64,000 nucleotides of DNA from Larsenimonas suaedae (GTDB lineage: Bacteria > Pseudomonadota > Gammaproteobacteria > Pseudomonadales > Halomonadaceae). The translations under genes and the position numbers were made by a program. The stretch spans positions 124,001 through 188,000 of the forward strand of contig NZ_JAMLJI010000004.1 in NCBI RefSeq assembly GCF_023712105.1. The letters are read 5' to 3'. Numbering within the stretch: the first letter of the stretch is position 1; each line of letters starts with the position of its first letter. Positions 1 to 64,000 of the stretch are shown piece after piece. A model generated the notes under the pieces. It saw only the letters and a list, made by a program, of their open reading frames with translations. It did not search any database and had not been told where the DNA came from.

Positions 1-975
1 GCGGTTGGCCACGGCGCGCAGCACCGCGTCACCGAGGCGGTGGCCGAAGGTGTCGTTGATGGCTCTGAACCGGTCCAGATTGATGAACAGGACTGCCAGC
101 CCGTCCGCGACCGGCAGCTGGGCATCGAGACGCTCCTCGAACAAAATGCGGTTCGGAAGGTGCGTCAGGGGATCCCGGTGAACACGGTCCTTCAGATCAA
201 GGTTGGCTTGATGCAAGGACGCCGCGAGCCGGGCATTGCGTGAGCCCAGATGAGCGTCGTAGATCGCCATCATCAACGCGGCCAGCAGGATGCACGTGGC
301 GATCACGGCCGTTGTGATGGCAAGCTCCACGGGCGTAATGCCGCTTTGAACGTGCGCCATGATGCTGTTCGGCATGATCGCGGCGGCCATGCCGGTGTAG
401 TGCATACCGGAAATGCCAACGGCCATGACCATCGCCGCTGACAGGCGTTGCCATAAGGGGGCACGGCCGGTGGCCGGTGACAGATAAAAGGATAGCCACA
501 GGGCAACGCCTGAGGCCGAAACCGCAATGGCCGCGGACAGCAGGAAGAGGCCAGGACGATAGGCAATGGCTTCGGTAGTAATCATTGCCATCATGCCGAC
601 GTAATGCATCAGGCAGATGCCGACACCCATGACCATCGACCCCGCGATCAGCCTGAATCGATTGAGCTGCCCGGTCTGCACGATAAACAGGGCCAGGGCC
701 GACGTCAGGATGGCGGCGCCCAGAGACACCGCCGTCAGCGCCAGGTTGTAGCCTGCGTATTCGGCGGTATCCATGGCAAGCATTCCGATGAAATGCATGG
801 CCCAGATGCCGGTACCCATGGCAAAGGCGCCGCCGCCGAGCCAGACCAGGCTGGCCCGCCCTGTCGTGACGCGAACGCGCCCGGCCAGATCAAGCGCGGT
901 CAAAGAGGCCAGACCCGCCACGGCAAAGGATAAAACGACCAGGCTAATGTTATACGTCGCAGCAAAGTAGCCCAT
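1..975 (-). CDS. MHYT-GGDEF membrane signalling protein (3' end outside window)
   Basis: Membrane-bound sensor and diguanylate cyclase-type protein, read from ATG at 975 to the window edge (325 codons visible). The N-terminal part has about seven hydrophobic segments carrying three copies of the MHYT signature (MHFIGM, MHYVGM, MHYTGM), the hallmark of the MHYT domain proposed to bind a metal and sense a diatomic gas. The last visible residues (about 280-325: DPLTHLPNR, then INLDRFRAINDTFGH) are the start of a GGDEF domain; the GG(D/E)EF signature itself and any EAL domain lie beyond base 1. It probably makes, or with an EAL domain degrades, cyclic di-GMP at the inner membrane. The family call is firm; the activity cannot be judged without the C-terminus. 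Confidence 0.93.
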   Translation of the reverse strand, partial: MGYFAATYNISLVVLSFAVAGLASLTALDLAGRVRVTTGRASLVWLGGGAFAMGTGIWAMHFIGMLAMDTAEYAGYNLALTAVSLGAAILTSALALFIVQTGQLNRFRLIAGSMVMGVGICLMHYVGMMAMITTEAIAYRPGLFLLSAAIAVSASGVALWLSFYLSPATGRAPLWQRLSAAMVMAVGISGMHYTGMAAAIMPNSIMAHVQSGITPVELAITTAVIATCILLAALMMAIYDAHLGSRNARLAASLHQANLDLKDRVHRDPLTHLPNRILFEERLDAQLPVADGLAVLFINLDRFRAINDTFGHRLGDAVLRAVANR

Positions 976-1514
976 TCACAAGACTCTGTACGTTGAAATA
1001 ACCCGCGGGCATTTCATTGATTCTGGTTGTTATCTCAGACAGCTAATGTCGACCGATGGCGCTTAATATTTAGAGCGGTCAATCAGCGTCGCCGGTGCGA
1101 ATGTGGCCCCAGTAGTACCAGAACAAATGTCGCCCAACAATTAATTAATTTAATGCGTGTTGTTTTCAATAAGATATTATTTTATTTTAATTGATGTTGT
1201 TTTTTTATAATTTTATTTTTTTTAGATTTCGTTCATGTTTGTTTTTTTGAGGTGGGGTTTAACTTTAAAAATAATTAAATATTGATTTTTTGTTCCCGTT
1301 TCGAGGCTGTTTATTCTCAATTGAAGGCGCATATAGGCGTGTAAGTTGTGGCACGTAATTATGCTGCTGAAGTGGTGATGCTTTTACTTTGCTGAGAGGA
1401 GGCGTAACGAAAAGCATATATCGTATCTACTTAATAAGTGATTTTGCTCATAACCTTATGATTTACTGATGCCAAGCGGTAACGATTTTTTTCATCGACT
1501 GGAGCTTCTGGTTC
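976..1514. other. gene-free stretch with an extremely AT-rich core
   Basis: No supportable gene. About 1130-1320 is a low-complexity AT-rich block with many T runs, far below the GC content of everything around it. It separates the chromosomal MHYT-GGDEF gene from the defence block. It may be a promoter or silencer-binding region or the edge of an acquired segment. No inverted repeats, attachment site or transposase remnant could be recognised. Confidence 0.7.
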
Positions 1515-1913
1515 ATGGCGCCTTCCTCCAATTTCGAGTTTCTGGCAGAGCACGACCCCCTTCTTGTCGAGCTGGCGACCGCTGCGGAATGCAGTTTTTC
1601 GAGCGATCCCAATACCACCCTGATAAAGCTGCGCCAGTTGGGTGAGGCCATCGCCCAGCATATTGCGGCCCTCTCCGGCATCGCGTTTGACGGGCAGACC
1701 AGCCAGGCCGACCTGCTCTACCGTCTGAACCGCGAGCTGCGCCTGGAGCCCCAGGTCAATGAGCTTTTTCATACCCTGCGCATCGCCCGGGAACTGGCGA
1801 TCTGGTTTCATCAACCCTCCGGTTCTGCGGATACGCGCTTCAAGCCCTGCCCTTTCGTGGCGCCTGCTGTGTCAATCAGTCGACAGACCGTATCGAGCGA
1901 AGAGCGCATATAG
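1515..1913 (+). pseudogene. decayed N-terminal fragment of a type I restriction HsdR-like protein
   Basis: The 132-residue product aligns over most of its length with the N-terminus of the HsdR encoded at 2121 (SSNF-FL--HD-LLV-LA--AE, DPNTTL-K-RQLGE, DLL--L---LRL). It is then missing about 26 residues, exactly the part carrying the GNxxAH motif of the DUF4145/HEPN-like domain, before resuming at a -LA-WFH- block. The reading frame ends soon after, with no endonuclease or helicase part. Identity to the intact copy is only moderate, so this is not a fresh duplication; a remnant of an older or replaced restriction system is more likely. It could also be a stand-alone small DUF4145 protein, but the internal deletion argues against that. 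Confidence 0.7.
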
Positions 1914-2120
1914 CTCGATCAGCGTTTAATGAGGTCGGCTGAAAGACGCTGACTGTGTTCCTGGTCGGAATTAATGAGCTATTCATGAGGCGTTCTACCC
2001 CGATCACTCGGCTGGGTTAGAAAACAATTCATGTTGAATTCCAATATTAGTAACCTGTTTGATCTGAGGTAGTCTGACGGATATAGGGTTTCCCACTGTT
2101 GATGCAGAGGATAATTGCGC

Positions 2121-5100
2121 GTGGCCAGCAGCAACTTCGATTTTCTGGAACATCACGATGAGCTTTTGGTTCGTCTGGCTCGAACCGCCGAAGCCTGCTT
2201 CGTTCCTGACCCCAATACCACCTTGCTCAAAATGCGTCAGCTTGGTGAAGAGTTGGCGAGAACCATCGCATCCCGCCTGGGCGTAGACTCAGGCAGTGAT
2301 ATCAAACAGATCGATCTACTGCGAGAGCTCGATAACACCCTTCGTCTGGATCAACAGATAAAAGACGCGTTTCACAGTTTGAGAAAGCTGGGTAACTGCG
2401 CCGCCCACGATGTGACGTCATCCAATCACCGGGATGCATTAAAAGCGCTTCAGGTAGGGCATGCGCTGGCCATGTGGTTTCATCTCCAATTTGGTGGTGC
2501 AAAGGCCCAGGGCTTTAAAACCAAGGCATTCATGAAGCCCGAGGATCCTTCTGCCAGAGTTCGGAGTCTCGAAGAACAGATTCTGGAACTTCAGAAGCAA
2601 CACCTTTCCACCAAGGATCGTCTTACCCAAACCGAAGCACTTAAAGAAGCAGAGGCCCTGAAGGCCGATGCTGAAAGACAGCGTGCCGAGCGCATGGCGA
2701 CCGAAAGCAAGGTGTGGGAAGACGTGGCCGCCGAGCATGAAGCGACCCTTGAAAGGTACCGGGCCAAGATGAATGCCGCGAACATTCACTATTTTCGTAC
2801 ATTCACACAACAGCCACCGGAAGAGCAGGCTGTACAAATCAGTAGCGTCGAGAAGTCGACGCTGCAGCTCAGTGAAGTGGAAACTCGCGTCCTGATCGAT
2901 GAGCAGCTTATCGAAGCGGGCTGGAACGCGGACAGCGTCAATCTCACGTATTCTGCTGGCGCGCGCCCTGTACCCAACCAAGACCGGGCCATTGCCGAAT
3001 GGCCGACTGCCTTCGGCCCCGCCGACTATGTCCTCTTTATGGGGCTGGTACCTGTCGCCGTAGTGGAGGCTAAAAAGAGCGCCAAAAACGTCTACAGCAG
3101 CATCGACCAGGCCAAGCGTTATGCCAGGGGGCTACAGGAAAAAGAGGCGTTTACCATTGAAACGCACTACGGCGAGTTTCGTGTGCCGTTGGTGTTTGCA
3201 ACCAACGGCCGGCCCTATCTGAAACAACTGGAGCAGGAAAGTGGTATCTGGTTTCTGGACGTGCGAGACAACACCAACCGACGTCGAGCGCTCAACGGCT
3301 GGTATTCGCCACAGGAAATAAAAACCTATCTTCGACAAACTCCTCAGCAGGCTGAAGATGAATTGGAGGCCATGGGGTTCGACTATCACCTTGCCCTGCG
3401 CGACTACCAGATCAAGGCCATTCGAGCGGTCGAGCAGCGTATCAGGCAGGGGGAAAACACAGCTCTGGTTGCCATGGCAACCGGCACAGGCAAGACCAAA
3501 ACAGCCATTGCCATGGTCTACCGGTTTCTCAAGGCCGAACGTTTCCGCCGTGTCCTTTTTCTGGTGGATCGGTCTGCGCTGGGCGTTCAGGCCACCGATG
3601 ACTTCGGTGAAGTACGGCTGGAAAACCTCAATACCTTCGCAGAAACCTTTGACGTCATGGGAATGGCGCCCAACAAGACACCCAAGGCAATACCGGAGGA
3701 CGCTACCAAGGTGCATGTCGCGACGGTCCAGGGGCTGGTCAAGCGACTCCTTTATCCATCCGATGGCGCAGCGCGACCCGGTGTTGGTCAATATGACTGC
3801 ATCATCGTGGATGAATGCCACCGCGGCTATCTGCTGGATCGTGAACTCGGCGAGACCGAGTTGGTGTTTCGAGATCAGAAGGACTACCAGTCAAAGTATC
3901 GCAGCGTCATCGACTACTTCGATGCCTTCAAGATTGGCCTGACAGCGACCCCCGCCCTGCACACGACCGATATTTTTGGTGCGCCTGCGTTTACCTACAG
4001 CTACACGGAAGCCGTGCTGGATGGCTACCTCAACGATCACCTTCCGCCCATTCGAATACGTACAAAACTGTCCGAAGAGGGCATCTCCTACAAGGTGAAT
4101 GAAGAGGTCAAGGTTTACGACGTCTCCACTAACGCAATCGAAACCTATAACACGCCTGACGAGCTGAACTTTGATGTCAGCGATTTCAACCGCAAGGTGA
4201 TCGCGCCCGAGTTCACAGGCGTCGTTACTCGGTGGTTGATCGAAAGCGACTCAATTGACCCTTACTCACCGGCGAAAACGCTGGTCTTCTGCGTAACAGA
4301 CAAGCATGCCGATGAAGTGGTGGAAGCATTCAAGGCCGCTATCGAACATTATCACGGTGTCGTTGAAGACGACGCCGTGCAGAAGATTACCGGGGCCAGT
4401 GACAAGCCGCTGGAAAAGATTCGAAGCTACAAAAACGACCGATTGCCCAATATTGCCGTCACGGTCGATTTGATGACGACAGGGGTCGATGTGCCCGCCA
4501 TCTCTAATCTGGTGTTTCTGCGCCGGGTGAATAGCCGAATTCTGTTTGAACAGATGCTGGGCCGTGCGACTCGGCTATGCCCTGATATCAGCAAGGGGCC
4601 GTTTCGAATCTACGACGCCGTGGATATCTACAAGCAGCTTGAAAACGTGAACACCATGAAGCCGGTGGCCACCAAGGCGGATATTGACTTCAAGGATCTT
4701 GAAGATGACATGACGCGCGACAGCGCCCCAGAGCTTCAGGACCTGGCTCGGAAACAGTTCATCTCAAAGCTGCAGGTCAAAAAGAATTATCTGCTCCCCG
4801 AGCAGGCGGACAAATTCGAAACCATTGCTGGCAAGCCCCCTGGTGAATTTGCCCGGGAGCTCAAGACCATGCCGGTCTCGCAACTGGCCAGATGGTTCAC
4901 CAATAACCCGGGGCTTGGCGAGCTTCTTGATGCCAAAGTGACCAGTGGAGGCCATTGGCGGCCTGATGTCGTGATTCACGAAGGCGAGGATGAGGTGACT
5001 GGCACCACGACGGGCTATGGCGCCGGACAGAAACCGGAAGACTACCTGAAAGCCTTCGAAGCGTACGTCAACGCCAACAGCAATCGACTGGCGGCGCTTC

Positions 5101-5528
5101 AAACCGTGATTCATCGCCCGTGGGAGCTCACTCGGCAAAGCCTGAAAGAGCTCGCCGTCGAACTCGAGCGCAACAAGTTTCGCGAGCAGGATCTGCAGAT
5201 CGCCTGGGGGGAACTGACCCAGGAAGAGATTGCCGCCAGGATCATCGGGTTCATTCGCCGAGCGGCACTGGGCGAGCCTCTGGTCCCCTGGGAGCAACGG
5301 GTTGATAATGCGCTGGAAACGATTCTCGAGAGTCAGCCCTGGAAGACCCCGCAGCGCGATTGGCTCAAGCTGATCGCAAAGCAAATGAAGGCCACCCTCA
5401 TCGTGGATGAAGCCGCGCTGAATCAGGGGCCATTCAAAGCCCAGGGCGGCATCAAACGCGCCAATAAGCTTTTTGACCGGCCCGTCACCGATATTCTCAC
5501 ACAGTTCAACCAAGCGCTCTGGGCGTGA
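2121..5528 (+). CDS. hsdR: type I restriction enzyme R subunit (HsdR)
   Basis: Motor and nuclease subunit of a type I restriction-modification complex, translocating and cutting unmodified DNA. Order: DUF4145/HEPN-like domain (about 1-135, GNCAAHD), coiled coil (about 145-215), PD-(D/E)XK endonuclease with D302 and E316-A-K318, SF2 helicase with Walker A GTGTGKT (K458), DECH box (D564), GLTATPA and QMLGRATR, then an EcoEI-type C-terminal domain. The length (1135 aa) is usual. GTG at 2121 is preferred: it has AGAGG ten bases upstream and matches where the neighbouring fragment starts; TTG at 2115 is the alternative. First gene of a tightly packed R-M-S operon, its stop overlapping the possible GTG start of hsdM. 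Confidence 0.95.
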   Translation: MASSNFDFLEHHDELLVRLARTAEACFVPDPNTTLLKMRQLGEELARTIASRLGVDSGSDIKQIDLLRELDNTLRLDQQIKDAFHSLRKLGNCAAHDVTSSNHRDALKALQVGHALAMWFHLQFGGAKAQGFKTKAFMKPEDPSARVRSLEEQILELQKQHLSTKDRLTQTEALKEAEALKADAERQRAERMATESKVWEDVAAEHEATLERYRAKMNAANIHYFRTFTQQPPEEQAVQISSVEKSTLQLSEVETRVLIDEQLIEAGWNADSVNLTYSAGARPVPNQDRAIAEWPTAFGPADYVLFMGLVPVAVVEAKKSAKNVYSSIDQAKRYARGLQEKEAFTIETHYGEFRVPLVFATNGRPYLKQLEQESGIWFLDVRDNTNRRRALNGWYSPQEIKTYLRQTPQQAEDELEAMGFDYHLALRDYQIKAIRAVEQRIRQGENTALVAMATGTGKTKTAIAMVYRFLKAERFRRVLFLVDRSALGVQATDDFGEVRLENLNTFAETFDVMGMAPNKTPKAIPEDATKVHVATVQGLVKRLLYPSDGAARPGVGQYDCIIVDECHRGYLLDRELGETELVFRDQKDYQSKYRSVIDYFDAFKIGLTATPALHTTDIFGAPAFTYSYTEAVLDGYLNDHLPPIRIRTKLSEEGISYKVNEEVKVYDVSTNAIETYNTPDELNFDVSDFNRKVIAPEFTGVVTRWLIESDSIDPYSPAKTLVFCVTDKHADEVVEAFKAAIEHYHGVVEDDAVQKITGASDKPLEKIRSYKNDRLPNIAVTVDLMTTGVDVPAISNLVFLRRVNSRILFEQMLGRATRLCPDISKGPFRIYDAVDIYKQLENVNTMKPVATKADIDFKDLEDDMTRDSAPELQDLARKQFISKLQVKKNYLLPEQADKFETIAGKPPGEFARELKTMPVSQLARWFTNNPGLGELLDAKVTSGGHWRPDVVIHEGEDEVTGTTTGYGAGQKPEDYLKAFEAYVNANSNRLAALQTVIHRPWELTRQSLKELAVELERNKFREQDLQIAWGELTQEEIAARIIGFIRRAALGEPLVPWEQRVDNALETILESQPWKTPQRDWLKLIAKQMKATLIVDEAALNQGPFKAQGGIKRANKLFDRPVTDILTQFNQALWA

Positions 5529-7141
5529 CCCGAAGCGCCAACCACATGAAGTCGATGCCGCATATGAATACCCCCAACCTCGTCGCCAAGCTCTGGAATC
5601 TCTGTAATCTGCTGCGCGACGATGGCGTGACCTATCACGAATACATCACCGAGCTGACCTATCTGGTCTTTCTCAAGATGGTGGAAGAAACCGGCCAGGA
5701 TGAGCTGTTGCCGGCCGACAACACCTGGACGGACCTCGAGCACCAGAACTCCGCCAGCCGGCTGGAGTTCTACAAGAAAATGCTGGTCGATCTCGGCAAC
5801 CACGGCTCCCAGATCACCCAGGCCATCTACAACAACGCCCACACCGTCATCCGCAAACCGGCAACGCTTGACAAGCTGGTCACCGAAATCGACAAGCTCG
5901 ATTGGTACAGTGCCCGCCAGGAAGGTCTGGGCGATATGTACGAAGGTCTGCTCGAGATCAACGCCAGCGAGAAGAAGTCCGGCGCGGGCCAATACTTCAC
6001 TCCGCGTGTTCTGATCAACGCCATGGTCACGCTGATGCAGCCGACTCTGGACGATGTGATCGTGGATCCGACGGCCGGCACCGGCGGCTTTCTGATCAGC
6101 GCCCACCATCGTATCTGTGCCACCAACGACGTCGACGCATTGGATGAAGCGGCCTACGACCGCTACCAGCATAAAACCTTCTTCGGCATGGAGTTCGTGC
6201 CGGATACTCGCCGCCTGGCGTTGATGAATCTGATGCTGCACGACATCGCCATCGACGATCACCACGCCGGCATCCTGTTTGGCGATACCCTCAGCAACGA
6301 AGGCAAGCAACTGCCCAAGGCCTCACTGCTGCTTGCCAACCCGCCCTTTGGCACCAAGCAGGGCGGTGGTCTCCCCACCAGGGATGATCTGCTGTTCTAC
6401 AGCGGCAACAAGCAGCTGGCGTTTTTGCACTTGATGTATCACATAATGCTCAAGCCCGGCGGCCGCGCCGCCGTGGTACTGCCGGACAACGTGCTGTTCG
6501 AGGCCGGCACAGGCGCTCAGATACGCCGCGACCTGATGGAAAAGTGCAACCTGCACACCATTCTGCGCCTGCCCACCGGCATCTTTTACGCCGCAGGCGT
6601 CAAAACCAACGTGCTGTTTTTCTCAAAGCCGGAAGACCCCACTCAGGACAAGGGCAACACGAAACACGTCTGGGTCTATGACCTGCGTACCAACATGCCG
6701 AGCTTCGGCAAGCGCACCCCCTTCACGGAAAAGCACCTCGAACCGTTCGAAGCCGTGTTCGGTAGTGATCCCAACGGCCAAAGCCCCCGCCAGGAAGGCG
6801 AGTGGTCGTTCAACGCGGATGACATTGCCGTTGATCTTGATGCCACGGAGGAAAACCAGGGCGTAAATGACGACCGCCTCGCCAAATCCCGCTGGCGCTG
6901 CTTCTCCCGCGAGTGGATTCGCGACACCAAGGGGGGTTCGCTCGACATCAGCTGGCTCAAGGACAAGGACAGCGTCGATGCCGCTGACCTACCCGCGCCC
7001 GAGGTGCTGGCCGGGGAAGCCATGAGCGAACTGGTACAGGCGCTGGGCGAGCTGGACGGGCTGATGCGCGCGCTGGGCGCCGAGGATGAGGCTGATGGGC
7101 AACGGGTGTTGGTGCAGGAAATGATGGGTAGGGGGGAATGA
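5525..7141 (+). CDS. hsdM: type I restriction-modification DNA methyltransferase (HsdM)
   Basis: Adenine-N6 methyltransferase subunit that modifies the site chosen by HsdS and is needed for restriction as well. After an HsdM N-terminal helical domain comes SAM-binding motif I, DPTAGTGGF (from residue 181), and catalytic motif IV, NPPF (from residue 272), as in N6-adenine methyltransferases. The GTG at 5525 overlaps the hsdR stop as GTGA, implying coupling. Family resemblance begins at the in-frame ATG 5564 (MNTPNLVAKLWNL), and ATGs at 5546 and 5555 are also possible, so the start is uncertain. The stop overlaps hsdS. Confidence 0.95.
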   Translation: MTRSANHMKSMPHMNTPNLVAKLWNLCNLLRDDGVTYHEYITELTYLVFLKMVEETGQDELLPADNTWTDLEHQNSASRLEFYKKMLVDLGNHGSQITQAIYNNAHTVIRKPATLDKLVTEIDKLDWYSARQEGLGDMYEGLLEINASEKKSGAGQYFTPRVLINAMVTLMQPTLDDVIVDPTAGTGGFLISAHHRICATNDVDALDEAAYDRYQHKTFFGMEFVPDTRRLALMNLMLHDIAIDDHHAGILFGDTLSNEGKQLPKASLLLANPPFGTKQGGGLPTRDDLLFYSGNKQLAFLHLMYHIMLKPGGRAAVVLPDNVLFEAGTGAQIRRDLMEKCNLHTILRLPTGIFYAAGVKTNVLFFSKPEDPTQDKGNTKHVWVYDLRTNMPSFGKRTPFTEKHLEPFEAVFGSDPNGQSPRQEGEWSFNADDIAVDLDATEENQGVNDDRLAKSRWRCFSREWIRDTKGGSLDISWLKDKDSVDAADLPAPEVLAGEAMSELVQALGELDGLMRALGAEDEADGQRVLVQEMMGRGE

Positions 7142-8457
7142 TGCCTTTTATTCCAGCAGAATGGGTGCGGATAAAAGCGGCAACTGGTTTTAGTCAAATT
7201 TCTACAACAGGAAAGAAGGTTAAAACTAAAGACTGTTTAAAGGTTGGTAAATTCCCTGTTATTGATCAAGGGCAAAGTGCGGTTGCAGGTTACGTTGATG
7301 ATCCTAATAAATTGATCACCATATCTAAACCGATAATTGTATTCGGCGATCATACTCGAGCAATAAAGTGGGTCGATTTTAATTTTGTGCCTGGGGCGGA
7401 TGGTACTAAAGTCCTTCAACCAGATATGTATCTCTTGCCACGTTTCGCATATTTTCAAATGCGAGCGTTAGAAATACCCGATAAAGGTTACTCACGACAT
7501 TTTAAATTTCTAAAAGAGCTGGACTTTGCAGTTCCCCCCCCCGCCGAACAAAAGGTCATCGCAGACACCCTCGACACCCTGCTGGCGCAAGTGGACAGCA
7601 CCAAAGCCCGCCTCGAACGTATTCCCGAGATTCTCAAGCGCTTTCGCCAATCCGTGCTCGCTGCGGCGGTGAGTGGGCGGTTGACGGAGGAGTGGCGAAA
7701 TTCCCAAAGGTTGACTGATTGGTTGAAAACCAATTTAGGTGAGTTAGTCGACAAAGTTGAAGCAGGTAAAAACCTAAAATGTATCGAAGTGCCACCTAAT
7801 AAAAATGAATATGGGATCATTAAAATTAGTGCTGTTACTTGGGGGGTTTACGATGAAGATCAGAGCAAAACTCTGCCCGATAAAAATCAGTTTCTTGAAA
7901 CACGAAGAATAAAAATAGGCGACTTTCTGATATCTCGAGCTAATACAATAGAGCTGTTAGGCAATCCTGTTATCGTTCATAAAGTAACAAGAAATCTTAT
8001 GCTTAGCGATAAAGTGCTTCGTCTTCAGATGAACGATGAAGACAAGCGATGGGTTGATATGTTCCTCCGTTCCATAGCTGGTCGTAAAGAAGTACAAGAC
8101 CGTTCAACTGGCAATCAGATGTCGATGCGTAATATCGGGCAAAAAGCACTTTTGCAGATTCCAATACCCAAACCTTCCTATGAAGAACAAACCGAAATAG
8201 TTCGCCGGGTCGATCAGCTCTTCGCCTATGCCGACACCGTCGAGCGCCAGGTCAATAGCGCCTTGGAGCGCGTTAACCAGCTCACCCAATCCATCCTCTC
8301 TAAAGCCTTTCGCGGCGAGCTGACCGCGCAATGGCGAGCCGATAACCCTGAGCTGATCAGTGGTGACAACAGCGCCGAGGCGCTGCTGGAACGCATCCAG
8401 GCCGAGCGCGCGGCGCAGGCGCCGAAAAAACGCACGCGGAAAAAGGCGACGACATGA
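7138..8457 (+). CDS. hsdS: type I restriction-modification specificity subunit (HsdS)
   Basis: DNA-recognition subunit with two target-recognition domains (about residues 1-130 and 195-345), each followed by a conserved helical spacer (PPPAEQKVIADTLDTL... and PKPSYEEQTEIVRRVDQL...). The recognition domains are much more AT-rich than the spacers, as is usual for exchangeable hsdS segments. ATGA overlap with the hsdM stop shows translational coupling. At the junction of the first domain and the central spacer lies a run of nine C (7534-7542), a potential slippage site. The recognised DNA sequence cannot be predicted from this reading. Confidence 0.95.
   Translation: MMPFIPAEWVRIKAATGFSQISTTGKKVKTKDCLKVGKFPVIDQGQSAVAGYVDDPNKLITISKPIIVFGDHTRAIKWVDFNFVPGADGTKVLQPDMYLLPRFAYFQMRALEIPDKGYSRHFKFLKELDFAVPPPAEQKVIADTLDTLLAQVDSTKARLERIPEILKRFRQSVLAAAVSGRLTEEWRNSQRLTDWLKTNLGELVDKVEAGKNLKCIEVPPNKNEYGIIKISAVTWGVYDEDQSKTLPDKNQFLETRRIKIGDFLISRANTIELLGNPVIVHKVTRNLMLSDKVLRLQMNDEDKRWVDMFLRSIAGRKEVQDRSTGNQMSMRNIGQKALLQIPIPKPSYEEQTEIVRRVDQLFAYADTVERQVNSALERVNQLTQSILSKAFRGELTAQWRADNPELISGDNSAEALLERIQAERAAQAPKKRTRKKATT
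7534..7542 (+). repeat. nine-base C homopolymer inside hsdS
   Basis: Nine consecutive C encode the PPP of the conserved PPPAEQ motif at the start of the central spacer. Gain or loss of one base would shift the frame and leave HsdS with only its first recognition domain. Confidence 0.9.
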
Positions 8458-11400
8458 GTCAGGCGGCATCCTCAGCGTCTCAGGCCGAGCGCATTCTGTC
8501 GTTCTGGCACAAGGTCGAGTTTTTCGAGTCCACCGAGCTCAAGGGCATCGACCACGGCCAAGGGGCGATCCACTACCGTAGCGACGAGCTGGTGGACGCC
8601 CCGAACAGTCTGCCCTGGTTGGACCGCCAGACGATACGCCGAGCGGGCGCCCAGTACCGGGTAGGCAACGCCTACCGCTTCAAGCTCTATCTGGGACTTT
8701 TCCGCCGTCAGGAAATTTTCGAGGTGGCCCGTAAGGCTTACCCGGAGCAGAGCGAGGCCTGGATGGAGCGCAGCCGCGACGAGGGGCTGACCTGCTCGCT
8801 GACCGCCATGGTCAAGGAAGACGGCACACTGGATCGGCAGAGTATCGAAATCTCCACTGCCCCTTGGGTGCTGGGCGCGCTGCAGCAAGGCACCCTCGAC
8901 GCTGTCACCCTTGATGCGTTCGAGGCGGCCACCGAGGTGTTTCGCGAGCGGTTGACCACGATTCTTACCGTGGCGGACAACCTCAAAAGTGAACACGGTT
9001 TGCCGCCAGTCTTGAGTACTTTCGAGATCATCGAGATGCTCAAGGCGATGCAAGGCTGGACCGCCTTTGCGCCGCAAAGCGAGGCCCCGGCCCTAGTGGT
9101 TCAGCTGCTGCCCGGCCACAGCGGCAACGCAGAACATCCTGGCGACATGGTTTCTATTGGAAGCGAGACGTGGACGCCGCTCGCGCAGCTTTCCGCGCGC
9201 CTCGACGCGCCGGAAGATGGCGCTGCCGAGACGACCGCAGGTGACAGCGCCGCTGAGCTGTCCACCGCCATCAACGAGATCGCCATTCTCAACAGCTTTT
9301 TCATCCGCGATCTGGAAACGATTCTGTGCCAGCTGAAAGATCGGCCTCTGGCCCCCGGCTCGCCGCTGGCCCGCTACCTTTCCGGCGAGGTACCGCGTCA
9401 CCCTGATCTGCTGCTGCCAGAAGGCCGTGCGCTGTTGATGGAACAGCTTTCCCCCCGGCGCATGCCCGCCGGGCGCTGGCCGGGGGAAGACGCACACTCG
9501 ATGAGTCTGATGCAGCAGTTCGCCATCAACACCATCGACCAGGAACTGGAAGATGGCGGCCTGTACTCCGTTAACGGCCCCCCCGGTACCGGCAAAACGA
9601 CGATGCTGCGCGACCTAGTGGCGCGCAACATCACCAAGCGCGCGGAGGTGCTGGCCGCGCTGGGCTCGCCGGGCGCTGCCTTCGGTGAGAATCTGACGGT
9701 CAAGCTCGACGATCAGCTAAAGCCCATCAAGACGCTGATTCCCGAACTTGCCGGCTTCGAGATGGTGGTGGCCTCCAGCAACAACGCCGCGGTGGAAAAC
9801 GTCACCCAGGAGCTGCCGCAAACAAAGGCGCTGGGCGATGCATACCAGGCGCTTTCGTACCTGAAACCAGTGGGCCAGAAACTCGCGGCCAGCCATGAGC
9901 CGCGCGGCAGCAAGCTTTATGTCGAGGCGTTGGCACCGGACAAGGCATGCTGGGGGCTGATCGCCACGGCGCTTGGTAATAAAAGCAATCGCACAACCTT
10001 TGGTGAGCGGATCTTTTTCAAGCCTATAGATCAGTGTGAGGCTGAAGGTGAGGCCGAGCACTACAGAACGTTGGTGCCTGCGCTCAAGGCGCTCGCCGAG
10101 AAGGGCGGTGCGCTCGAGGATTTTCGCGCCGCGCAGCGTGCGTTCAATGAGGCCAAAAAGCGGGTCGAGGCGGCGCACCAGGATATCGCTCGGCTGCAGG
10201 CGCTGAAGCAGCTAGTGCGTCAAACCGAGGAGGGCCGCCGCCGGGCCGAGATCGACCGCCGCCTGGCGAGCCGAGTGGCGCTCTGGCGAGGCAAGCGGCA
10301 GGCGGTAAAGGTGGCGCTTTGGCCCATCACGGCGTATTGCCGCCACCGCGCCCAGTTGAAACAGCTTGCCCAGCGAGAACGGCGTGCTGCTCAGCAGGCG
10401 GAGGTAAGTGAGCAGCGCCTGGCATCGCTCGAGAAACGGCTGAACGCTGAGCGCGAGGCGTGTCACACCCTCGAGACCAGGTATCAGGACGTACTGCTGC
10501 CCGATGAGATGCTGGACCTGGACGCGGCCGAGGTGCAGCGCACGTCCTTTGGCCACTGCAAGGCACTCAACGAGGCCCGAGGACAGCTGACCGCGCGCGC
10601 GTTCGAGCTGCATCAGGCGTGGCTGGTGGCCGCCTACGCCGACAAGAAAAACCAGCTCTGGGCAACCATCAGCTCATTGATGGCGCTGCTCAACGGAAGT
10701 ATTGATGACCGCGAGGCCGCCAAGGCGTTGTGGCAGATGCTGTTTTTAATCGTGCCGGTGGTGTCGTCAACGTTTGCCTCCATCGCGAATCAATTCAGGG
10801 CGCTGGGCGAGGGGGAGATCGGCTGGCTGTTCGTGGACGAAGCGGGCCAGGCTCCGCCGCAGCAGGCAGCGGGTGCTCTCTGGCGCGCCAAACGCGCCGT
10901 GGTGGTGGGCGATCCGCTACAGATCGAGCCCGTCTTCACCGTGCCGGCCGGTTTGGTCGAGGCAATGGCCAAGGGCGAGTTCGAGCGCGACTGGTATAAG
11001 TGGTCGCCCACGGTGTCGTCGGTTCAGGTCGTGGCGGATCGCGCCAACCCGTACGGCACCAACGAAATTTCCGATGAACTTTGGGTCGGAAGCCCCTTGC
11101 GCGTCCACCGACGCTGTGACGAGCCGATGTTCAGTATCGCCAACCGCATCGCCTACAACGACAAGATGCTCCACGGCAATGACGACCTGGTGCCGGGGCC
11201 GGGCGACAGCCGCTGGTTCGATGTCGAAGGCGAGGTAAGCGGCAAGCATTTCGTTCCTGCTCAGGCGGCAAAGGTCGCCGGTATGCTCAAGCGCCATATC
11301 GACAAAACCGGAGAGCTCCCGAGTGTCTATGTGATCTCACCTTTCAAGGCCGTGGCGCAAGGCTTGCAGACAGAACTGGCCAACCGGCTTGATGCGACTG

Positions 11401-11669
11401 CCTTCGGCGGCGCCAGTGCGCTACGCGACTGGCTCAAGGCACGGGTGGGCACCGTTCATACCTTTCAGGGCAAGGAGGAGGACAGCGTCATTCTGGTGCT
11501 GGGGCTATCGAGTGAGTCACCAGGGGCCGCGAACTGGGCAAGCGCTAAACCTAACCTCCTCAACGTGGCGCTCACCCGTGCCAAGAAACGCGTTTATGTC
11601 GTGGGCAGTACCGAGATCTGGGGCAGTAAACAGTATTTTTCCGAAGCCTCCGAGAAGCTGCCGTCTTAG
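8454..11669 (+). CDS. SF1 (UPF1/DNA2-like) helicase coupled to the type I RM operon
   Basis: A 1071-residue superfamily 1 helicase-like ATPase. Visible motifs: Walker A GPPGTGKTT (K381), a long charged helical insertion (about 545-690) likely to form a coiled coil, Walker B DEAGQA (D795) followed by GDPLQIEP, then a UvrD-like second half with TFQGKEEDSVI and NVALTRAKKRVYVVG. The first 370 residues hold a domain I do not recognise. ATG 8454 overlaps the hsdS stop as ATGA, so it is read as the fourth gene of the hsd operon. A restriction accessory or independent anti-phage role is inferred from position and fold; no nuclease motif was found. Confidence 0.85.
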   Translation: MSQAASSASQAERILSFWHKVEFFESTELKGIDHGQGAIHYRSDELVDAPNSLPWLDRQTIRRAGAQYRVGNAYRFKLYLGLFRRQEIFEVARKAYPEQSEAWMERSRDEGLTCSLTAMVKEDGTLDRQSIEISTAPWVLGALQQGTLDAVTLDAFEAATEVFRERLTTILTVADNLKSEHGLPPVLSTFEIIEMLKAMQGWTAFAPQSEAPALVVQLLPGHSGNAEHPGDMVSIGSETWTPLAQLSARLDAPEDGAAETTAGDSAAELSTAINEIAILNSFFIRDLETILCQLKDRPLAPGSPLARYLSGEVPRHPDLLLPEGRALLMEQLSPRRMPAGRWPGEDAHSMSLMQQFAINTIDQELEDGGLYSVNGPPGTGKTTMLRDLVARNITKRAEVLAALGSPGAAFGENLTVKLDDQLKPIKTLIPELAGFEMVVASSNNAAVENVTQELPQTKALGDAYQALSYLKPVGQKLAASHEPRGSKLYVEALAPDKACWGLIATALGNKSNRTTFGERIFFKPIDQCEAEGEAEHYRTLVPALKALAEKGGALEDFRAAQRAFNEAKKRVEAAHQDIARLQALKQLVRQTEEGRRRAEIDRRLASRVALWRGKRQAVKVALWPITAYCRHRAQLKQLAQRERRAAQQAEVSEQRLASLEKRLNAEREACHTLETRYQDVLLPDEMLDLDAAEVQRTSFGHCKALNEARGQLTARAFELHQAWLVAAYADKKNQLWATISSLMALLNGSIDDREAAKALWQMLFLIVPVVSSTFASIANQFRALGEGEIGWLFVDEAGQAPPQQAAGALWRAKRAVVVGDPLQIEPVFTVPAGLVEAMAKGEFERDWYKWSPTVSSVQVVADRANPYGTNEISDELWVGSPLRVHRRCDEPMFSIANRIAYNDKMLHGNDDLVPGPGDSRWFDVEGEVSGKHFVPAQAAKVAGMLKRHIDKTGELPSVYVISPFKAVAQGLQTELANRLDATAFGGASALRDWLKARVGTVHTFQGKEEDSVILVLGLSSESPGAANWASAKPNLLNVALTRAKKRVYVVGSTEIWGSKQYFSEASEKLPS

Positions 11670-11711
11670 GCAGTTTTCGATTAGCCACCCGCTTCTTTGA
11701 TCCGATGAAAA

Positions 11712-11737
11712 AAAGCGCCCTTCGAGGCGCTTTTTTT
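11712..11737. terminator. intrinsic terminator after the hsd-helicase operon
   Basis: A-run, stem AGCGCC / GGCGCT with a six-base loop, then seven T. It is symmetrical enough to act in both directions: for the helicase operon on the + strand and the HipB-like gene on the - strand. Confidence 0.85.
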
Positions 11738-11819
11738 AGTGGCTTTCCTTTTCTTTCAACGATTTACTCGGCAGCGCTCATGCCAGCGCGTCATTCTCGT
11801 GATGTGATAACCGGTGGTT

Positions 11820-12134
11820 TCAAGGCGACTGCTCCCGCTTCAACAGCCGCTGGCGCAGCGCTGGGCTGCGTGGCAGCAGGCCGACGGTCAGCCCGAAGGG
11901 GCGAAAGGCGCGGTTCAGCAGCGCAAGCGACGGGCTGCCCTTGTCGGTTTCGATGTCCGAGAGCGTTCGGCGGCTGATGCTGGCAAGTGCTGCGTAGTCG
12001 GTCTGGTTCATGCCCAGTACCTCACGGCGCAGTTTTTTGAGCACGGCGCCGGGCGTGGTCTTCCCGGTCAAGAGCCGCTCGACCATCTCGAGCAGCAGCG
12101 TTTCGCGCTCGGCCGGCGTCAACTGTTGTGTCAT
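11820..12134 (-). CDS. HipB-like XRE-family antitoxin/repressor
   Basis: A 104-residue DNA-binding protein with one XRE-type helix-turn-helix (about 45-85; MNQTDYAALASISRRTLSDIE) preceded by a helical extension. It should neutralise the HipA kinase encoded just upstream and repress the operon by binding the palindromes at 13488-13589. ATG 12134 overlaps the hipA stop as ATGA, so the two are co-translated; an in-frame ATG at 12146 would add four residues. The antitoxin is second in the operon, the reverse of E. coli hipBA. Family call firm, repressor role inferred. Confidence 0.85.
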   Translation of the reverse strand: MTQQLTPAERETLLLEMVERLLTGKTTPGAVLKKLRREVLGMNQTDYAALASISRRTLSDIETDKGSPSLALLNRAFRPFGLTVGLLPRSPALRQRLLKREQSP

Positions 12135-13477
12135 GTCAGCCCCCACTGTTCAAGGCGCTGATCCAGCCGGGCCAGGCCGATGGCAGGATGTTTGAGAATC
12201 GAGTCCGGCACACCGCGGGTGGCCAGCCGCTGTTCGAGGCCGAGCAGTTGCCTACAAAGCGTCCGTAGCTCATCGAGCATGGTGTCCTCCGGGACATGAT
12301 GCGACAGCGCCCGTGCAATCGCCTGCCAGTCAAACTGGCCGCCTTCTTCATAGGGGGCTCCCCAGCGGGTGGTGCGGATTACCCCCTCGGGGTCGGCTTT
12401 CATCGGGGCAAAATCGTAGATGGGCGCCAGAGCCATACCGTCCGGGCGCTTGATGAGCGCCGTATTGCGTCCATGGTTATCGGAATTGCCAAAGACCACG
12501 TTCAAAAGATCCCGTTTGACCAGCTCGATGACGACAGGGGTGGCTTCGAAGTCCGCGCCGGCTTCCGTGACGCGATACTGCTGCCCGAGCCGCTCGATCA
12601 CTGTCTCGATCACGTCAAACATGTTGAGCGCCGCGCCAGGGCCTTTTTTCATGACCGAATAGAGGGATTCGAGCCCGAACAGGGTCCGCCGACCGCTCTG
12701 GAAGGCAACATCAAAGCGCGGCAGCCATAGGGAGGGATATTGCGATCCCTCTTCCAGTCGCATGGTGCGGGTCTCGATGGTGTTCATCCCAAGAGCGGCC
12801 AGTTCCTGATAGAAGTGGTACTCGGCCCGCAGAATATCGCAATCGATGGCAGTCCGGCGGTTTCTCGGAAACTTGACCAGATAATGATGATCCTTGCAGA
12901 GCGGGTCGTCCTGCCAGGTATCGATCCACGCCTCATCGTTGTCGGTACAGCGCAGTATCAGCTTGGGCGCCTCTCCGCCCGCGCCGGTCGCGCCGCCACT
13001 GGCGGCGCCCATCTGCTGGGCGTATTCAAGAAAATCCGTATGGCGCTCGACCACATCGCGTACCGGAAAGCGTAGCCGGGTCAATTGGCCGGTCTCGGGC
13101 CTTGTCGGTACGGCTTCCTTGATACGCAGATTACCGACCGGCGCAATGGTGCCGTGTCGCAGCAGTTCGGCATCCTGCGCGCCGGTGGAGAGATGATCGA
13201 TACCCAGCTGCGCGATCCAGTAACGGCGGCTGGCACCGGCCGGCATGATGTCATCGATAAAAGCGAACCAGGGGCAGGCATGAAACTGCTCCATCAGGCG
13301 CACCGGGTAGTTGATGCTACAGGCGTGCTCATTATCCTGTTCCATCCAGGCTACGGCGTAGCCCTGGTCATAGCCTAGTGTGGCGGTGCTGCGCCGTCCT
13401 TTTTCAGGCTCGGACAACGTCAATGTAGCCGCGTCGTGCCATTGATCGTGATGGAAGATTTGAAGCGTTAGCAGCAT
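12131..13477 (-). CDS. hipA: HipA-family serine/threonine kinase toxin
   Basis: HipA-fold kinase of 448 residues. E. coli HipA phosphorylates glutamyl-tRNA synthetase and causes growth arrest; related toxins have other targets, so the target here is unknown. Visible are the N-terminal subdomain 1 (DIMPAG), a Gly-rich loop before PKLILR, HHYLVKFPR (ATP-binding Lys), and the catalytic DNHGRN followed by IYDFAPM (metal-binding Asp) around residues 325-350. ATG 13477 is chosen because CGAGGG sits just upstream; the longer frame to 13510 would start inside an operator palindrome. First gene of a toxin-antitoxin operon. Confidence 0.9.
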   Translation of the reverse strand: MLLTLQIFHHDQWHDAATLTLSEPEKGRRSTATLGYDQGYAVAWMEQDNEHACSINYPVRLMEQFHACPWFAFIDDIMPAGASRRYWIAQLGIDHLSTGAQDAELLRHGTIAPVGNLRIKEAVPTRPETGQLTRLRFPVRDVVERHTDFLEYAQQMGAASGGATGAGGEAPKLILRCTDNDEAWIDTWQDDPLCKDHHYLVKFPRNRRTAIDCDILRAEYHFYQELAALGMNTIETRTMRLEEGSQYPSLWLPRFDVAFQSGRRTLFGLESLYSVMKKGPGAALNMFDVIETVIERLGQQYRVTEAGADFEATPVVIELVKRDLLNVVFGNSDNHGRNTALIKRPDGMALAPIYDFAPMKADPEGVIRTTRWGAPYEEGGQFDWQAIARALSHHVPEDTMLDELRTLCRQLLGLEQRLATRGVPDSILKHPAIGLARLDQRLEQWGLT

Positions 13478-13487
13478 GATGCCCTCG

Positions 13488-13507
13488 TTGAGCAAAAAAA
13501 TGCTCAT
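13488..13507. promoter_or_regulatory. HipB-type operator 1
   Basis: TTGAGC-N8-GCTCAT, first of three palindromes with the same arms and the same 8-base spacer, just upstream of the hipA ribosome-binding site. Same architecture as E. coli HipB operators (TATCC-N8-GGATA). Confidence 0.85.
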
Positions 13508-13528
13508 CATGAAACTAGAAACACGATA

Positions 13529-13548
13529 TTGAGCAAAATAATGCTCAA
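13529..13548. promoter_or_regulatory. HipB-type operator 2
   Basis: Perfect palindrome TTGAGC-N8-GCTCAA, starting exactly 41 bases from operator 1 (about four helical turns). Confidence 0.88.
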
Positions 13549-13569
13549 CGTAAATAGTTTTTATAAGTT

Positions 13570-13589
13570 TTGAGCGCTATTCTGCTCAA
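13570..13589. promoter_or_regulatory. HipB-type operator 3
   Basis: Perfect palindrome TTGAGC-N8-GCTCAA, starting exactly 41 bases from operator 2. With the other two it probably brackets the hipAB promoter. Confidence 0.88.
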
Positions 13590-13631
13590 GAGAGAAGGTC
13601 GAATCCGAGATTGCATCGGGTAAAACCTACA

Positions 13632-13655
13632 AGCCCGGCATCTGCCGGGCTGTTT
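13632..13655. terminator. GC-rich hairpin between the GST remnant and hipA
   Basis: Stem AGCCCGG / CCGGGCT with GTTTTGATTT on the + side. Either a weak terminator for leftward transcription from the GST remnant or insulation of the hip promoter. Confidence 0.55.
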
Positions 13656-13685
13656 TGATTTCAGTAGAGCGCCTGTCAAAGCGGG

Positions 13686-14018
13686 TCAGTCAAAGGCATC
13701 GAGTGCGAGGTAGTCGCTTTCCTGCGTTTTGATCTCCTGGCCCAGCGCATCGATCTCTTCGCTGACGGCGCTGAAATGAGGCCGCGCGGCAAGCTCCGAA
13801 AGCCAGGCATTGATGCGTGGGTAGGCGCCGAATCGATAGCCGACGGCCTTGATCTGATACAGCTCGCAGCCGATTGCCAGATCGGCAAGCGTCGGGTGCT
13901 CGCCGCCAGGCAGCATTGGGGCAGCGTCGGGCGCGTGTGATCGCTCAAGCTGAGCCTCGAGCGTGACAAGGCCCGGCGTCAGGCCGTCCTGCAGCGGTGC
14001 GTGCGGGCAGGCTATAGA
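13686..14018 (-). pseudogene. 5'-truncated glutathione S-transferase (C-terminal domain only)
   Basis: The frame reads through a typical GST C-terminal helical domain (LTPGLVTLEAQLER, then TLADLAIGCELYQI, RINAWLSELAARPHF) but has no thioredoxin-like N-terminal domain. Upstream the frame runs into unrelated sequence ending at the LuxR-type gene. A start at 13916 would make only 76 residues, too little to fold as a GST. A relic left by a deletion or insertion at the edge of the catabolic region is the simplest reading. Confidence 0.75.
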
Positions 14019-14026
14019 TTTACGGA

Positions 14027-14698
14027 TTATAGATAGAGCCGGCTGACAAGCTCGGTACGGTTGGTGACATTGAGCTTGCGGTAGAGGTGATCAAGGTGCG
14101 TCTTGACCGTGGACGGCGCGATGCCGAGTTCGCGGGCCATGGCCTTGTTGCTCAGGCCCTGGCGCAGCAGCGGTACGAGCTGGGCCTCGCGCTCTGTAAG
14201 TGCCGCGGGCACCGGTTCAACCAGCGCCGGGGCGGGTTCGAAAACGCGCTGGGCGACCGCCAGTTGCAGCATTTCCTGAAGCGATTGCAGGGTGTCGAGC
14301 TCGTGGGCGGTAAACCGGCCAAACCGTGATTTTCGAAGAAGCGAGATGCCAAGCACCGGGCGGTTCTGGGTGTAGAACAGCACTTCGGTGACATCGACAA
14401 CGTCGTGTTGGCTCAGAAAGGTCTGATAGCCCTCGTTGTGTTGGCGCGATTGAAGCGCCTGCGCGTCACGAAGCGGCACGACCTGACGGCCGAGGCGCTG
14501 ACAGAAACCGGGCTGAAGCGGGTCAAGATGGCGGTAGCGACTGAGGTAGCTATCGTGCATCTGATCGTGCCCGCCGTGCAGCTGGAAATCGCAGGCACTG
14601 AGGCCATCATCGATGCGGTAGAACGCCGCGAGCGAGGCAGGCACGGCGCGCGTGAATGCGTTCAGACAGTACGCGCCAAGGTCTTTTGGAGACTGCAT
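14027..14698 (-). CDS. LuxR-family transcriptional regulator
   Basis: A 223-residue regulator with an N-terminal GAF-like sensory region (about 1-140) and a C-terminal LuxR/FixJ helix-turn-helix (about 160-220; LTEREAQLVPLL, LSNKAMARELGIAPSTVKTHL, RKLNVTNRTELV). The ligand is not known and the N-terminus lacks an obvious phosphoacceptor domain, so it is a one-component regulator. It lies downstream of two SDR genes on the same strand and is a candidate controller of the SDR-MoaF genes or the APC permeases. Confidence 0.88.
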   Translation of the reverse strand: MQSPKDLGAYCLNAFTRAVPASLAAFYRIDDGLSACDFQLHGGHDQMHDSYLSRYRHLDPLQPGFCQRLGRQVVPLRDAQALQSRQHNEGYQTFLSQHDVVDVTEVLFYTQNRPVLGISLLRKSRFGRFTAHELDTLQSLQEMLQLAVAQRVFEPAPALVEPVPAALTEREAQLVPLLRQGLSNKAMARELGIAPSTVKTHLDHLYRKLNVTNRTELVSRLYL

Positions 14699-14793
14699 GG
14701 CTGGCCGACTCCCTGTTGGTCGAGATCACCAACATAACGAGCCGGCCGTGTGGGGGCAACGTGAATTTGTCGCCACGGGGGCCTTTTGACGGC

Positions 14794-15564
14794 TCAGCCG
14801 AGGGCGGTCACGCTTTCCGGCAGCAGGGCGCCGCCATCGACAATGATGGTCTGGCCGGTAATGTATTTAGCCAGATCGGACCCCAGAAACAGCATGGCGT
14901 TGGCGATGTCTTCGGGCGCGCCGAGATGGCCGAGCGGAATGCCGCGCTCAAGGCTTCGGCTGAGTTCGTCGTCGCCGAGGTTGTCCATCGCAGGCGTTCG
15001 GATCATGCCCGGTTCAACGCCGTTGATGCGGATGCCGGAGCCACCCATCTCGAGCGCGGTGTTACGAATGAAGCCGTTGACCGCAGCCTTGGAGGCGGCG
15101 TAATGGCTAAGCCCCGGGTAGGCGACCCGGTTGCCGGTAACGGACGAGGTGCACAGGATCACGCCCTTGCCCTGCTGCTCGAAGCGCGGAAGCAGTGCCT
15201 GCGTCATCCAGAACAGCGACTGCACGTTGACGGCAAAGGTGCGCTCGACCCGCTCGCGGGTGAGTTCCTTGAATGGGGTCAGCGGGAAGTAGCCGGCGTT
15301 GTGCACCAGCACGTCGATCGGCTCGCTTGCCTCGATCATGGCGCGGGTGGCGGTCTCATCGGAAAGGTCGACGCCGTAGGCCGTGACCTGGTGGCCGCCA
15401 GCCGTCAGTCGCTCGGCCACGCTTCTGGCCTGTTCTTCGTTGATGTCGGCAAGCGTGATGCGGGCGCCGGCTTCGGCAAAGCGGGTCACGATGGCTTCAC
15501 CGATGCCCTGGGCGCCGCCGGTCACCAGTACGTGCTGGCCGCTGTAATCGATGCTGATACTCAT
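14794..15564 (-). CDS. short-chain dehydrogenase/reductase
   Basis: Classical SDR of 256 residues: cofactor motif TGGAQGIG (about 15-22), D-I after beta-2 (LADI, favouring NAD(H)), NAG (HNAGYF), catalytic Ser (CTSSVTGN) and YAASK. It should interconvert an alcohol and a carbonyl; the substrate is unknown. A clear AGGAG precedes ATG 15564. It follows a second SDR and a MoaF-like gene on the same strand, presumably one operon, so a side-chain hydroxyl of an aromatic amine or related compound is a possible substrate (inference from context only). Confidence 0.9.
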   Translation of the reverse strand: MSISIDYSGQHVLVTGGAQGIGEAIVTRFAEAGARITLADINEEQARSVAERLTAGGHQVTAYGVDLSDETATRAMIEASEPIDVLVHNAGYFPLTPFKELTRERVERTFAVNVQSLFWMTQALLPRFEQQGKGVILCTSSVTGNRVAYPGLSHYAASKAAVNGFIRNTALEMGGSGIRINGVEPGMIRTPAMDNLGDDELSRSLERGIPLGHLGAPEDIANAMLFLGSDLAKYITGQTIIVDGGALLPESVTALG

Positions 15565-15637
15565 GAACGGACTCCTTTTGGCAAATTCAGGGCGGCCGGG
15601 CCGTGACTGGCCGGGTCGCCCTCAATGATCGTCCCTG

Positions 15638-16426
15638 TCAGAGGGCTTCGAACGGCAGGGTCGGGGTGTCAACCACGTGGGAGCCGCCGTCGGCCATGAT
15701 CATGCTGCCGGTAATGATGGCCGAGGCCGGGCCGATCAGGAAGTCGCAGATGCTGGCGATTTCCTCGGCGCTTGCCGGCCGACGCAGCGGGACGTTCTGG
15801 GTCACGCGGGCGTAGGCGTCATCGAGCGACTCGTTGTAGTGCGCCATCAATGGCTGCATTTCCTCGTCGGCCATCGGTGTTCGAATCCAGCCCGGGCAGA
15901 CACAGTTGACGCGTACGCCCTTGGGTCCGAAATCGCGGGCCATCGAGCGCGTCAGCCCGACAATCGCATGCTTGGCGGTGGTATAGCCGCACACCTCACC
16001 GCCGGCCTGGAACGAGGCCAACGACCCCAGAAGCACGATGGTGCCCTGCTGTTTCATCAGGTGCGGCAGGCAGGCGCGCGCGCTGTAGAACGCGGTGTCC
16101 AGATTCAGGCGCATCGACAGCTGCCAGTCGTCGTCGGTCATCTCGGTGGCCGTCCCCAGGCCATGGCCGCCGGCGCTCGAGATCAGGCTGTCGATGCGAC
16201 CGTAGGTCTCGAGAATCTTCTGGCAGAAGCCTTCCCAGTCTGACGAGCTGGCGGCGTCGCCCGAGAGCGCAAGCCCGCCGGTTTCCTCGGCCAGTGCTTC
16301 AAGCGGTGCCTTGCGGCGCCCGATCAGGACGACGTTGTGGCCGAGCGCGGCCTGCTGGCGCGCGCAGGCCTCACCCACACCGGTGCCGGCACCGGTAATG
16401 ACGATGGTCCGTTTTTCAGTGCTCAT
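15638..16426 (-). CDS. short-chain dehydrogenase/reductase
   Basis: Second SDR, 262 residues, not closely similar to its neighbour. Cofactor motif TGAGTGVG, an arginine pair after beta-2 (GRRK) that suggests NADP(H), SAG in place of the usual NAG, catalytic Ser in LLGSLASF and the YTTAK pair. The start overlaps the end of the MoaF-like gene by 11 bases, so the two are coupled. Substrate unknown; it probably acts in the same small pathway as the SDR at 14794. Confidence 0.88.
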   Translation of the reverse strand: MSTEKRTIVITGAGTGVGEACARQQAALGHNVVLIGRRKAPLEALAEETGGLALSGDAASSSDWEGFCQKILETYGRIDSLISSAGGHGLGTATEMTDDDWQLSMRLNLDTAFYSARACLPHLMKQQGTIVLLGSLASFQAGGEVCGYTTAKHAIVGLTRSMARDFGPKGVRVNCVCPGWIRTPMADEEMQPLMAHYNESLDDAYARVTQNVPLRRPASAEEIASICDFLIGPASAIITGSMIMADGGSHVVDTPTLPFEAL

Positions 16427-17234
16427 CGGGATACTCCGTTTCGTTCAGACGCTGGCAGTAGGAGGCCATCGGGAAGTTGGCAAGCGGGGCGTCTTCGGTG
16501 TCACCGACGCCGAAGATCTTGCCGTCACTGCGATGGTTCTGCTCGTCGATCATGACGATGCCAAGCGTCGGTACGATCTTTTCACGCCAGATGAACAGAT
16601 ACAGGTCATCGGTGATCTTGTAATAGTGGCAGCGGTCGGTGTCGCACAGGTTTTTTTCCACACCCTTGAGGCAGTGCCAGGTGTAGAAGTTCTCGTTGAG
16701 GTAGACGTGCTCGTATACCTCGGTCGGGCTGTAGCGATAGAGGTTACGCACCCCGATGAGCTCGTCGGTGACGGCGTGCGGGCAAACGCCCTCGCTGTAG
16801 GCCTGGTTGACGGCGCCGTGGCTGATCTCGACGTTGACGTCGGTCAGGGCACGTCCACCGAGGGCACGCTCGTAAAGGCCGGTCTTGATGGTCTCGAACG
16901 TGGGCAGCGTGCCGATGACCTGGGTGTAGCTGTCGCTCAGGGTGTCGAGCACCACGGTGTAGGAGGTGGTCGGCTTTTGGCGCTCATCCAGCCAGTCCAG
17001 CAGGTAAACGCCCTGACGCAGTGACGTGATGCGGACCTGAACCGGGTCGCCATCGTCGACGCGAAGCTGATCCTGGTCGACGTCGAGGCTTCGGACGCCG
17101 CCGCTGGCGTCATGGAGTTCGATCTTCTTGCCGCTGAGGTCGGCGGAATTGTCGAGGGCGTAGGAGCCGGTCTCGAAGCCTTTCTCGAGGCCGGTGACCG
17201 AGATCCAGTCGGTGTGCGAAGAAGGTGTTGTCAT
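16416..17234 (-). CDS. MoaF-like protein
   Basis: A 272-residue soluble protein resembling MoaF, a two-domain calycin-like family named from the monoamine-regulated moaEF genes of Klebsiella. The C-terminal half (YLNENFYTWHCLKGVEKNLCDTDRCHYYKI, shown in parts; LYLFIWREKIVPTLGIVMID) is the more recognisable. No enzymatic motif is known for the family and a molybdenum role is doubtful. Here it leads an SDR operon divergent from an amine/amino-acid permease, which fits a role in amine metabolism. A good AGGAG precedes ATG 17234. Confidence 0.7.
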   Translation of the reverse strand: MTTPSSHTDWISVTGLEKGFETGSYALDNSADLSGKKIELHDASGGVRSLDVDQDQLRVDDGDPVQVRITSLRQGVYLLDWLDERQKPTTSYTVVLDTLSDSYTQVIGTLPTFETIKTGLYERALGGRALTDVNVEISHGAVNQAYSEGVCPHAVTDELIGVRNLYRYSPTEVYEHVYLNENFYTWHCLKGVEKNLCDTDRCHYYKITDDLYLFIWREKIVPTLGIVMIDEQNHRSDGKIFGVGDTEDAPLANFPMASYCQRLNETEYPDEH

Positions 17235-17383
17235 GGTGTGATCTCCTGAAACCGAGTAAGGGGTACGGCACTACATGGCCGTCAACGCTTTTTATCCTCT
17301 GTGCTGGCCGGGTCGAGGGCTATCCCCCGAATGGGGGAGGGCGACCATGGTCGAGTCAGCCTGAGGCCGAGGGCAGGCAGGGG

Positions 17384-17410
17384 AAAATTTCTGGCACCCC
17401 CGAACAAGAA
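17384..17410 (+). promoter_or_regulatory. 27-base element upstream of the first APC permease
   Basis: AAAATTTCTGGCA-N7-ACAAGAA, 111 bases before the permease start. The same pattern with identical internal spacing recurs at 19041-19067 before the second permease. Probably an activator or promoter site; it does not fit a sigma-54 promoter because no GC doublet falls at the -12 position. Confidence 0.65.
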
Positions 17411-17494
17411 CGAACGAACGCCAGGGTGCAGATTGAGAGTCAGTTTGTCCGTGTACGCCAAACAATAATTAGATCGGCCAGGAGAACACTCATC

Positions 17495-18889
17495 ATGACA
17501 GGCACTTCAAAGACAGGGGCAGTGCCCCGATCAGTCAGCGCCACGGAGCCACGCATCGGCTTCAAGACCATGATCGCGATCTGTGTGGGAACCGTGGTGG
17601 TGCAGGGCGCCATGGCATCCGCGCTGTTGGGGTTCGGCATCGGGGGCGTGAGTTTTCTGGCCGCCATGCTGGTGGCGACGCTACTCGCCGTTTGTAACGC
17701 GATGACGTTTTCGGAACTTTCCCTGATGTACCCGCAGGCGGGCACGCTTGCGACCTACACCCAGAAGGCCATCGGTCATTTTCCGGCGATCGTGTCGGTC
17801 TATGCAGGTTATGTGGTGGTGGCGATCTTTGCGATTCCGGCCGAATTCCTGCTGGTGGATGCGCTTTTGCAGGCGCTGTTCCCTGAAACACTGCCCTCAC
17901 ACGTCGTGCCGATTCTTTTGCTGGCAACGCTTGCCGTGCTCAACATTCTTGGCACGGACGTGTTCGCCAAGCTTCAGAACGTGTTCACCTTTGCCATGAT
18001 CGTCGCCATCTTTCTCGTCGGCGCCACGGCACTGATTCAGTCGCCTTCACCGGAGGTGGCTCAAGCCGCGGCAGGCATCGACTCGGGCATCGGCGGTATT
18101 GTCGATGGCAGTTTCATCGGCCTGGTGGCGCTTGCGATGTGGATGTTCGTTGGCTGCGAGTTTGTCTGCCCGATGATCAATGACGTTCGCCAGCCCGAAA
18201 AGCGCATCCCCCGGGCCATGTTCCTGTCGCTTGGCATCGTGTTCGTGCTGTTCTCGCTGTTTTGTCTGGGCGCCGGGCATTATCTGTCGACCGAGACATT
18301 AACCACTTCGCCGCTGCCGTATCTCGATCTGGTCGATGGTGTGTTTGGCCAGGCCGGGTTGATCATCGCGACCGTGATGGGCATTACCGCGACCTGCAGT
18401 ACGGTCAATACGGTGCTCGCAGCGGTACCGCGGATGATTTCGGGCATGGCCGAGAACGGCCAGGCGTTTGCCATCATGGGCAAGATGCATCCGCGCTATG
18501 ACACGCCCTGGGTCAGCATCGTCTTTCTGGCGGTTGCCGTGCTCATTCCCTTCCTGCTGATTCAGCCCGAGCAGATCATTTCGCTGGTGATCGCGGCCGC
18601 GACCAGCTGGCTTCTGGCCTACATCGTCGCGCACATCGATGTGATCGTTCTGCGTCGACGCCGGCCCGAGCATCGCCGACCGTACCGCACGCCGTTCTAC
18701 CCGCTGCCGCAGATCGTCGGCATCGTCGGGATGGCTTACGTGGCCGCCAACGCCTCGCCCTCACCGGACATGACCGCCCTGATCTATACGCTGCTCGGGG
18801 TGGTGCTGGGCATTGTCAGTCTGATCGCGATCGTCTGGGTCAAGTTCAAGATGAAGAAAGGGCTGTTCGAGCCGGACATGAGCGATTGA
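17495..18889 (+). CDS. APC-family permease (amino acid/amine transporter)
   Basis: A 464-residue inner-membrane protein with about 12 hydrophobic segments and the APC-superfamily layout (FKTMIAI start, LSLMYPQAGTLATYTQKAIGHFP in TM2-3, PEKRIPRAMFLSL in the middle). It imports an amino acid, amine or similar compound; regulator and enzyme neighbours favour an aromatic amine. ATG 17495 follows AGGAG; the open frame to 17225 is only an unused extension. Nearly the same protein is encoded 280 bases downstream, so this is one of a tandem pair. Confidence 0.9.
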   Translation: MTGTSKTGAVPRSVSATEPRIGFKTMIAICVGTVVVQGAMASALLGFGIGGVSFLAAMLVATLLAVCNAMTFSELSLMYPQAGTLATYTQKAIGHFPAIVSVYAGYVVVAIFAIPAEFLLVDALLQALFPETLPSHVVPILLLATLAVLNILGTDVFAKLQNVFTFAMIVAIFLVGATALIQSPSPEVAQAAAGIDSGIGGIVDGSFIGLVALAMWMFVGCEFVCPMINDVRQPEKRIPRAMFLSLGIVFVLFSLFCLGAGHYLSTETLTTSPLPYLDLVDGVFGQAGLIIATVMGITATCSTVNTVLAAVPRMISGMAENGQAFAIMGKMHPRYDTPWVSIVFLAVAVLIPFLLIQPEQIISLVIAAATSWLLAYIVAHIDVIVLRRRRPEHRRPYRTPFYPLPQIVGIVGMAYVAANASPSPDMTALIYTLLGVVLGIVSLIAIVWVKFKMKKGLFEPDMSD

Positions 18890-18936
18890 TGACCCGGGTA
18901 TGACGCTGCGCCTGCGGGTGTTTCTGGACTCCTCTT

Positions 18937-18965
18937 GCGCGTCTGTATTCAGGCGCGCTTTTTTT
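18937..18965 (+). terminator. intrinsic terminator between the two APC permeases
   Basis: Nine-pair stem GCGCGTCTG / CAGGCGCGC (one G-T pair), TATT loop and seven T. It separates the two permease genes into distinct transcripts, each with its own upstream element. Confidence 0.9.
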
Positions 18966-19040
18966 GTGTGGCCGGCAAGGGGTCCATAAGAGTGGGCTCA
19001 AAAAGGAGGCTGCAAGGACGTGGCGCAAGGCAGCGACAGA

Positions 19041-19067
19041 AAAATTTCTGGCATGAGCAAACAAGAA
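19041..19067 (+). promoter_or_regulatory. 27-base element upstream of the second APC permease
   Basis: Second copy of AAAATTTCTGGCA-N7-ACAAGAA, 128 bases before the permease start. Conserved while the surrounding leader is not, which suggests a common regulator. Confidence 0.65.
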
Positions 19068-19168
19068 TGGCCTGCTCATCCGGCGCATCTTGAGAGGGTC
19101 GGCACGTGGCGCCGCCGTGGTGTCTGCTGACACTTAATTTCAGATGTGCTCCCTGGAGGTTACTTATC

Positions 19169-20563
19169 ATGCTCGACACCACGACAGCGACGCCGGTGGC
19201 CTCGGCCGGCGAGCCGGTACGGCAGGCCATCGGCTTCAAGACCATGATTGCGGTCTGCGTGGGATGCGTGGTCGTTCAAGGCGCCATGGCGTCTGCATTG
19301 ATGGGCTTTGGTCTTGGGGGCGTGAGCTTTTTGGCGGCCATGCTGGTGGCTGCGCTGTTCGCCCTGTGTAACGCCATGAGTTTCTCGGAACTCTCGCTGA
19401 TGTATCCGCAGGCGGGCACGCTTGCGACCTATACCCAGAAGGCCATCGGCCACTTTCCGGCAATCGTTTCGGTCTTTTCAGGCTATGTGGTGGTGGCGAT
19501 GTTTGGGCTCTCCGCCGAGCTTCTATTGGTCGATGCCCTGCTTCAGACGCTGTTTCCCGAGGCGCTGCCGCCGCATCTGGTGCCGTTATTGTTGCTGGGC
19601 GCGCTTGCCCTGCTCAACATTCTGGGCACCGACGTATTCGCCAGGCTTCAGAACGTGTTCACCTTCGCAATGATTGCCGCCATTTTGATCGTCGGGGCGA
19701 CTGCGCTTATCAAGACACCGACGTCGAGCGTGGCCGAGGCCGCGGCGGGCATCGGCTGGGGCGCCGGCGGTATTGTCGATGGCAGCTTCATCGGGCTGGT
19801 GGCGCTTGCCATGTGGCTGTTCGTTGGCTGCGAGTTCATCTGCCCGATGATCAACGACATTCGCCAGCCCGAAAAGCGCATTCCCCGGGCCATGTTCCTG
19901 TCGCTCGGCATCATTTTCGTACTGTTCACGCTGTTCTGTCTGGGTGCCGGGCACTATCTCTCGAGCGAGACCATGACCACCTCGGCGCTGCCTTATCTCG
20001 ATCTGGTCGATGGTGTGTTCGGTCAGGCCGGATTGATCATCGCGACCGTGATGGGGCTGACCGCGACCTGCAGTACGGTCAATACCGTGCTGGCCTCGGT
20101 GCCGCGCATGCTGTCCGGCATGGCCGACAACGGCCAGGCGTTTGGCATCATGGGCAAACGGCACCCACGCTATGACACCCCGTGGGTCGGCATCCTGTTT
20201 CTGGCCGCGATCGTTGCCATTCCCTTCATGCTGGTCAAGCCGGACAACATCGTCATCCTGTTGATCGGGGCTTCCACCAGCTGGCTTCTGGCCTACATCG
20301 TCGCGCACGTCGATGTGATGGTGCTGCGTCGCCGTCGGCCCGGCCATCGCCGCCCGTATCGCACGCCGTTCTATCCGCTGCCGCAACTGCTGGGCATCGT
20401 CGGCATGGGCTATGTGGCCGCCAATGCATCGCCGTCCCCGGACATGACCGGGCTGGTCTACACCCTGCTCGGGGTGGTGCTGGGCATCGTCAGTCTGATC
20501 GCGCTGGTCTGGGTCAAGTTCAAGATGAAAAAGAGGCTGTTCGAGCCGGATATGAGCGAGTAG
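19169..20563 (+). CDS. APC-family permease, tandem paralogue
   Basis: A 464-residue transporter, the same length as the permease at 17495 and identical over long stretches throughout. Differences are concentrated in the first 20 residues, in parts of TM3-5 and in the 590-bp middle section, so substrate range may differ. ATG 19169 has GGAGG nine bases upstream; an upstream frame to 19106 lacks such support. It carries its own promoter-side element and is cut off from the first copy by a terminator, so the two can be expressed separately. Confidence 0.9.
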   Translation: MLDTTTATPVASAGEPVRQAIGFKTMIAVCVGCVVVQGAMASALMGFGLGGVSFLAAMLVAALFALCNAMSFSELSLMYPQAGTLATYTQKAIGHFPAIVSVFSGYVVVAMFGLSAELLLVDALLQTLFPEALPPHLVPLLLLGALALLNILGTDVFARLQNVFTFAMIAAILIVGATALIKTPTSSVAEAAAGIGWGAGGIVDGSFIGLVALAMWLFVGCEFICPMINDIRQPEKRIPRAMFLSLGIIFVLFTLFCLGAGHYLSSETMTTSALPYLDLVDGVFGQAGLIIATVMGLTATCSTVNTVLASVPRMLSGMADNGQAFGIMGKRHPRYDTPWVGILFLAAIVAIPFMLVKPDNIVILLIGASTSWLLAYIVAHVDVMVLRRRRPGHRRPYRTPFYPLPQLLGIVGMGYVAANASPSPDMTGLVYTLLGVVLGIVSLIALVWVKFKMKKRLFEPDMSE

Positions 20564-20661
20564 GCGGGTGCGCCCCTGCCGCGGTGGTAGGCGGCGTGCT
20601 GGCACGGCGGATCATGCGTACGTCGGTCGAAGGTCGCACTCAGAATCGGGCGGGGCGGCCG

Positions 20662-21096
20662 TTAGTCATTGGGATCGAGCTTTTGTACTTCGCTGAGCAG
20701 GTTCATCAGCGTGCGGTATTTCTCGGGGCCGAGGTGCTGCTGGATCTTTTGATACTGACGCATCATTTCATCCTTCATGCTTTCAAGCAGCTCGTTGCCC
20801 TTGGGCGTCAGCGTGACACACAGCCGGCGTTGATCGGTTTCGGGCTTCCAGCGATGCACCAGGCCGTTTTGCTCGAGCCGCATGAGAACGCCGGTCAGGC
20901 TCGGGCGCAGAATGCAGGCGCGTTCGGCCAGCTGGTAACTCTCGAGCGTCTGTTTATCGGCCTGCCACAGAATACGAATAACGCGCCACTGCTGCTCGGT
21001 GATGTTGTTGCGGTTGAGGTGCGGCCTGAAAAAATCCATGGCGGATTCGCGGGCCTGAAGCAGGGCCAGGGTCAGGGAAGGAGTCGGACGCGCCAT
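20662..21096 (-). CDS. hpaR: HpaR, MarR-family repressor of homoprotocatechuate degradation
   Basis: A 144-residue winged-helix MarR protein closely matching HpaR (MDFFRPHLNRNNITEQQWRVIRIL; LAERACILRPSLTGVLMRLE; RRLCVTLTPKG). In E. coli HpaR represses the meta-cleavage operon and is released by hydroxyphenylacetates. ATG 21096 gives the usual family length; the longer frame to 21444 runs back through a non-conserved 116-codon region. It is 6 kb from the nearest hpa gene, but palindromes of MarR type lie in the promoters of that cluster and may be its targets. Confidence 0.9.
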   Translation of the reverse strand: MARPTPSLTLALLQARESAMDFFRPHLNRNNITEQQWRVIRILWQADKQTLESYQLAERACILRPSLTGVLMRLEQNGLVHRWKPETDQRRLCVTLTPKGNELLESMKDEMMRQYQKIQQHLGPEKYRTLMNLLSEVQKLDPND

Positions 21097-21471
21097 GTTC
21101 TGCCTTGTCTGGGAAGTCACTGAAGGAATCGTATCCTGACGTCTGAGGCCGACACTGTCGAGACCCCTGCTACGAATATAGGGCGTCGACCTTGGTCGCG
21201 CGGTGCGTGCGCCTGGGCCGAGCCGGGCGTTGACCGTTTCGAGGCTTAAGACGTTACCGACCATGGTGCATGGTGCCCTTATCAGGTTTCTGGGAGGATC
21301 AAGCGACCGGGAATCACACGTCAGGGAATAAAACGTCGCCAGAAAATCAAAACAACAGGAAGCCTGCGCCTTTGTCGATGGATCCTGCACCTTTATCGAT
21401 GGATCGCGGCAGCAGCCTATAGGGAATTTGCGACGGCTTCGCACTTACACTCGTTCAACGAGGATGCGTTC
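21097..21471. other. divergent control region between hpaR and an AraC-family gene
   Basis: 375 bases without a supportable gene. It holds the AraC-type direct repeat at 21365-21405 close to the right-hand gene. No palindrome of the (G/A)TTAA-N4-TTAA(C/T) type was found here, so hpaR may not repress itself through that motif. Confidence 0.6.
21365..21405 (+). promoter_or_regulatory. AraC-type direct-repeat binding site
   Basis: Two 20-base direct repeats, TGCRCCTTTRTCGATGGATC, at 21365-21384 and 21386-21405, 18 of 20 bases identical, with a 21-base period (two helical turns). This is the layout of AraC I1/I2 half-sites, and the core even resembles the arabinose half-site. Ends 66 bases before the AraC-family start at 21472, so autoregulation is likely. 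Confidence 0.75.
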
Positions 21472-22455
21472 ATGGCCATATTGACCACTCCATGCCTGGA
21501 ATTGGCCCCCGCCTCAAGGGTCATTCGACACCAAACTTACAGCGTCCAGCAGCACGTTGCGGGGTATCAGGGCTGGGACCTGCACGTCATGCAGCTGTCG
21601 GAAGGCCGCTTTGATGGCGAGATCACCTTCGTCGACCTGGAAGGCTTGCGGGTGGTCAGGGACCAGAGCAGCCAGGCCATGCTCAAGCAGGGCGGCGTCA
21701 ACAGCGCGTCCATCAGTTTCAGCTTTCCACTGACACGACCGAAGACGCCGTTGATCTGTCAGGGTAAAAGCTATCCCGACGCCGGCATACTGGCCATTCG
21801 AGGCGGGGAGCTTCCTGAGATTCGCGTGGCGGCGGGCCTTGATCTGTTGTCGATGAGCATCGATTCTCCTTACCTCGCCACCTTGCTGCACGGCCCGGAT
21901 GCGCCGATCGATACGCTGCTGACCGGCCCCAATTACTTGCCGACCACGACGAACTACCAGACGCTTGCACAGCTTTTTGAGCTGACCTGTACGACGTTAT
22001 CGCGCAAGCCATCACCTGCGGTGATTCGAGAGCTGCGAGACACCTTTGTCGGCCACATGCTTGATGCACTCGAGCACGGTGAGATCGAGAAGGTGACGCC
22101 TTCAGCGCGAAAGCGTGTGGTCGACCGTGCCCGCGACGTCATCACCGCCCACGACAACGAACCCATCGCCATTCCCTCCCTGTGCCACCAGATCGGCGTC
22201 AGCCGTCGCAAGCTTCAATACTGTTTTCAGGAGTGCATTGGTGTGAGCCCCTACACCTACGTGCGCCTGTTTCGACTCAACGCCATTCATCGGGCGCTGA
22301 CTTACGGTGATGAGGACATGCGTGTGCAGGACGAGGCCGCGCGCTGGGGCTTTTTCCATCTGGGCCGGTTTTCGATGGAGTATCGCCGGCTGTTCGGTGA
22401 ACGGCCTTCCGATACCCTCAATCGTGCGCGTGGAAATCGTGCCATATCCGGATAA
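21472..22455 (+). CDS. AraC-family regulator, EutR-like
   Basis: A 327-residue regulator: N-terminal ligand-binding region (about 1-210) and C-terminal double helix-turn-helix (about 220-320; IPSLCHQIGVSRRKLQYCFQ, then AARWGFFHLGRFSMEYRRLFGE). The C-terminal part and size resemble EutR, the ethanolamine-operon activator, and a related protein is encoded at 49755. GAGGA precedes ATG 21472. It probably activates itself through the direct repeat upstream and perhaps the MFS-amidase genes that follow on the same strand. Effector unknown. Confidence 0.85.
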   Translation: MAILTTPCLELAPASRVIRHQTYSVQQHVAGYQGWDLHVMQLSEGRFDGEITFVDLEGLRVVRDQSSQAMLKQGGVNSASISFSFPLTRPKTPLICQGKSYPDAGILAIRGGELPEIRVAAGLDLLSMSIDSPYLATLLHGPDAPIDTLLTGPNYLPTTTNYQTLAQLFELTCTTLSRKPSPAVIRELRDTFVGHMLDALEHGEIEKVTPSARKRVVDRARDVITAHDNEPIAIPSLCHQIGVSRRKLQYCFQECIGVSPYTYVRLFRLNAIHRALTYGDEDMRVQDEAARWGFFHLGRFSMEYRRLFGERPSDTLNRARGNRAISG

Positions 22456-22660
22456 CGACTCGTCGTGATCGAGTCATAAGCTGAAGCATGACCTCAGCGA
22501 ATGAAGGAGCCGGCGATGACGACAGTGCACTACTCGGTCAAGCCTCGTTCCAGGGTAGACCTCTCGGGCCGGCCTCGCGGCGATCGACCTCATCGCATGA
22601 GGGGCGCCTCAGTGTGCAGTCTGCGGCCATGCAGTACCACGGTTTCATCAAGGGGGCGTC

Positions 22661-23878
22661 ATGACCATGCCATCCTCGAGCAGCGCGCTCAGCGCGCGTG
22701 ACACTTCCCTGCTGCTGTGCAGCAGCCTGGCGCTGGTCGGCTCCCTGCTGGTAAGCCCCATGATGCCGCGGCTGATGGCGTCGGTCATGCCTTCGCTCAA
22801 TATACCGTCTGCCTGGTACTCGTTGGTCTCATCGACTCCCGCTCTGACCATTGCGCTGTTCGCGCCATTTGCCGGCTGGCTTGCCGATCGCATCGACCGA
22901 AAATACCTGTTGGTGGGCGCGCTTTCGGCCTATGGCGTGCTGGGTGTGCTTCCGATCTGGCTTGATAGCCTTGAAGGCGTTATCGGGTCGAGGCTTGCGT
23001 TCGGCGCCTGTGAGGCTGTGGTGTTGACCGTCTGCCTTGCCTTGATCGCCGATCACGTTCAAGGCCCTCGACGACTACGCCTTGTGGGACAACAGGCGGT
23101 TGTTGTATCGCTTGCGGGCACGTTCCTGTATGGCTTTGTCGCCGGGGCGGGCGCCGCGACCTGGCAGATGCCGTTTTATCTGTACGTGCTGGCGCTGCCG
23201 TTGGTGCCTTTGATTATCAAGCGGGTAAAGACATCGGCCGTTGATCAGCACATGGCACTGCCTCATCGGTCCAACCTGTCTGCGCTGATGGCGGGGTGCG
23301 CTCTAATCGCGACGGGCATGATGCTGAGTTACGCGGTCCCTCAAGCGTTGCCGACAGTTATGGCCTCTCTTTCCATCGAGTCGAATGCGCTGAGCGTGCT
23401 TGCCATCACGACCGGTCTTTTTTGTTCGCTGCTGGGGGCGCTGCTGTGGCGCCCGGCGCATGCCGTGTTCGGTAGCCTGGGGTGTTGCGCACTGCTTTTT
23501 GTGCTGATGGCCATCGGGTTTGTCGCGCTGACGATTACCGCGGACTACGTATCGCTGGTCGTCGCGATCGCGATCCACGGGATTGGTGTTGGCCTTTTGG
23601 TGCCGACGGCCCTGGTGCTGGCCATGAACGCTTTGACGCCGTCAACGCGAGGGCGTGGGCTTGGGCTGTTCATTGGCTCTCTTTATTTCGGCCAGGGGCT
23701 GAGCTTCGTAGTAGTGCTCGTGGCCGCCGGCCTCGGCGGTAGCGTCGAGGGCGGCATGGTGACTCTGGCTGCCTTGGCTGCGGTATGTGCCCTGGGTTCT
23801 GGTTTATTCGCGCTTAAGGTTTCAAGCGCATCATCATCAACGTGCACCAACGCAATTTTGGGTGACTCAGGAGAGTGA
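22661..23878 (+). CDS. MFS transporter
   Basis: A 405-residue inner-membrane carrier with 12 predicted hydrophobic segments and MFS signatures (GWLADRIDRKYLLVGA between TM2 and TM3; LGACEAVV-like TM4 region; MNALTPSTRGRGLGLFIG before TM11). Substrate unknown. It overlaps or abuts the amidase gene (23881), so it probably imports the amide or exports its product. GGGGG lies just upstream of ATG 22661. Confidence 0.85.
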   Translation: MTMPSSSSALSARDTSLLLCSSLALVGSLLVSPMMPRLMASVMPSLNIPSAWYSLVSSTPALTIALFAPFAGWLADRIDRKYLLVGALSAYGVLGVLPIWLDSLEGVIGSRLAFGACEAVVLTVCLALIADHVQGPRRLRLVGQQAVVVSLAGTFLYGFVAGAGAATWQMPFYLYVLALPLVPLIIKRVKTSAVDQHMALPHRSNLSALMAGCALIATGMMLSYAVPQALPTVMASLSIESNALSVLAITTGLFCSLLGALLWRPAHAVFGSLGCCALLFVLMAIGFVALTITADYVSLVVAIAIHGIGVGLLVPTALVLAMNALTPSTRGRGLGLFIGSLYFGQGLSFVVVLVAAGLGGSVEGGMVTLAALAAVCALGSGLFALKVSSASSSTCTNAILGDSGE

Positions 23879-23880
23879 CA

Positions 23881-25326
23881 ATGACACAAGACGTTCAACA
23901 TCTACTGGACACACATGACGGCCTGGGCCTTGCGCAATGCGTCAAAACGGGCGACGTCACCGGCGAGCAGCTGCTTGATGGCGTGATCGAGCGCCTTGAG
24001 AAGGTCGAGCCGAGCATCAATGCCGTGGTCGACCGACTTTATGACGCGGCGCGCGCGGAAAGCCGCAAGCCTCATGCGGCCGGCCAGCCCTTTGCCGGGG
24101 TGCCGACGCTGGTCAAGGACCTCTTCTCACCGCTTGAAGGCGCCCGCATGACACAAGGCTCCGTCGTCGGTGGGGACGTCAAGGCCGAGTTCGACGCCGA
24201 AGCCGTGGCGCGTCTGCGTCGTGCGGGCTGCCTGTTGATGGGCACCAGCACCTCGCCGGAATTCGGCACGTCCTACACCACCGAATCCACCCGTCATGGC
24301 GCCACGCGCAACCCCTGGGACCTCGAGCGCAGTGCCGGCGGTTCCAGCGGTGGCGCGGCGGCGCTGGTGGCGGCACGGGTCGTGCCCTTTGCCCACGGCA
24401 ACGATGGCGGCGGGTCGCTGCGGGTGCCGTCCTCCTGCTGTGGCGTGTTCGGGCTTAAGCCAAGCCGCGGGCTGCTGCCCTCCGGGCCGATGGCCGGTGA
24501 AGGCTGGGGCGGCATGGGTACGTCTCACGCGATCACCCGCTCGGTGCGCGACAGCGCTGCCCTTCTGGATGCGACTGCGGGCACGGACCTGGGCGCGCCC
24601 TATGCTGCGCCGGTGAGTCAGAACACCTATCTGAGCGCGACCCAGCGGGCGCCGGGCCGTTTGCGCATCGGCCTGATCGATGGGCCGGAGATCTCATCTG
24701 ACGCTGCCGACTCGGTTCGTCACACCATTGCGCTGTGTGAATCGCTCGGCCATCAGGTGGATACGGTCAAGCTGCCGCTTGACTGGGATGAATTCTACAG
24801 CCGCTGCTTCGACATCATCGGGCCCAGCACCCAGGAGCTGCTCGATACGATCGGCGGCATGCGCGGCCAGGCGGTCAAGGAAGAGGAAATCGAGCCACGC
24901 ACGAGGGTCATGCTGCGTGAGCGCGGTCACCTTGATGCCACGCAGTACGTCTCCGCGATCAATTACATCCATGCGCTCGGACGCAAGGTCGCAACGACCA
25001 TGCTGGAGTTCGACGTACTGCTGTCGCCGACACTTGCCCGCAAGCCGCCGGTCATCGGTACGCTCGACGCGTTCGATGACTCACTCTCGCTTGATGACGT
25101 CATCCAGGCCTTCCACAGCTACTGCCCGTTCACGGCGCTGTTCAATGCCACCGGTCAGCCGGCCATGTCGGTGCCGCTTTACTGGACCGAGGACGGCCTG
25201 CCGCTGGGCAGTCACTTTGCCGGCCGGTTCGGCGAAGAGGGTCGGCTGTTCTCACTGGCCGCGCAACTCGAGGCCGAGCAGCCGTGGGCCGGGCGCATTC
25301 CGCCGACCAATGCCTGCGCGCGCTGA
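23881..25326 (+). CDS. amidase-signature family hydrolase
   Basis: A 481-residue amidase. The Ser-cisSer-Lys triad is visible: Lys in LVKDLFSP (about residue 80), cis-Ser in the GGSSGG motif (about 158) and nucleophile Ser in [13 protein letters not shown] (about 182). It hydrolyses a carboxamide or N-acyl bond to release an acid and an amine or ammonia; substrate unknown. ATG 23881 has AGGAG seven bases upstream; a GTG at 23875 overlaps the MFS stop. Its place beside an MFS carrier and near amine catabolism suggests an N-acylated or amidated aromatic substrate (inference). Confidence 0.9.
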
Positions 25327-25410
25327 GTCGCACTGCATGTTGCATCGCTAAACGACACCGGGCACTGCCCGGTGTTTTTTCAGGTGGGCCGAGGCACTTA
25401 TAACAAAAGG

Positions 25411-25455
25411 GCAGTTAACAACAAGGCAGTTAACAACAAGGCAGTCAACAACAAG
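25411..25455 (+). repeat. three tandem 15-base repeats before the amidohydrolase
   Basis: Three head-to-tail copies of GCAGTTAACAACAAG (the third with C for the fourth T), ending 21 bases before the start codon at 25477. They are in an open frame (AVNNK repeats) but upstream of the well-supported ribosome-binding site, so they are probably untranslated. Confidence 0.85.
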
Positions 25456-25476
25456 AATCGAGTCAGGAGGCGGGAC

Positions 25477-27189
25477 ATGACACGCATCATGGCAATCTCT
25501 CTATGTATTTTTGGCCTTCAGGCCGCAAGCGCCTGCGCTGCACAGAACGCCACGCAGGACGTCGCGGATCGGGTGTACATGAACGGCATCATCCATACCC
25601 AGGATGACGCGCGCACGAAGGCTCAGGCGGTCGCGATCAAAAACGGCACGTTCGTCGCGGTCGGGCGCGATCAGGACCTCAAGCGCTATATCGGCCCCGG
25701 CACCGAGGTGATGGATCTGCAGGGGAAAACGGTCATGCCCGGCATCATCGATGCCCACGGCCACTACGTGCGCGGATTCAAGCGTGAGCTGTTCAACTGT
25801 GATTTCCCGAGCAGCACTCCGGCGGCGGCCATTGCCGAGAAAGTCGAGGCCTGCGTTGAGCGGGCAAAGCCCGGCGAATGGGTTGTGGGTGGGGCTTGGG
25901 CCTCGAGCTACGCCAGTACCGGCACCGTCAATAAGGCCGTGCTGGATGCGGTGTCGCCCGATAATCCGGTCTATCTGCTCGATGACACTGGCCACAACGG
26001 CTACGTCAATTCAAGGGCGCTGGCGGCGGCCGGATTTACCAAAGAGAAAGCCCGCCAGATGCCTGCGATCGTCACCGATGACAGCGGCGAGCCCACCGGC
26101 ATTCTGCAGGAAGACGCCGCCGGCGCGCTGACCCGCATCATCCCGCCCATGAGCGATGAGAACTACCAGGCGGTGGTCAAGCACGCGGTCGAGAGGGCCA
26201 ATCGCTACGGCATTACCACCTTTGTAGAAGCGCGCACCGACCGACCCACGATTCGGGCCTATCACGATGTGGATGAAATGCACGGGCTGACGGCGCGGGT
26301 GGTGGCCTTTCTCCAGTACGGCACCGACTTCAACGAATCCCGCGAGACACAGCGCGAAACGCTCGATCAGCACCAGCGCTATCAGTCCAGAAACGTGGAG
26401 GCCAATAACGCCAAGTTCTACCTCGACGGCGTACCGCCAGCGTTTACTGCGGCCCTTTTAAGCCCCTATCAGGTCGATGCACTGCATGAGCATCATTTGC
26501 CGGACGATTTTCGCGGCACGCTTCGCATGAGCCCGGATACGCTGCGAAAGGACGCCATCGCGCTGGATCAACAGGGCATTACCCTCAAGTTTCACGCCGC
26601 AGGCGATGCGGCGGTGCGTGAGGCGCTGGATACGCTTGAGGCCGTGCGCAGGGCCAACCCCGACGGCCACCTTCACCACTCCATTGCCCATGTCGGCATG
26701 GCAAGCCCAAACGATTTGCCCCGGTTCAAGACGCTTGATGTCACGGCTGACATCGCCCCGCCGATCTGGGTCAAGGGGCCCTACAGCGACACCATGACCG
26801 AGGTGCTGGGCACGGCGCGCTACGCGCGAACGCCGCCCACGGCGGAGCTTTTGAAGGCCGGCGCGGTGATCGCCTATGGCTCCGACTGGCCTTCCATTGC
26901 CGCCTCGATCAACCCCTGGCCGTCGCTGGCCTCGATGGTGCACCGCGATATCGGCCCCGAGCAGAGCATTCCGCTTGAGGCCGCAATCGATACGATGACC
27001 CGCGGCGGCGCCTGGTCGGTCAATAAATCGGCCGAGATCGGCTCGATCGAGCCGGGCAAATCGGCCGACATGGTCGTTATCGACCGCGACCCGTTTGCCA
27101 TTTCGGCCGATGACATCGCAGACATTGAGGTGCTGTCGACGGTATTTCGCGGCAAGACGGTTTATCAGCGTGATCGAGTGGGTGAATAG
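25477..27189 (+). CDS. exported amidohydrolase (YtcJ-like, amidohydrolase 3 family)
   Basis: A 570-residue metal-dependent hydrolase with a signal peptide (MTRIMAISLCIFGLQAASACAAQ, split here by cleavage near residue 21), so it acts in the periplasm. Metal ligands: DAHGHY (about residue 90), FHAAGD (about 375), AHVG (about 405) and GSDWP (about 470). YtcJ-type enzymes cleave amide or carbamate-like bonds; substrate unknown. AGGAGG six bases before ATG 25477 fixes the start and excludes the repeat-encoded extension to 25372. Located behind a cytoplasmic amidase on the same strand. Confidence 0.88.
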   Translation: MTRIMAISLCIFGLQAASACAAQNATQDVADRVYMNGIIHTQDDARTKAQAVAIKNGTFVAVGRDQDLKRYIGPGTEVMDLQGKTVMPGIIDAHGHYVRGFKRELFNCDFPSSTPAAAIAEKVEACVERAKPGEWVVGGAWASSYASTGTVNKAVLDAVSPDNPVYLLDDTGHNGYVNSRALAAAGFTKEKARQMPAIVTDDSGEPTGILQEDAAGALTRIIPPMSDENYQAVVKHAVERANRYGITTFVEARTDRPTIRAYHDVDEMHGLTARVVAFLQYGTDFNESRETQRETLDQHQRYQSRNVEANNAKFYLDGVPPAFTAALLSPYQVDALHEHHLPDDFRGTLRMSPDTLRKDAIALDQQGITLKFHAAGDAAVREALDTLEAVRRANPDGHLHHSIAHVGMASPNDLPRFKTLDVTADIAPPIWVKGPYSDTMTEVLGTARYARTPPTAELLKAGAVIAYGSDWPSIAASINPWPSLASMVHRDIGPEQSIPLEAAIDTMTRGGAWSVNKSAEIGSIEPGKSADMVVIDRDPFAISADDIADIEVLSTVFRGKTVYQRDRVGE

Positions 27190-27213
27190 ACGCGCGGTGC
27201 ACCGGGGCCAGTC

Positions 27214-27250
27214 AAAAAAACGCCCCGGCCTTCGAGAGAGGGCCGGGGCG
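27214..27250 (-). terminator. intrinsic terminator for gabD
   Basis: On the - strand: stem CGCCCCGGCC / GGCCGGGGCG followed by seven T. Lies just beyond the gabD stop and also faces the end of the amidohydrolase gene. Confidence 0.9.
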
Positions 27251-27279
27251 ATGTCGATCAGGTGCGTTATGCGGGTGGG

Positions 27280-28731
27280 TTATTTGATCCCCATGCACAG
27301 GTACTTGACCTCGAGGTAGTCCTCGATGCCGTAGTGCGAGCCTTCGCGGCCGACGCCGGAGGCCTTGATGCCGCCAAACGGCGCGACTTCGGTCGAAATG
27401 ATGCCCTCGTTGATGCCGACCATGCCGTATTCGAGCGCCTCGCCCATGCGCCAGCAGCGGCCTATGTTCTGGGTGTAGACGTAAGCGGCCAGACCAAACG
27501 GGGTGTCGTTGGCCATGTCGATGGCCTGCTGCTCGGTCGTGAAGCGAAACAGCGGCGCGAGCGGGCCAAAGGTCTCTTCACTGGCCACGTCCATGTCAGG
27601 CGTCACGTCACCGAGCACGGTCGGCTCGAAGAAGCTGCCGCCGAGTGCGTGGGGCTTGCCGCCACACAGAACGCTCGCGCCGTGCTGGACGGCGTTGTCG
27701 ATGTGGGCCTGTACCTTCTCGACCGCCTTCTGGTTGATCAGCGGGCCTTGCTGGGCACCGTCTTCTTCGGCGGGGGCGACCTTGAGCGCGTTGACCGCCG
27801 CGACCAGCTTCTCGCTGAAGGCGTCATAAACCGCGTCGTGGACCAGGATGCGGTTGGTGCAGACGCAGGTCTGGCCGCTGTTGCGGAATTTTGAGGCGAT
27901 CGCGCCGTCGACGGCGGCGTCGAGGTCGGCATCGTCAAAGACGATGAACGGCGCGTTACCGCCAAGCTCCATACTGACCTTCTTGATGGTGCCGGCGCAC
28001 TCTTCCATCAGCTGGCGGCCAATCTCGGTGGAGCCGGTAAAGGAGAGCTTGCGGATAGTCTCGCTGTGGGTGAGTTCGGTGCCGATGTCTCCCGCGCGCC
28101 CGGCGACCACATTGAACACACCCGCCGGCACGCCCGCGCGCTCGGCAAGTTCAGCCAGTGCCAGCGCGGAAAGCGGCGTTTCGGAGGCCGGTTTAAGCAC
28201 CATGGTGCACCCGGCGGCCAGCGCCGGGCCCGCCTTGCGGGTGATCATCGCGATCGGGAAGTTCCACGGCGTGATGGCCGCGACCACCCCTACCGGCTGC
28301 TTGATCACGACCAGCCGGCGGTCGGGCTTGTCGTTTGGGATCACATCGCCGTAGATGCGCTTGCCTTCCTCGGCGAACCACTCGATGAAGCTGGCGCCGT
28401 AGTCGACCTCACCGCGGCTTTCGGCCAGCGGTTTTCCCTGTTCCGCACTCAGGATGCGGGCGAGGTCTTCCTTGTGCTCCTGCATCAGCGCAAACCAGCG
28501 CTTGAGGATCAGCGAGCGGGCTTTGGCGGTCATGTCGCGCCAGGCCGGAAGCGCGTTGTTGGCGGCCTCGATGGCGCGCTGGGTTTCGGCCTTGCCGACG
28601 CGGGCAACGGTTGCCACGGTGTCGCCGTTGGCCGGGTTGGTGACATCAAAGGTATCGCCGCTGTCGGCGTCGAGCCATTGGCCATCAATGTAGGCCTGCT
28701 GGCGGAGAAGACGGGCATCTGTAAGGTTCAT
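27280..28731 (-). CDS. gabD: succinate-semialdehyde dehydrogenase (NAD(P)+)
   Basis: A 483-residue aldehyde dehydrogenase closely following GabD: VTPWNFP-type motif (AITPWNFPIAMITRK), FTGSTEIGRQL, catalytic Glu in MELGGNAPFIV and catalytic Cys in NSGQTCVCTNR. It oxidises succinic semialdehyde, the HpaI product, to succinate. It follows hpaD and hpaI on the same strand and ends at a strong terminator, so it forms the last step of the pathway operon. ATG 28731 with AGGA upstream is chosen over the longer frame to 28872, which overlaps hpaI. Confidence 0.93.
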   Translation of the reverse strand: MNLTDARLLRQQAYIDGQWLDADSGDTFDVTNPANGDTVATVARVGKAETQRAIEAANNALPAWRDMTAKARSLILKRWFALMQEHKEDLARILSAEQGKPLAESRGEVDYGASFIEWFAEEGKRIYGDVIPNDKPDRRLVVIKQPVGVVAAITPWNFPIAMITRKAGPALAAGCTMVLKPASETPLSALALAELAERAGVPAGVFNVVAGRAGDIGTELTHSETIRKLSFTGSTEIGRQLMEECAGTIKKVSMELGGNAPFIVFDDADLDAAVDGAIASKFRNSGQTCVCTNRILVHDAVYDAFSEKLVAAVNALKVAPAEEDGAQQGPLINQKAVEKVQAHIDNAVQHGASVLCGGKPHALGGSFFEPTVLGDVTPDMDVASEETFGPLAPLFRFTTEQQAIDMANDTPFGLAAYVYTQNIGRCWRMGEALEYGMVGINEGIISTEVAPFGGIKASGVGREGSHYGIEDYLEVKYLCMGIK

Positions 28732-28813
28732 GAGTCGTCCTGGCGTTAGGGGCGGATAGGGCCCGGCCGGGGTCGGCCGAGCCTCGATAAACAAAAAGTG
28801 TCGAGGCGCTGGC

Positions 28814-29617
28814 TCAGTACACCGAGGAAGTCGGCAGTTCCGGGCCGTCGCCGTCCTTGAACTCGCCGGCAAGCGTTCTCAGGGCGCCCATCAATAGGCT
28901 GGTATCCACGCCCACCGCCACGAAGGTGGCGCCAAGCTCGAGATAGCGCCGGGCGAGCGTCTTGTTGGCCGATAGAATGCCGGCGGCCTTGCCGGCCGCT
29001 TGAATACGGCCGATGCCGTCTTCGATGGCGGATTGCACCTCGTCATGCCCCGGGTCGCCGCGATGACCGAGCGAGGCGCTTAAATCGGCCGGGCCGATGA
29101 AGACGCCGTCGACGCCTTCCACGGCGGCGATGTCATCGAGGTTCTCGAGCCCCTGTTTGGTCTCGATCTGAACCAGCAGGCAGACCTCGTCATCGGCGCG
29201 GTCGAGGTAGCCCGGAATCGAGTTCCAGCGCGACGCGCGGGCCAGCGCACTGCCGACCCCGCGAATGCCGTCCGGCGGGTAGCGGGTGGCGCGCACCAGC
29301 TCGCGGGCCTGCTCGGCGGTATCGACCATCGGCACTAAAAGGGTCTGAACGCCGATGTCGAGGTACTGCTTGATGGTCGCGGCGTCCCCCACCGGCGGGC
29401 GGGCGATCGGCTGAACCGGGTAGGGCGCCACGGCCTGAAGCTGTTCGAGGATGGTGCGCAGATCGTTCGGGGCGTGCTCGCCGTCAATCAGGAGCCAGTC
29501 GAAGCCTGCGTTGGCGGCAAGCTCGGCGCAGTAGCCGTTGGCAAGCCCGAGCCATAGGCCGATCTGGGCCTCCTTGCGGGCAAGGGCCTGTTTGAAGGTG
29601 TTGATGGGCATATCCAT
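28814..29617 (-). CDS. hpaI: 4-hydroxy-2-oxoheptanedioate aldolase
   Basis: Class II (metal-dependent) pyruvate aldolase of the HpcH/HpaI family, 267 residues. It splits 4-hydroxy-2-oxoheptane-1,7-dioate into pyruvate and succinic semialdehyde. Visible: [29 protein letters not shown] (in parts; catalytic His at the end), [23 protein letters not shown] (metal Glu) and [10 protein letters not shown] (metal Asp). AGGAG precedes ATG 29617. Sits between hpaD and gabD, so substrate hand-over within one operon is natural. Confidence 0.95.
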
Positions 29618-29696
29618 GGGGCGCTCCTCGCGTGGTGTGACGTGACATCAGAAAGACACATGACATCGTCAAGGCGTATTACATCGGAAAGACGTA

Positions 29697-30551
29697 TTAC
29701 ATCGGAAAGACGGCGTTGATCTGGCCGGTGCCGGAGCTTCCGAACGGGGCGGTGAGGATTTCGGCCGGGCGATCATAGCCCTCGCCAAGCACGCCCATCA
29801 GCATGGCGGTGTCGTGCATGCCGCCTTCGCCGTAGCAGTGGCCGGCGTACTCCGGCAGCATGGTGCGAAAGTCGTCGAACTTGCCCTCGCGCCACATCTC
29901 GACCACCCGAATGTCCATCTGGCGGTCGAACTCCCGCGACCAGCGGTGCATGTTTTCCTTGGCCTGGTTGTTGTCGGTGAAGCGGTGGGACAGCGACCCG
30001 GAGGCCAGCACCATGACCTTGTGATCGCTTGCCTCGATCGCCTCGCGCACCGCCTTGCCGAAACGAATGCTGTCGTTCAAATCGTGCCAGGCGTCCCAGG
30101 CCGCGATGGACACCACCTTGAAGGCGTCCTCCTCGGCGGTATCCATGTGCATGTAGCGCATCGGCACCAGGGTGCCGTATTCGAGCTTGAGGCTCTCGAT
30201 GTTGTGCGCCATGGTGCGAATGTCGGACTGATTGGCATGCTCGGCGATCGCCTGGCCAAGTTCAGGGCAGCCGTCGTACTTGTAGGCCATGTTCTGGATG
30301 AAATGCGGCAATTCGTTGCTGGTGTACACGCCTTCGAAATGATCGCCGCAGTTGATGTGGTAGCCGCTGTTGACCAGCCAGTGGGTGTCGAACACCACGG
30401 CGACGTCTGCACCGAGCTCGCGGGCGCGCCGGCCGATTTCCTTGTGGCCGGCGATGGCCTCGGCGCGACAGCCGTAGTGCTCGCCCGGCTGCTCCGAGAG
30501 ATACATCGAGGGCACGTGTGTGATCTTGGCGGCAAGTACGAGTTCACCCAT
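29697..30551 (-). CDS. hpaD: 3,4-dihydroxyphenylacetate 2,3-dioxygenase, LigB-type (class III)
   Basis: A 284-residue extradiol dioxygenase of the LigB superfamily, matching enterobacterial HpaD from its first residues (MGELVLAAKITHVPSMYLSE). It opens homoprotocatechuate to 5-carboxymethyl-2-hydroxymuconic semialdehyde using Fe(II). Conserved residues include DTHWLV, GSLSHRF and the C-terminal GTGQINAVFP. ATG 30551 has AAGGA eight bases upstream; a longer frame to 30719 runs back into hpaA and is rejected. First gene of the leftward hpaD-hpaI-gabD unit, divergent from hpaA. A second, unrelated enzyme for the same reaction is encoded at 33368. Confidence 0.93.
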   Translation of the reverse strand: MGELVLAAKITHVPSMYLSEQPGEHYGCRAEAIAGHKEIGRRARELGADVAVVFDTHWLVNSGYHINCGDHFEGVYTSNELPHFIQNMAYKYDGCPELGQAIAEHANQSDIRTMAHNIESLKLEYGTLVPMRYMHMDTAEEDAFKVVSIAAWDAWHDLNDSIRFGKAVREAIEASDHKVMVLASGSLSHRFTDNNQAKENMHRWSREFDRQMDIRVVEMWREGKFDDFRTMLPEYAGHCYGEGGMHDTAMLMGVLGEGYDRPAEILTAPFGSSGTGQINAVFPM

Positions 30552-30690
30552 GAGAAAATTCCTTGAAGCGGACGTGCGGGGCCGAAGGCCCTGGGCACGA
30601 GTCAGGCAGTGCCATGGAGTGGCGTGCCCGTCGGTGGTTAATATAGAGGCCTGTCGGGCGATTGCCCCGCGTAAGCCCAGGAGCGCAGCC
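30552..30690. promoter_or_regulatory. divergent hpaD / hpaA promoter region
   Basis: 139 bases between oppositely oriented starts. Only a half-site of the pathway palindrome (GTTAA near 30635) is present. HpaA, like other AraC activators next to their targets, probably acts here. Confidence 0.5.
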
Positions 30691-31590
30691 ATGGCGTTGG
30701 ACCCTATCCCCAACATCACGATCGGCCAGGAATACGATCAGCGATACGCCGATGCGACGGTGCACTACGATGCCCTCGGTCGCATGGCGGATTTCTACGG
30801 CCGAAACATGCCGGTGCATCATCACGACCGCTTCTTTCAGGTGCACTATGTCAAACGTGGCATGGTGCGGGTCTATCTGGACGAGCGGCAGTTTCACCAG
30901 CAAGGCCCGATGTTCTTTCTGACCCCGCCGACCGTACCGCACTCCTTCACCACCGAAGATGGCAGTGATGGCCACGTGCTGACGGTTCGCCAGCAGCTGG
31001 TGTGGTCGCTGCTCGAGGAGCTTCCAGAACTCGGCGACGCCTCGGCGGTGGCGCCCGTGTGTGTGGCAACCGGCCGGGTGAACGACGAGGCCCGGCTTGA
31101 CGTCAACCGCATCGAGCGGCTGTTCGACGAGCTTCGGCTCGAGTTCGAGGCCGACCGGCCGGGCCGGGAAGGCGCGCTGACCACGCTGACGCGACTGATC
31201 TTCGTGAGCCTCTTTCGGCTGTCGGCCAATTCGCTGACCGCCCAGAGCGTGCGTCACGACGACCTGTCGCTGTTTCACCGCTTCAATCTGGAGATCGAGG
31301 CCCATTACACCGCGCACTGGACGCTTGCCGACTACGCCCGTGCGCTCAATGTGACCGAGGCCCGGCTCAACAGCGTCTGCCGCCGCATCGCGGGCGTGCC
31401 CAGCAAGCGCGTGGTGCACGACCGGGTGATGCAGGAAGCGCGTCGCCTTCTGACCTTCACCCGCATGAGCGTAAACGAGATCGGCTATCAGCTCGGGTTT
31501 CAGGACCCGGGCTATTTCTGTCGATTCTTTGCACGTCATGCAGCCACCACCCCCTCTGGGTATCGTCGCGATCAGCCGGGCCATCGGTAG
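30691..31590 (+). CDS. hpaA: HpaA, AraC-family activator of hydroxyphenylacetate catabolism
   Basis: A 299-residue regulator with an N-terminal cupin (about 1-110; MPVHHHDRFFQVHYVKRG, PPTVPHSF) that binds the aromatic acid, and a C-terminal AraC helix-turn-helix pair (about 205-295). It matches HpaA, which activates the 4-hydroxyphenylacetate hydroxylase genes in E. coli in response to hydroxyphenylacetates. ATG 30691 follows AGGAG. The gene is inserted between two leftward hpa units and reads the opposite way. The usual HpaA target, hpaBC, is missing from the window. Confidence 0.93.
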   Translation: MALDPIPNITIGQEYDQRYADATVHYDALGRMADFYGRNMPVHHHDRFFQVHYVKRGMVRVYLDERQFHQQGPMFFLTPPTVPHSFTTEDGSDGHVLTVRQQLVWSLLEELPELGDASAVAPVCVATGRVNDEARLDVNRIERLFDELRLEFEADRPGREGALTTLTRLIFVSLFRLSANSLTAQSVRHDDLSLFHRFNLEIEAHYTAHWTLADYARALNVTEARLNSVCRRIAGVPSKRVVHDRVMQEARRLLTFTRMSVNEIGYQLGFQDPGYFCRFFARHAATTPSGYRRDQPGHR

Positions 31591-31602
31591 CGTGCCTGCC
31601 GC

Positions 31603-32403
31603 CTAGTCGAACGTCAGCGAAACGCTGCCGAACGCCCCGTAATCGGCCTCGATCCGGCTGCCAGAGGGGCATTCCACCGGGCCAATGAACGAGCCCGACA
31701 GGATGACCTGGCCGGCTTCGATCCGCTGACCGTAGGTCGCCATGCGCCGCGCAAGCCACACAAGACCCGTGACCGGGTCGTCCAGTACGCCTGCGCCAAG
31801 CCCGGTGGCCACCACGTCGTCGTTGTGCTTGACGATCGAGCCGACCCAGCGCAGGTCGAGCGCGCTCGGGTCATGACGCTCGGTCCCCAGCACGATGCCG
31901 GCGTTGGCGGCGTTGTCGGAGACGGTGTCGAAGATCACACGAGTCTGGCCGGTCTCCTCGTCCTTTCGAACGATGCGGGTATCGAGAATCTCGATCGCCG
32001 GCGTCACGTACTCGGTCGCGGCCAGCACGTCCTCGCGGGTGACGTCACCCTCAAGCGGCGCCTTCATCACAAACGCGATCTCGGCCTCGATGCGGGGCTG
32101 AATGAAGTGGCCCTTTGGAATCACGGCGCCGGTGTCATAGCGCATGTAGTCATAGAGCACGCCGCTGTCGGGGGTGTCGATGCCGAGCGCGTCCTGCATG
32201 ACCTTCGAGGTCAGCCCGATTTTCCAGCCGAGAATGGCGTGATCCCGGGTCTTTCGTGTCATCTGAGCGGTCTGGATCGCGTAGGCATCATCAAGCGTCA
32301 TGCCCGGATAGCGCTTCGAGAGAAGACCGATCTGTTTTCTGGATGCTTCCGCCGCCAGCAGGTCGTCGGCGGCGGCCGCAATCTGCGCGTCAGTCAGTGC
32401 CAT
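31603..32403 (-). CDS. hpaH: 2-oxo-hept-4-ene-1,7-dioate hydratase
   Basis: A 266-residue hydratase of the fumarylacetoacetate hydrolase-related MhpD/HpaH family. It adds water to 2-oxohept-4-ene-1,7-dioate to make the HpaI substrate, with a divalent metal. Visible: RYPGMTLDDAYAIQ, GWKIGLTSKVMQ, PRIEAEIAFVM (metal Glu) and LVWLARRMA. ATG 32403 has GGAGGA six bases upstream and overlaps the hpaG stop by 14 bases, so the two are coupled. Confidence 0.95.
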   Translation of the reverse strand: MALTDAQIAAAADDLLAAEASRKQIGLLSKRYPGMTLDDAYAIQTAQMTRKTRDHAILGWKIGLTSKVMQDALGIDTPDSGVLYDYMRYDTGAVIPKGHFIQPRIEAEIAFVMKAPLEGDVTREDVLAATEYVTPAIEILDTRIVRKDEETGQTRVIFDTVSDNAANAGIVLGTERHDPSALDLRWVGSIVKHNDDVVATGLGAGVLDDPVTGLVWLARRMATYGQRIEAGQVILSGSFIGPVECPSGSRIEADYGAFGSVSLTFD

Positions 32404-33277
32404 GCTCGTCCTCCACGCCATTGGTCAGCGTGCCGATGCCGTCCGCCTCGATTTCGATCACATCGCCCGGCTTGAGCCAGATCGGCGGATCAAAGCGCGC
32501 ACCGGCGCCGGTCGGCGTGCCGCAGACAATCACGTCGCCCGGCACCAGGGTGGTGAAGGTCGAGACGTAATTCACGATGTAGCGGAAATCGAACATCATT
32601 CGCGAGGTGCGATCGTTCTGGCGAACCTCGCCGTTGACGCGGGTGGTCAGTTCGATGTCATCAAGCTGATCGGCACGCTTGAACGGTACAAGCCAGGGGC
32701 CGATGGCACCGGTGGCGTCGAAGTTCTTGCCTTGCGTGACGTTGAACTTGGCGTGGCGGACCCAGTCGCGAATGGTGCCTTCGTTGCAAAGCGTGAGTGC
32801 GGCGATGTGCTCGTAGGCCTTTTCGCGGGAAATCCGGCGGCCGCCCTTGCCGATCACGATGGTGACTTCGCCCTCATAGTCGAGCTGCTCACTTTCCGGC
32901 GGACGCACCAGGTTCTCGTTATGGCCGACAAAGCTTCTCGGGAAGCGGATGAACAGCGACGGCTTGCTCGGGGCGGCCTGGCCGTCCTTGTATTCCTCGT
33001 TGCGCGAGGGGAAGTTGACGCCGACGCAGATCAGCTTTTCCGGATTGGCGATCGGGATCAGGTAGGTGACGTCTTCCTCGCGGTAGCTCGGGCTGCGGCC
33101 TTCGGCAACGGTCAGAAGCTCGTCGATGGCGCCGGCCTCGATCACTTCCTTGAGCCCCTTGAAGCGGCTGCCGAATTCCGGCGTCAGATCGACGATGCCA
33201 TCGTCGGTCACGACCCCGAAACGGTCGGCGCCGTTGGCACGAAAGGACGCGAGACGAGGGGGAAGGGCGTTACTCAT
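32390..33277 (-). CDS. hpaG: HpaG-type fumarylacetoacetate hydrolase family isomerase/decarboxylase
   Basis: A 295-residue FAH-fold enzyme: KLICVGVNF, LDYEGEVTIVIGKGGR (metal Glu pair), TLCNEGTIRDW, GDVIVCGTPTGAG and KPGDVIEIE. In this context it should decarboxylate 5-oxo-pent-3-ene-1,2,5-tricarboxylate to the HpaH substrate. In E. coli HpaG is a fused two-domain protein; here there is a single FAH domain, so the isomerase step may be done by the same protein or spontaneously. AGGAG precedes ATG 33277. Confidence 0.88.
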   Translation of the reverse strand: MSNALPPRLASFRANGADRFGVVTDDGIVDLTPEFGSRFKGLKEVIEAGAIDELLTVAEGRSPSYREEDVTYLIPIANPEKLICVGVNFPSRNEEYKDGQAAPSKPSLFIRFPRSFVGHNENLVRPPESEQLDYEGEVTIVIGKGGRRISREKAYEHIAALTLCNEGTIRDWVRHAKFNVTQGKNFDATGAIGPWLVPFKRADQLDDIELTTRVNGEVRQNDRTSRMMFDFRYIVNYVSTFTTLVPGDVIVCGTPTGAGARFDPPIWLKPGDVIEIEADGIGTLTNGVEDEHGTD

Positions 33278-33367
33278 GGGCTATCTCCTGACGGCCCGAG
33301 CAGTCTCGGGCCCTTTGAATCATGGGTGCGACGTGTGTGACGGTCGGTTATACAACTGCCTTTTGGC

Positions 33368-34348
33368 TCAGGGCGCGACGATCGGCGTGGCGTTGAGCTG
33401 GGCGTCCCTGGGGTCGAGGTTTTCAAACTCGGAGCCGTGCTCGAACCAGGACCGCGGTGCCGCAGCGCCCCACAGCGTCTGGCGCTGCGGATCCTTCAGA
33501 TCCCACTTGATCGCTTCCAGATCCGGATCGACGGTCTGGTAGTCCGAGCAGTAGATCTCGATGCGGTGGCCGTCCGGGTCGAGAATATAGAGGAAGAAGG
33601 CGTTGGAAATGCCGTGACGGCCCGGGCCACGCTCGATGTTGTCAACGTAGCCGGTGGTGGCCATCAAATCGCACAGATCGATGATATTAAGCGGTGTTGG
33701 CACCCAGAAGGCGGTGTGGTGTAGGCGCGGGCCGCGGCCGTTGGTGAAGGCCATGTCGTGTACGCCGCCCTTGCGGTGGGTCCAGGCCGCCCACAGCTTG
33801 CCGCTTTCCTCGTCTTCGGTGTATTCGGTCACGCGGAAGCCGAGCTGGTTGTAGAACGCGACCGCCTCATCGACGTCCGGCGAGAACAGGTTGAAGTGGT
33901 CGATGCGCAGCGGCTTGACGCCCTTGTAGAGCGCGTACTGCTGATGAATCGGGGCCAGCCGGTCCATCTTGAAGTACAGCTCGATTGGCACGTCGAAGCA
34001 GTCGGTGGTGCGAAGCGTGCGGCCCTGATAGGGGCGTTCGACCCACTCGACCGGATGGCCGTTCTTTTTGAACCAGTCGTGGGCCTTGTCGAGCTCGCCC
34101 TCGTCGAACACCTTGAACGACAGTGATTTAATCGTCGCGCTGTCGCTTTTTTCCAGCACAAGGCAGTGGTGGCCGCGTTCTTCCATGGCCCGCAGATAGA
34201 TGCGGTTATCGTCTTCATCGGTGACCTGAAGGCCGAGCGTATCGACGTAGAAGTGACGGCTCTTGGCCAGGTCACTGACGCCAAACACCACGTGGCTCAG
34301 GCGAATGATGTTGAAGTCGGGGTAAAGATTGGGCGTTGGAATAGGCAT
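33368..34348 (-). CDS. hpaD: 3,4-dihydroxyphenylacetate 2,3-dioxygenase, VOC type (type I extradiol)
   Basis: A 326-residue two-domain vicinal-oxygen-chelate extradiol dioxygenase, resembling homoprotocatechuate 2,3-dioxygenase of Brevibacterium and Arthrobacter along its length (DLAKSRHFYVDTLGL, RGHHCLVL, ERGPGRHGISNAFFLY). The metal triad fits H151 (IDHFN), H211 (LHHTAF) and E264 (HRIEIY). It lies in the hpaF-hpaE unit, directly after hpaE, so homoprotocatechuate is the likely substrate. It is unrelated in fold to the LigB-type enzyme at 29697 that catalyses the same cleavage. ATG 34348 follows AGGAG; the longer frame to 34423 overlaps hpaE. Confidence 0.92.
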   Translation of the reverse strand: MPIPTPNLYPDFNIIRLSHVVFGVSDLAKSRHFYVDTLGLQVTDEDDNRIYLRAMEERGHHCLVLEKSDSATIKSLSFKVFDEGELDKAHDWFKKNGHPVEWVERPYQGRTLRTTDCFDVPIELYFKMDRLAPIHQQYALYKGVKPLRIDHFNLFSPDVDEAVAFYNQLGFRVTEYTEDEESGKLWAAWTHRKGGVHDMAFTNGRGPRLHHTAFWVPTPLNIIDLCDLMATTGYVDNIERGPGRHGISNAFFLYILDPDGHRIEIYCSDYQTVDPDLEAIKWDLKDPQRQTLWGAAAPRSWFEHGSEFENLDPRDAQLNATPIVAP

Positions 34349-34419
34349 GATGAGACTCCTGATGTTGGACAATAAATGTTCGTCAGGCAGGGCGGCGTAG
34401 GCCGCCCTGCGTGGTGACA

Positions 34420-35928
34420 TCACCCGAGCTTCGGCACCTTGTGGGCCTTGCGCGGGAAGGAGACGTTGACGGTCTCCATGTAGAAGTCGAACGACCAGTC
34501 ACCGCCGTCGCGGCCGATGCCGGACGATTTCACGCCGCCAAACGGCGACTCCAGGTGACGGACGTTTTCGGAGTTGACCCAGATCATGCCGGCTTCCAGC
34601 TCATCGGTCAGGCGCATGGCGCGGTCGAGGTCGTTGGTCCAGAGGTAGGCGGCAAGGCCGTACTGAGTGTCGTTGGCCAGGCGCAGCGCTTCCTCTTCAT
34701 CCTTGAACGAAATGGCGGTCAGTACCGGGCCGAAGATTTCTTCCTGGGCGACCGTCATGTCGTTGGTGGCGTTGGTAAAGAGCGTCGGGCGCACGAAGCA
34801 GCCTTCATCGCCGGCCTTCTCGCCGCCGGCGGCAATGGTGGCCCCTTCTTCACGGGCCTTGTCGAAGTACGACAGTACCTTCTCTTCGTGCTCGGGGTGA
34901 ATCAGCGGGCCGACGACGGTGTCGGGGTCGAGCGGATGGCCGACCTTTACGCCGTTGGCGACTTCCGCCACGCGGCGGGTGACTTCCTCGTAAATGCTTT
35001 CCTGCACCAAAAGGCGTGAGGAGGACGTGCAGCGCTCCCCGTTGAGCGAGTAGATCATGAAGGTAGCCGCGTTGACGGCGCGCTCGATGTCGGCGTCGTC
35101 GAACACGATGACCGGGTTCTTGCCGCCAAGCTCGAAGTGGAAGCGTTTAAGCGTCGGTGCGGCCTGCGCCATGATCAGCTGACCGGTGCGGCTTTCGCCG
35201 ACAAAGGCGACCGCCTTGATGCCGGGGTGTTCGGTCAGGGCCTTGCCTGCGTCTTCGCCCATGCCGTTGACCAGGTTGAGAACGCCTTTGGGGAGTCCGG
35301 CTTCCTCGGCGATTTCAACCAGGAGCTTGGCAGTCATCGGCGAGAACTCGGCCGGCTTGTGCACCACGGTGCAGCCAGAGGCCAGCGCCGGCGCGATTTT
35401 CCAGGTCGAGAGCATGAACGGCGTGTTCCACGGCGTAATGACGCCGATCGGCCCCAGCGGGCGCTTGGAGGTCACGTTCATCTGGGTGTCGTTTCGAAGG
35501 GACAGCCCGTCCTCGGCCTGCGGCGCCCGGTCGGCGAAGAAGCGGAAGTTGGCCGCCCCGCGCACTGCCGCCTTCGACATGAAGCGAAGCGACTGGCCGG
35601 TGTCCATGCACTCGGTAAAGGCGATTTCCTCGGCGCGGGCCTCGATGGCTTCCGCGACCTTGATCAGAATCTCGCGGCGTTCCTTGCCGGGCGTCTTGCT
35701 CCAGGTCTTGAACGCCTTTTCCGCAGCCTTCACGGCGCGGTCGATGTCACTGGCACCGCCGTGGGCGACGTCGGCAAGCGGGGCGAGATCGACCGGAGAG
35801 ATCGTTTCGAACGTCTTGCCGGAATCGGCAGGCACCGATTCGCCGTTGATGTGGTTCAAAACACCCTGTTCGCGAAAACGCTTCATGTAGTCCTGCGCGC
35901 GGGCGATGTTGTCGTTCAATTGGCTCAT
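34420..35928 (-). CDS. hpaE: 5-carboxymethyl-2-hydroxymuconic-semialdehyde dehydrogenase
   Basis: A 502-residue NAD-dependent aldehyde dehydrogenase of the HpaE type, oxidising the ring-cleavage product to the tricarboxylate acted on by HpaF. Visible: ITPWNTPFMLSTWKIAPAL, FVGESRTGQLIM, catalytic Glu in FELGGKNPVIVF, catalytic Cys in NGERCTSSSRLLV, and PFGGVKSSGIGRDGG near the end. GGAGG lies seven bases before ATG 35928. It follows hpaF by 28 bases and precedes the VOC dioxygenase in one leftward operon. Confidence 0.95.
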   Translation of the reverse strand: MSQLNDNIARAQDYMKRFREQGVLNHINGESVPADSGKTFETISPVDLAPLADVAHGGASDIDRAVKAAEKAFKTWSKTPGKERREILIKVAEAIEARAEEIAFTECMDTGQSLRFMSKAAVRGAANFRFFADRAPQAEDGLSLRNDTQMNVTSKRPLGPIGVITPWNTPFMLSTWKIAPALASGCTVVHKPAEFSPMTAKLLVEIAEEAGLPKGVLNLVNGMGEDAGKALTEHPGIKAVAFVGESRTGQLIMAQAAPTLKRFHFELGGKNPVIVFDDADIERAVNAATFMIYSLNGERCTSSSRLLVQESIYEEVTRRVAEVANGVKVGHPLDPDTVVGPLIHPEHEEKVLSYFDKAREEGATIAAGGEKAGDEGCFVRPTLFTNATNDMTVAQEEIFGPVLTAISFKDEEEALRLANDTQYGLAAYLWTNDLDRAMRLTDELEAGMIWVNSENVRHLESPFGGVKSSGIGRDGGDWSFDFYMETVNVSFPRKAHKVPKLG

Positions 35929-35956
35929 CAAGAATCCTCCAGAGGGGGCGTGGGGC

Positions 35957-36343
35957 TCACTGTTTGGACAGCCGGGTGTGGATCGGGGTGTCTTTCCAGC
36001 TCAGCGCGGCATCGATTTCGCGGATTTCAAGCGACAGGGCGAAATGTGGCGTTGAAAGCGGGGTGGCAAGTGCGCTCTGTACGGCCGCGAACAATTGCTC
36101 GCCGGCGGCCTTCAGGTCGTGCTCGGCGCGGCCGCTGCCCACGCTCAGGGTCATTGCCAGAAAGTCGTTGTCCGGGTGGTCGTCCGCCACGATGCAGTGA
36201 TCCGCGGCAAAGGCACGGACGCGAATGCCGGCCAGCGGAAAGAGATCGGACTCCGCCATCACCTGGTAGGCGGCGCGGCAGACCTCGCGTACATCGACGC
36301 GCTGTTCGAGACCGGGTGAGTATTCGATATGCAAATGAGGCAC
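35957..36343 (-). CDS. hpaF: 5-carboxymethyl-2-hydroxymuconate delta-isomerase
   Basis: A 128-residue tautomerase-superfamily enzyme that moves the double bond of 5-carboxymethyl-2-hydroxymuconate before decarboxylation. The family needs an N-terminal proline as catalytic base, exposed when fMet is removed. The codon GTG at 36343 is followed directly by Pro (PHLHIEYSPGLE) and preceded by AAGGAG, so GTG 36343 is the start, not the ATG at 36376. First gene of the leftward hpaF-hpaE-dioxygenase-hpaG-hpaH unit; the operator palindrome at 36399-36412 lies just upstream. Confidence 0.93.
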   Translation of the reverse strand: MPHLHIEYSPGLEQRVDVREVCRAAYQVMAESDLFPLAGIRVRAFAADHCIVADDHPDNDFLAMTLSVGSGRAEHDLKAAGEQLFAAVQSALATPLSTPHFALSLEIREIDAALSWKDTPIHTRLSKQ

Positions 36344-36757
36344 GTCGTTCTCCTTGAAAGCCTGCGGTGTGTGCAAACGACCAGGTCAGACTTGAATCGT
36401 TAACATATTAACAATGATCCGTCGGTTTCCTGTCAAGCGTCTGCGCCTAATCATTTCGATGTATACGATGTGGGTTCAGACAGGGCGGCTTCAATTGCGC
36501 CCAACAGCCGATATAGACGGTCAGCGCCCCGGATCGTTCACAGATTAACGAGTTCGTTAGGCGCTTGGATGACATGCCGACCAAGGTAGGGGGTGTATTT
36601 ATGAAAAGTACAATCGAGTCCGCGTAAAACACATCCTCATCGACCCTGGCGGTCTTCAGCATGGAAGGGGTCAGGGCTTTCGAGCGTGCCTTGCGAGGCA
36701 ATCACCGCGTGTGTCATGCGTCCAGCCGGAGCCGAGTCGATCACTGAGGAGAAGACC
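36344..36757. other. divergent control region between hpaF and the flavin monooxygenase
   Basis: 414 bases with no gene I can support. It contains the palindrome at 36399-36412, and is more AT-rich than the flanking genes. It must hold promoters for the leftward hpa operon and the rightward oxygenase gene. Confidence 0.7.
36399..36412. promoter_or_regulatory. pathway palindrome A (hpaF side)
   Basis: Perfect inverted repeat GTTAA-CATA-TTAAC, 56 bases upstream of hpaF. One of five (G/A)TTA(A/T)-N4-TTAA(C/T) sites in the aromatic region; a MarR-type operator, possibly for HpaR. Confidence 0.7.
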
Positions 36758-38638
36758 ATGCAATTTCACCATCACGGTTATGTATCGGGTGACCCCCGCG
36801 TTCAACCCGCGCTCGGCGAGGGGCTCGAGCGAAGCGATGCGCTGCCTGATGAGGTAGACGTATTGATCGTTGGCACCGGGCCTGCCGGCATGATCATGGC
36901 CGCGCAGCTGGCGCAGTTCCCCCACATTCGCACCCGCATCATCGAGCGCCGTGCCGGCCGGCTCGAGATCGGCCACGCCGACGGCATTCAGGCGCGAAGC
37001 GTCGAGACCTTTCAGGCCTTCGGCTTTGCCGGTCGCATCACCGCCGAGGCGTATCGCATCACCGAAATGGCGTTCTGGAAGCCGGACCCGGATCAGCCCG
37101 AGCACATCATTCGCACCGCCCGTACGCTTGATGACCCGGAAGGCATCAGCGAATTTCCTCACCTGATCGTTAACCAGGCCCGCGTGCTCGACTATCTGGC
37201 TGAATCCGCCGCCAATGGTCCGGCGCGTATCCGCCCGGACTTCGGCATCGAGTTCAAGGGGCTTGAGGTCGACGGGGAGGGTGACTACCCCGTAAGCGTC
37301 GCGCTCAAGCACGTTGCCGGCCCGGATGAGGGTCGTGAGCGTACGGTGCGGGCCAAGTACGTGGTCGGCTGTGATGGCGCGCGAAGCGGTGTGCGTAGCG
37401 CCATCGGCTGCACTCTTGCCGGAGACCAGGCCAACCACGCCTGGGGCGTGATGGACGTGCTGGCGCGCACCGATTTTCCCGACATCCGCACCAAATGTGC
37501 CATCCAGTCGCATTCCGGGGGCAGCATCCTGTTGATTCCGCGCGAGGGCGGGCATCTGTTTCGCATGTACGTCGATCTCGGCGAGGTGCCGGCCGATGGC
37601 GGAAGCGCCGTGCGCAATACGCCGATCGAGCAGATCATCGCCAAGGCCAATGACATTCTCACGCCCTACACCCTCGACGTTAAAGACGTGGCCTGGCACA
37701 GCGTCTACGAGGTTGGTCATCGGCTGACCGACCGCTTCGACGACGTTAAAAACCCCGATTCAGGGCGTCTGCCGCGGGTCTTCATTACGGGTGATGCCTG
37801 CCACACCCACAGCGCCAAGGCCGGTCAGGGCATGAACGTCTCGATGCAGGACGGGTTCAACCTGGGTTGGAAGCTCGGCTACGTGCTCTCGAACCGAAGC
37901 CCGGCGAGTCTGCTCTCGACCTATTCCGCCGAGCGTCAGGTGGTGGCCAAGAATCTGATCGATTTCGACAAGCAGTGGTCGACGATGATGGCCAAGCGCC
38001 CGGAAGAGTTCGAAAACCCGGGAGAACTGGAAGAGTTCTACACCCGCACCATCGAGTTTCCGGCCGGCTTCATGACCGAGTATGAGCCGTCACTGATCAC
38101 CAACGACGCCGATCATCAGGCGCTGGCGACCGGCTTTCCCATCGGCAAGCGCTTCAAGTCGGCGATGGTCTCACGCGTGTGCGATGGCAACCCGTTGCAG
38201 CTTGGGCATCAGGCCAAGGCCGATGGCCGGTGGCGCCTTTACGTGTTTGCCGACGCCGCCACCCCCGAGGCGGACTCGAAGACCCGAAGCCTTGCCGAAT
38301 GGCTGGCGCATTCAAGCGACTCGCCGCTCAATGCCTCGTTCCCCAATGGCAGTTCATGGATCGATTGGTTCGACATCAAGGTGATCTATCAGCAGCGCCA
38401 TGAGGACATCGCCATTCAGGAGGTGCCGAGCGTGTTCACGCCCGAGGTGGGGCCATTCGAGCTGATTGATCTCGAAAACGTGTTCGGCGTGGCCCCGGGT
38501 GACGATATTTTCGACGCCCGTGGCATCGACCGTGACGGCGCAGTAGTGGTGGTGCGCCCCGATCAGTACGTGGCCGATGTGCTGCCACTCTCCCACGCCG
38601 ACCGCCTCTCCGAGCTGTTCCTGCGGCTTCAGGCGTAA
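36758..38638 (+). CDS. FAD-dependent aromatic hydroxylase (phenol 2-monooxygenase / 3-hydroxybenzoate 4-monooxygenase family)
   Basis: A 626-residue single-component flavoprotein hydroxylase that inserts one oxygen next to a phenol hydroxyl using NAD(P)H. Visible: FAD motif GTGPAG (about 39-44), DGARSGVRSAIG (about 206), GDACHTHSAKAGQGMN (about 344), and the C-terminal thioredoxin-like domain of the phenol hydroxylase family. Length matches MobA/phenol 2-monooxygenase (about 640). GAGGAG precedes ATG 36758. It is divergent from the hpa operon and no HpaBC is present, so ortho-hydroxylation of a hydroxyphenylacetate to homoprotocatechuate is a strong guess; the substrate is not proven by sequence. 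Confidence 0.88.
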   Translation: MQFHHHGYVSGDPRVQPALGEGLERSDALPDEVDVLIVGTGPAGMIMAAQLAQFPHIRTRIIERRAGRLEIGHADGIQARSVETFQAFGFAGRITAEAYRITEMAFWKPDPDQPEHIIRTARTLDDPEGISEFPHLIVNQARVLDYLAESAANGPARIRPDFGIEFKGLEVDGEGDYPVSVALKHVAGPDEGRERTVRAKYVVGCDGARSGVRSAIGCTLAGDQANHAWGVMDVLARTDFPDIRTKCAIQSHSGGSILLIPREGGHLFRMYVDLGEVPADGGSAVRNTPIEQIIAKANDILTPYTLDVKDVAWHSVYEVGHRLTDRFDDVKNPDSGRLPRVFITGDACHTHSAKAGQGMNVSMQDGFNLGWKLGYVLSNRSPASLLSTYSAERQVVAKNLIDFDKQWSTMMAKRPEEFENPGELEEFYTRTIEFPAGFMTEYEPSLITNDADHQALATGFPIGKRFKSAMVSRVCDGNPLQLGHQAKADGRWRLYVFADAATPEADSKTRSLAEWLAHSSDSPLNASFPNGSSWIDWFDIKVIYQQRHEDIAIQEVPSVFTPEVGPFELIDLENVFGVAPGDDIFDARGIDRDGAVVVVRPDQYVADVLPLSHADRLSELFLRLQA

Positions 38639-38667
38639 TCCAAAAGGCAACCATTATGACGCCCCCG

Positions 38668-38709
38668 CGCCCCGGTTCGTGTGTGATGCACGCGCCGGGG
38701 CGTTTACGT
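38668..38709 (+). terminator. hairpin terminator after the flavin monooxygenase
   Basis: Stem CGCCCCGG / CCGGGGCG with a structured loop (inner CGTG / CACG) followed by TTTACGTT. It suggests that the P450 fusion gene has its own promoter. Confidence 0.7.
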
Positions 38710-38792
38710 TCAAAAGCCGGTGCCCGTTTGAAAGATACAATCGAGACGGCCGTGTGGGTCGCATGGACTGTCTCTGTACACAAAGTCGAATA

Positions 38793-38806
38793 GTTAACTT
38801 GTTAAT
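38793..38806. promoter_or_regulatory. pathway palindrome B (P450 fusion)
   Basis: GTTAA-CTTG-TTAAT, 118 bases upstream of the P450 fusion start, between the terminator and the gene. Confidence 0.65.
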
Positions 38807-38923
38807 AAAAACTTAGCGTGATTGGCATTCAAAACGCAGCGGTTATTGGCGACGCCTTGCAAGGCACGGTTACTGCGAGGCCGCTGACGCCGATTCCGTT
38901 TATCCCTTTTTCGTGGAGGTCAC

Positions 38924-41900
38924 ATGACTACGCCGCTGACAGCTCGCCCCGCCCCCGTGGCAGATTGGGTCGATATCAAGACGCTTTATGACGATCCGTA
39001 CCCGATCTACGAGCGCCTTCGTCGTGAGGGCGGTGTGCACTGGGTGCCAAGCGTCAATCGCTATCTGATCACAAGCTACGAGGCCGTGATTGCCACCGAG
39101 CATGATCAGGAAACGTTTTCGGCCAATGAAACGGACTCGCTGCAGATTCGGGCCATGGGGCATTCGATGCTGCGCCGTGACGATCCCGAGCACTACCGCG
39201 AGCGCCGACAGTGGCAGAGCGTGTTCAAGCCAAACGCTGTCAAAAACGTCTGGACGCAGACCTTTCACGAAAAGGGCCGTGAGCAGCTGGCCCGCTTGAT
39301 CGACAAGGGGCCGGGGGCGGATCTGATCTGGGATTTTTCGGCGCCCTTCGCGGCGGAGTGCCTCAAATCACTGCTCGGGCTTTATAACGCCTCGGCCGAG
39401 GATCTGCAGCGCTGGTCGCAGACCCTGATCGACGCCACCGGCAACTACGCCGATGACCCCGACGTGTGGGCCGCCGGCAAGCGCTCGTTCGATGAGGTCG
39501 ATGTGGCACTTGATGAGATGCTCGAGTGGCACCTCCATAACCGTGATCACTCGCTGCTGTCGTCGCTGTTGTCCTCACCCGAAGAGCAGATGCCGATTGA
39601 AAAGATTCGCGCCAACATCAAGATGAGCATCGGCGGCGGGCTGAACGAGCCGCGTGATGCCCTTGGTGTGGCGGCGTGGGCGATGCTGACTCACCCAGAC
39701 CAGCGCAAGGCGGTAGAGCGCGACCCGGCGCTCTGGTCGACGGTGTTCGATGAGACCATTCGCTGGATTGCCCCCATCGGGCTTTATTCGCGTCAGACCA
39801 CCAAAAGGACCGTGCTGGCCGGGGTCGAGCTGCCCGCGGGCGCACGTCTTGGCATCTGTATTCTCTCGGCCAACCGCGATGAGTCGATCTGGGACCGTGC
39901 AGATGAGTTCGACATTCACCGCGAGGTGAAACCGCATCTGGCGTTCAGCAAGGGCACGCATGTGTGTCTCGGCGCGCGGGCGGCGCGGGCCGAAGTGGCC
40001 GATGTAGCGCTTCCGCTGCTGTTTGGTCATCTAAACGGGCTGTCGATCGATCCTGATAACGCCCCAGCCGTCGGGGGCTGGGTGTTTCGCGGCATGCTGT
40101 CGCTGCCGGCGACCTGGCATGACGTCAAGCCGCTCGACGCGGGGCCGGTCTCCGTTGCGGTCGGGGGCGTCACGCCCTCGCAGACGGAAACCGAGGCGTG
40201 CCCGCACGTGGCCATTGTCGGCTCTGGGCCGGCGGGCTGTTTCACTGCCAGGGAGCTTTCGCGGCGTCTGCCCGGTGCCCGTATTGATCTGATCGACCGG
40301 CTGCCGGTGCCCTATGGGCTGCTTCGCTACGGTGTCGCTGGCGATCACCAGGGCACCAAGGCGGTGGCACGCCAGTTTGACCGTTTGTTCGATTCCCCCA
40401 ACGTGCGCTTTGTCGGTAACACCACCATCGGCGATCAGGTCGCCTTTGAGGATCTGCGCGCCGGCTACGATGCGGTGGTGCTGGCAAGTGGGGTGCACGC
40501 CGACCGGGCGCTCGGTATTCCGGGCGAGACGCTTACCGGGGTCTGGGGCGCGGGCGGCATCACCCGAAGGCTCAACGGCCACCCGAATGAAACCGAGACC
40601 CCGACCCTAGGTCGGCGTGTGGCGATTGTCGGGCAGGGCAATGTGGCCATCGACGTGCTGCGGCTGCTGTCGGTTCGGTCAAAAGACCTCGAGGGCAGCG
40701 ATATTGACGAGGCCGTGCACGGGGCGCTGACGCGCGACATCGATACGCTTCACATCATCGGGCGCTCGAGCGCCGAAAAGGCGCGCTTCGACCCGGTCAT
40801 GATTCGCGAACTGGGCCGCTTCTCGGGCATTCGCCACTGCGTGCATGGCGTCGAGCTTGACCGCGTGCCGGAAGGCAAGGATGCCCGATTGGACGCCTTG
40901 CGCACGCTGCCGGGCGTCGCGGGTGTCGAGGTCGACGGTACCGTGCGCATGAAAGTTGACTGGTGGTTCGAGACGGTGCCCGAGCAGATCGACGGGCAGG
41001 CGAAGGTCGAAGGCGTGGCGCTGCGTCACGGCGGCGACGTCGTCTCGCTTGAGGTGGACTCGGTCGTTACCGCCATCGGTTTTGTGCCCGACCCGGAAAA
41101 TGCCATTTCCAGGGCACTGGCTGAGCTTCCGAGCGCGTCCGAGAGTGGGCGTATCGAAGCCGGGCTGTATCTGGCCGGTTGGCTGCGCCGCAGCGCCCGC
41201 GGCACGATCCCTGACCAGCGCACCGATGCCCGGGCGCTGGCCGGGGTGATCGGCGCCGACATCGCCTCCGGCGACATTGCCTGTACGCGACAAGGGCTTG
41301 CGCCGCATGTGGAGGCCACCGACATCGATGGCTGGCGGCGGATCGATCAGCGCGAGCGCAGCGACGCCACGCCCGACCGCGTACGCACCAAGCTGTGCAC
41401 GTTCGAGGCGCTTTTAAGCTCGGCGCGGGACACCTCGATCGTCATCGATCGGGCGACCGACGGGGCGGCCGGTGAGGGCGACAGTCTGGGGGATCTCTCG
41501 GTCAGCATTCTATTTGGCACCGAATCCGGCAACGCCGAGCTTGTCGCCGAGGAGCTCGAGCAGGCGCTTGAAGGCCGCTGCACGGTGGACATCGCCGATC
41601 TGGGAGACATTGAGCCGGACGATCTTGCCCCCGAGCGGTTTTACCTCATCATCTGTTCGACCTACGGCGACGGCGACGTGCCGGGCGGGGCGAATGCGTT
41701 CTATCAGGCGCTGCGTGAGCGCGCACCGGACCTTGAAGGCATTCGCTTTGCAAGTTTTGGGCTTGGCGACAGCAGCTACGCCAAGACCTACTCCCGGGGC
41801 AGTGAGCTGCTTACCGAGGCGTTGACTGCCTGCGGTGCAAGGCGCATCGGTGAGTACGGCCGCCATGATGCCAGCGGGTCGCTGTCGGCGTCCGATGTGG

Positions 41901-41962
41901 CGCTTGATTGGGCCGAGGGCGTGTTGGTTCTGGCGGCGAGCGAGTCTTCGACGCCCGCGTAA
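38924..41962 (+). CDS. self-contained cytochrome P450: P450 - adrenodoxin reductase-like - flavodoxin fusion
   Basis: One 1012-residue chain with three redox domains. P450 (about 1-400): ExxR at E277-R280, heme Cys348 in FSKGTHVCLG, and an I-helix reading GGGLNEPRD without the usual acid-Thr pair. This, and the FRGMLSLPATW end, recall the GcoA (CYP255A) aromatic O-demethylases. Then a ferredoxin/adrenodoxin reductase-like FAD and NADPH module (about 425-790; GSGPAG, GQGNVAIDVLRLL, IGFVPD). Last, a flavodoxin (about 858-1010; FGTESGNAE, STYGDGDVPGG, FGLGDSSY). Electrons should pass NADPH-FAD-FMN-heme. The frame is uninterrupted. Hydroxylation of phenylacetate or O-demethylation of homovanillate would feed the hpa pathway; both are inferences. 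Confidence 0.9.
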   Translation: MTTPLTARPAPVADWVDIKTLYDDPYPIYERLRREGGVHWVPSVNRYLITSYEAVIATEHDQETFSANETDSLQIRAMGHSMLRRDDPEHYRERRQWQSVFKPNAVKNVWTQTFHEKGREQLARLIDKGPGADLIWDFSAPFAAECLKSLLGLYNASAEDLQRWSQTLIDATGNYADDPDVWAAGKRSFDEVDVALDEMLEWHLHNRDHSLLSSLLSSPEEQMPIEKIRANIKMSIGGGLNEPRDALGVAAWAMLTHPDQRKAVERDPALWSTVFDETIRWIAPIGLYSRQTTKRTVLAGVELPAGARLGICILSANRDESIWDRADEFDIHREVKPHLAFSKGTHVCLGARAARAEVADVALPLLFGHLNGLSIDPDNAPAVGGWVFRGMLSLPATWHDVKPLDAGPVSVAVGGVTPSQTETEACPHVAIVGSGPAGCFTARELSRRLPGARIDLIDRLPVPYGLLRYGVAGDHQGTKAVARQFDRLFDSPNVRFVGNTTIGDQVAFEDLRAGYDAVVLASGVHADRALGIPGETLTGVWGAGGITRRLNGHPNETETPTLGRRVAIVGQGNVAIDVLRLLSVRSKDLEGSDIDEAVHGALTRDIDTLHIIGRSSAEKARFDPVMIRELGRFSGIRHCVHGVELDRVPEGKDARLDALRTLPGVAGVEVDGTVRMKVDWWFETVPEQIDGQAKVEGVALRHGGDVVSLEVDSVVTAIGFVPDPENAISRALAELPSASESGRIEAGLYLAGWLRRSARGTIPDQRTDARALAGVIGADIASGDIACTRQGLAPHVEATDIDGWRRIDQRERSDATPDRVRTKLCTFEALLSSARDTSIVIDRATDGAAGEGDSLGDLSVSILFGTESGNAELVAEELEQALEGRCTVDIADLGDIEPDDLAPERFYLIICSTYGDGDVPGGANAFYQALRERAPDLEGIRFASFGLGDSSYAKTYSRGSELLTEALTACGARRIGEYGRHDASGSLSASDVALDWAEGVLVLAASESSTPA

Positions 41963-41982
41963 GCGCGGCTGCCGATTGCGTT

Positions 41983-41996
41983 GTTATCATATTAAC
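41983..41996. promoter_or_regulatory. pathway palindrome C (TRAP operon)
   Basis: GTTAT-CATA-TTAAC, just after the P450 gene and 67 bases before the TRAP operon. Its centre lies 22 bases from palindrome D. Confidence 0.6.
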
Positions 41997-42004
41997 GTCT
42001 AATC

Positions 42005-42018
42005 ATTAATTTATTAAT
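42005..42018. promoter_or_regulatory. pathway palindrome D (TRAP operon)
   Basis: ATTAA-TTTA-TTAAT, extending to CATTAA / TTAATG (42004-42019), on the same face of the helix as palindrome C. Confidence 0.65.
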
Positions 42019-42062
42019 GAGTTGGTAGACTGAGCGCCCGGTGACCGACAAGAGGCGATCTC

Positions 42063-43136
42063 ATGACACCACGTATGACCCGCGGCGCGCTCAAGCACTG
42101 CCAGCGTGTGCTGCTGCTCGGGGTCGGCCTGGCCCTCGGGGCGGCAAGCCCGTCGGCGTCGGCCGTGACCACGCTTCGCATCACGCACTTTCTGCCCGCG
42201 GTTGCAAGCGTGCAGCGTCAGGTGCTCGACCCCTGGTGCGATGAGCTTGAAGCGCGTTCAGGTCACGAGATTCGCTGCCAGATCTACCCCTCGATGCAGC
42301 TCGGGGGGATTCCCTCTCAACTGCCCGACATGGTGCGAAACGGCGTGGTGGACATCGCCTGGACGGCGCTTGGCTACTCCGCCGGGCGCTTTCCTCGAAG
42401 CGAGGCGCTGGAGCTTCCGTTCATGCTGCCCGCCGGCGGCGACGAGGGCAGCCGAATCGCCTGGGCCTTTACCCAGGGGCCGGCGCGCAAGGATTTCGCC
42501 GACTACCACGTACTGGCCGTGCACAGCGACGGCGGTGCGGTTTTCCATTCACGCGATACGCTCATTTACGACGCTGCCGACATGGCCGGGCTGAAGCTTC
42601 GCGCGCCGACCCGAATGGCGTCTCGAATGATCGATGCGCTTGGTGCCTCGGCGGTCAGCATGCCGCCGGCCCAGATTGCCGACACCCTCGCCAAGGGCGT
42701 GATCAACGGCGCCTCGGCCGGGTGGGAGGTGGTGCCGCCGACCAAGCTCGATGAAGTCACCCGCTATCACACCGAACCGGCCGCGCATCAGGCAACCCCC
42801 ACCGTGACCGTACTGGCGTTTCTGATGAACAAGCAAAGCTATGAGCGCCTGCCCGACAAGGCCCGAGCGGCGCTGGACGCACTCAGCGGCGAGGGGCTCT
42901 CGCGTCGGTTCGGCAAGGCCTGGGACGATGCCATCGTCCGTGTGCGTGCCAAGGTCAAAAACGACCCCGACCAGACTGTCATCACCCTTGATGATGCGGC
43001 CTATAACGGCATGCGTGACGCCTCGCGCTCGGTGACCGAGGACTGGATGGCCTCACGCGAGGGCGGGGTCGACCGGGCGGCACTGGTGCGCGCACTTGAA
43101 GCGCTCGTCGAACAAAAAGAGCCGGCGCTTGAGTGA
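42063..43136 (+). CDS. TRAP transporter solute-binding protein (DctP family)
   Basis: A 357-residue periplasmic receptor with a Sec signal peptide (hydrophobic core VLLLGVGLALGAAS, cleavage near SASA-VTT). DctP features: LRITHFLP start of the mature protein, QIYPSMQLGG, DMAGLKLRAPTRM with the ligand-binding Arg, and a C-terminal helical strap. It captures an organic acid for the membrane pair encoded next. Flanked by aromatic-pathway palindromes and oxygenases, so a (hydroxy)phenylacetate is the likely ligand. Confidence 0.9.
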   Translation: MTPRMTRGALKHCQRVLLLGVGLALGAASPSASAVTTLRITHFLPAVASVQRQVLDPWCDELEARSGHEIRCQIYPSMQLGGIPSQLPDMVRNGVVDIAWTALGYSAGRFPRSEALELPFMLPAGGDEGSRIAWAFTQGPARKDFADYHVLAVHSDGGAVFHSRDTLIYDAADMAGLKLRAPTRMASRMIDALGASAVSMPPAQIADTLAKGVINGASAGWEVVPPTKLDEVTRYHTEPAAHQATPTVTVLAFLMNKQSYERLPDKARAALDALSGEGLSRRFGKAWDDAIVRVRAKVKNDPDQTVITLDDAAYNGMRDASRSVTEDWMASREGGVDRAALVRALEALVEQKEPALE

Positions 43137-43170
43137 CGCCGCGCGGCTGGCCCGGCCGGCAGGGCTTAAA

Positions 43171-43210
43171 TGAGATGAAGCGCTTTCGGATGAGATGAAG
43201 CGCTTTCGGG
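43171..43210 (+). repeat. 20-base tandem duplication before dctQ
   Basis: TGAGATGAAGCGCTTTCGGA occurs twice head to tail (43171-43190, 43191-43210; 19 of 20 identical). Each copy contains an ATG; the second one opens the dctQ frame at 43195, which leaves two possible starts. Confidence 0.85.
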
Positions 43211-43218
43211 AGACAGAC

Positions 43219-43725
43219 ATGATCAAACCGTTACTCACGCGCCTCGCGGCCGGACTTGCGCTGGTGGGCGGGCTACTGCTGCTCGGCGCCATTGCGCTTT
43301 CGCTGACCTCGATGGTCGGGCGCAGGCTCTGGGCTGCTCCCATCACCGGCGACATGGAGCTTTTGCAAATGACGATGGCGGTGGCGGTGGCCTGCTTTTT
43401 GCCGCTGTGTGAAATCAACGACCGCCACATTCGGGTGGATATCGTCGCAACGGTATTGCCGGCCGGCGTCAATCGCGCGCTGCTGGTGATCTCGCATTTG
43501 ATGCTGGCCTGCGTCAGTGCGCTGCTTTTGTGGCGTACGGCGCTGATGACGCAGGACAGTTTTCTTTTTAACGCGCAAAGCGTGCAGCTTGGCCTGCCCG
43601 AAGGGGCCTTTCAGGTTGCGATGCTGCCGGGGCTTACCCTGATGAGCGTGTGTGCGCTGTATCAGAGCGTGCATCACTTGATCCGCGAGGACGCGCCAGC
43701 GCTGATCGAGGAGGAGGGCCTTTAA
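43219..43725 (+). CDS. TRAP transporter small permease (DctQ family)
   Basis: A 168-residue membrane protein with four hydrophobic helices, as usual for DctQ (MIKPLLTRLAAGLALVGG, MELLQMTMAVAVACFLPL, RHIRVDIV motif after TM2). It supports the large permease in sodium-driven uptake. ATG 43219 follows GGGAG; an earlier ATG at 43195 lies in the duplicated leader. The stop overlaps the large-permease start (TAATG), showing translational coupling. Confidence 0.88.
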   Translation: MIKPLLTRLAAGLALVGGLLLLGAIALSLTSMVGRRLWAAPITGDMELLQMTMAVAVACFLPLCEINDRHIRVDIVATVLPAGVNRALLVISHLMLACVSALLLWRTALMTQDSFLFNAQSVQLGLPEGAFQVAMLPGLTLMSVCALYQSVHHLIREDAPALIEEEGL

Positions 43726-45038
43726 TGGAAGGACTGACGATGGGCGCGGTGGCGCTTGGCGTGATGCTGTTGCTGCTTGGCTGCCGCCTGCATGTGGGGG
43801 TAGGGATGCTGCTGGCCGGCGCCCTGTGTTATCTGCTGGTCTACGGCGATGTTCACGCGCTGCTCTATACCCTTAACAATCTGGTCTACGCGCGGTTCTC
43901 AAGCTATGACCTGGCAGTGATCCCGATTTTTGTGTTGATGGGTCAGTTCGCGATTCACGGTGGACTCTCGGCGACGCTCTTTCAGGCCAGTGCCAAGTGG
44001 ATCGGCCACTGGCGGGGCGGGCTTGCGATGTCGGCGGCCGGGGCCTGTGCGGGTTTCGGTGCCATCTGCGGCTCCTCGCTTGCCACCGCCACCACCATGA
44101 GTCAGGTGGCGCTGCCGGAGCTTGAGCGTCACCGCTACACCAAGCGGCTGGCCACCGGCACCATCGCCGCCGCAGGCACGCTTGGCATCCTGATTCCGCC
44201 ATCGGTGCCGCTGATCGTCTACGCCGTGCTGACCCACACCTCGATCGCGACGCTGTTCATGGCGGCGGTGCTGCCGGGGCTGGTGGCGGTGGTGGGCTAC
44301 TTCGCGGTGATTCGGCTGATGGCGGTGCGCTCGATGACGGATGTCGAGGCATCACCCCGCTACTCGTGGGCCGAGCGGCTGGCGAGTCTTCGGGACATCG
44401 CGCCGGTGCTGGTGATCTTCATCGTGGTGATCTTCGGGCTGTATGGCGGCTGGGCGAACCTGACCGAGGCGGCCTCGCTCGGGGCGGCGGCCTGTGGCGT
44501 TTATGCCCTGTGGCGCGGCATGCGCTGGGCCGGGCTTTACAAGAGCCTGGTGGGCACCGCAGAGGCGAGCGCGATGATCTATCTGGTGGTGATCGGGGCC
44601 GATCTCCTGAACAGTGGGCTGGCGCTCGGCCAACTGCCGGCGGCGCTGGCCGAGTGGGTGCTTGGCAGCGGCCTTGCCCCGCTTGCAGTGCTTTTGGTGA
44701 TTCTCGCGATCTATCTGGTGCTTGGCTGCATGATGGATTCGCTGTCGATGATTCTGCTGACCATTCCGATCTTCTTCCCGATCATCATGCAGCTCGATCT
44801 TTTCGGCCTGACCGGGCCGGAAAAGGCGATCTGGTTCGGAATCGTTGCGCTGATGGTGGTGGAAATCGGGCTGATTACGCCGCCAATGGGGATGAATCTG
44901 TTCATCGTGCAGAAGTACAGCCACAACACCTCACTTGGCACGGTCAGTCGCGGCATCGTGCCGTTTCTGGGCGCGGACATGGTGCGCATCGCGGTGGTGG
45001 TGTTCGTGCCGGCGCTCTCGCTGGTGTGGCTCGGTTAG
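43725..45038 (+). CDS. TRAP transporter large permease (DctM family)
   Basis: A 437-residue transporter with about 12 hydrophobic segments; DctM features include FVLMGQFAIHGG, GAICGSSLATATTMSQVALPE and the PPMGMNLFIVQ motif near the end. It moves the substrate with sodium across the inner membrane. The start at 43725 shares one base with the dctQ stop. Last gene of the TRAP operon; a terminator follows. Confidence 0.92.
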   Translation: MEGLTMGAVALGVMLLLLGCRLHVGVGMLLAGALCYLLVYGDVHALLYTLNNLVYARFSSYDLAVIPIFVLMGQFAIHGGLSATLFQASAKWIGHWRGGLAMSAAGACAGFGAICGSSLATATTMSQVALPELERHRYTKRLATGTIAAAGTLGILIPPSVPLIVYAVLTHTSIATLFMAAVLPGLVAVVGYFAVIRLMAVRSMTDVEASPRYSWAERLASLRDIAPVLVIFIVVIFGLYGGWANLTEAASLGAAACGVYALWRGMRWAGLYKSLVGTAEASAMIYLVVIGADLLNSGLALGQLPAALAEWVLGSGLAPLAVLLVILAIYLVLGCMMDSLSMILLTIPIFFPIIMQLDLFGLTGPEKAIWFGIVALMVVEIGLITPPMGMNLFIVQKYSHNTSLGTVSRGIVPFLGADMVRIAVVVFVPALSLVWLG

Positions 45039-45346
45039 CCGTTCAAGCGTCACCCCGAAACGACCGGCCTTCGCGCCGGTCGTTGTCGTTTGGATCGGTC
45101 TTTTGTTCAGGCCGGCGTGTGGATCGGCATTCGGGCCGGCCTTTCGGGCGAGGCGGCAGGGCCGGGCAGGTTTTCGTCAAGGGCAGACAAGAGCGGCGAG
45201 GGCCGGCTCGCTAGCCTGTGACGAGCGGCCTGTGTCACGGCATCAAGGCCCATTCAGGCGACATCGAACAATAAGCACCGACACAACGACTCACGCACCA
45301 ACACCACGACGCACGCACCAACACAACAATAAGGGACGACTGCCTC
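45039..45346. other. intergenic stretch between the TRAP operon and the porin
   Basis: 308 bases. It holds the TRAP terminator near 45057-45090 and, just before the porin, two copies of a 20-base segment containing ACGCACCAACAC (about 45291-45330). No gene seen. The long C/A-rich leader suggests an extended 5' untranslated region for the porin. Confidence 0.6.
45057..45090 (+). terminator. intrinsic terminator after the TRAP operon
   Basis: Stem CGACCGGC / GCCGGTCG with a short loop and a T-rich tail (TTGTCGTTT), 19 bases after the large-permease stop. Confidence 0.75.
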
Positions 45347-46690
45347 ATGACTACGACACGCTACCGCCCCGTGCTGCCGACGCTCGCCGCCAGCACGATC
45401 ATCACGCTGACGCTCTGTGGCAATGCCTCGGCGCTCGAGCTTTATGACAACGCAAAGACCAAGATCAACCTGAACGTCACCGGGGTGGCGGGGGCGTTTC
45501 ACAGTCAGAAAGGGTATGCCCAGTCGGAGACGGCCGAGGCGGGCGGCCGGGACTGGCAGGAAGGCTTCATCAAGTACGGCCTTGATGCCACCCATACGCT
45601 GTCCCCCACGGCGGGTTCGCTCTACGCCAATGTGGCCTGGACCTCGAGCGGCACATGGGGCCAGGGCGACGCGGCAGGATTCACGACCGGCGATGAGCGG
45701 CGAACGCATCTTGAGGACCTCGCCGTTGGCTGGAAATCCGGCGAGCTGATTCCAGCGCTTGGCACCGACGGGCTCGATGTGTCGGTGGGTCGTCAATACA
45801 TTCAGGTCGGCGACGGGTTCTTGATTTCAGGCGACTCGCTCAATTTCGGCGAGGGGGTGCTTGGCGGTGATCTGGACCGTGGCGGAGCCTACTATCTTGC
45901 CGCGCGGCAGTCCTTTGAGAAGACCGCCGTGGTGAGACTCGGCGGCGATACGGGCTGGCGGGGCGATCTGATGTGGCTCAAATCCGGTAACCGGGCGCAG
46001 GCCAAACCCGAGATGGCGGTGGGCACGCTCGAGCACGTGACCGATGACGCAACGCTCGGGGCGACCTACATCAAGGTGCTCGATACCGACCGCGATTTCG
46101 CGTTTCTCTACCCGGACCGGGAAGACACCAGGGTCTATAGCGTCTACGGCCACGGCAATGCCGGGGTCGAGAACCTGTTTTTGGCCGGTCAGTTCGCCTG
46201 GCAGGAAAAAGGCAACGGTGCCGATGAAAACGCCTGGTACGCGGAAGCCGGCTGGACGTTCAGTGATCTGGCCTGGTCGCCCTACGTGAGCTACCGCTTC
46301 AGCCGGTTCTCCGACGGCTATGACCCGCTGTTCTACGGCAACGGCCGTGCGCTCGGCACCTGGTTCCAGGGCGAGGTGGCGGCGAACTACGCAGGCCCCT
46401 TCGCCACCAACGCCCGCATTCATCAGGTCACGTTGTCACTCACGCCTGCCGATAATCTAGGTCTTGGCTTGCTGGCGTACCGCTTCGATACCCTCGATAC
46501 CAATCAGGGGCCGAACCTTGATGGTAACGAGATCGACCTCTATGGCACCTGGACGATCAACGACCATTGGTGGGTGATGCCGCTCGTTGGCCGTTACGAC
46601 CCGGACTCCCCCGCCTCACGCGGCGGGTCACAGCTTGGCGGCAGTGGCTCGAACTACTACACCCAGCTGTTGGTCGGGTTTAATTTCTGA
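45347..46690 (+). CDS. outer membrane porin (alginate-export/OprD-like beta-barrel)
   Basis: A 447-residue protein with a signal peptide (ASTIITLTLCGNASA-LEL) and alternating beta-strand sequence ending in Phe (VGFNF), as needed for Bam-dependent insertion. Motifs GRQYIQVGDGFLISGD and DLYGTWTINDHWWVMPLVGRY resemble alginate-export-type porins often linked to aromatic or sugar-acid uptake. It probably lets aromatic acids into the periplasm for the TRAP receptor encoded upstream. AAGGG precedes ATG 45347. Confidence 0.83.
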   Translation: MTTTRYRPVLPTLAASTIITLTLCGNASALELYDNAKTKINLNVTGVAGAFHSQKGYAQSETAEAGGRDWQEGFIKYGLDATHTLSPTAGSLYANVAWTSSGTWGQGDAAGFTTGDERRTHLEDLAVGWKSGELIPALGTDGLDVSVGRQYIQVGDGFLISGDSLNFGEGVLGGDLDRGGAYYLAARQSFEKTAVVRLGGDTGWRGDLMWLKSGNRAQAKPEMAVGTLEHVTDDATLGATYIKVLDTDRDFAFLYPDREDTRVYSVYGHGNAGVENLFLAGQFAWQEKGNGADENAWYAEAGWTFSDLAWSPYVSYRFSRFSDGYDPLFYGNGRALGTWFQGEVAANYAGPFATNARIHQVTLSLTPADNLGLGLLAYRFDTLDTNQGPNLDGNEIDLYGTWTINDHWWVMPLVGRYDPDSPASRGGSQLGGSGSNYYTQLLVGFNF

Positions 46691-46920
46691 TCGGGCAAGG
46701 CACGCGCCCTAAGGGACAAACCTCGGCAGACAGCGTCATGCACCCGGCAGCCACTGGCAAGTCGTCGGGTGCGTGGCGCATTAGCCTAACGATATACAGC
46801 TCTTTTCAACACAGAACCGCTGTTTGACGTCGAGTTTCTCACGCGTTGCTGGTGGCACCCGGTACTGGGTGGCCCTTGAATGGCGCACCGCTCGATGCTC
46901 AATCGCGCAGGAGATCGCTC

Positions 46921-48405
46921 ATGAGTCAGGACACTGCATCACAGGCCGTACAGGACTTCTTAACGCGGGCGACGGGCTCGTTCATCGATGGCGCCTTTTT
47001 GAGTGAAGGCAACGCCCGCGATGTGCTGGACCCCTCGACCGGCAAGCCGCTGACCCAGGTGGCCGAAGGCGACGCCGCGCTTGCAGACCGCGCAGTTGCC
47101 TTGACCAAGGAAAGCTTCGAGGACGGCCGCTGGAGCAGCATGACCCCGGCGGCGCGTGAGCGCATTCTGCTGCGTTTTGCCGATCTTCTGGAGGCGAACG
47201 CCGACGAACTCGCCCAGATCGAAACCCTCAACCAGGGCAAGTCGATCAACATCGCCCGTGGCGTCGATGTCGGCTTCTCGATCGATTTCATCCGCTACAT
47301 GGCCGGGTGGACCACCAAGCTCGAGGGCAGCACCCGCGAAGTGTCCATCGGCATGCCGGAAGGCGCGAAGTTCAACGTTTATACCCTGCGTCAGCCCATT
47401 GGCGTCGTGGCGGCCATCGTTCCGTGGAACTTCCCGATGATGATTGCGCTCTGGAAGCTGGTGCCGGCACTGGCGGCAGGCTGCACGGTCGTGCTCAAGC
47501 CCGCCTCCGAGACGCCCTTGAGCGTTCTGCGCCTGGCTGAACTCGCAATCGAGGCCGGTGTGCCGAAGGGCGTGTTCAACGTGGTGCTGGGTTCCGGGTC
47601 AACGGTCGGCACGCGTCTGTCCGAGCATCCGGACGTCAAGAAGGTCACGTTCACCGGCAGCACCGAAATCGGCAAGCAGATCGGTCATGCGGCGGTCGAG
47701 CACATGGCGCACTTCTCGCTGGAACTGGGTGGCAAGAACCCGATGCTGGTGCTTGAAGACGCCGACGTCGAAAAGGCGGTCAACGGTGCGCTGATGGGCG
47801 GGCTGATCAATCAGGGGCAGGTCTGTGCGGCCGCGTCGCGCTTTTATGTGCATCGAAGCATTCATGACGCCTTCTGCGAGCAGCTCGCCAAGGCCGTCGA
47901 TTCCATGCACGCAGGCCCCGGCATCGATCCCGACGCGCAGGTCAATCCGCTGGTGTCCAAGCGTCAGCAGGACAGCGTTCAGGGCTACATCGACCGCGCG
48001 CGCGATCAGGGCGCCAAGGTGCATGTCGGCAACAAGGTACCAACTGAGGGCTTCTACGTGTCGCCCACCGTGGTCAGTGGTGCGACCCATGACATGGAAA
48101 TCGCGCGGGAAGAGGTGTTTGGCCCGGTGTTGACCGTGATTGCCTTCGACGACGAGGAAGACGCGCTTAAAATGGTCAATGACAGCGACCTGGGCCTGGC
48201 TGCGAGCCTCTGGACCGAGAGCCTATCCAAGGCGATGGCGATGACACCACGCATCGAGGCCGGCACCGTCTGGGTCAACACCCACGTGACGCTTGACCCG
48301 GCCATGCCGTTTGGCGGCCTCAAGATGTCGGGCATTGGCAAGGAATTCGGCCCGGAAGCGGTCAACGCCTACACCGAACTCAAATCAATCTGCATCGCGT
48401 ACTGA
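46921..48405 (+). CDS. feaB: phenylacetaldehyde dehydrogenase (FeaB-like)
   Basis: A 494-residue NAD-dependent aldehyde dehydrogenase resembling E. coli FeaB, notably NQGQVCAAASRFYVH around the catalytic Cys; also VPWNFPMMIALWKL, FTGSTEIGKQIG, LELGGKNPMLVLED and PFGGLKMSGIGKEFG. It should oxidise phenyl-, 4-hydroxyphenyl- or 3,4-dihydroxyphenylacetaldehyde from amine oxidation to the matching acid. AGGAG nine bases before ATG 46921 sets the start. A FeaR-like regulator follows convergently and an amine-oxidase operon lies 2.3 kb beyond. Confidence 0.88.
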   Translation: MSQDTASQAVQDFLTRATGSFIDGAFLSEGNARDVLDPSTGKPLTQVAEGDAALADRAVALTKESFEDGRWSSMTPAARERILLRFADLLEANADELAQIETLNQGKSINIARGVDVGFSIDFIRYMAGWTTKLEGSTREVSIGMPEGAKFNVYTLRQPIGVVAAIVPWNFPMMIALWKLVPALAAGCTVVLKPASETPLSVLRLAELAIEAGVPKGVFNVVLGSGSTVGTRLSEHPDVKKVTFTGSTEIGKQIGHAAVEHMAHFSLELGGKNPMLVLEDADVEKAVNGALMGGLINQGQVCAAASRFYVHRSIHDAFCEQLAKAVDSMHAGPGIDPDAQVNPLVSKRQQDSVQGYIDRARDQGAKVHVGNKVPTEGFYVSPTVVSGATHDMEIAREEVFGPVLTVIAFDDEEDALKMVNDSDLGLAASLWTESLSKAMAMTPRIEAGTVWVNTHVTLDPAMPFGGLKMSGIGKEFGPEAVNAYTELKSICIAY

Positions 48406-48581
48406 CCATGTCTCGAGCCGGCCCCGATCGTTTGTTCGGGTGCCGGCCCGAACCCGGCTTGAACCCGACTCGAATATAGGTGGCGGCTCAGGTCGCGACC
48501 TCATGTAGCGCAGGTTATGCACTTTGCTGGTGCAGCACCTCGATGCCTCTCGTCTTTCTCGTCTCGCCGCCCGTCTCTTTA

Positions 48582-48625
48582 CTCAGGTCAGCGTCATCTC
48601 TTGGCTCAGGTCAGCGTCATCTCTT
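48582..48625. repeat. 21-base direct repeat between feaB and feaR
   Basis: CTCAGGTCAGCGTCATCTCTT at 48582-48602 and again at 48605-48625 (written here as one unit of 21; period 23). Lies in the convergent gap after both genes; function unknown. Confidence 0.8.
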
Positions 48626-48646
48626 CGATCAGGCCGCGCTTTGGTC

Positions 48647-49585
48647 TCAGGCCGCGTATTCCAGACGTGCCCGGCGGTATTCCCGCGGTGAACTTTGGAA
48701 CTCGCGCTTGAAGGAGCGGCTGAAGTGCGCTGAATCGGTGAAGCCCCATTTATAGGCGATCTGGGTGATCGAGCGCTTGACCAGAATCGGGCTTGCCAGT
48801 TCCTCGGCGCAGCGCGCCAACCGGCGGCGCTGAACGTAGCGGCATACGGTTTCACCGTGCTGTTCGAACAGACGGTAGAGCTGGCGTACCGACATGTGAA
48901 AGGCCGCGGCCAGACGCTCCGGGCCGAGGTCGTCTTCATGCAGGTGCTGATCGATGAACTGCTGCACGCAGATGAACAGCGTGCCATCGGCCGGTTCCAT
49001 GAAGGATGGGGTAAGCGCCTGATGCTGGTGGATGGCCGGCAACAGCGCGACCAGCGACTCCGAGACGCCGCGTTCACGCGCCTCGGTCGCGGCCAGCGGC
49101 TCGGTGATCATCCGATTGACCACCAGCTGCAGGATCTGACTGCTGGCGCAGTCTGCGGTGATCTTCATGAACGGAATCTTGGTATCGCCGAAGCGCTTGG
49201 CGACCGCACTGCGACATAGATGCAGTGAATCGTGCTCGATCAGGCCGTGGGGGATGATGTCGCAGGCCTCGACCGAATCCATCAGCGCCATTTCGCCGGG
49301 GCGCAATGTGATGGCGACGTCGTTTTGAATCAGGGTGGCGTGCCCCTGTTTTTGCACCACCAGGAAACAGAAACGGTCCTCATCGCGGTGTTGCGGGCGA
49401 CGATTGGTAATCTTTTCTGCGTTCGTGACGATGTTTGCAATATCGATTCCGCCATTGGAGCGGCTTGAAACACTGCCCTGAAAGCTTCGGCGGTCTCTGG
49501 GTTTGGAATCGAAATTGCCACATGTTTGCCTTACGGCGCCAAGCCAGGCATCGAACGACAGCGAGGTTGCATTCGTGGTTAGCAT
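48647..49585 (-). CDS. feaR: FeaR-like AraC-family activator
   Basis: A 312-residue regulator. The N-terminus (FDAWLGAVRQTCGNF) matches FeaR, the E. coli activator of tynA and feaB in tyramine/phenylethylamine use; the C-terminus has the AraC motif pair (LAAAFHMSVRQLYRLFEQHG, IAYKWGFTDSAHFSRSFKREF). It probably activates the feaB-like gene and the amine-oxidase operon when an aromatic aldehyde or amine is present. It converges with feaB; the palindrome at 49601-49614 is 16 bases upstream of its start, so it may be under the same control as the hpa genes. Confidence 0.9.
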   Translation of the reverse strand: MLTTNATSLSFDAWLGAVRQTCGNFDSKPRDRRSFQGSVSSRSNGGIDIANIVTNAEKITNRRPQHRDEDRFCFLVVQKQGHATLIQNDVAITLRPGEMALMDSVEACDIIPHGLIEHDSLHLCRSAVAKRFGDTKIPFMKITADCASSQILQLVVNRMITEPLAATEARERGVSESLVALLPAIHQHQALTPSFMEPADGTLFICVQQFIDQHLHEDDLGPERLAAAFHMSVRQLYRLFEQHGETVCRYVQRRRLARCAEELASPILVKRSITQIAYKWGFTDSAHFSRSFKREFQSSPREYRRARLEYAA

Positions 49586-49600
49586 TGGGTCACCATATTC

Positions 49601-49614
49601 ATTAACATTTTAAT
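49601..49614. promoter_or_regulatory. pathway palindrome E (feaR)
   Basis: ATTAA-CATT-TTAAT, extending to CATTAA / TTAATG as in palindrome D. Immediately upstream of the feaR start. Confidence 0.6.
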
Positions 49615-49754
49615 GGTTCAATCGACTCTAAAGAAAAAAACGAACCGACACCACCATCCATTGGTCAAGCACACCCTTGGTCGAATGGAGGGGGGGTAGC
49701 AATAATGCAAACTTCATGCCATGACCACGAGCGATGCGCCCGAAGGAGTCATTC

Positions 49755-50684
49755 ATGACCATTACACTGCATCACTGCCTTGATGCCACCGAGCATGCCC
49801 AGCGTCTGGACGGCTGGCAGCAGGAATCCAGCCAGATCGAGGCCGGCTGTTTTTCCGGCGAGATCGTGGATGTTGTCAGCCGCGAGGTGCGTCTTTTCCG
49901 GGAAAGCGCCAATCTGGAGCTGTCTCAGCGCATGCATTTTCCCGAGTCGCAGTGGCACCTGGTCACGCCGATACGCTGGTCCAACAGTGACCTGTACAGC
50001 AGCGACGCGGTGACCGTGTTGCCAAGCTGTGACCAGTTCTGGAGTGTGGCGCCATCGAACTACGACCTGTTGGTGGCCTCCATCGACCGAAGCCGACACC
50101 CCTGGCTTGGCCGCGATGAGCATCGCTTGCGCCGGCTCGAGGTGCCGAAGGAGCTTTTGAATCAGGTGCGCGGGCAGTGGCAGGGCATGACCGATTACCT
50201 GCGCCAGCGCCCCGCCCACGAGCTGATGACGCCGACGCTTCAGCAGTCGCTGATGCGCCAGCTCGAGGACAGCATCGAGCTACTGTTGAGTGAGTGTGTG
50301 CTGGCCTTTGAGCCGGACGTCAGCAACTATCGCACCCGGCGCTACATTGTCGACCGCTGCCAGGCGTTGCTGCGCAGCCAGCCCGAAGACCCACCGTCCC
50401 TGATGGCGCTGTGTGACCAGCTGAAGATTTCACGCCGGACGCTTCAATACAGTTTTCAGGCTGAAGTGGGGCAGTCACCGGTCAACTACCTGCGGGCGCT
50501 GCGGCTCAACGCGGTGCGCCGAAACCTGCTTCAAGACCCGACCCAGCGCCTGGCCGACGCCGCCGCCGGCCAGGGTTTTTTTCATCAGAGCTACTTCTGT
50601 CGCGAATACCGGCGCCTGTTTCAGGAGCTGCCTTCGGCCACCCGCGACCGGGCGCTCGAAGCGGCCCGACCGAGCGTGGCCTAG
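49755..50684 (+). CDS. AraC-family regulator, EutR-like
   Basis: A 309-residue AraC protein with a double helix-turn-helix (about 215-300; LMALCDQLKISRRTLQYSFQ, AAAGQGFFHQSYFCREYRRLF). It is a distant paralogue of the regulator at 21472, sharing the SRR-LQY-FQ--VG-SP--Y-R--RLNA pattern. AAGGAG lies eight bases before ATG 49755; the frame is open back to 49734. It is divergent from feaR and converges with the amine-oxidase operon, a candidate controller of either. Effector unknown. Confidence 0.85.
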   Translation: MTITLHHCLDATEHAQRLDGWQQESSQIEAGCFSGEIVDVVSREVRLFRESANLELSQRMHFPESQWHLVTPIRWSNSDLYSSDAVTVLPSCDQFWSVAPSNYDLLVASIDRSRHPWLGRDEHRLRRLEVPKELLNQVRGQWQGMTDYLRQRPAHELMTPTLQQSLMRQLEDSIELLLSECVLAFEPDVSNYRTRRYIVDRCQALLRSQPEDPPSLMALCDQLKISRRTLQYSFQAEVGQSPVNYLRALRLNAVRRNLLQDPTQRLADAAAGQGFFHQSYFCREYRRLFQELPSATRDRALEAARPSVA

Positions 50685-50722
50685 CGGTCTGCAAGTGTAC
50701 GGTCGAGCTGGAACCGGCCGGC

Positions 50723-52012
50723 CTAGAAGCGGCCGAACCGGTAGGGGCGCGGATCGATGAGCGGCTCGCTGTTCATGACCAGATCCGCCGCAAGCTGACC
50801 GGCGGCCGGCGAGGTTCCGAACCCGTGGCCGGAGAAGCCGGTGGCAAGCGTCAGCCCCGGAACGCCGGGCACGGCATCGATGACCGGGTTTGAATCCGGC
50901 GTAATGTCGATCATCCCCGCCCAGGACTCTTCCACGCTCATGTTCTCGAATGCAGGCCAGGCCGCGGACAGGTTGCGATACGCCTCATCATTGAGCTTTT
51001 GGTTGATCGGCGGGTCGATGGTGCGCACCTGTTCGAACGGCGATTTGCCGTTTTTCCAGCGCCGCGGCATCGTCAGATCCCGCCAGAAATGCTTGCCCAT
51101 CGAGATCTGCATCAGCCCCCACTGCGCGCGCAGTGCGCTCAGATACTTCGAGCCGACCAGCAGGTGATCGAGTGTGAGCGGGGCGTCCAGCGCGCCGCGC
51201 TGGGTCACGATAAACCCGCCATCCTTGTGTTTTCTGAACGAGAAGTCCGGCCCGCCGACGGCGGCGTCAGTGGGGCCGTTCATGGCGGTGGTACGAACCA
51301 CCGACAGAATCAGAGGCAGCGTCGGCAGCGAAATACCGATGTTGCCCAGAAACCGTCGGGAGCCCATGCCGCCGGCCAGCAGAACCTGATCGCAGCGAAT
51401 CTCGCCGCGCTCGGTCACAACGCCACTGACCTTGCCGCCGGCGCGGGTGAGGTTGCGCACCGCGCAGTGCTCGACAATTACCGCACCGCGCTTGATGGCG
51501 GCGCGGGCGATGGCGCTGGAGGCAAGCGTCGGCTCGGCGCAGCCGTCGGACGGCGTGAAAATGGCCCCGGCCCAGTCGCCGCGACCGCCCGGCACCTGCG
51601 CATCGACCTCGCGTGCGCTCAGAATTTTCGAATCAAGCGACAGGCTCGAGACCGACTTGAGCCAGGCTTCGTGCACGGCGAGCTGATCCGGCGTGCGCGA
51701 GAGAAACATGATGCCGGACTGGCGATAGCCGACATCGCCTCCGGTACGCTCATTCATCGTGGCCCACAGCCGGTCGGAGGCCAGCGCCAGTGGCACATCC
51801 TCCTTGTGCCGGCTGGTCTTTCGAATCCAGCCCAGGTTGCGGGAAGACTGTTCGCCGGCGATGCGGCCCTTTTCCAGAACCGTGACGGAGACGCCGCGCT
51901 CGGCGAGCGTCAGGGCGGCGGTCAGGCCGATGATGCCGCCCCCGATGATGACCACGGTGGTCGATTCGGGAAAATCAGTGGAAGTCTCGACGGGTGCGAT
52001 TTTCGGTGCCAT
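50723..52012 (-). CDS. FAD-dependent amine/D-amino acid oxidase family protein
   Basis: A 429-residue flavoprotein of the DAO family: Rossmann FAD motif VVIIGGGIIGLTAALTLAERG (in parts) near residue 20, SSRNLGWIRK, and the C-terminal FAD-contact GFSGHGFGTSPAAG. It should oxidise a primary or secondary amine to an imine/aldehyde. It is third in an operon behind an ornithine-cyclodeaminase-like gene and ridA; the same trio appears in tyramine/dopamine oxidation clusters such as tyn of Pseudomonas putida U, which makes it the likely tyramine-oxidising subunit. Confidence 0.85.
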   Translation of the reverse strand: MAPKIAPVETSTDFPESTTVVIIGGGIIGLTAALTLAERGVSVTVLEKGRIAGEQSSRNLGWIRKTSRHKEDVPLALASDRLWATMNERTGGDVGYRQSGIMFLSRTPDQLAVHEAWLKSVSSLSLDSKILSAREVDAQVPGGRGDWAGAIFTPSDGCAEPTLASSAIARAAIKRGAVIVEHCAVRNLTRAGGKVSGVVTERGEIRCDQVLLAGGMGSRRFLGNIGISLPTLPLILSVVRTTAMNGPTDAAVGGPDFSFRKHKDGGFIVTQRGALDAPLTLDHLLVGSKYLSALRAQWGLMQISMGKHFWRDLTMPRRWKNGKSPFEQVRTIDPPINQKLNDEAYRNLSAAWPAFENMSVEESWAGMIDITPDSNPVIDAVPGVPGLTLATGFSGHGFGTSPAAGQLAADLVMNSEPLIDPRPYRFGRF

Positions 52013-52105
52013 GAACGCGTCCTGATCGGTCGGTGACCCAACGCAGTACGACCGGACAGGCCGGTCGTACTGCGTTGACTCGAAGTTAAGGGGGCAAACG
52101 CTGCC

Positions 52106-52531
52106 TCACTGAGCGGAGGTGTCGATCCGGGTGGTTTCGGCGCGGCCGGCGCCACGGTACGCGGTCACTTCCAGCTCGACCTTGTAGACCTCAGAGCCGA
52201 GCGGCGGGCAGGTCACGGTGATGACCGGGTCAACGCCGCGCATGGTTTCGCCGAACAGCGTCATGACGGTTTCGGTGTCGGCCGGGTTCTGAATGAATAT
52301 TTTCGCGGACACCACATCGGCAAGGTTACTGTCGACGGCGGCAAGGCCGCGCTCGATGTTGGCAAACACCTGCTTCAACTGCTCGCTGACGTCGTCGGGA
52401 ATTTCCTTGGTGTCCGGGTTGCGCCCGGCGGTATTGGATACAAGGATCCAGTTATCTACAGCCACCACGCGAGAATAGCTGGCGTGGTCTTCGAATTTGG
52501 AACCGGTCTTGACCTTGGTAATCGTCGTCAT
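52106..52531 (-). CDS. RidA/YjgF family protein
   Basis: A 141-residue RidA-fold protein (trimeric enamine/imine deaminase family): VSNTAGRNP, EQLKQVFANIERGLA, DVVSAKIFIQNP, VTCPPLG. RidA-type proteins hydrolyse reactive imines; next to an amine oxidase it probably speeds release of aldehyde and ammonia. The position of the conserved catalytic Arg (usually near the C-terminus) is filled in TCPPLGSEVYKVELEVTA without the typical R, so catalysis is uncertain. ATG 52531 is chosen; the frame continues to 52636 over the end of the upstream gene. Confidence 0.85.
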   Translation of the reverse strand: MTTITKVKTGSKFEDHASYSRVVAVDNWILVSNTAGRNPDTKEIPDDVSEQLKQVFANIERGLAAVDSNLADVVSAKIFIQNPADTETVMTLFGETMRGVDPVITVTCPPLGSEVYKVELEVTAYRGAGRAETTRIDTSAQ

Positions 52532-52611
52532 TGGACTGCGCTCGTTTTGATATCGATGAAGGGGCGGGCACCGGCGCACGGCGCGGTGCCCGCAGGTTGG
52601 GCGAGCGGCGC

Positions 52612-53748
52612 TTACTTGAGCGCGGGCTCGTCCCACAGATTGAGGGATACGCCGATGCCCTGTTCCACGGCCTTGCGGTAGACAACCGTTGCCCAGGCGA
52701 CGTCCTCGACCGGCATGCCGCCGACCGACATCATGATGATTTCGTCGTCGCTCTGACGCCCCGGGCTATCGCCGGAGACGATCGCGCCGAGGTCTTCAAG
52801 CGCGCTGGCCTCAAGCGTACCGGCGTGAATCATGTCCATGAACTTTACACCGACCAGCGGAATGCAGTTGTGCGCGGGCTTGGGGACTTCCTCGTACCAG
52901 GCTTCATACAGGCCGGTGTCATCGAGTACCTTGCGTACGTCCGGCGCTTCCATGCCGGCATCGAAGTTGCACGGCGCGGGCATGGCCAGAAACGCACCGG
53001 GCTTGACCCACTCACGTTTGACCATCGGGTACTTGTCCGGGTTGCCGACTTCGCCGGAGGCGCAGTAGGTCACGATGTCGGCATCGCGTACTACCGCTTC
53101 TTCGGTGTCGACGATCTCGACGCTGACCTGCGGGTAGTGCTCGCTTGCCCACTCGACAAAGCCGGTGATGTTCTTCTCGCTGCGGCCCTTGAGCTTGATG
53201 GTGTCGATGTCAGGGCAGACCGCCATGAACGCCGCCACGCTGGTACGACCCATCACGCCCGGGCCCAGAAGGCCAATGACGCGGGAATCCTTGCGCGCCA
53301 GATGGCGGGCGCCAACGCCTGGCACCGCGCCGGTGCGGTAGGCCGACAGCAGGTTCGCTGACATGTACGCCAGCGGTGCGGCGGTGTCGGGGTCGGTCAG
53401 CGTGAACATCAGAATCGAGCGGGGCAGGCCCTTTTCGCGGTTGGCGATGTTGGAGCCGTACCACTTCACGCCGGAGGTGCAGAAGCTGCCGCCTAAATAG
53501 GCCGGCATCGCCATCATGCGGCGATCCGCGGTCGGCTTCGGCATGGTCGGAAAGGGCGATTCTTCCGGGAACATGATCATCGCGCCGTGGGAGTCATTGT
53601 TCGGCCCGGCCATGCGGTAATCACCGATGTGCAGCAGGTGGAAGACCTCTTCCATGGTGTCCACACAGGCGGCCATGTCGGTAACGCCGGCCCGGATCAT
53701 GTCCTGCTCGGAGAGGTAGATGAAATCGATCTTGGTATTGTTGTTCAT
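52612..53748 (-). CDS. ornithine cyclodeaminase-like protein (tyramine oxidase subunit B type)
   Basis: A 378-residue NAD(P)-binding protein of the ornithine cyclodeaminase/mu-crystallin family: VKWYGSNIANREKGLPRS, AYRTGAVPGVGARHLARKDS, and nucleotide motif GLLGPGVMGRTS (about 158-169). Members next to amine oxidases are named tyramine oxidase subunit B in databases, and it likely assists amine oxidation or reduces an imine intermediate. First gene of the leftward amine-oxidase operon; ridA and the FAD oxidase follow. Confidence 0.85.
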   Translation of the reverse strand: MNNNTKIDFIYLSEQDMIRAGVTDMAACVDTMEEVFHLLHIGDYRMAGPNNDSHGAMIMFPEESPFPTMPKPTADRRMMAMPAYLGGSFCTSGVKWYGSNIANREKGLPRSILMFTLTDPDTAAPLAYMSANLLSAYRTGAVPGVGARHLARKDSRVIGLLGPGVMGRTSVAAFMAVCPDIDTIKLKGRSEKNITGFVEWASEHYPQVSVEIVDTEEAVVRDADIVTYCASGEVGNPDKYPMVKREWVKPGAFLAMPAPCNFDAGMEAPDVRKVLDDTGLYEAWYEEVPKPAHNCIPLVGVKFMDMIHAGTLEASALEDLGAIVSGDSPGRQSDDEIIMMSVGGMPVEDVAWATVVYRKAVEQGIGVSLNLWDEPALK

Positions 53749-54006
53749 TGTGCGCGTCCCTCAACGAATGCGTGTTCGAATGCGATGCATTCCATAGTGC
53801 GTATCGGCACGCGAAGGCGTTAGCACAGATCGGCAACTCGATGACAAACGTCGACCAATGGCTAAACGAGCGGGCGTACTCCAATACACCAGCGCCCGTT
53901 TGCCATTAGGTTAAAGCCCTTAAATTCAGTTGGTTAGGGTGTTTGTGACGTGGCACAGGCGCAAGAAACGCCCCGCCAGCTCACCACGCCGATACTGCGT
54001 ACCCGC

Positions 54007-54876
54007 TCAGCGAACGCCAGCGCGGTAGCTGTCCGGCTCGAGCCAGAGTTGCCCATAGAGGTCGCCTTTCAGGCAAAAAAGCCGGGGGTTCTTGCGGAAA
54101 TTGAAAAGCCGAAATAGATGGTAGTGCTCGGCGTTATCACGAGCGCACTCGAGCTCGTTGGGGGTAATGAAAAACGGGGTTTCCTTGGCAAAGGCGGTGG
54201 TTTTGACCTCGATCAATCGTTCATCACCGTTGGCGTCAAACGAGCGCACATCGAAGCCCAGCCCATCGCCTTGAGTCACGGCAACGTGCTCGACGCGCTC
54301 GGCAAGCGCCCCTTGGCCGGCCTGAGTCAGGCGGTGTTTCTCCAAGCGCACCACTAGCTGCTCACCGGCAAGGCCGAGTTCGCGGTTGCGGCGCTCCCGA
54401 GCTAAGTAATCGCGTTTTTGTGGCGTTCGCACCGTATACGCGGCGCCGGCTTCTTTGACACGCGTTTGAGGCGGGCTCGTCTCGGGCGGCTCGACGATCA
54501 TTCGCTCATCCACCGTGTGCATGGCATCGATCACCGGGCGGTCGGTGGCGGAGCGTGCCGCGCGGTCAAATAGCTCTGTACTCAGCAAATAGCGCTCGAC
54601 CGCCTCGACCAGACTCTGCTGATAGTTGCTTCGGGGTTTGTAGCCCTCGACGTAGGGGCAATCGGCGTCGCGCAAGACCGCGCTGATGTTGCTGTGTTTG
54701 AACTCGATCGCACCCTTGGAGCGCCCCTCGAGCTTTTCAATGAGTTTCTCGTTGAGTTTGCTCTTGGTGTAGCGCTGGCCGCTGAGTTCTGCGATGAGCA
54801 TCTCGCGGTACGTAATGACGGTGGCCTCGACTTCCGCGTCACTCCAAGGTGTCGGTCGGCTCATGCTGGCGCTCAT
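54007..54876 (-). CDS. DUF3883 (PD-(D/E)XK-like) protein
   Basis: A 289-residue protein. The C-terminal half (about 165-280) is a DUF3883-type domain: ELGLAGEQLVVRLEKHRL, GDGLGFDVRSFDANGDERLIEVKTT, with D and E-x-K set out like a PD-(D/E)XK nuclease core, then TPNELECARDN. The first 130 residues are charged and helical, possibly DNA-binding. DUF3883 domains are frequent in anti-phage loci. It is 48 bases downstream of the 850-residue gene on the same strand, so the two form an operon. ATG 54876 is preferred; a TTG at 54888 is possible. Nuclease activity is inferred. Confidence 0.8.
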   Translation of the reverse strand: MSASMSRPTPWSDAEVEATVITYREMLIAELSGQRYTKSKLNEKLIEKLEGRSKGAIEFKHSNISAVLRDADCPYVEGYKPRSNYQQSLVEAVERYLLSTELFDRAARSATDRPVIDAMHTVDERMIVEPPETSPPQTRVKEAGAAYTVRTPQKRDYLARERRNRELGLAGEQLVVRLEKHRLTQAGQGALAERVEHVAVTQGDGLGFDVRSFDANGDERLIEVKTTAFAKETPFFITPNELECARDNAEHYHLFRLFNFRKNPRLFCLKGDLYGQLWLEPDSYRAGVR

Positions 54877-54924
54877 TTTTTGATCCAAATCCGTACAGTT
54901 AAAAATGGCTACGGCGCTGAAACA

Positions 54925-57477
54925 TCATTTTTTGCGCCATCGGCTCATAAAAGATTTTGCCTTGTCGTTCAGCCCGTGTTCACTGAAGTCGCTTGAGCGT
55001 GTTTTTAGGTAACTGCCTGCGTCGCGTGCTCGCGTCAGTGTGTCGGTCAGTGCAGCGTTCAAGCGGTCGTGATCGATAAGTTGCGCAAGGCCAGGCCGAT
55101 TTTTGAGTGCCTCGTTCACGGCCGTGAGTTCGCTTTGATAAGTGACAGGGTGCACGCCACACACTGTTATGACCTTGAGAGTATCCGCAAGCCGCTGCTC
55201 CGGTAAGCTTGCCGAGCTTATGGCGCGCAAGCGGGTGTCGCATTCTTCGAAAAAGAGCGCGTCATCGCTCAAGCGCCACCTAAGATATTCCCCCAACTCT
55301 CCGCGGGGCATTGATTGACTTCGCTGCTGAGACACCGTGCGTTTATGCTGCAGGGCTTCGCGCAGCCGGGCAATTAGGGCCGAGATAAGATGATGCGTCT
55401 TCGCTTCCCACTGGTGATGCGCCGCACCCTTGATCGACGTGTTTAGTCGCGTTTTTACATTGGGCGTTATCATCTGACTAAGAATCGGAGCCCCTTTGCC
55501 TAGGCAAAGGGCTCCAGCTGGGCCAAACACCCAAAAGCCTATCCCGGAGCCGGCCGCGCTCGCACCTGCAGCAAGGCCTGTTCGTATTGCGCCATCCAGT
55601 AGAATCTGTTCCAGCGTCTGACGAAAGCTGAGTTCGTTTTTCCGGTAGGCCAGTACGCCCCGGGCGGTGCTGATGATGGCCGCCATGCTAATCACATCAT
55701 GATCGAGCAAATGAGCGCCGGCTGTCAGAGAGTCACGAGTGATCTGCTCGATCAGTTCGCCGCTCAAGCCATCGATGAAGAAAACTTGGTCAGCCCACTG
55801 TTCCGGTATGTGGTCTCTTAGCTCTTCGTTGGCAATGACCGGGTAGGAGTAGTGTTCGAAATGCTCGGCGATGCCGGCAGGTGTGGCGTGGAACTTGACT
55901 TGTACGGGGTGCCCGTCCACCAGTAGATCCCAGCCGGACTGGTTCGAAACCTCCGGCAGGCTGACCGTGTGACCGGCATCGATAAGTTGTGCTGCTACGG
56001 CTTGCTCGGCCACATACCCTTTTAGCTGACTCACGGCGCCAAGGCGCGCTCCGTCACTGCCGGTAAGGATGTGTTCGGCAAGCTGTGCGAAGCTCCATTC
56101 ATTGTCGATAGCGTCCAGTCGCGAAAAATCGGCAGCGGCGATAACATGAGGATTGATCGCGGCCAGCGTATACAGGGCGTCTCCGAGTGTGAGCGTGGCC
56201 ATCGCTGCGGCATTTTGCAGCTCAGTCGTGGCTGTACTGTTTGCTGGATGCGCTTCGTCACCGGCTTTAGGATGCTCAGAACGTAAGGGACGGGTTGAAT
56301 GGCGCAGTACTGACTTAGGCGGCGCCGCAGGCGCTTGCGCATAGAGCGATCCTAGCCGACGCCATTGCTGGTAATACTTATCGAGCCCTCCCTTTGCCAG
56401 CTCGTCGTTTTTATAAAGCGTGGCAATGCACGCAAAGCAGTCCGGCAGGCGTTCGAGCCCTGAGGGGCCGCTCAGCTTGCTTTGCAAGGCAAGCATGGCC
56501 GCAACGCGCGCAGCGATGGCTGCACGTACTCGTTTAGTTGCGGAAGTGAGCAGCCAGTAGCCGCCTCCGCCCGCCACGCCCAACACCGTGATTGGATTCG
56601 AAAGTACCGAAACAAAGGACACCAACCCAGTCCCACTGACCAACGGGATGAAGGCAGAGGCTTGGGCGGCTAGTACGTAGGTTGAGAACCCGCCGGCACT
56701 GGCGCCTATACCGAACGCGCCCAATGAGCCGCCAAGCAAGAACGTGTTTCGAAGAGCGGCATCGTTATAGCGATCAGCCTCGGTCTGTTGGAGCAGCCGA
56801 TCCATATCCTGAGTGCCCAGATCATCGAGTGCGGTAATGGAGCGCATGAGCAGGGTTCGCCGGTCTTCGGCGCTTGGGGCATCCTCTTCGTCGGTAAGAG
56901 ACGCCTCGAGCAGCTCATCCAGTACGGGCAACACGATGTCATCAAGCGTTAGCGCGGGGCGATCTTTTTTTGTCCACCCTTTCTTATAAAGAACGCGTTG
57001 GCCGGACTTGAGTGTTCCTGGCGGGTCGAGCGCATGGATCAGAGCCGCGGTGACGTCATCGGCCAATGGCGTGCAGCCGCGCACCGATGCAGCAAGCGCG
57101 GGCTCAAGGTCAAGGGCGGTGCGAAGCCTTACCCACAAAAGAGCACGCAGCTCGTCGTTACTGTAGGCCGAGCCATGCCAGTTACGCTGGCATTGGCTGA
57201 GCTCCTGCGCGCTTTCCTCAAGCTCCGGAGCCGGCAGGGCAGGCAAGCCAGTATCTGCATCATCTTTGTGCCGCCACTGCTCGACACGTTGCCCCAAGCG
57301 CTTAATGTGCTCGCGGGTTTGATCACTTAAGTGCGCAAGCCGTTGTTGCCAGCGGCTGTCATCGAAGAGGGCAAGGCACGTGCAAAGCAGCGTGCGATCG
57401 GCGCCACTTAGGCCTACCAGAAGATCAGTTGGCGAGAAAAGCGGGGCAGAGGGCGTAGACAAGTCAGGTGTGCACAT
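54925..57477 (-). CDS. large membrane protein with embedded PD-(D/E)XK-like motif, unrecognised
   Basis: An 850-residue protein I cannot assign. Residues about 245-320 are Gly-rich and hydrophobic (NTFLLGGSLGAFGIGASAGG, then SNPITVLGVAGGGGYWLL), two or three membrane segments; a second Gly/Ala-rich pair lies near 640-680. Between them (about 500-545) GYVAEQAVAAQLIDAGH ... GWDLLVDGHPVQVKFH has the E, D and Q-x-K spacing of a PD-(D/E)XK nuclease. The C-terminal 170 residues are helical. ATG 57477 is preferred to TTG 57498. Co-directional with the DUF3883 gene and divergent from a DUF3800 gene, so a defence or genome-conflict role is plausible but unproven. Confidence 0.7.
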   Translation of the reverse strand: MCTPDLSTPSAPLFSPTDLLVGLSGADRTLLCTCLALFDDSRWQQRLAHLSDQTREHIKRLGQRVEQWRHKDDADTGLPALPAPELEESAQELSQCQRNWHGSAYSNDELRALLWVRLRTALDLEPALAASVRGCTPLADDVTAALIHALDPPGTLKSGQRVLYKKGWTKKDRPALTLDDIVLPVLDELLEASLTDEEDAPSAEDRRTLLMRSITALDDLGTQDMDRLLQQTEADRYNDAALRNTFLLGGSLGAFGIGASAGGFSTYVLAAQASAFIPLVSGTGLVSFVSVLSNPITVLGVAGGGGYWLLTSATKRVRAAIAARVAAMLALQSKLSGPSGLERLPDCFACIATLYKNDELAKGGLDKYYQQWRRLGSLYAQAPAAPPKSVLRHSTRPLRSEHPKAGDEAHPANSTATTELQNAAAMATLTLGDALYTLAAINPHVIAAADFSRLDAIDNEWSFAQLAEHILTGSDGARLGAVSQLKGYVAEQAVAAQLIDAGHTVSLPEVSNQSGWDLLVDGHPVQVKFHATPAGIAEHFEHYSYPVIANEELRDHIPEQWADQVFFIDGLSGELIEQITRDSLTAGAHLLDHDVISMAAIISTARGVLAYRKNELSFRQTLEQILLDGAIRTGLAAGASAAGSGIGFWVFGPAGALCLGKGAPILSQMITPNVKTRLNTSIKGAAHHQWEAKTHHLISALIARLREALQHKRTVSQQRSQSMPRGELGEYLRWRLSDDALFFEECDTRLRAISSASLPEQRLADTLKVITVCGVHPVTYQSELTAVNEALKNRPGLAQLIDHDRLNAALTDTLTRARDAGSYLKTRSSDFSEHGLNDKAKSFMSRWRKK

Positions 57478-57632
57478 GGCGGAGCCTTTTACTGGCAAGC
57501 GGAATGGAGCGGTTGATTCTGCTCGGATTCATGACACTATTTGCCCCATTATTTATTCATGCTTACGCATGTGCCGCTTGCTCGATTCGCGCGACACCTT
57601 TATTCGTGCGACTTACTCTCAGGACCTTTTCA

Positions 57633-57731
57633 ATGCCATTAACTCTCTCCCAGCTCAAGCGTGCCATGCCGGATTACGAGAATCGCAAGCAGTGGCTGGC
57701 TGAGCGCGGCATGGAAGTGGAGGGGATTTGA
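57633..57731 (+). CDS. 32-codon ORF coupled to the DUF3800 gene
   Basis: MPLTLSQLKRAMPDYENRKQ... ending EVEGI, preceded by AGGA at a good distance (57621-57624). Its stop TGA overlaps the ATG of the DUF3800 gene (TGATG), the pattern of coupled translation. It may be a small functional partner or a leader peptide. No homologue is recognised. Confidence 0.5.
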   Translation: MPLTLSQLKRAMPDYENRKQWLAERGMEVEGI

Positions 57732-58519
57732 TGGTCATGACCAATGACGCAGCAGGGATCGGTAATGCGCGCGGGTTCAGTGATTTCGTAGTGTATGTCG
57801 ACGAAAGTGGCGACCACGGTATGACCAATATCGATCCCAATTATCCGGTCTTCGTACTGGCCTTTTGTATCTTTTACAAAAACCACTATCTATCTAACGT
57901 TGTTCCGGCGCTTCAGCAGCTGAAATTCGATTACTTCGGTCATGATCTCGTTATTTTGCACGAACACGAGATTCGCAAGGAAAAGGGCGATTTTAGGCTG
58001 TTTAGAAATAGAGCAGACAAACAGGCATTCATGGGGCGGCTGAGTACGCTGATCGATCAGAGCAACTTCATCCTTGCCTCTTGCGTGATCGAAAAGCACC
58101 GACTGTATCACCGGGAGGAGATAGATAATCCGTACCATTTGGCGCTCAAGCACTGCCTGGAAACGCTCTTTGATTTTGTGAAGGAAAAAGGCCAGGAAAC
58201 ACTGACGACCCATGTGATCGTCGAAAAGCGTGGCGCGAAAGAGGATGACGAGCTCGAGCTGGAGTTTCGCCGTATCTGCGACGGCGATAATAAATATCAA
58301 CGTGACCTACCGTTCAGCATTCGCATGGCGGCAAAAACCAGTAATTCAGCGGGGTTACAGTTGGCGGATCTAGTGGCGCGGCCCATCGGTCGGCATGTGC
58401 TCAAGCCGGAACAGCCCAATCAGGCCTTCGGTGTTTTGCGAGCCAAGTTTTACTGCGAGGGCGGTCGAAACACGGTTGGAAATGGTTACGATCAGTGGGG
58501 ACTCAAGCATTTACCCTGA
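57731..58519 (+). CDS. DUF3800 domain protein
   Basis: A 262-residue protein with DUF3800 hallmarks: VYVDESGDHG near the start, an internal LHEHEIR, and SAGLQLADLVARPIGRHVL near the end, carrying acidic residues that resemble an RNase H-like core. Function of the family is not established, though it is often seen in defence islands. GGAGGGG lies five bases upstream of ATG 57731, inside the coupled small ORF. It is divergent from the 850-residue/DUF3883 operon. Confidence 0.85.
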   Translation: MVMTNDAAGIGNARGFSDFVVYVDESGDHGMTNIDPNYPVFVLAFCIFYKNHYLSNVVPALQQLKFDYFGHDLVILHEHEIRKEKGDFRLFRNRADKQAFMGRLSTLIDQSNFILASCVIEKHRLYHREEIDNPYHLALKHCLETLFDFVKEKGQETLTTHVIVEKRGAKEDDELELEFRRICDGDNKYQRDLPFSIRMAAKTSNSAGLQLADLVARPIGRHVLKPEQPNQAFGVLRAKFYCEGGRNTVGNGYDQWGLKHLP

Positions 58520-58799
58520 GTATTTTCATCGTCTAGATAGCGAAAAACCCCGATGAGACTCACCGAGGTTTAGACGCCGACCGGGCACTCCCAGTCCATT
58601 TGCATCGAAGTTTGAGTGATACTCGCGCGTTAAGTCAACTCAAATACGCAGTGAAAGGCTCACATATATACGCGCTTAAACCACAGAAGGTAATGTCGCC
58701 TCTAGGCTGGTGGTTAATCGACTCTTGGATATTTCACATCGGCCCAACGTTATAGCCCCGCCTGACTATCCTTGAGGTGTGATGTTTCAAGGAGCCTTT

Positions 58800-59714
58800 A
58801 TGAAAACCTTCGCGCTTTCCCGAGGGGATCAAAGCCGCGGCACCCCCGATGTTGCCGGCTTTTTCGATCCGCGCACGTTCAGTGTCCAATACGTTGTAAG
58901 CGACGCCGCCACAAACCGCTGCGCGATCATTGATCCGGTGCTCGATTTTGACGAAAAGTCCGGCGCGACCGCCACGCACCAAGCCGATGCGCTGCTGGCT
59001 TACATCGAGCAGGAAGGGCTTGAACTCGAGTGGATTCTGGATACCCACCCGCACGCTGATCACTTCTCCGCCGCGCGCTATCTCCATGAGAAAACCGGGG
59101 CGCCGACCGCCATCGGCCGACCCGTGATGGACGTGCAGACCCTTTGGAAAAAAATCTACAACTGGCCGGATCTAAACGACGATGGCAGCCAGTGGGAGCA
59201 TCTGTTCGATGACGGCGACACCTTTACCCTCGGTGAGCTCAAGTGTCGCGTGATGCATTCCCCGGGCCATACGCTTGCCTCGATCACCTATGTGATCGGG
59301 GATGCGGCCTTCGTTCACGACACGTTGTTCCAGCCCGATTTCGGCACCGCCCGGGCCGATTTTCCCGGCGGAAGTGCGCGCGAGCTTTGGCAGTCGATCC
59401 AGGCCATTTTGACGCTGCCTGATGAGACGCGGCTCTTTACCGGGCACGACTACATGCCGGAGGGGCGCGCTCCCGAGTGGGAAAGCACCGTACGCGAGCA
59501 GCGCGAAACCAACAAACATCGCCTGGATGACAGCAGTGAGGCGGAGTACGTTGAGCTGCGTGAGCGGCGCGACCGCGAACTGCCGATGCCCAAGCTGATG
59601 CTGTTCGCGCTGCAGGTCAACATTCTAGGCGGGCGCCTGCCCGAGCCGGAGAGTAACGGCACCCGCTATTTGAAAGTGCCGCTTGATGCGCTTGATGGGC
59701 CTGACTGGACGTAA
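58800..59714 (+). CDS. MBL-fold metallohydrolase (persulfide dioxygenase/glyoxalase II-like)
   Basis: A 304-residue metallo-beta-lactamase fold protein: ligands in LDTHPHADHFSA (H-x-H-x-D-H), HSPGHT, and D in VHDTLFQPDFGTARADFPGG. This last motif and the length resemble the ETHE1/Blh-type branch (glutathione persulfide dioxygenases and sulfur-responsive MBL proteins) rather than true glyoxalase II. ATG 58800 follows AAGGAG. A 280-base gap upstream holds no gene. Confidence 0.85.
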   Translation: MKTFALSRGDQSRGTPDVAGFFDPRTFSVQYVVSDAATNRCAIIDPVLDFDEKSGATATHQADALLAYIEQEGLELEWILDTHPHADHFSAARYLHEKTGAPTAIGRPVMDVQTLWKKIYNWPDLNDDGSQWEHLFDDGDTFTLGELKCRVMHSPGHTLASITYVIGDAAFVHDTLFQPDFGTARADFPGGSARELWQSIQAILTLPDETRLFTGHDYMPEGRAPEWESTVREQRETNKHRLDDSSEAEYVELRERRDRELPMPKLMLFALQVNILGGRLPEPESNGTRYLKVPLDALDGPDWT

Positions 59715-59759
59715 GCACGTGCATTGCGCGGATGCTCGCGGCTTGGGCCAGAGACTCGG

Positions 59760-60239
59760 TCAGTTTTTGCCGTGGTAGCGTCGATGCAGGGCGTGAATCT
59801 CCTGCGCCAGCGCCGGGTAGGGGCCGTCTACGGGAATACCGGGGGCGACCTCGGTAATGGCGAGAGGCTTCAACGGCGGTGCCTCAACGCCCAGCTCTTC
59901 AAGCCAGGTGGTGAGCTGGCGGGTGGAGCTTGCGTACACGATGCGCCCGAGCTTGACCCACGCGTGCGCCGCGGCGCACATGGGGCAGTGCTCTCCGGAG
60001 GTAAAGACCGTCGCCTGATAACGCTCGTCCTCACCAAGATGCTGCGCGGCCCAACGTGCCAGCTCGAACTCCGGGTGTTGAGTGGCGTCGCCACCGCCCA
60101 CCCGGTTACGGGCTTCCTTGAGGAGGCGGCCGTTGCGATCGACCAGAACCGAGCCAAAGGGCTCATCCCCCGCTTCCAGCGCTTCCGTTGCAAGCGCGAT
60201 GCATCGCTTCAGGAAGTGGATGTCGTCATCGTGGGTCAT
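59760..60239 (-). CDS. nucleoside deaminase (cytidine/guanine deaminase fold)
   Basis: A 159-residue zinc deaminase: HPEFELARWA supplies the zinc His and the catalytic Glu, and SGEHCPMCAAAH the two zinc Cys, though the usual PC is HC here. It hydrolyses an amino group from a purine or pyrimidine base or nucleoside; exact substrate not clear from sequence. Lies between the MBL gene and yicC. Confidence 0.85.
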   Translation of the reverse strand: MTHDDDIHFLKRCIALATEALEAGDEPFGSVLVDRNGRLLKEARNRVGGGDATQHPEFELARWAAQHLGEDERYQATVFTSGEHCPMCAAAHAWVKLGRIVYASSTRQLTTWLEELGVEAPPLKPLAITEVAPGIPVDGPYPALAQEIHALHRRYHGKN

Positions 60240-60308
60240 AAAAGCCCTTCATGTGCTGAGAGTAAATGCAGGCCGGCCCAGCCGCTTGCGGGAGGGCGGG
60301 TACTTGCC

Positions 60309-61172
60309 TCACTCCATATTCTGAATCTGTTCCCGCATCTGTTCGATCAGCACTTTAAGCTCCACCGCGCAGCGGGTGGTGTCGGTGACGACCGCCTTGG
60401 AGGAGAGCGTATTGGCTTCGCGATTGAGTTCCTGCATCAGGAAGTCGAGCCGGCGGCCGACGGGGCCTTTTTGCGTGAGCTGGCGCTCGACTTCATCCAC
60501 ATGGGTTTCGAGCCGGTCGAGTTCTTCTGCTACATCGGATTTCTGCGCGAGCAGCGCCATTTCGGCTTCAAGTCGGGCGGGGTCGAGTTCGGCCTTGGCC
60601 TGCTCGAGCCGCTCGAGGATGAGTTGGCGCTGGCGCTCGAGCACGGCGGGCAGGTGGGCGCGTACGTCCGCGACCTGTGCGCGAATGCCGGTCAGGCGCT
60701 CGCGAATCAGCTCTGCCAAACGCTCGCCTTCGCGGGCGCGGCCTTCGAGGAAATCGGTCATTGCGTGGTCAAACAGCGCGAGCGCCTCGGCGTGGAGCGC
60801 GTCGTTATCGACGCCTTCGGAGGCCGTGACGCCGGGGTAGTCCAGCAGCGCCAGAGTGCTGGGCATGCTGCTTTGCGGGAGCCTGCGTTGAATGGCTTCC
60901 ATGGTCTGGGCCAGGGTTTCGAGCCGGGTGTGGTTGATGGTCAGGCTCTTGGCGGTGTCGTCCTGCTCGAAGCGCAGGTGGCATTCGATCTTGCCGCGCG
61001 CGACCGCTTTTCTGAGCTTTTCCCGGTAGTGCGGCTCGAGGTTTCTCAAGGTTTCCGGCAGGCGGAAGTGCGGCTCGAGATAGCGCTGGTTGACCGAGCG
61101 CAGCTCGAGGCTCAGCGTGCCCCAGGGCGTTTCACGGTGTTGGCGGGTGAAGGCGGTCATGCTGTGCGCCAT
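60309..61172 (-). CDS. yicC: YicC-family endoribonuclease
   Basis: A 287-residue YicC protein: MAHSMTAFTR start, WGTLSLELRSVNQRYLEPHFRLPE in the N-terminal domain and GRRLDFLMQELNREANTLSSKA with ELKVLIEQMREQIQNME at the C-terminus. YicC is an endoribonuclease implicated in small-RNA turnover. AAGGAG precedes ATG 61172. Divergent from rph, the common gammaproteobacterial arrangement. Confidence 0.95.
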   Translation of the reverse strand: MAHSMTAFTRQHRETPWGTLSLELRSVNQRYLEPHFRLPETLRNLEPHYREKLRKAVARGKIECHLRFEQDDTAKSLTINHTRLETLAQTMEAIQRRLPQSSMPSTLALLDYPGVTASEGVDNDALHAEALALFDHAMTDFLEGRAREGERLAELIRERLTGIRAQVADVRAHLPAVLERQRQLILERLEQAKAELDPARLEAEMALLAQKSDVAEELDRLETHVDEVERQLTQKGPVGRRLDFLMQELNREANTLSSKAVVTDTTRCAVELKVLIEQMREQIQNME

Positions 61173-61321
61173 GGGAGCACTCCTTGTGATCAAACGTCAG
61201 GCGGTCGACCTCGGTCGACTCAGGTTGTGGCGCAGTGTAACGGATTAACGCGCCCAAGCGTGTAGAATGGGCGTACTTCGACGGCGCGCTGCGCTTACTT
61301 ACTGACAGATGAGGTTTTCCA

Positions 61322-62044
61322 ATGCGCCCAAGTGGACGTACCCCCGATGCCCTGCGCGAGATCAAGCTGACCCGTGAATTCACCCGCTACGCCGAAGGCT
61401 CGGTGCTGGTGGAGTTCGGCCATACCCGAGTGCTTTGCAACGCAAGCGTGGAGGCCGGGGTGCCGCGCTGGCTTCGGGGCAAGAATCAGGGCTGGGTGAC
61501 GGCGGAGTACGGCATGCTCCCGCGCGCGACCCATACCCGAGGCGGGCGTGAAGCATCGCGCGGCAAGCAGGGCGGGCGCACGCTCGAGATTCAGCGCTTG
61601 ATCGGGCGTAGCCTGCGCGCGGCGGTGGATCTTAAAAAGCTCGGCGAGTTCACCATTACGGTGGATTGTGATGTGCTTCAGGCCGATGGCGGCACGCGCA
61701 CGGCAGCGATCACCGGCGGCTGCGTGGCGCTGATGGAGGCGATCCGCCACATGCAGCGCAAGCGCCAGATCAAGAGTGACCCGTTCAAGCAGCTGGTCAG
61801 CTCGGTCTCGGTCGGTATCTACAAGGGCACACCGGTGCTGGATCTGGATTACGACGAGGACTCCAACGCCGACACCGATCTCAACGTGGTGATGACCGAA
61901 GATGGCGGGTTGATCGAGGTGCAGGGCACCGCCGAGCAGGCGCCGTTTTCACGGCTTGAGCTGAACGCGATGCTGGATCTGGCCGAGAAGGGCGGCAAGG
62001 ATCTGTTTGTGCATCAGCGTCAGGCGCTGGACGTGCGCGAGTAA
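61322..62044 (+). CDS. rph: ribonuclease PH
   Basis: A 240-residue phosphorolytic 3'-5' exoribonuclease that trims tRNA 3' ends. Full-length, with [36 protein letters not shown] (in parts), [22 protein letters not shown] and [19 protein letters not shown]. Divergent from yicC with a 149-base gap. Confidence 0.97.
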
Positions 62045-62089
62045 TCAGACGCGTTTGGCGTCACACCCCTGATCTGGCTGATCGATACA

Positions 62090-62117
62090 ACAACGCCAGC
62101 CCGAGAGCTGGCGTTGT
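62090..62117. terminator. bidirectional hairpin between rph and crc
   Basis: Perfect eleven-pair stem ACAACGCCAGC / GCTGGCGTTGT with a six-base loop between two converging genes. It lacks a strong T tract, so termination is presumed. Confidence 0.7.
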
Positions 62118-62136
62118 CGGCGAGGGACCGTCGCGC

Positions 62137-62898
62137 TTACAGAGGCAGATCGTATTCAACGATCAGGGGCGCATGCTCTGAGAACGTGGCGTTGGTGTCG
62201 ACCCAGGCGTTCTTGATGGTGCGCTGAAGGTTGGGGCCGACGACCTGATAGTCCAGCCGCCAGCCGTCCTGACGCTGGCGCGGCAGGTCGCTGTCGAGCT
62301 TGGGCCAGTAAGTGTAGTGGCCGCCGTCGCGCTTGATCTCACGGAAGGTGTCGATGAAGCCCAGCGGCCCGAACACCTGATCCATGAACGCGCGCTCTTC
62401 CGGGCGAAAGCCCGGGGTGCCCTGATAATCGGCCCAGTGGGCCAGATCGATGGTCTTGTGGGCGATGTTCCAGGTGCCGCAGAGGATGTATTCGCGGCGC
62501 TTGCGGCTCAGCTTGGTCAGATACTCGGTGTATTGCGTGATGAAGCGCTGCTTGGCGTGCGGCTCTTCGGGCATCAAAAACGAGACCACGCTGAACTTGT
62601 CGTAGTCGGCCTGCAGAAAGCGGCCTTCGTTGTCGCACTGCTCGAAGCCGAGCCCGTACATGATGGCCTTCGGAATCTGCTTGCAGTAGATCCCCACGCC
62701 CGACACGCCGTCTTCTTCGGCATCGAGAAAATAGCCTTCGTAGCCTGAGGGGTACAAAAGCGCTTCCTCGAACTCGAAGCTTTTTTCCTTGAGGTTCTGA
62801 ATACAGATGACGTCGGCGTCCTGCTCGGCGATCCAGTCGAGCAATCCCCGCTCGACGGCACCTCGGATACCATTGACGTTGATGCTGGCGATTTTCAT
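62137..62898 (-). CDS. crc: Crc-like protein (exonuclease III fold, catalytic residues altered)
   Basis: A 253-residue endonuclease/exonuclease/phosphatase-fold protein. Overall sequence and the yicC-rph-crc-pyrE order match Crc of Pseudomonas, which with Hfq blocks translation of catabolic mRNAs. Exonuclease III residues are not kept: the metal Glu of QET is Asn35 (IQNLKE), the Asp of GDxN is Thr (GTWNIAH) and SDH is SEH. Automatic annotation would likely say exodeoxyribonuclease III, but activity is unlikely. Catabolite control of the aromatic genes is a reasonable inference. ATG 62898 is chosen; the long frame to 63486 is antisense to pyrE. Confidence 0.85.
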   Translation of the reverse strand: MKIASINVNGIRGAVERGLLDWIAEQDADVICIQNLKEKSFEFEEALLYPSGYEGYFLDAEEDGVSGVGIYCKQIPKAIMYGLGFEQCDNEGRFLQADYDKFSVVSFLMPEEPHAKQRFITQYTEYLTKLSRKRREYILCGTWNIAHKTIDLAHWADYQGTPGFRPEERAFMDQVFGPLGFIDTFREIKRDGGHYTYWPKLDSDLPRQRQDGWRLDYQVVGPNLQRTIKNAWVDTNATFSEHAPLIVEYDLPL

Positions 62899-62982
62899 AC
62901 GTGGTCCCTTGTTTTTCGCGCGTGTATGATACCCGAGCTTTGACCGTTTTGGTAAACCGACTGGCTCATCAAAGGGAACGAC

Positions 62983-63642
62983 ATGCTTGACTATCAGCGA
63001 GAATTCATCGAATTCGCCATTTCCGAAAACGCACTCTCGTTCGGCGAGTTCACTTTGAAGTCCGGTCGGATCAGTCCTTATTTTTTCAATGCCGGCTGTT
63101 TTCATACCGGTCGAGCACTGGACATGCTCGGTCGATGCTACGCCAATGCCATTGAACGTGCCGGGCTCGATATCGATGTGATTTTCGGGCCGGCCTACAA
63201 GGGCATTCCGCTGGCATCGGTCACGAGCCTGTCGCTTGCCACCCACCATGACCGCAATTTGCCCTTTGCGTTCAATCGCAAGGAAGCCAAGGATCACGGT
63301 GAAGGCGGGCAGATCGTCGGCGCCGAGCTCGCCGGCCGCATCGCCATCATCGATGATGTGATTACGGCGGGCACCGCCATCCGTGAAGTCATGGCGCTGA
63401 TAAACGGTGCCGGAGCCACTGCCGCCGGCGTCATCGTGGCGCTGGATCGTCAGGAACGCGGTCAGGGTGAAACGAGCGCCATTCAAGAGGTCGAGGCGGA
63501 GTTCGGTATGCCGGTCGTGCCGATCGTGACGCTGGATCTCATACTAGAGTACCTTGAAACGTACGCCGGGGAGTCGCTTCAGGGTCACGCCGAAGCCATT
63601 CGTGACTACCGCGCCCGCTATGGTGTCGAGCGCTCGAGCTGA
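62983..63642 (+). CDS. pyrE: orotate phosphoribosyltransferase
   Basis: A 219-residue enzyme joining orotate and PRPP in UMP synthesis. Complete, with [44 protein letters not shown] (flexible catalytic loop) and the PRPP motif [22 protein letters not shown] precedes ATG 62983. Divergent from the crc-like gene over 84 bases. Confidence 0.97.
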
Positions 63643-63694
63643 TCAGGCGGCTACCGACGTTGTTTCTACCGACTTCATTCAAGGATGACACACC

Positions 63695-64000
63695 ATGAAA
63701 AAAATTCTCTCATGCGCCGCAGGCCTCGGGCTAGCGTTCGCCGCAACGAATTCCTTTGCCCTGAGCCTGAACGCCAACACCAGCTCCAACGGCACTCAGG
63801 TCAACGCCTCGCAAGGCCTGTTCCCGGGGCTTGACGCTGGCATCGGTTATTTTGAAACCGACGACAACGGCCACACCAACAAGGCCTACTCCGGCTCGTT
63901 GATGTTCTCGCCCTACACACCGCTGGTCGATCTGAGCGTCGGCGCCCGTTATCAGTACTGGGATGCCCATCGGGGCCACGGCGGCGGTGTCGGCCTTGGC
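63695..64000 (+). CDS. YfaZ-like outer membrane protein (5' part only)
   Basis: 102 codons to the window edge. Signal peptide (MKKILSCAAGLGLAFAATNSFA) then alternating beta-strand sequence (LSLNANTSS, QGLFPGLDAGIGYFETDD, LSVGARYQYWD) as in YfaZ-family barrels. AAGGA lies upstream of ATG 63695. Function of the family is unknown. Confidence 0.75.
   Translation, partial: MKKILSCAAGLGLAFAATNSFALSLNANTSSNGTQVNASQGLFPGLDAGIGYFETDDNGHTNKAYSGSLMFSPYTPLVDLSVGARYQYWDAHRGHGGGVGLG

Follow-up and report, generated by a model that had tools for sequence, protein, structure and literature searches.

Gene content around a three-domain P450 reading frame

We analysed a 64,000-nucleotide stretch of the Larsenimonas suaedae genome (hereafter the window), whose features are collected in Table 1. 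Positions 38924..41962 of the forward strand form a single open reading frame (ORF) that starts with ATG, encodes 1012 amino acids without an internal stop and has a GC content by codon position of 0.69/0.49/0.77. Pfam places p450, Pyr_redox_2 and Flavodoxin_1 along this frame in that order, all three exceeding the curated cut-offs. The original prediction had read a heme-thiolate domain with Cys348, an FAD/NADPH module of the adrenodoxin-reductase/FprA type and a C-terminal flavodoxin in one frame, and had proposed a domain-architecture search as a check. The Pfam matches (PF00067, PF07992, PF00258) and the comparisons described below agree with this reading in frame, domain order and type of each domain. 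We refer to the product as the fusion.

The FAD aromatic hydroxylase upstream has as its best PDB match 3-hydroxybenzoate hydroxylase (2dkh, E 5e-198) and is probably a hydroxyphenylacetate hydroxylase. In the hpa operon, SSADH, HpaI, HpaD_Fe, HpaD and HpaE exceed their NCBIfam cut-offs, HpaH and HpaG remain under them, and HpaF was recognized from Pfam CHMI. A Pfam search of the whole genome returned no HpaB (PF03241). The TRAP transporter located 3' of the fusion possibly imports aromatic acids. The trio of DAO oxidase, RidA-like protein and 'tyramine oxidase subunit B' lies at most 20 kb from the fusion in the window and in 8 other fusion genomes.

Table 1. Features of the window discussed in the text.
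Feature	Position	Strand	Basis
Homoprotocatechuate meta-cleavage operon (SSADH, HpaI, LigB-type HpaD, HpaH, HpaG, HpaD, HpaE, HpaF)	27280..36376	-	NCBIfam and Pfam
FAD aromatic hydroxylase, MobA/phenol-hydroxylase type	36686..38638	+	PRK08294 subfamily over cut-off
Probable ribosome-binding site of the fusion, GGAGG	38915..38919	+	Sequence reading; 4 nt 5' of ATG
P450 heme domain, residues 1-399	38924..40120	+	PF00067; 6g71 alignment; motifs in 9/9 orthologs
Linker 1, residues 400-424, of variable length and sequence	40121..40195	+	Ortholog comparison
Adrenodoxin-reductase/FprA-type FAD-NAD(P)H module, residues 425-838	40196..41437	+	PF07992; 1cjc, 1lqt
Linker 2, residues 839-856, variable	41438..41491	+	Ortholog comparison
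FMN flavodoxin domain, cindoxin/MioC-like, residues 857-1005	41492..41938	+	PF00258, E 6e-22; cindoxin 4oxx, E 2e-27
TRAP transporter DctP, DctQ, DctM	42063..45038	+	Pfam
Possible outer-membrane porin	45347..46690	+	Translation judged by eye; no Pfam match
Aldehyde dehydrogenase	46846..48405	+	Best NCBIfam phenylacetaldehyde dehydrogenase StyD, under cut-off
FeaR-type regulator (aromatic amine catabolism)	48647..49585	-	NCBIfam FeaR, 313 bits against a cut-off of 199
DAO oxidase, RidA-like protein, 'tyramine oxidase subunit B'	50723..53748	-	Domain/family matches

Heme domain and cofactor motifs

Among PDB chains, the P450 domain is nearest to 6g71, followed by 8u09, 9ia1 and the GcoA chains. 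Gap-free alignment to 6g71 gives 231 identical residues out of 391 (59%). We take 6g71 to be CYP1232A24 of Arthrobacter, a homovanillate O-demethylase of the papaverine/homovanillate pathway, and 8u09 to be SyoA, an aromatic O-demethylase with peroxygenase activity; the GcoA chains are aromatic O-demethylases according to their PDB record names. In the CYP nomenclature, a protein joins a family when its amino-acid identity with a member is 40% or more; at 59% to 6g71, taken here as CYP1232A24, the fusion P450 falls in CYP1232. This level of identity leaves the substrate of the fusion P450 unfixed. Unlike the fusion, the 405-aa chain of 6g71 is a P450 alone, whose redox partners presumably act in trans.

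The heme Cys348 (39965-39967) lies within AFSKGTHVCLGAR, which is identical in 9/9 orthologs, and ExxR spans residues 277-280; the P450 motifs are kept in all nine. The I-helix reads GGGLNEP, and 6g71 has an identical I-helix (GGGLNEPRD) together with a similar heme loop. When the acid-Thr pair is placed by the GGL register of P450cam, Asn241-Glu242 occupy the usual Asp-Thr place, and the matching columns hold N-E in 6g71 and Q-E in 8u09. The predicted lack of an acid-Thr pair, as in GcoA, is therefore correct. The fusion is the sole P450 match in its genome.

The central module matches bovine adrenodoxin reductase (1cjc) and FprA (1lqt) in the PDB comparison, and the FAD motif GxGxxG, the NAD(P)H motif GxGNVAxDV and the C-terminal GW motif are found in 9/9 fusion orthologs. 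At the two-Arg site for the NADPH 2'-phosphate (GRRG in adrenodoxin reductase and FprA), the second Arg is replaced by Ser, giving GRS in all nine fusions, so the nicotinamide donor is uncertain. GRS is also present in 11/14 unfused flavodoxin-paired reductase relatives, the remaining three (L085, L114, L116) having another motif or none. The flavodoxin domain, nearest to cindoxin (4oxx) in the PDB, has all three FMN loops; the P-loop is invariant in 9/9 orthologs and the other two show small changes. Elsewhere in the genome we found two further matches, one flavodoxin-like (37% identity over fusion residues 860-999) and the other to part of the reductase (33% over residues 425-584), so partners in trans are possible; the genome search gave no second full-length match to the fusion reductase.

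Distribution in Halomonadaceae and proposed reaction

The fusion occurs in one frame in 9 of 275 genomes of the family, its own included, and the other eight are 80-94% identical. A contig scan with exact peptide patterns, suited to close relatives, identified five loci, all of them full fusions. The three domains are under purifying selection (median dN/dS of 0.075 for the P450, 0.143 for the reductase and 0.149 for the flavodoxin; 36 ortholog pairs each, with start codons assigned automatically by script), and the linkers are loose. More specifically, identity to the eight orthologs is 20-68% in linker 1 and 28-94% in linker 2, with median dN/dS of 0.47 (29/36 pairs) and 0.53 (34/36 pairs), respectively, medians that omit the 7 and 2 pairs lacking a positive dS.

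The hpaD gene is present in 8/9 fusion genomes versus 6/266 others of the family, an association with a Fisher value of 3.6e-11 that ignores shared ancestry and physical linkage. The ninth fusion genome (G191) has a LigB-type hpaD and hpaE, and in G219 the fusion is about 600 kb distant from hpaD. The fusion-less hpa clusters retrieved, from five of the six such genomes, all contain the hpa genes and the FAD hydroxylase but none of the three fusion domains. The fusion therefore reads as an accessory entry step into the hpa pathway.

We consider it likely that the fusion is a self-contained aromatic O-demethylase in which electrons pass from FAD to FMN to heme, and which acts on a methoxyphenylacetate and feeds the hpa operon. 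In the proposed scheme, NAD(P)H would reduce the FAD bound by the central module of the adrenodoxin-reductase type, the FMN of the flavodoxin at the C-terminus would receive the electrons one by one, and the reduced flavodoxin would dock on the N-terminal P450 and reduce the heme. This path, a reasonable reading of the domain content, presumes that the fusion binds all three cofactors. The P450 would then attack a methoxylated phenylacetate, with homovanillate as the best candidate, by hydroxylating its methoxy carbon, and the hydroxylated intermediate would collapse to 3,4-dihydroxyphenylacetate and formaldehyde, the former having its ring opened by the neighbouring hpa operon. Among the substrates named in the original prediction, we favour homovanillate; phenylacetate and the hydroxyphenylacetates rank lower, since the latter are probably substrates of the adjacent FAD hydroxylase.

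With the same architecture and redox path, the enzyme could instead hydroxylate the ring of phenylacetate or hydroxyphenylacetate, thereby replacing HpaB for the hpa operon. In the absence of an HpaB match in the genome, 3,4-dihydroxyphenylacetate has to come from another enzyme, and a self-sufficient CYP116B P450 is described as participating in 2-hydroxyphenylacetate catabolism (PMC8449657). We nevertheless regard ring hydroxylation as unlikely. The FAD hydroxylase could perform it, as all 5/5 fusion-less clusters keep this gene with the hpa genes. Moreover, the P450 is nearest to 6g71, 8u09, 9ia1 and GcoA, of which GcoA is an aromatic O-demethylase by record name, and 6g71 and 8u09 are too if identified correctly above. 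It is quite improbable that the fused reductase and flavodoxin act mainly between chains, in a dimer or with separate partners, or that the P450 is largely driven by H2O2 and the appended domains play a minor part. In favour of such readings, the amide-acid pair of the I-helix recurs in 8u09 (presumably the peroxygenase-active SyoA), the linkers are variable as well as short, an additional flavodoxin-like gene is present in the genome, and electrons cross between the chains of the BM3 dimer; however, the reductase and flavodoxin domains clearly evolve under purifying selection and have complete cofactor motifs in 9/9 orthologs, and the one full-length reductase match in the genome is the fusion itself. 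An assembly join, named beforehand as a refutation, or a chance read-through across separate genes can be dismissed because the unbroken frame recurs in the nine family genomes, with in-frame linkers that differ in length among orthologs, even though unfused operons of identical gene order exist.

Relation to known P450 systems and origin of the fusion

The proposed single-chain O-demethylase can be set against the established P450 classes. P450cin/cindoxin, a class III system, has a similar flavodoxin but separate proteins; in the fusion, the FAD reductase and flavodoxin are part of one ORF and the redox chain is otherwise class III-like. BM3 and CYP116B/P450RhF are likewise self-contained with the P450 N-terminal. 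In BM3 (class VIII), the FMN domain lies between the heme and an FNR-type FAD domain, whereas the Pfam scan of the fusion reported no FNR-type domain and placed the flavodoxin last. XplA/XplB resembles the fusion in combining an adrenodoxin-reductase-like FAD protein, a flavodoxin and a P450, and the Gordonia KTR9 pair, which we take to be XplB/XplA, is 42% identical in reductase and 40% in flavodoxin. In XplA, however, the flavodoxin precedes the P450 within one chain and the reductase is separate; the fusion, with a C-terminal flavodoxin and fused reductase, falls outside class VI. The redox partner of XplA is described as adrenodoxin-reductase-like (PMC10820124). In the Rhodococcus erythropolis R138 pair, the P450 part is 26% identical to the fusion P450. 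Class VII (CYP116B/P450RhF) is described as carrying FMN/NADH plus 2Fe-2S (PMC11173547), and the Pfam scan reported no 2Fe-2S domain in the fusion. GcoAB, whose heme domain is related to that of the fusion, is also a P450 that O-demethylates aromatics but consists of two proteins, with GcoB described as a 2Fe-2S plus FNR type reductase (PMC6021390). The engineered F2 fusion (CYP11A1-ADXR-ADX) shares the order with a central adrenodoxin reductase, its carrier being the iron-sulfur protein adrenodoxin and not a flavodoxin (PMC7504070).

Outside the family, no P450-reductase-flavodoxin fusion was found in 369 genomes of the class, 293 of the order and 398 of the phylum (overlapping samples with some family members; two best candidates per genome scored, from matches down to E 1e-40 for class and order or 1e-60 for phylum). 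These samples do not extend to actinobacterial whole genomes and hence to Arthrobacter. The same fusion was also not found in 72,556 plasmid records or in the phage records searched. The open frames around four P450 matches of the phylum sample have lengths of 502-669 aa, which cannot accommodate all three domains (only the one in G1200 was opened). In other families, reductase matches within five open frames of 1275-1513 aa raised the suspicion of P450 fusions, which was not borne out in those opened: by eye, four (all but G718) combine ferredoxin, adrenodoxin-reductase-like and molybdopterin oxidoreductase parts, with no P450.

Neither the domain order nor a characterized enzyme having it, the other finding named beforehand as a refutation, was met in the literature searched, whose coverage was partial. 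The predicted novelty thus holds for the single-chain order, undescribed as far as genomes, plasmids, phages and literature were searched, and not for the chemistry or the redox chain, the latter being known from XplB/XplA and from unfused three-gene operons of the same order. We lean towards regarding the fusion as a natural single-chain P450 of new topology (FAD between heme and FMN), an operon-derived methoxyphenylacetate O-demethylase that is gained and lost as a single cassette in the hpa clusters of the Halomonas family. If so, it would form a separate class of self-sufficient P450 in which the flavodoxin at the C-terminus has to get back to the heme past the FAD module. The order makes it testable how an electron travels when its FMN carrier sits last in the chain. 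Self-contained P450s are valued as catalysts and few fusion classes have been described; this one would supply an O-demethylase ready for use on methoxyphenylacetates of the lignin and catecholamine type.

Unfused P450-reductase-flavodoxin operons with the gene order and protein types of the fusion are found on two Rhodococcus plasmids and in genome G003 of the same family, and an Enterobacter plasmid cassette has the three protein types in the order reductase, flavodoxin, P450. Because such same-order operons exist, the fusion looks like a collapsed operon. Together with the fusion-less clusters, they provide natural before/after comparisons. The P450s of the same-order operons are only 23-26% identical to that of the fusion, which would have arisen from an operon of identical order carrying a CYP1232-type P450. 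In a midpoint-rooted tree of reductase plus flavodoxin (23 taxa), the fusion is nearest to 'Rieske-associated' pairs (support 71) and then to the G003 P450 operon (85), supports too weak to name a donor; three of the five pairs so labelled have an annotated Rieske subunit in the stretch retrieved, and the labels of L057 and L105 rest on a similar gene order. The four plasmid relatives that were opened (42-47% identity) instead adjoin genes for a 2Fe-2S ferredoxin and an FAD reductase.

Domains and conservation of the fusion

The fusion is a single open frame of 1012 codons with an ATG start, four bases behind a GGAGG. Its Pfam domains run p450, Pyr_redox_2 and Flavodoxin_1, all over curated cut-offs, which bears out the original prediction of a P450, an adrenodoxin-reductase-like module and a flavodoxin in that order and in one frame. 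By sequence, the nearest solved relative of the P450 domain is 6g71 (E 3e-154; 231 residues, 59%, identical across 391 gap-free aligned columns), followed by 8u09, 9ia1 and GcoA chains. Solved relatives of the reductase domain are bovine adrenodoxin reductase (1cjc) and FprA (1lqt); those of the flavodoxin domain are cindoxin (4oxx), then MioC, PA3435 and the FMN domains of sulfite and P450 reductases. We take 6g71 to be CYP1232A24, an Arthrobacter enzyme that O-demethylates homovanillate and 3,4-dimethoxyphenylacetate and was reportedly described by Klenk and colleagues in J Biochem in 2019. The predicted absence of an acid-Thr pair from the I-helix also holds: Asn241-Glu242 occupies the site, identical in 6g71 (N-E) and similar in 8u09 (Q-E).

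The fusion was found in a single unbroken frame in 9/275 genomes of the Halomonas family, source genome included. The other eight copies are 80-94% identical to that of the window, and five of the carriers are Larsenimonas salina (the window's genus), Kushneria pakistanensis, Terasakiispira papahanaumokuakeensis and two Halomonas. Lengths range from 1007 to 1012 aa, with start codons chosen by script. Identity to the window across orthologs is 87-92% for the P450 and 77-97% for the reductase and flavodoxin; linker 1 (residues 400-424) and linker 2 (839-856) reach 20-68% and 28-94%. Median pairwise dN/dS is 0.075, 0.143 and 0.149 for P450, reductase and flavodoxin (36 pairs), and 0.47 (29/36 pairs) and 0.53 (34/36 pairs) for linkers 1 and 2. 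The heme loop, ExxR, FAD, NAD(P)H and FMN motifs are kept in all nine. An assembly join of separate genes, named at the outset as what would refute the fusion, is ruled out by the recurrent frame, the constrained domains and the motifs. Judged from sequence, the fusion is a maintained single protein: real, conserved and coherent in its context.

Compared with the Larsenimonas salina copy, the window's gene differs at 5-16 of every 90 bases as far as codon 360, at 25-32 in codons 361-450 and at 0-8 in the reductase-flavodoxin half. The greater divergence of the P450 half suggests recombination inside the fused gene.

Unfused relatives and known P450 systems

Outside the family, samples from the class (369 genomes), order (293) and phylum (398), which overlap and in which the two best candidates of each genome were scored, gave no fused match. 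Among 72,556 plasmid records, four matched the query over at least 80% of its length at one place, none a true fusion (separate genes, or a reductase adjoining a flavodoxin-P450), and none of 50,697 phage records reached 80% coverage. Three opened loci (R. pyridinivorans pA, R. opacus G13, whose record is unannotated, and G003, a genome from within the family) carry three unfused genes in the order of the fusion domains, with 23-26% (P450), 42-43% (reductase) and 39-44% (flavodoxin) identity. The four closer plasmid P450 relatives (42-47%) that were opened, out of 170 records matched, instead have genes for a 2Fe-2S ferredoxin and for an FAD-dependent oxidoreductase as neighbours. From the 2Fe-2S partners of these relatives and the distance of the same-order P450s, we read the fusion as a CYP1232-type P450 joined to a redox pair of another kind. 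Tree support for its nearest reductase-flavodoxin relatives is 71 and names no donor.

The claimed newness stands in part. The single-chain order was found neither in the genome, plasmid and phage records sampled outside the family nor in the literature searched (titles and abstract starts, with few subscription papers), which shows absence from print weakly. A 2024 review, as excerpted, sets out ten P450 classes, among them fusions whose partner is a ferredoxin in class V, a flavodoxin in VI, an FMN/NADH/2Fe-2S reductase in VII and a P450-reductase module in VIII, and none there is P450-adrenodoxin reductase-flavodoxin (PMC11173547); GcoAB has been put forward as a new class (PMC6021390, excerpt). 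An artificial CYP11A1-ADXR-ADX has the same order, but its carrier is an iron-sulfur protein (PMC7504070, excerpt). The redox chain itself is not new: the XplA partner is described as adrenodoxin-reductase-like (PMC10820124, excerpt), and the chain is therefore already known, in two proteins.

The closest reductase-flavodoxin pairs include alphaproteobacterial plasmid clusters (reductase 43-45% identity). For three of four such pairs (L056, L086, L118), the stretch that was fetched encodes a subunit of a Rieske ring-hydroxylating oxygenase and carries no P450 annotation, a hint that flavodoxin drives a Rieske oxygenase system there. Another natural fusion, read by eye in loci L107-L110 (open frames of 1275-1513 aa), joins an N-terminal ferredoxin, an adrenodoxin-reductase-like module and a C-terminal molybdopterin oxidoreductase. 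In flavodoxin-paired adrenodoxin-reductase-like proteins, GRS replaces the GRRG of AdR and FprA in 9/9 fused and 11/14 unfused cases (L055, L056, L057, L086, L104, L105, L106, L113, L115, L117, L118); the motif scan gave another or no motif at this position in L085, L114 and L116. GRS may mark the choice of nicotinamide or of acceptor.

Gene neighbourhood and proposed role

Divergent to the fusion lies the homoprotocatechuate meta-cleavage pathway, and further genes share the fusion's strand (table).

Features of the window and of fetched alphaproteobacterial loci
Feature	Position	Strand	Remarks
Fusion	38924-41962	+	P450 1-399, reductase 425-838, flavodoxin 857-1005
hpa operon	27280..36376	-	SSADH, HpaI, LigB-type HpaD, HpaH and HpaG (scores under NCBIfam cut-offs), HpaD, HpaE, HpaF (called from Pfam CHMI)
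LigB-type HpaD_Fe	29697-30719	-	
Glyoxalase-type HpaD	33368-34423	-	
MobA-like FAD hydroxylase		+	best PDB match 3-hydroxybenzoate hydroxylase 2dkh
TRAP transporter		+	
Possible porin		+	
StyD-like aldehyde dehydrogenase		+	
FeaR			farther from the fusion, past the aldehyde dehydrogenase
Trio	50723-53748		DAO oxidase, RidA-like protein, 'tyramine oxidase subunit B'
Lower-GC stretch	54007-58519		NO VEIN C-terminal domain protein, DUF3800 protein
Operon-like ORFs	2115-11669		1137, 538, 439, 1071 aa
L056 reductase-flavodoxin	7995-9685		
L057 reductase-flavodoxin	5989-7703		
L086 reductase-flavodoxin	7992-9673		
L118 reductase-flavodoxin	8989-10630		

HpaD (E 1e-80) occurs in 14/275 family genomes, 8/9 with the fusion versus 6/266 without (Fisher 3.6e-11, ignoring ancestry and linkage); the ninth fusion genome has a LigB-type hpaD and hpaE. 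One fusion-less HpaD (G225) is only 44% identical, and the clusters of the other five genomes were fetched. These five stretches contain no P450, reductase or flavodoxin domain at E 1e-5, all retain the hpa genes along with the FAD hydroxylase, and their transporter, dehydrogenase and trio genes differ from cluster to cluster. In locus L120 of G129, a genome of the window's genus, the match to the hydroxylase runs to position 4294 and that to dctP starts at 4590; in the window the fusion occupies this site. With hydroxylase and hpa genes still present, the core pathway apparently does not depend on the fusion, which would supply an entry reaction. In the window and in 8/8 other fusion genomes, the trio is found no more than 20 kb from the fusion; in G219 the fusion adjoins the trio ~600 kb from hpaD, which speaks against tight linkage.

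The fusion is the only P450 match in the source genome, which has one more flavodoxin-like match (37%), one partial reductase match (33%, residues 425-584) and no HpaB match. Electrons would probably pass from NAD(P)H through FAD and FMN to heme; the P450 would then activate O2 and hydroxylate a methoxy carbon, releasing formaldehyde and passing 3,4-dihydroxyphenylacetate to the hpa enzymes. Because the chain places FAD after heme and before FMN, the terminal flavodoxin would have to reach back to the N-terminal P450 or work across a dimer. NADH is a possible donor, since the NADPH phosphate site has Ser in place of its second Arg.

The hpa operon holds two unrelated types of 3,4-dihydroxyphenylacetate 2,3-dioxygenase, LigB and glyoxalase. 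In Sinorhizobium (L117), an FAD oxidoreductase and a Rid protein also adjoin a reductase-flavodoxin pair. An 857-aa ORF in the lower-GC stretch has no Pfam match. The four long operon-like ORFs overlap at their ends, and the GC of the first part of their region is below the rest of the window.
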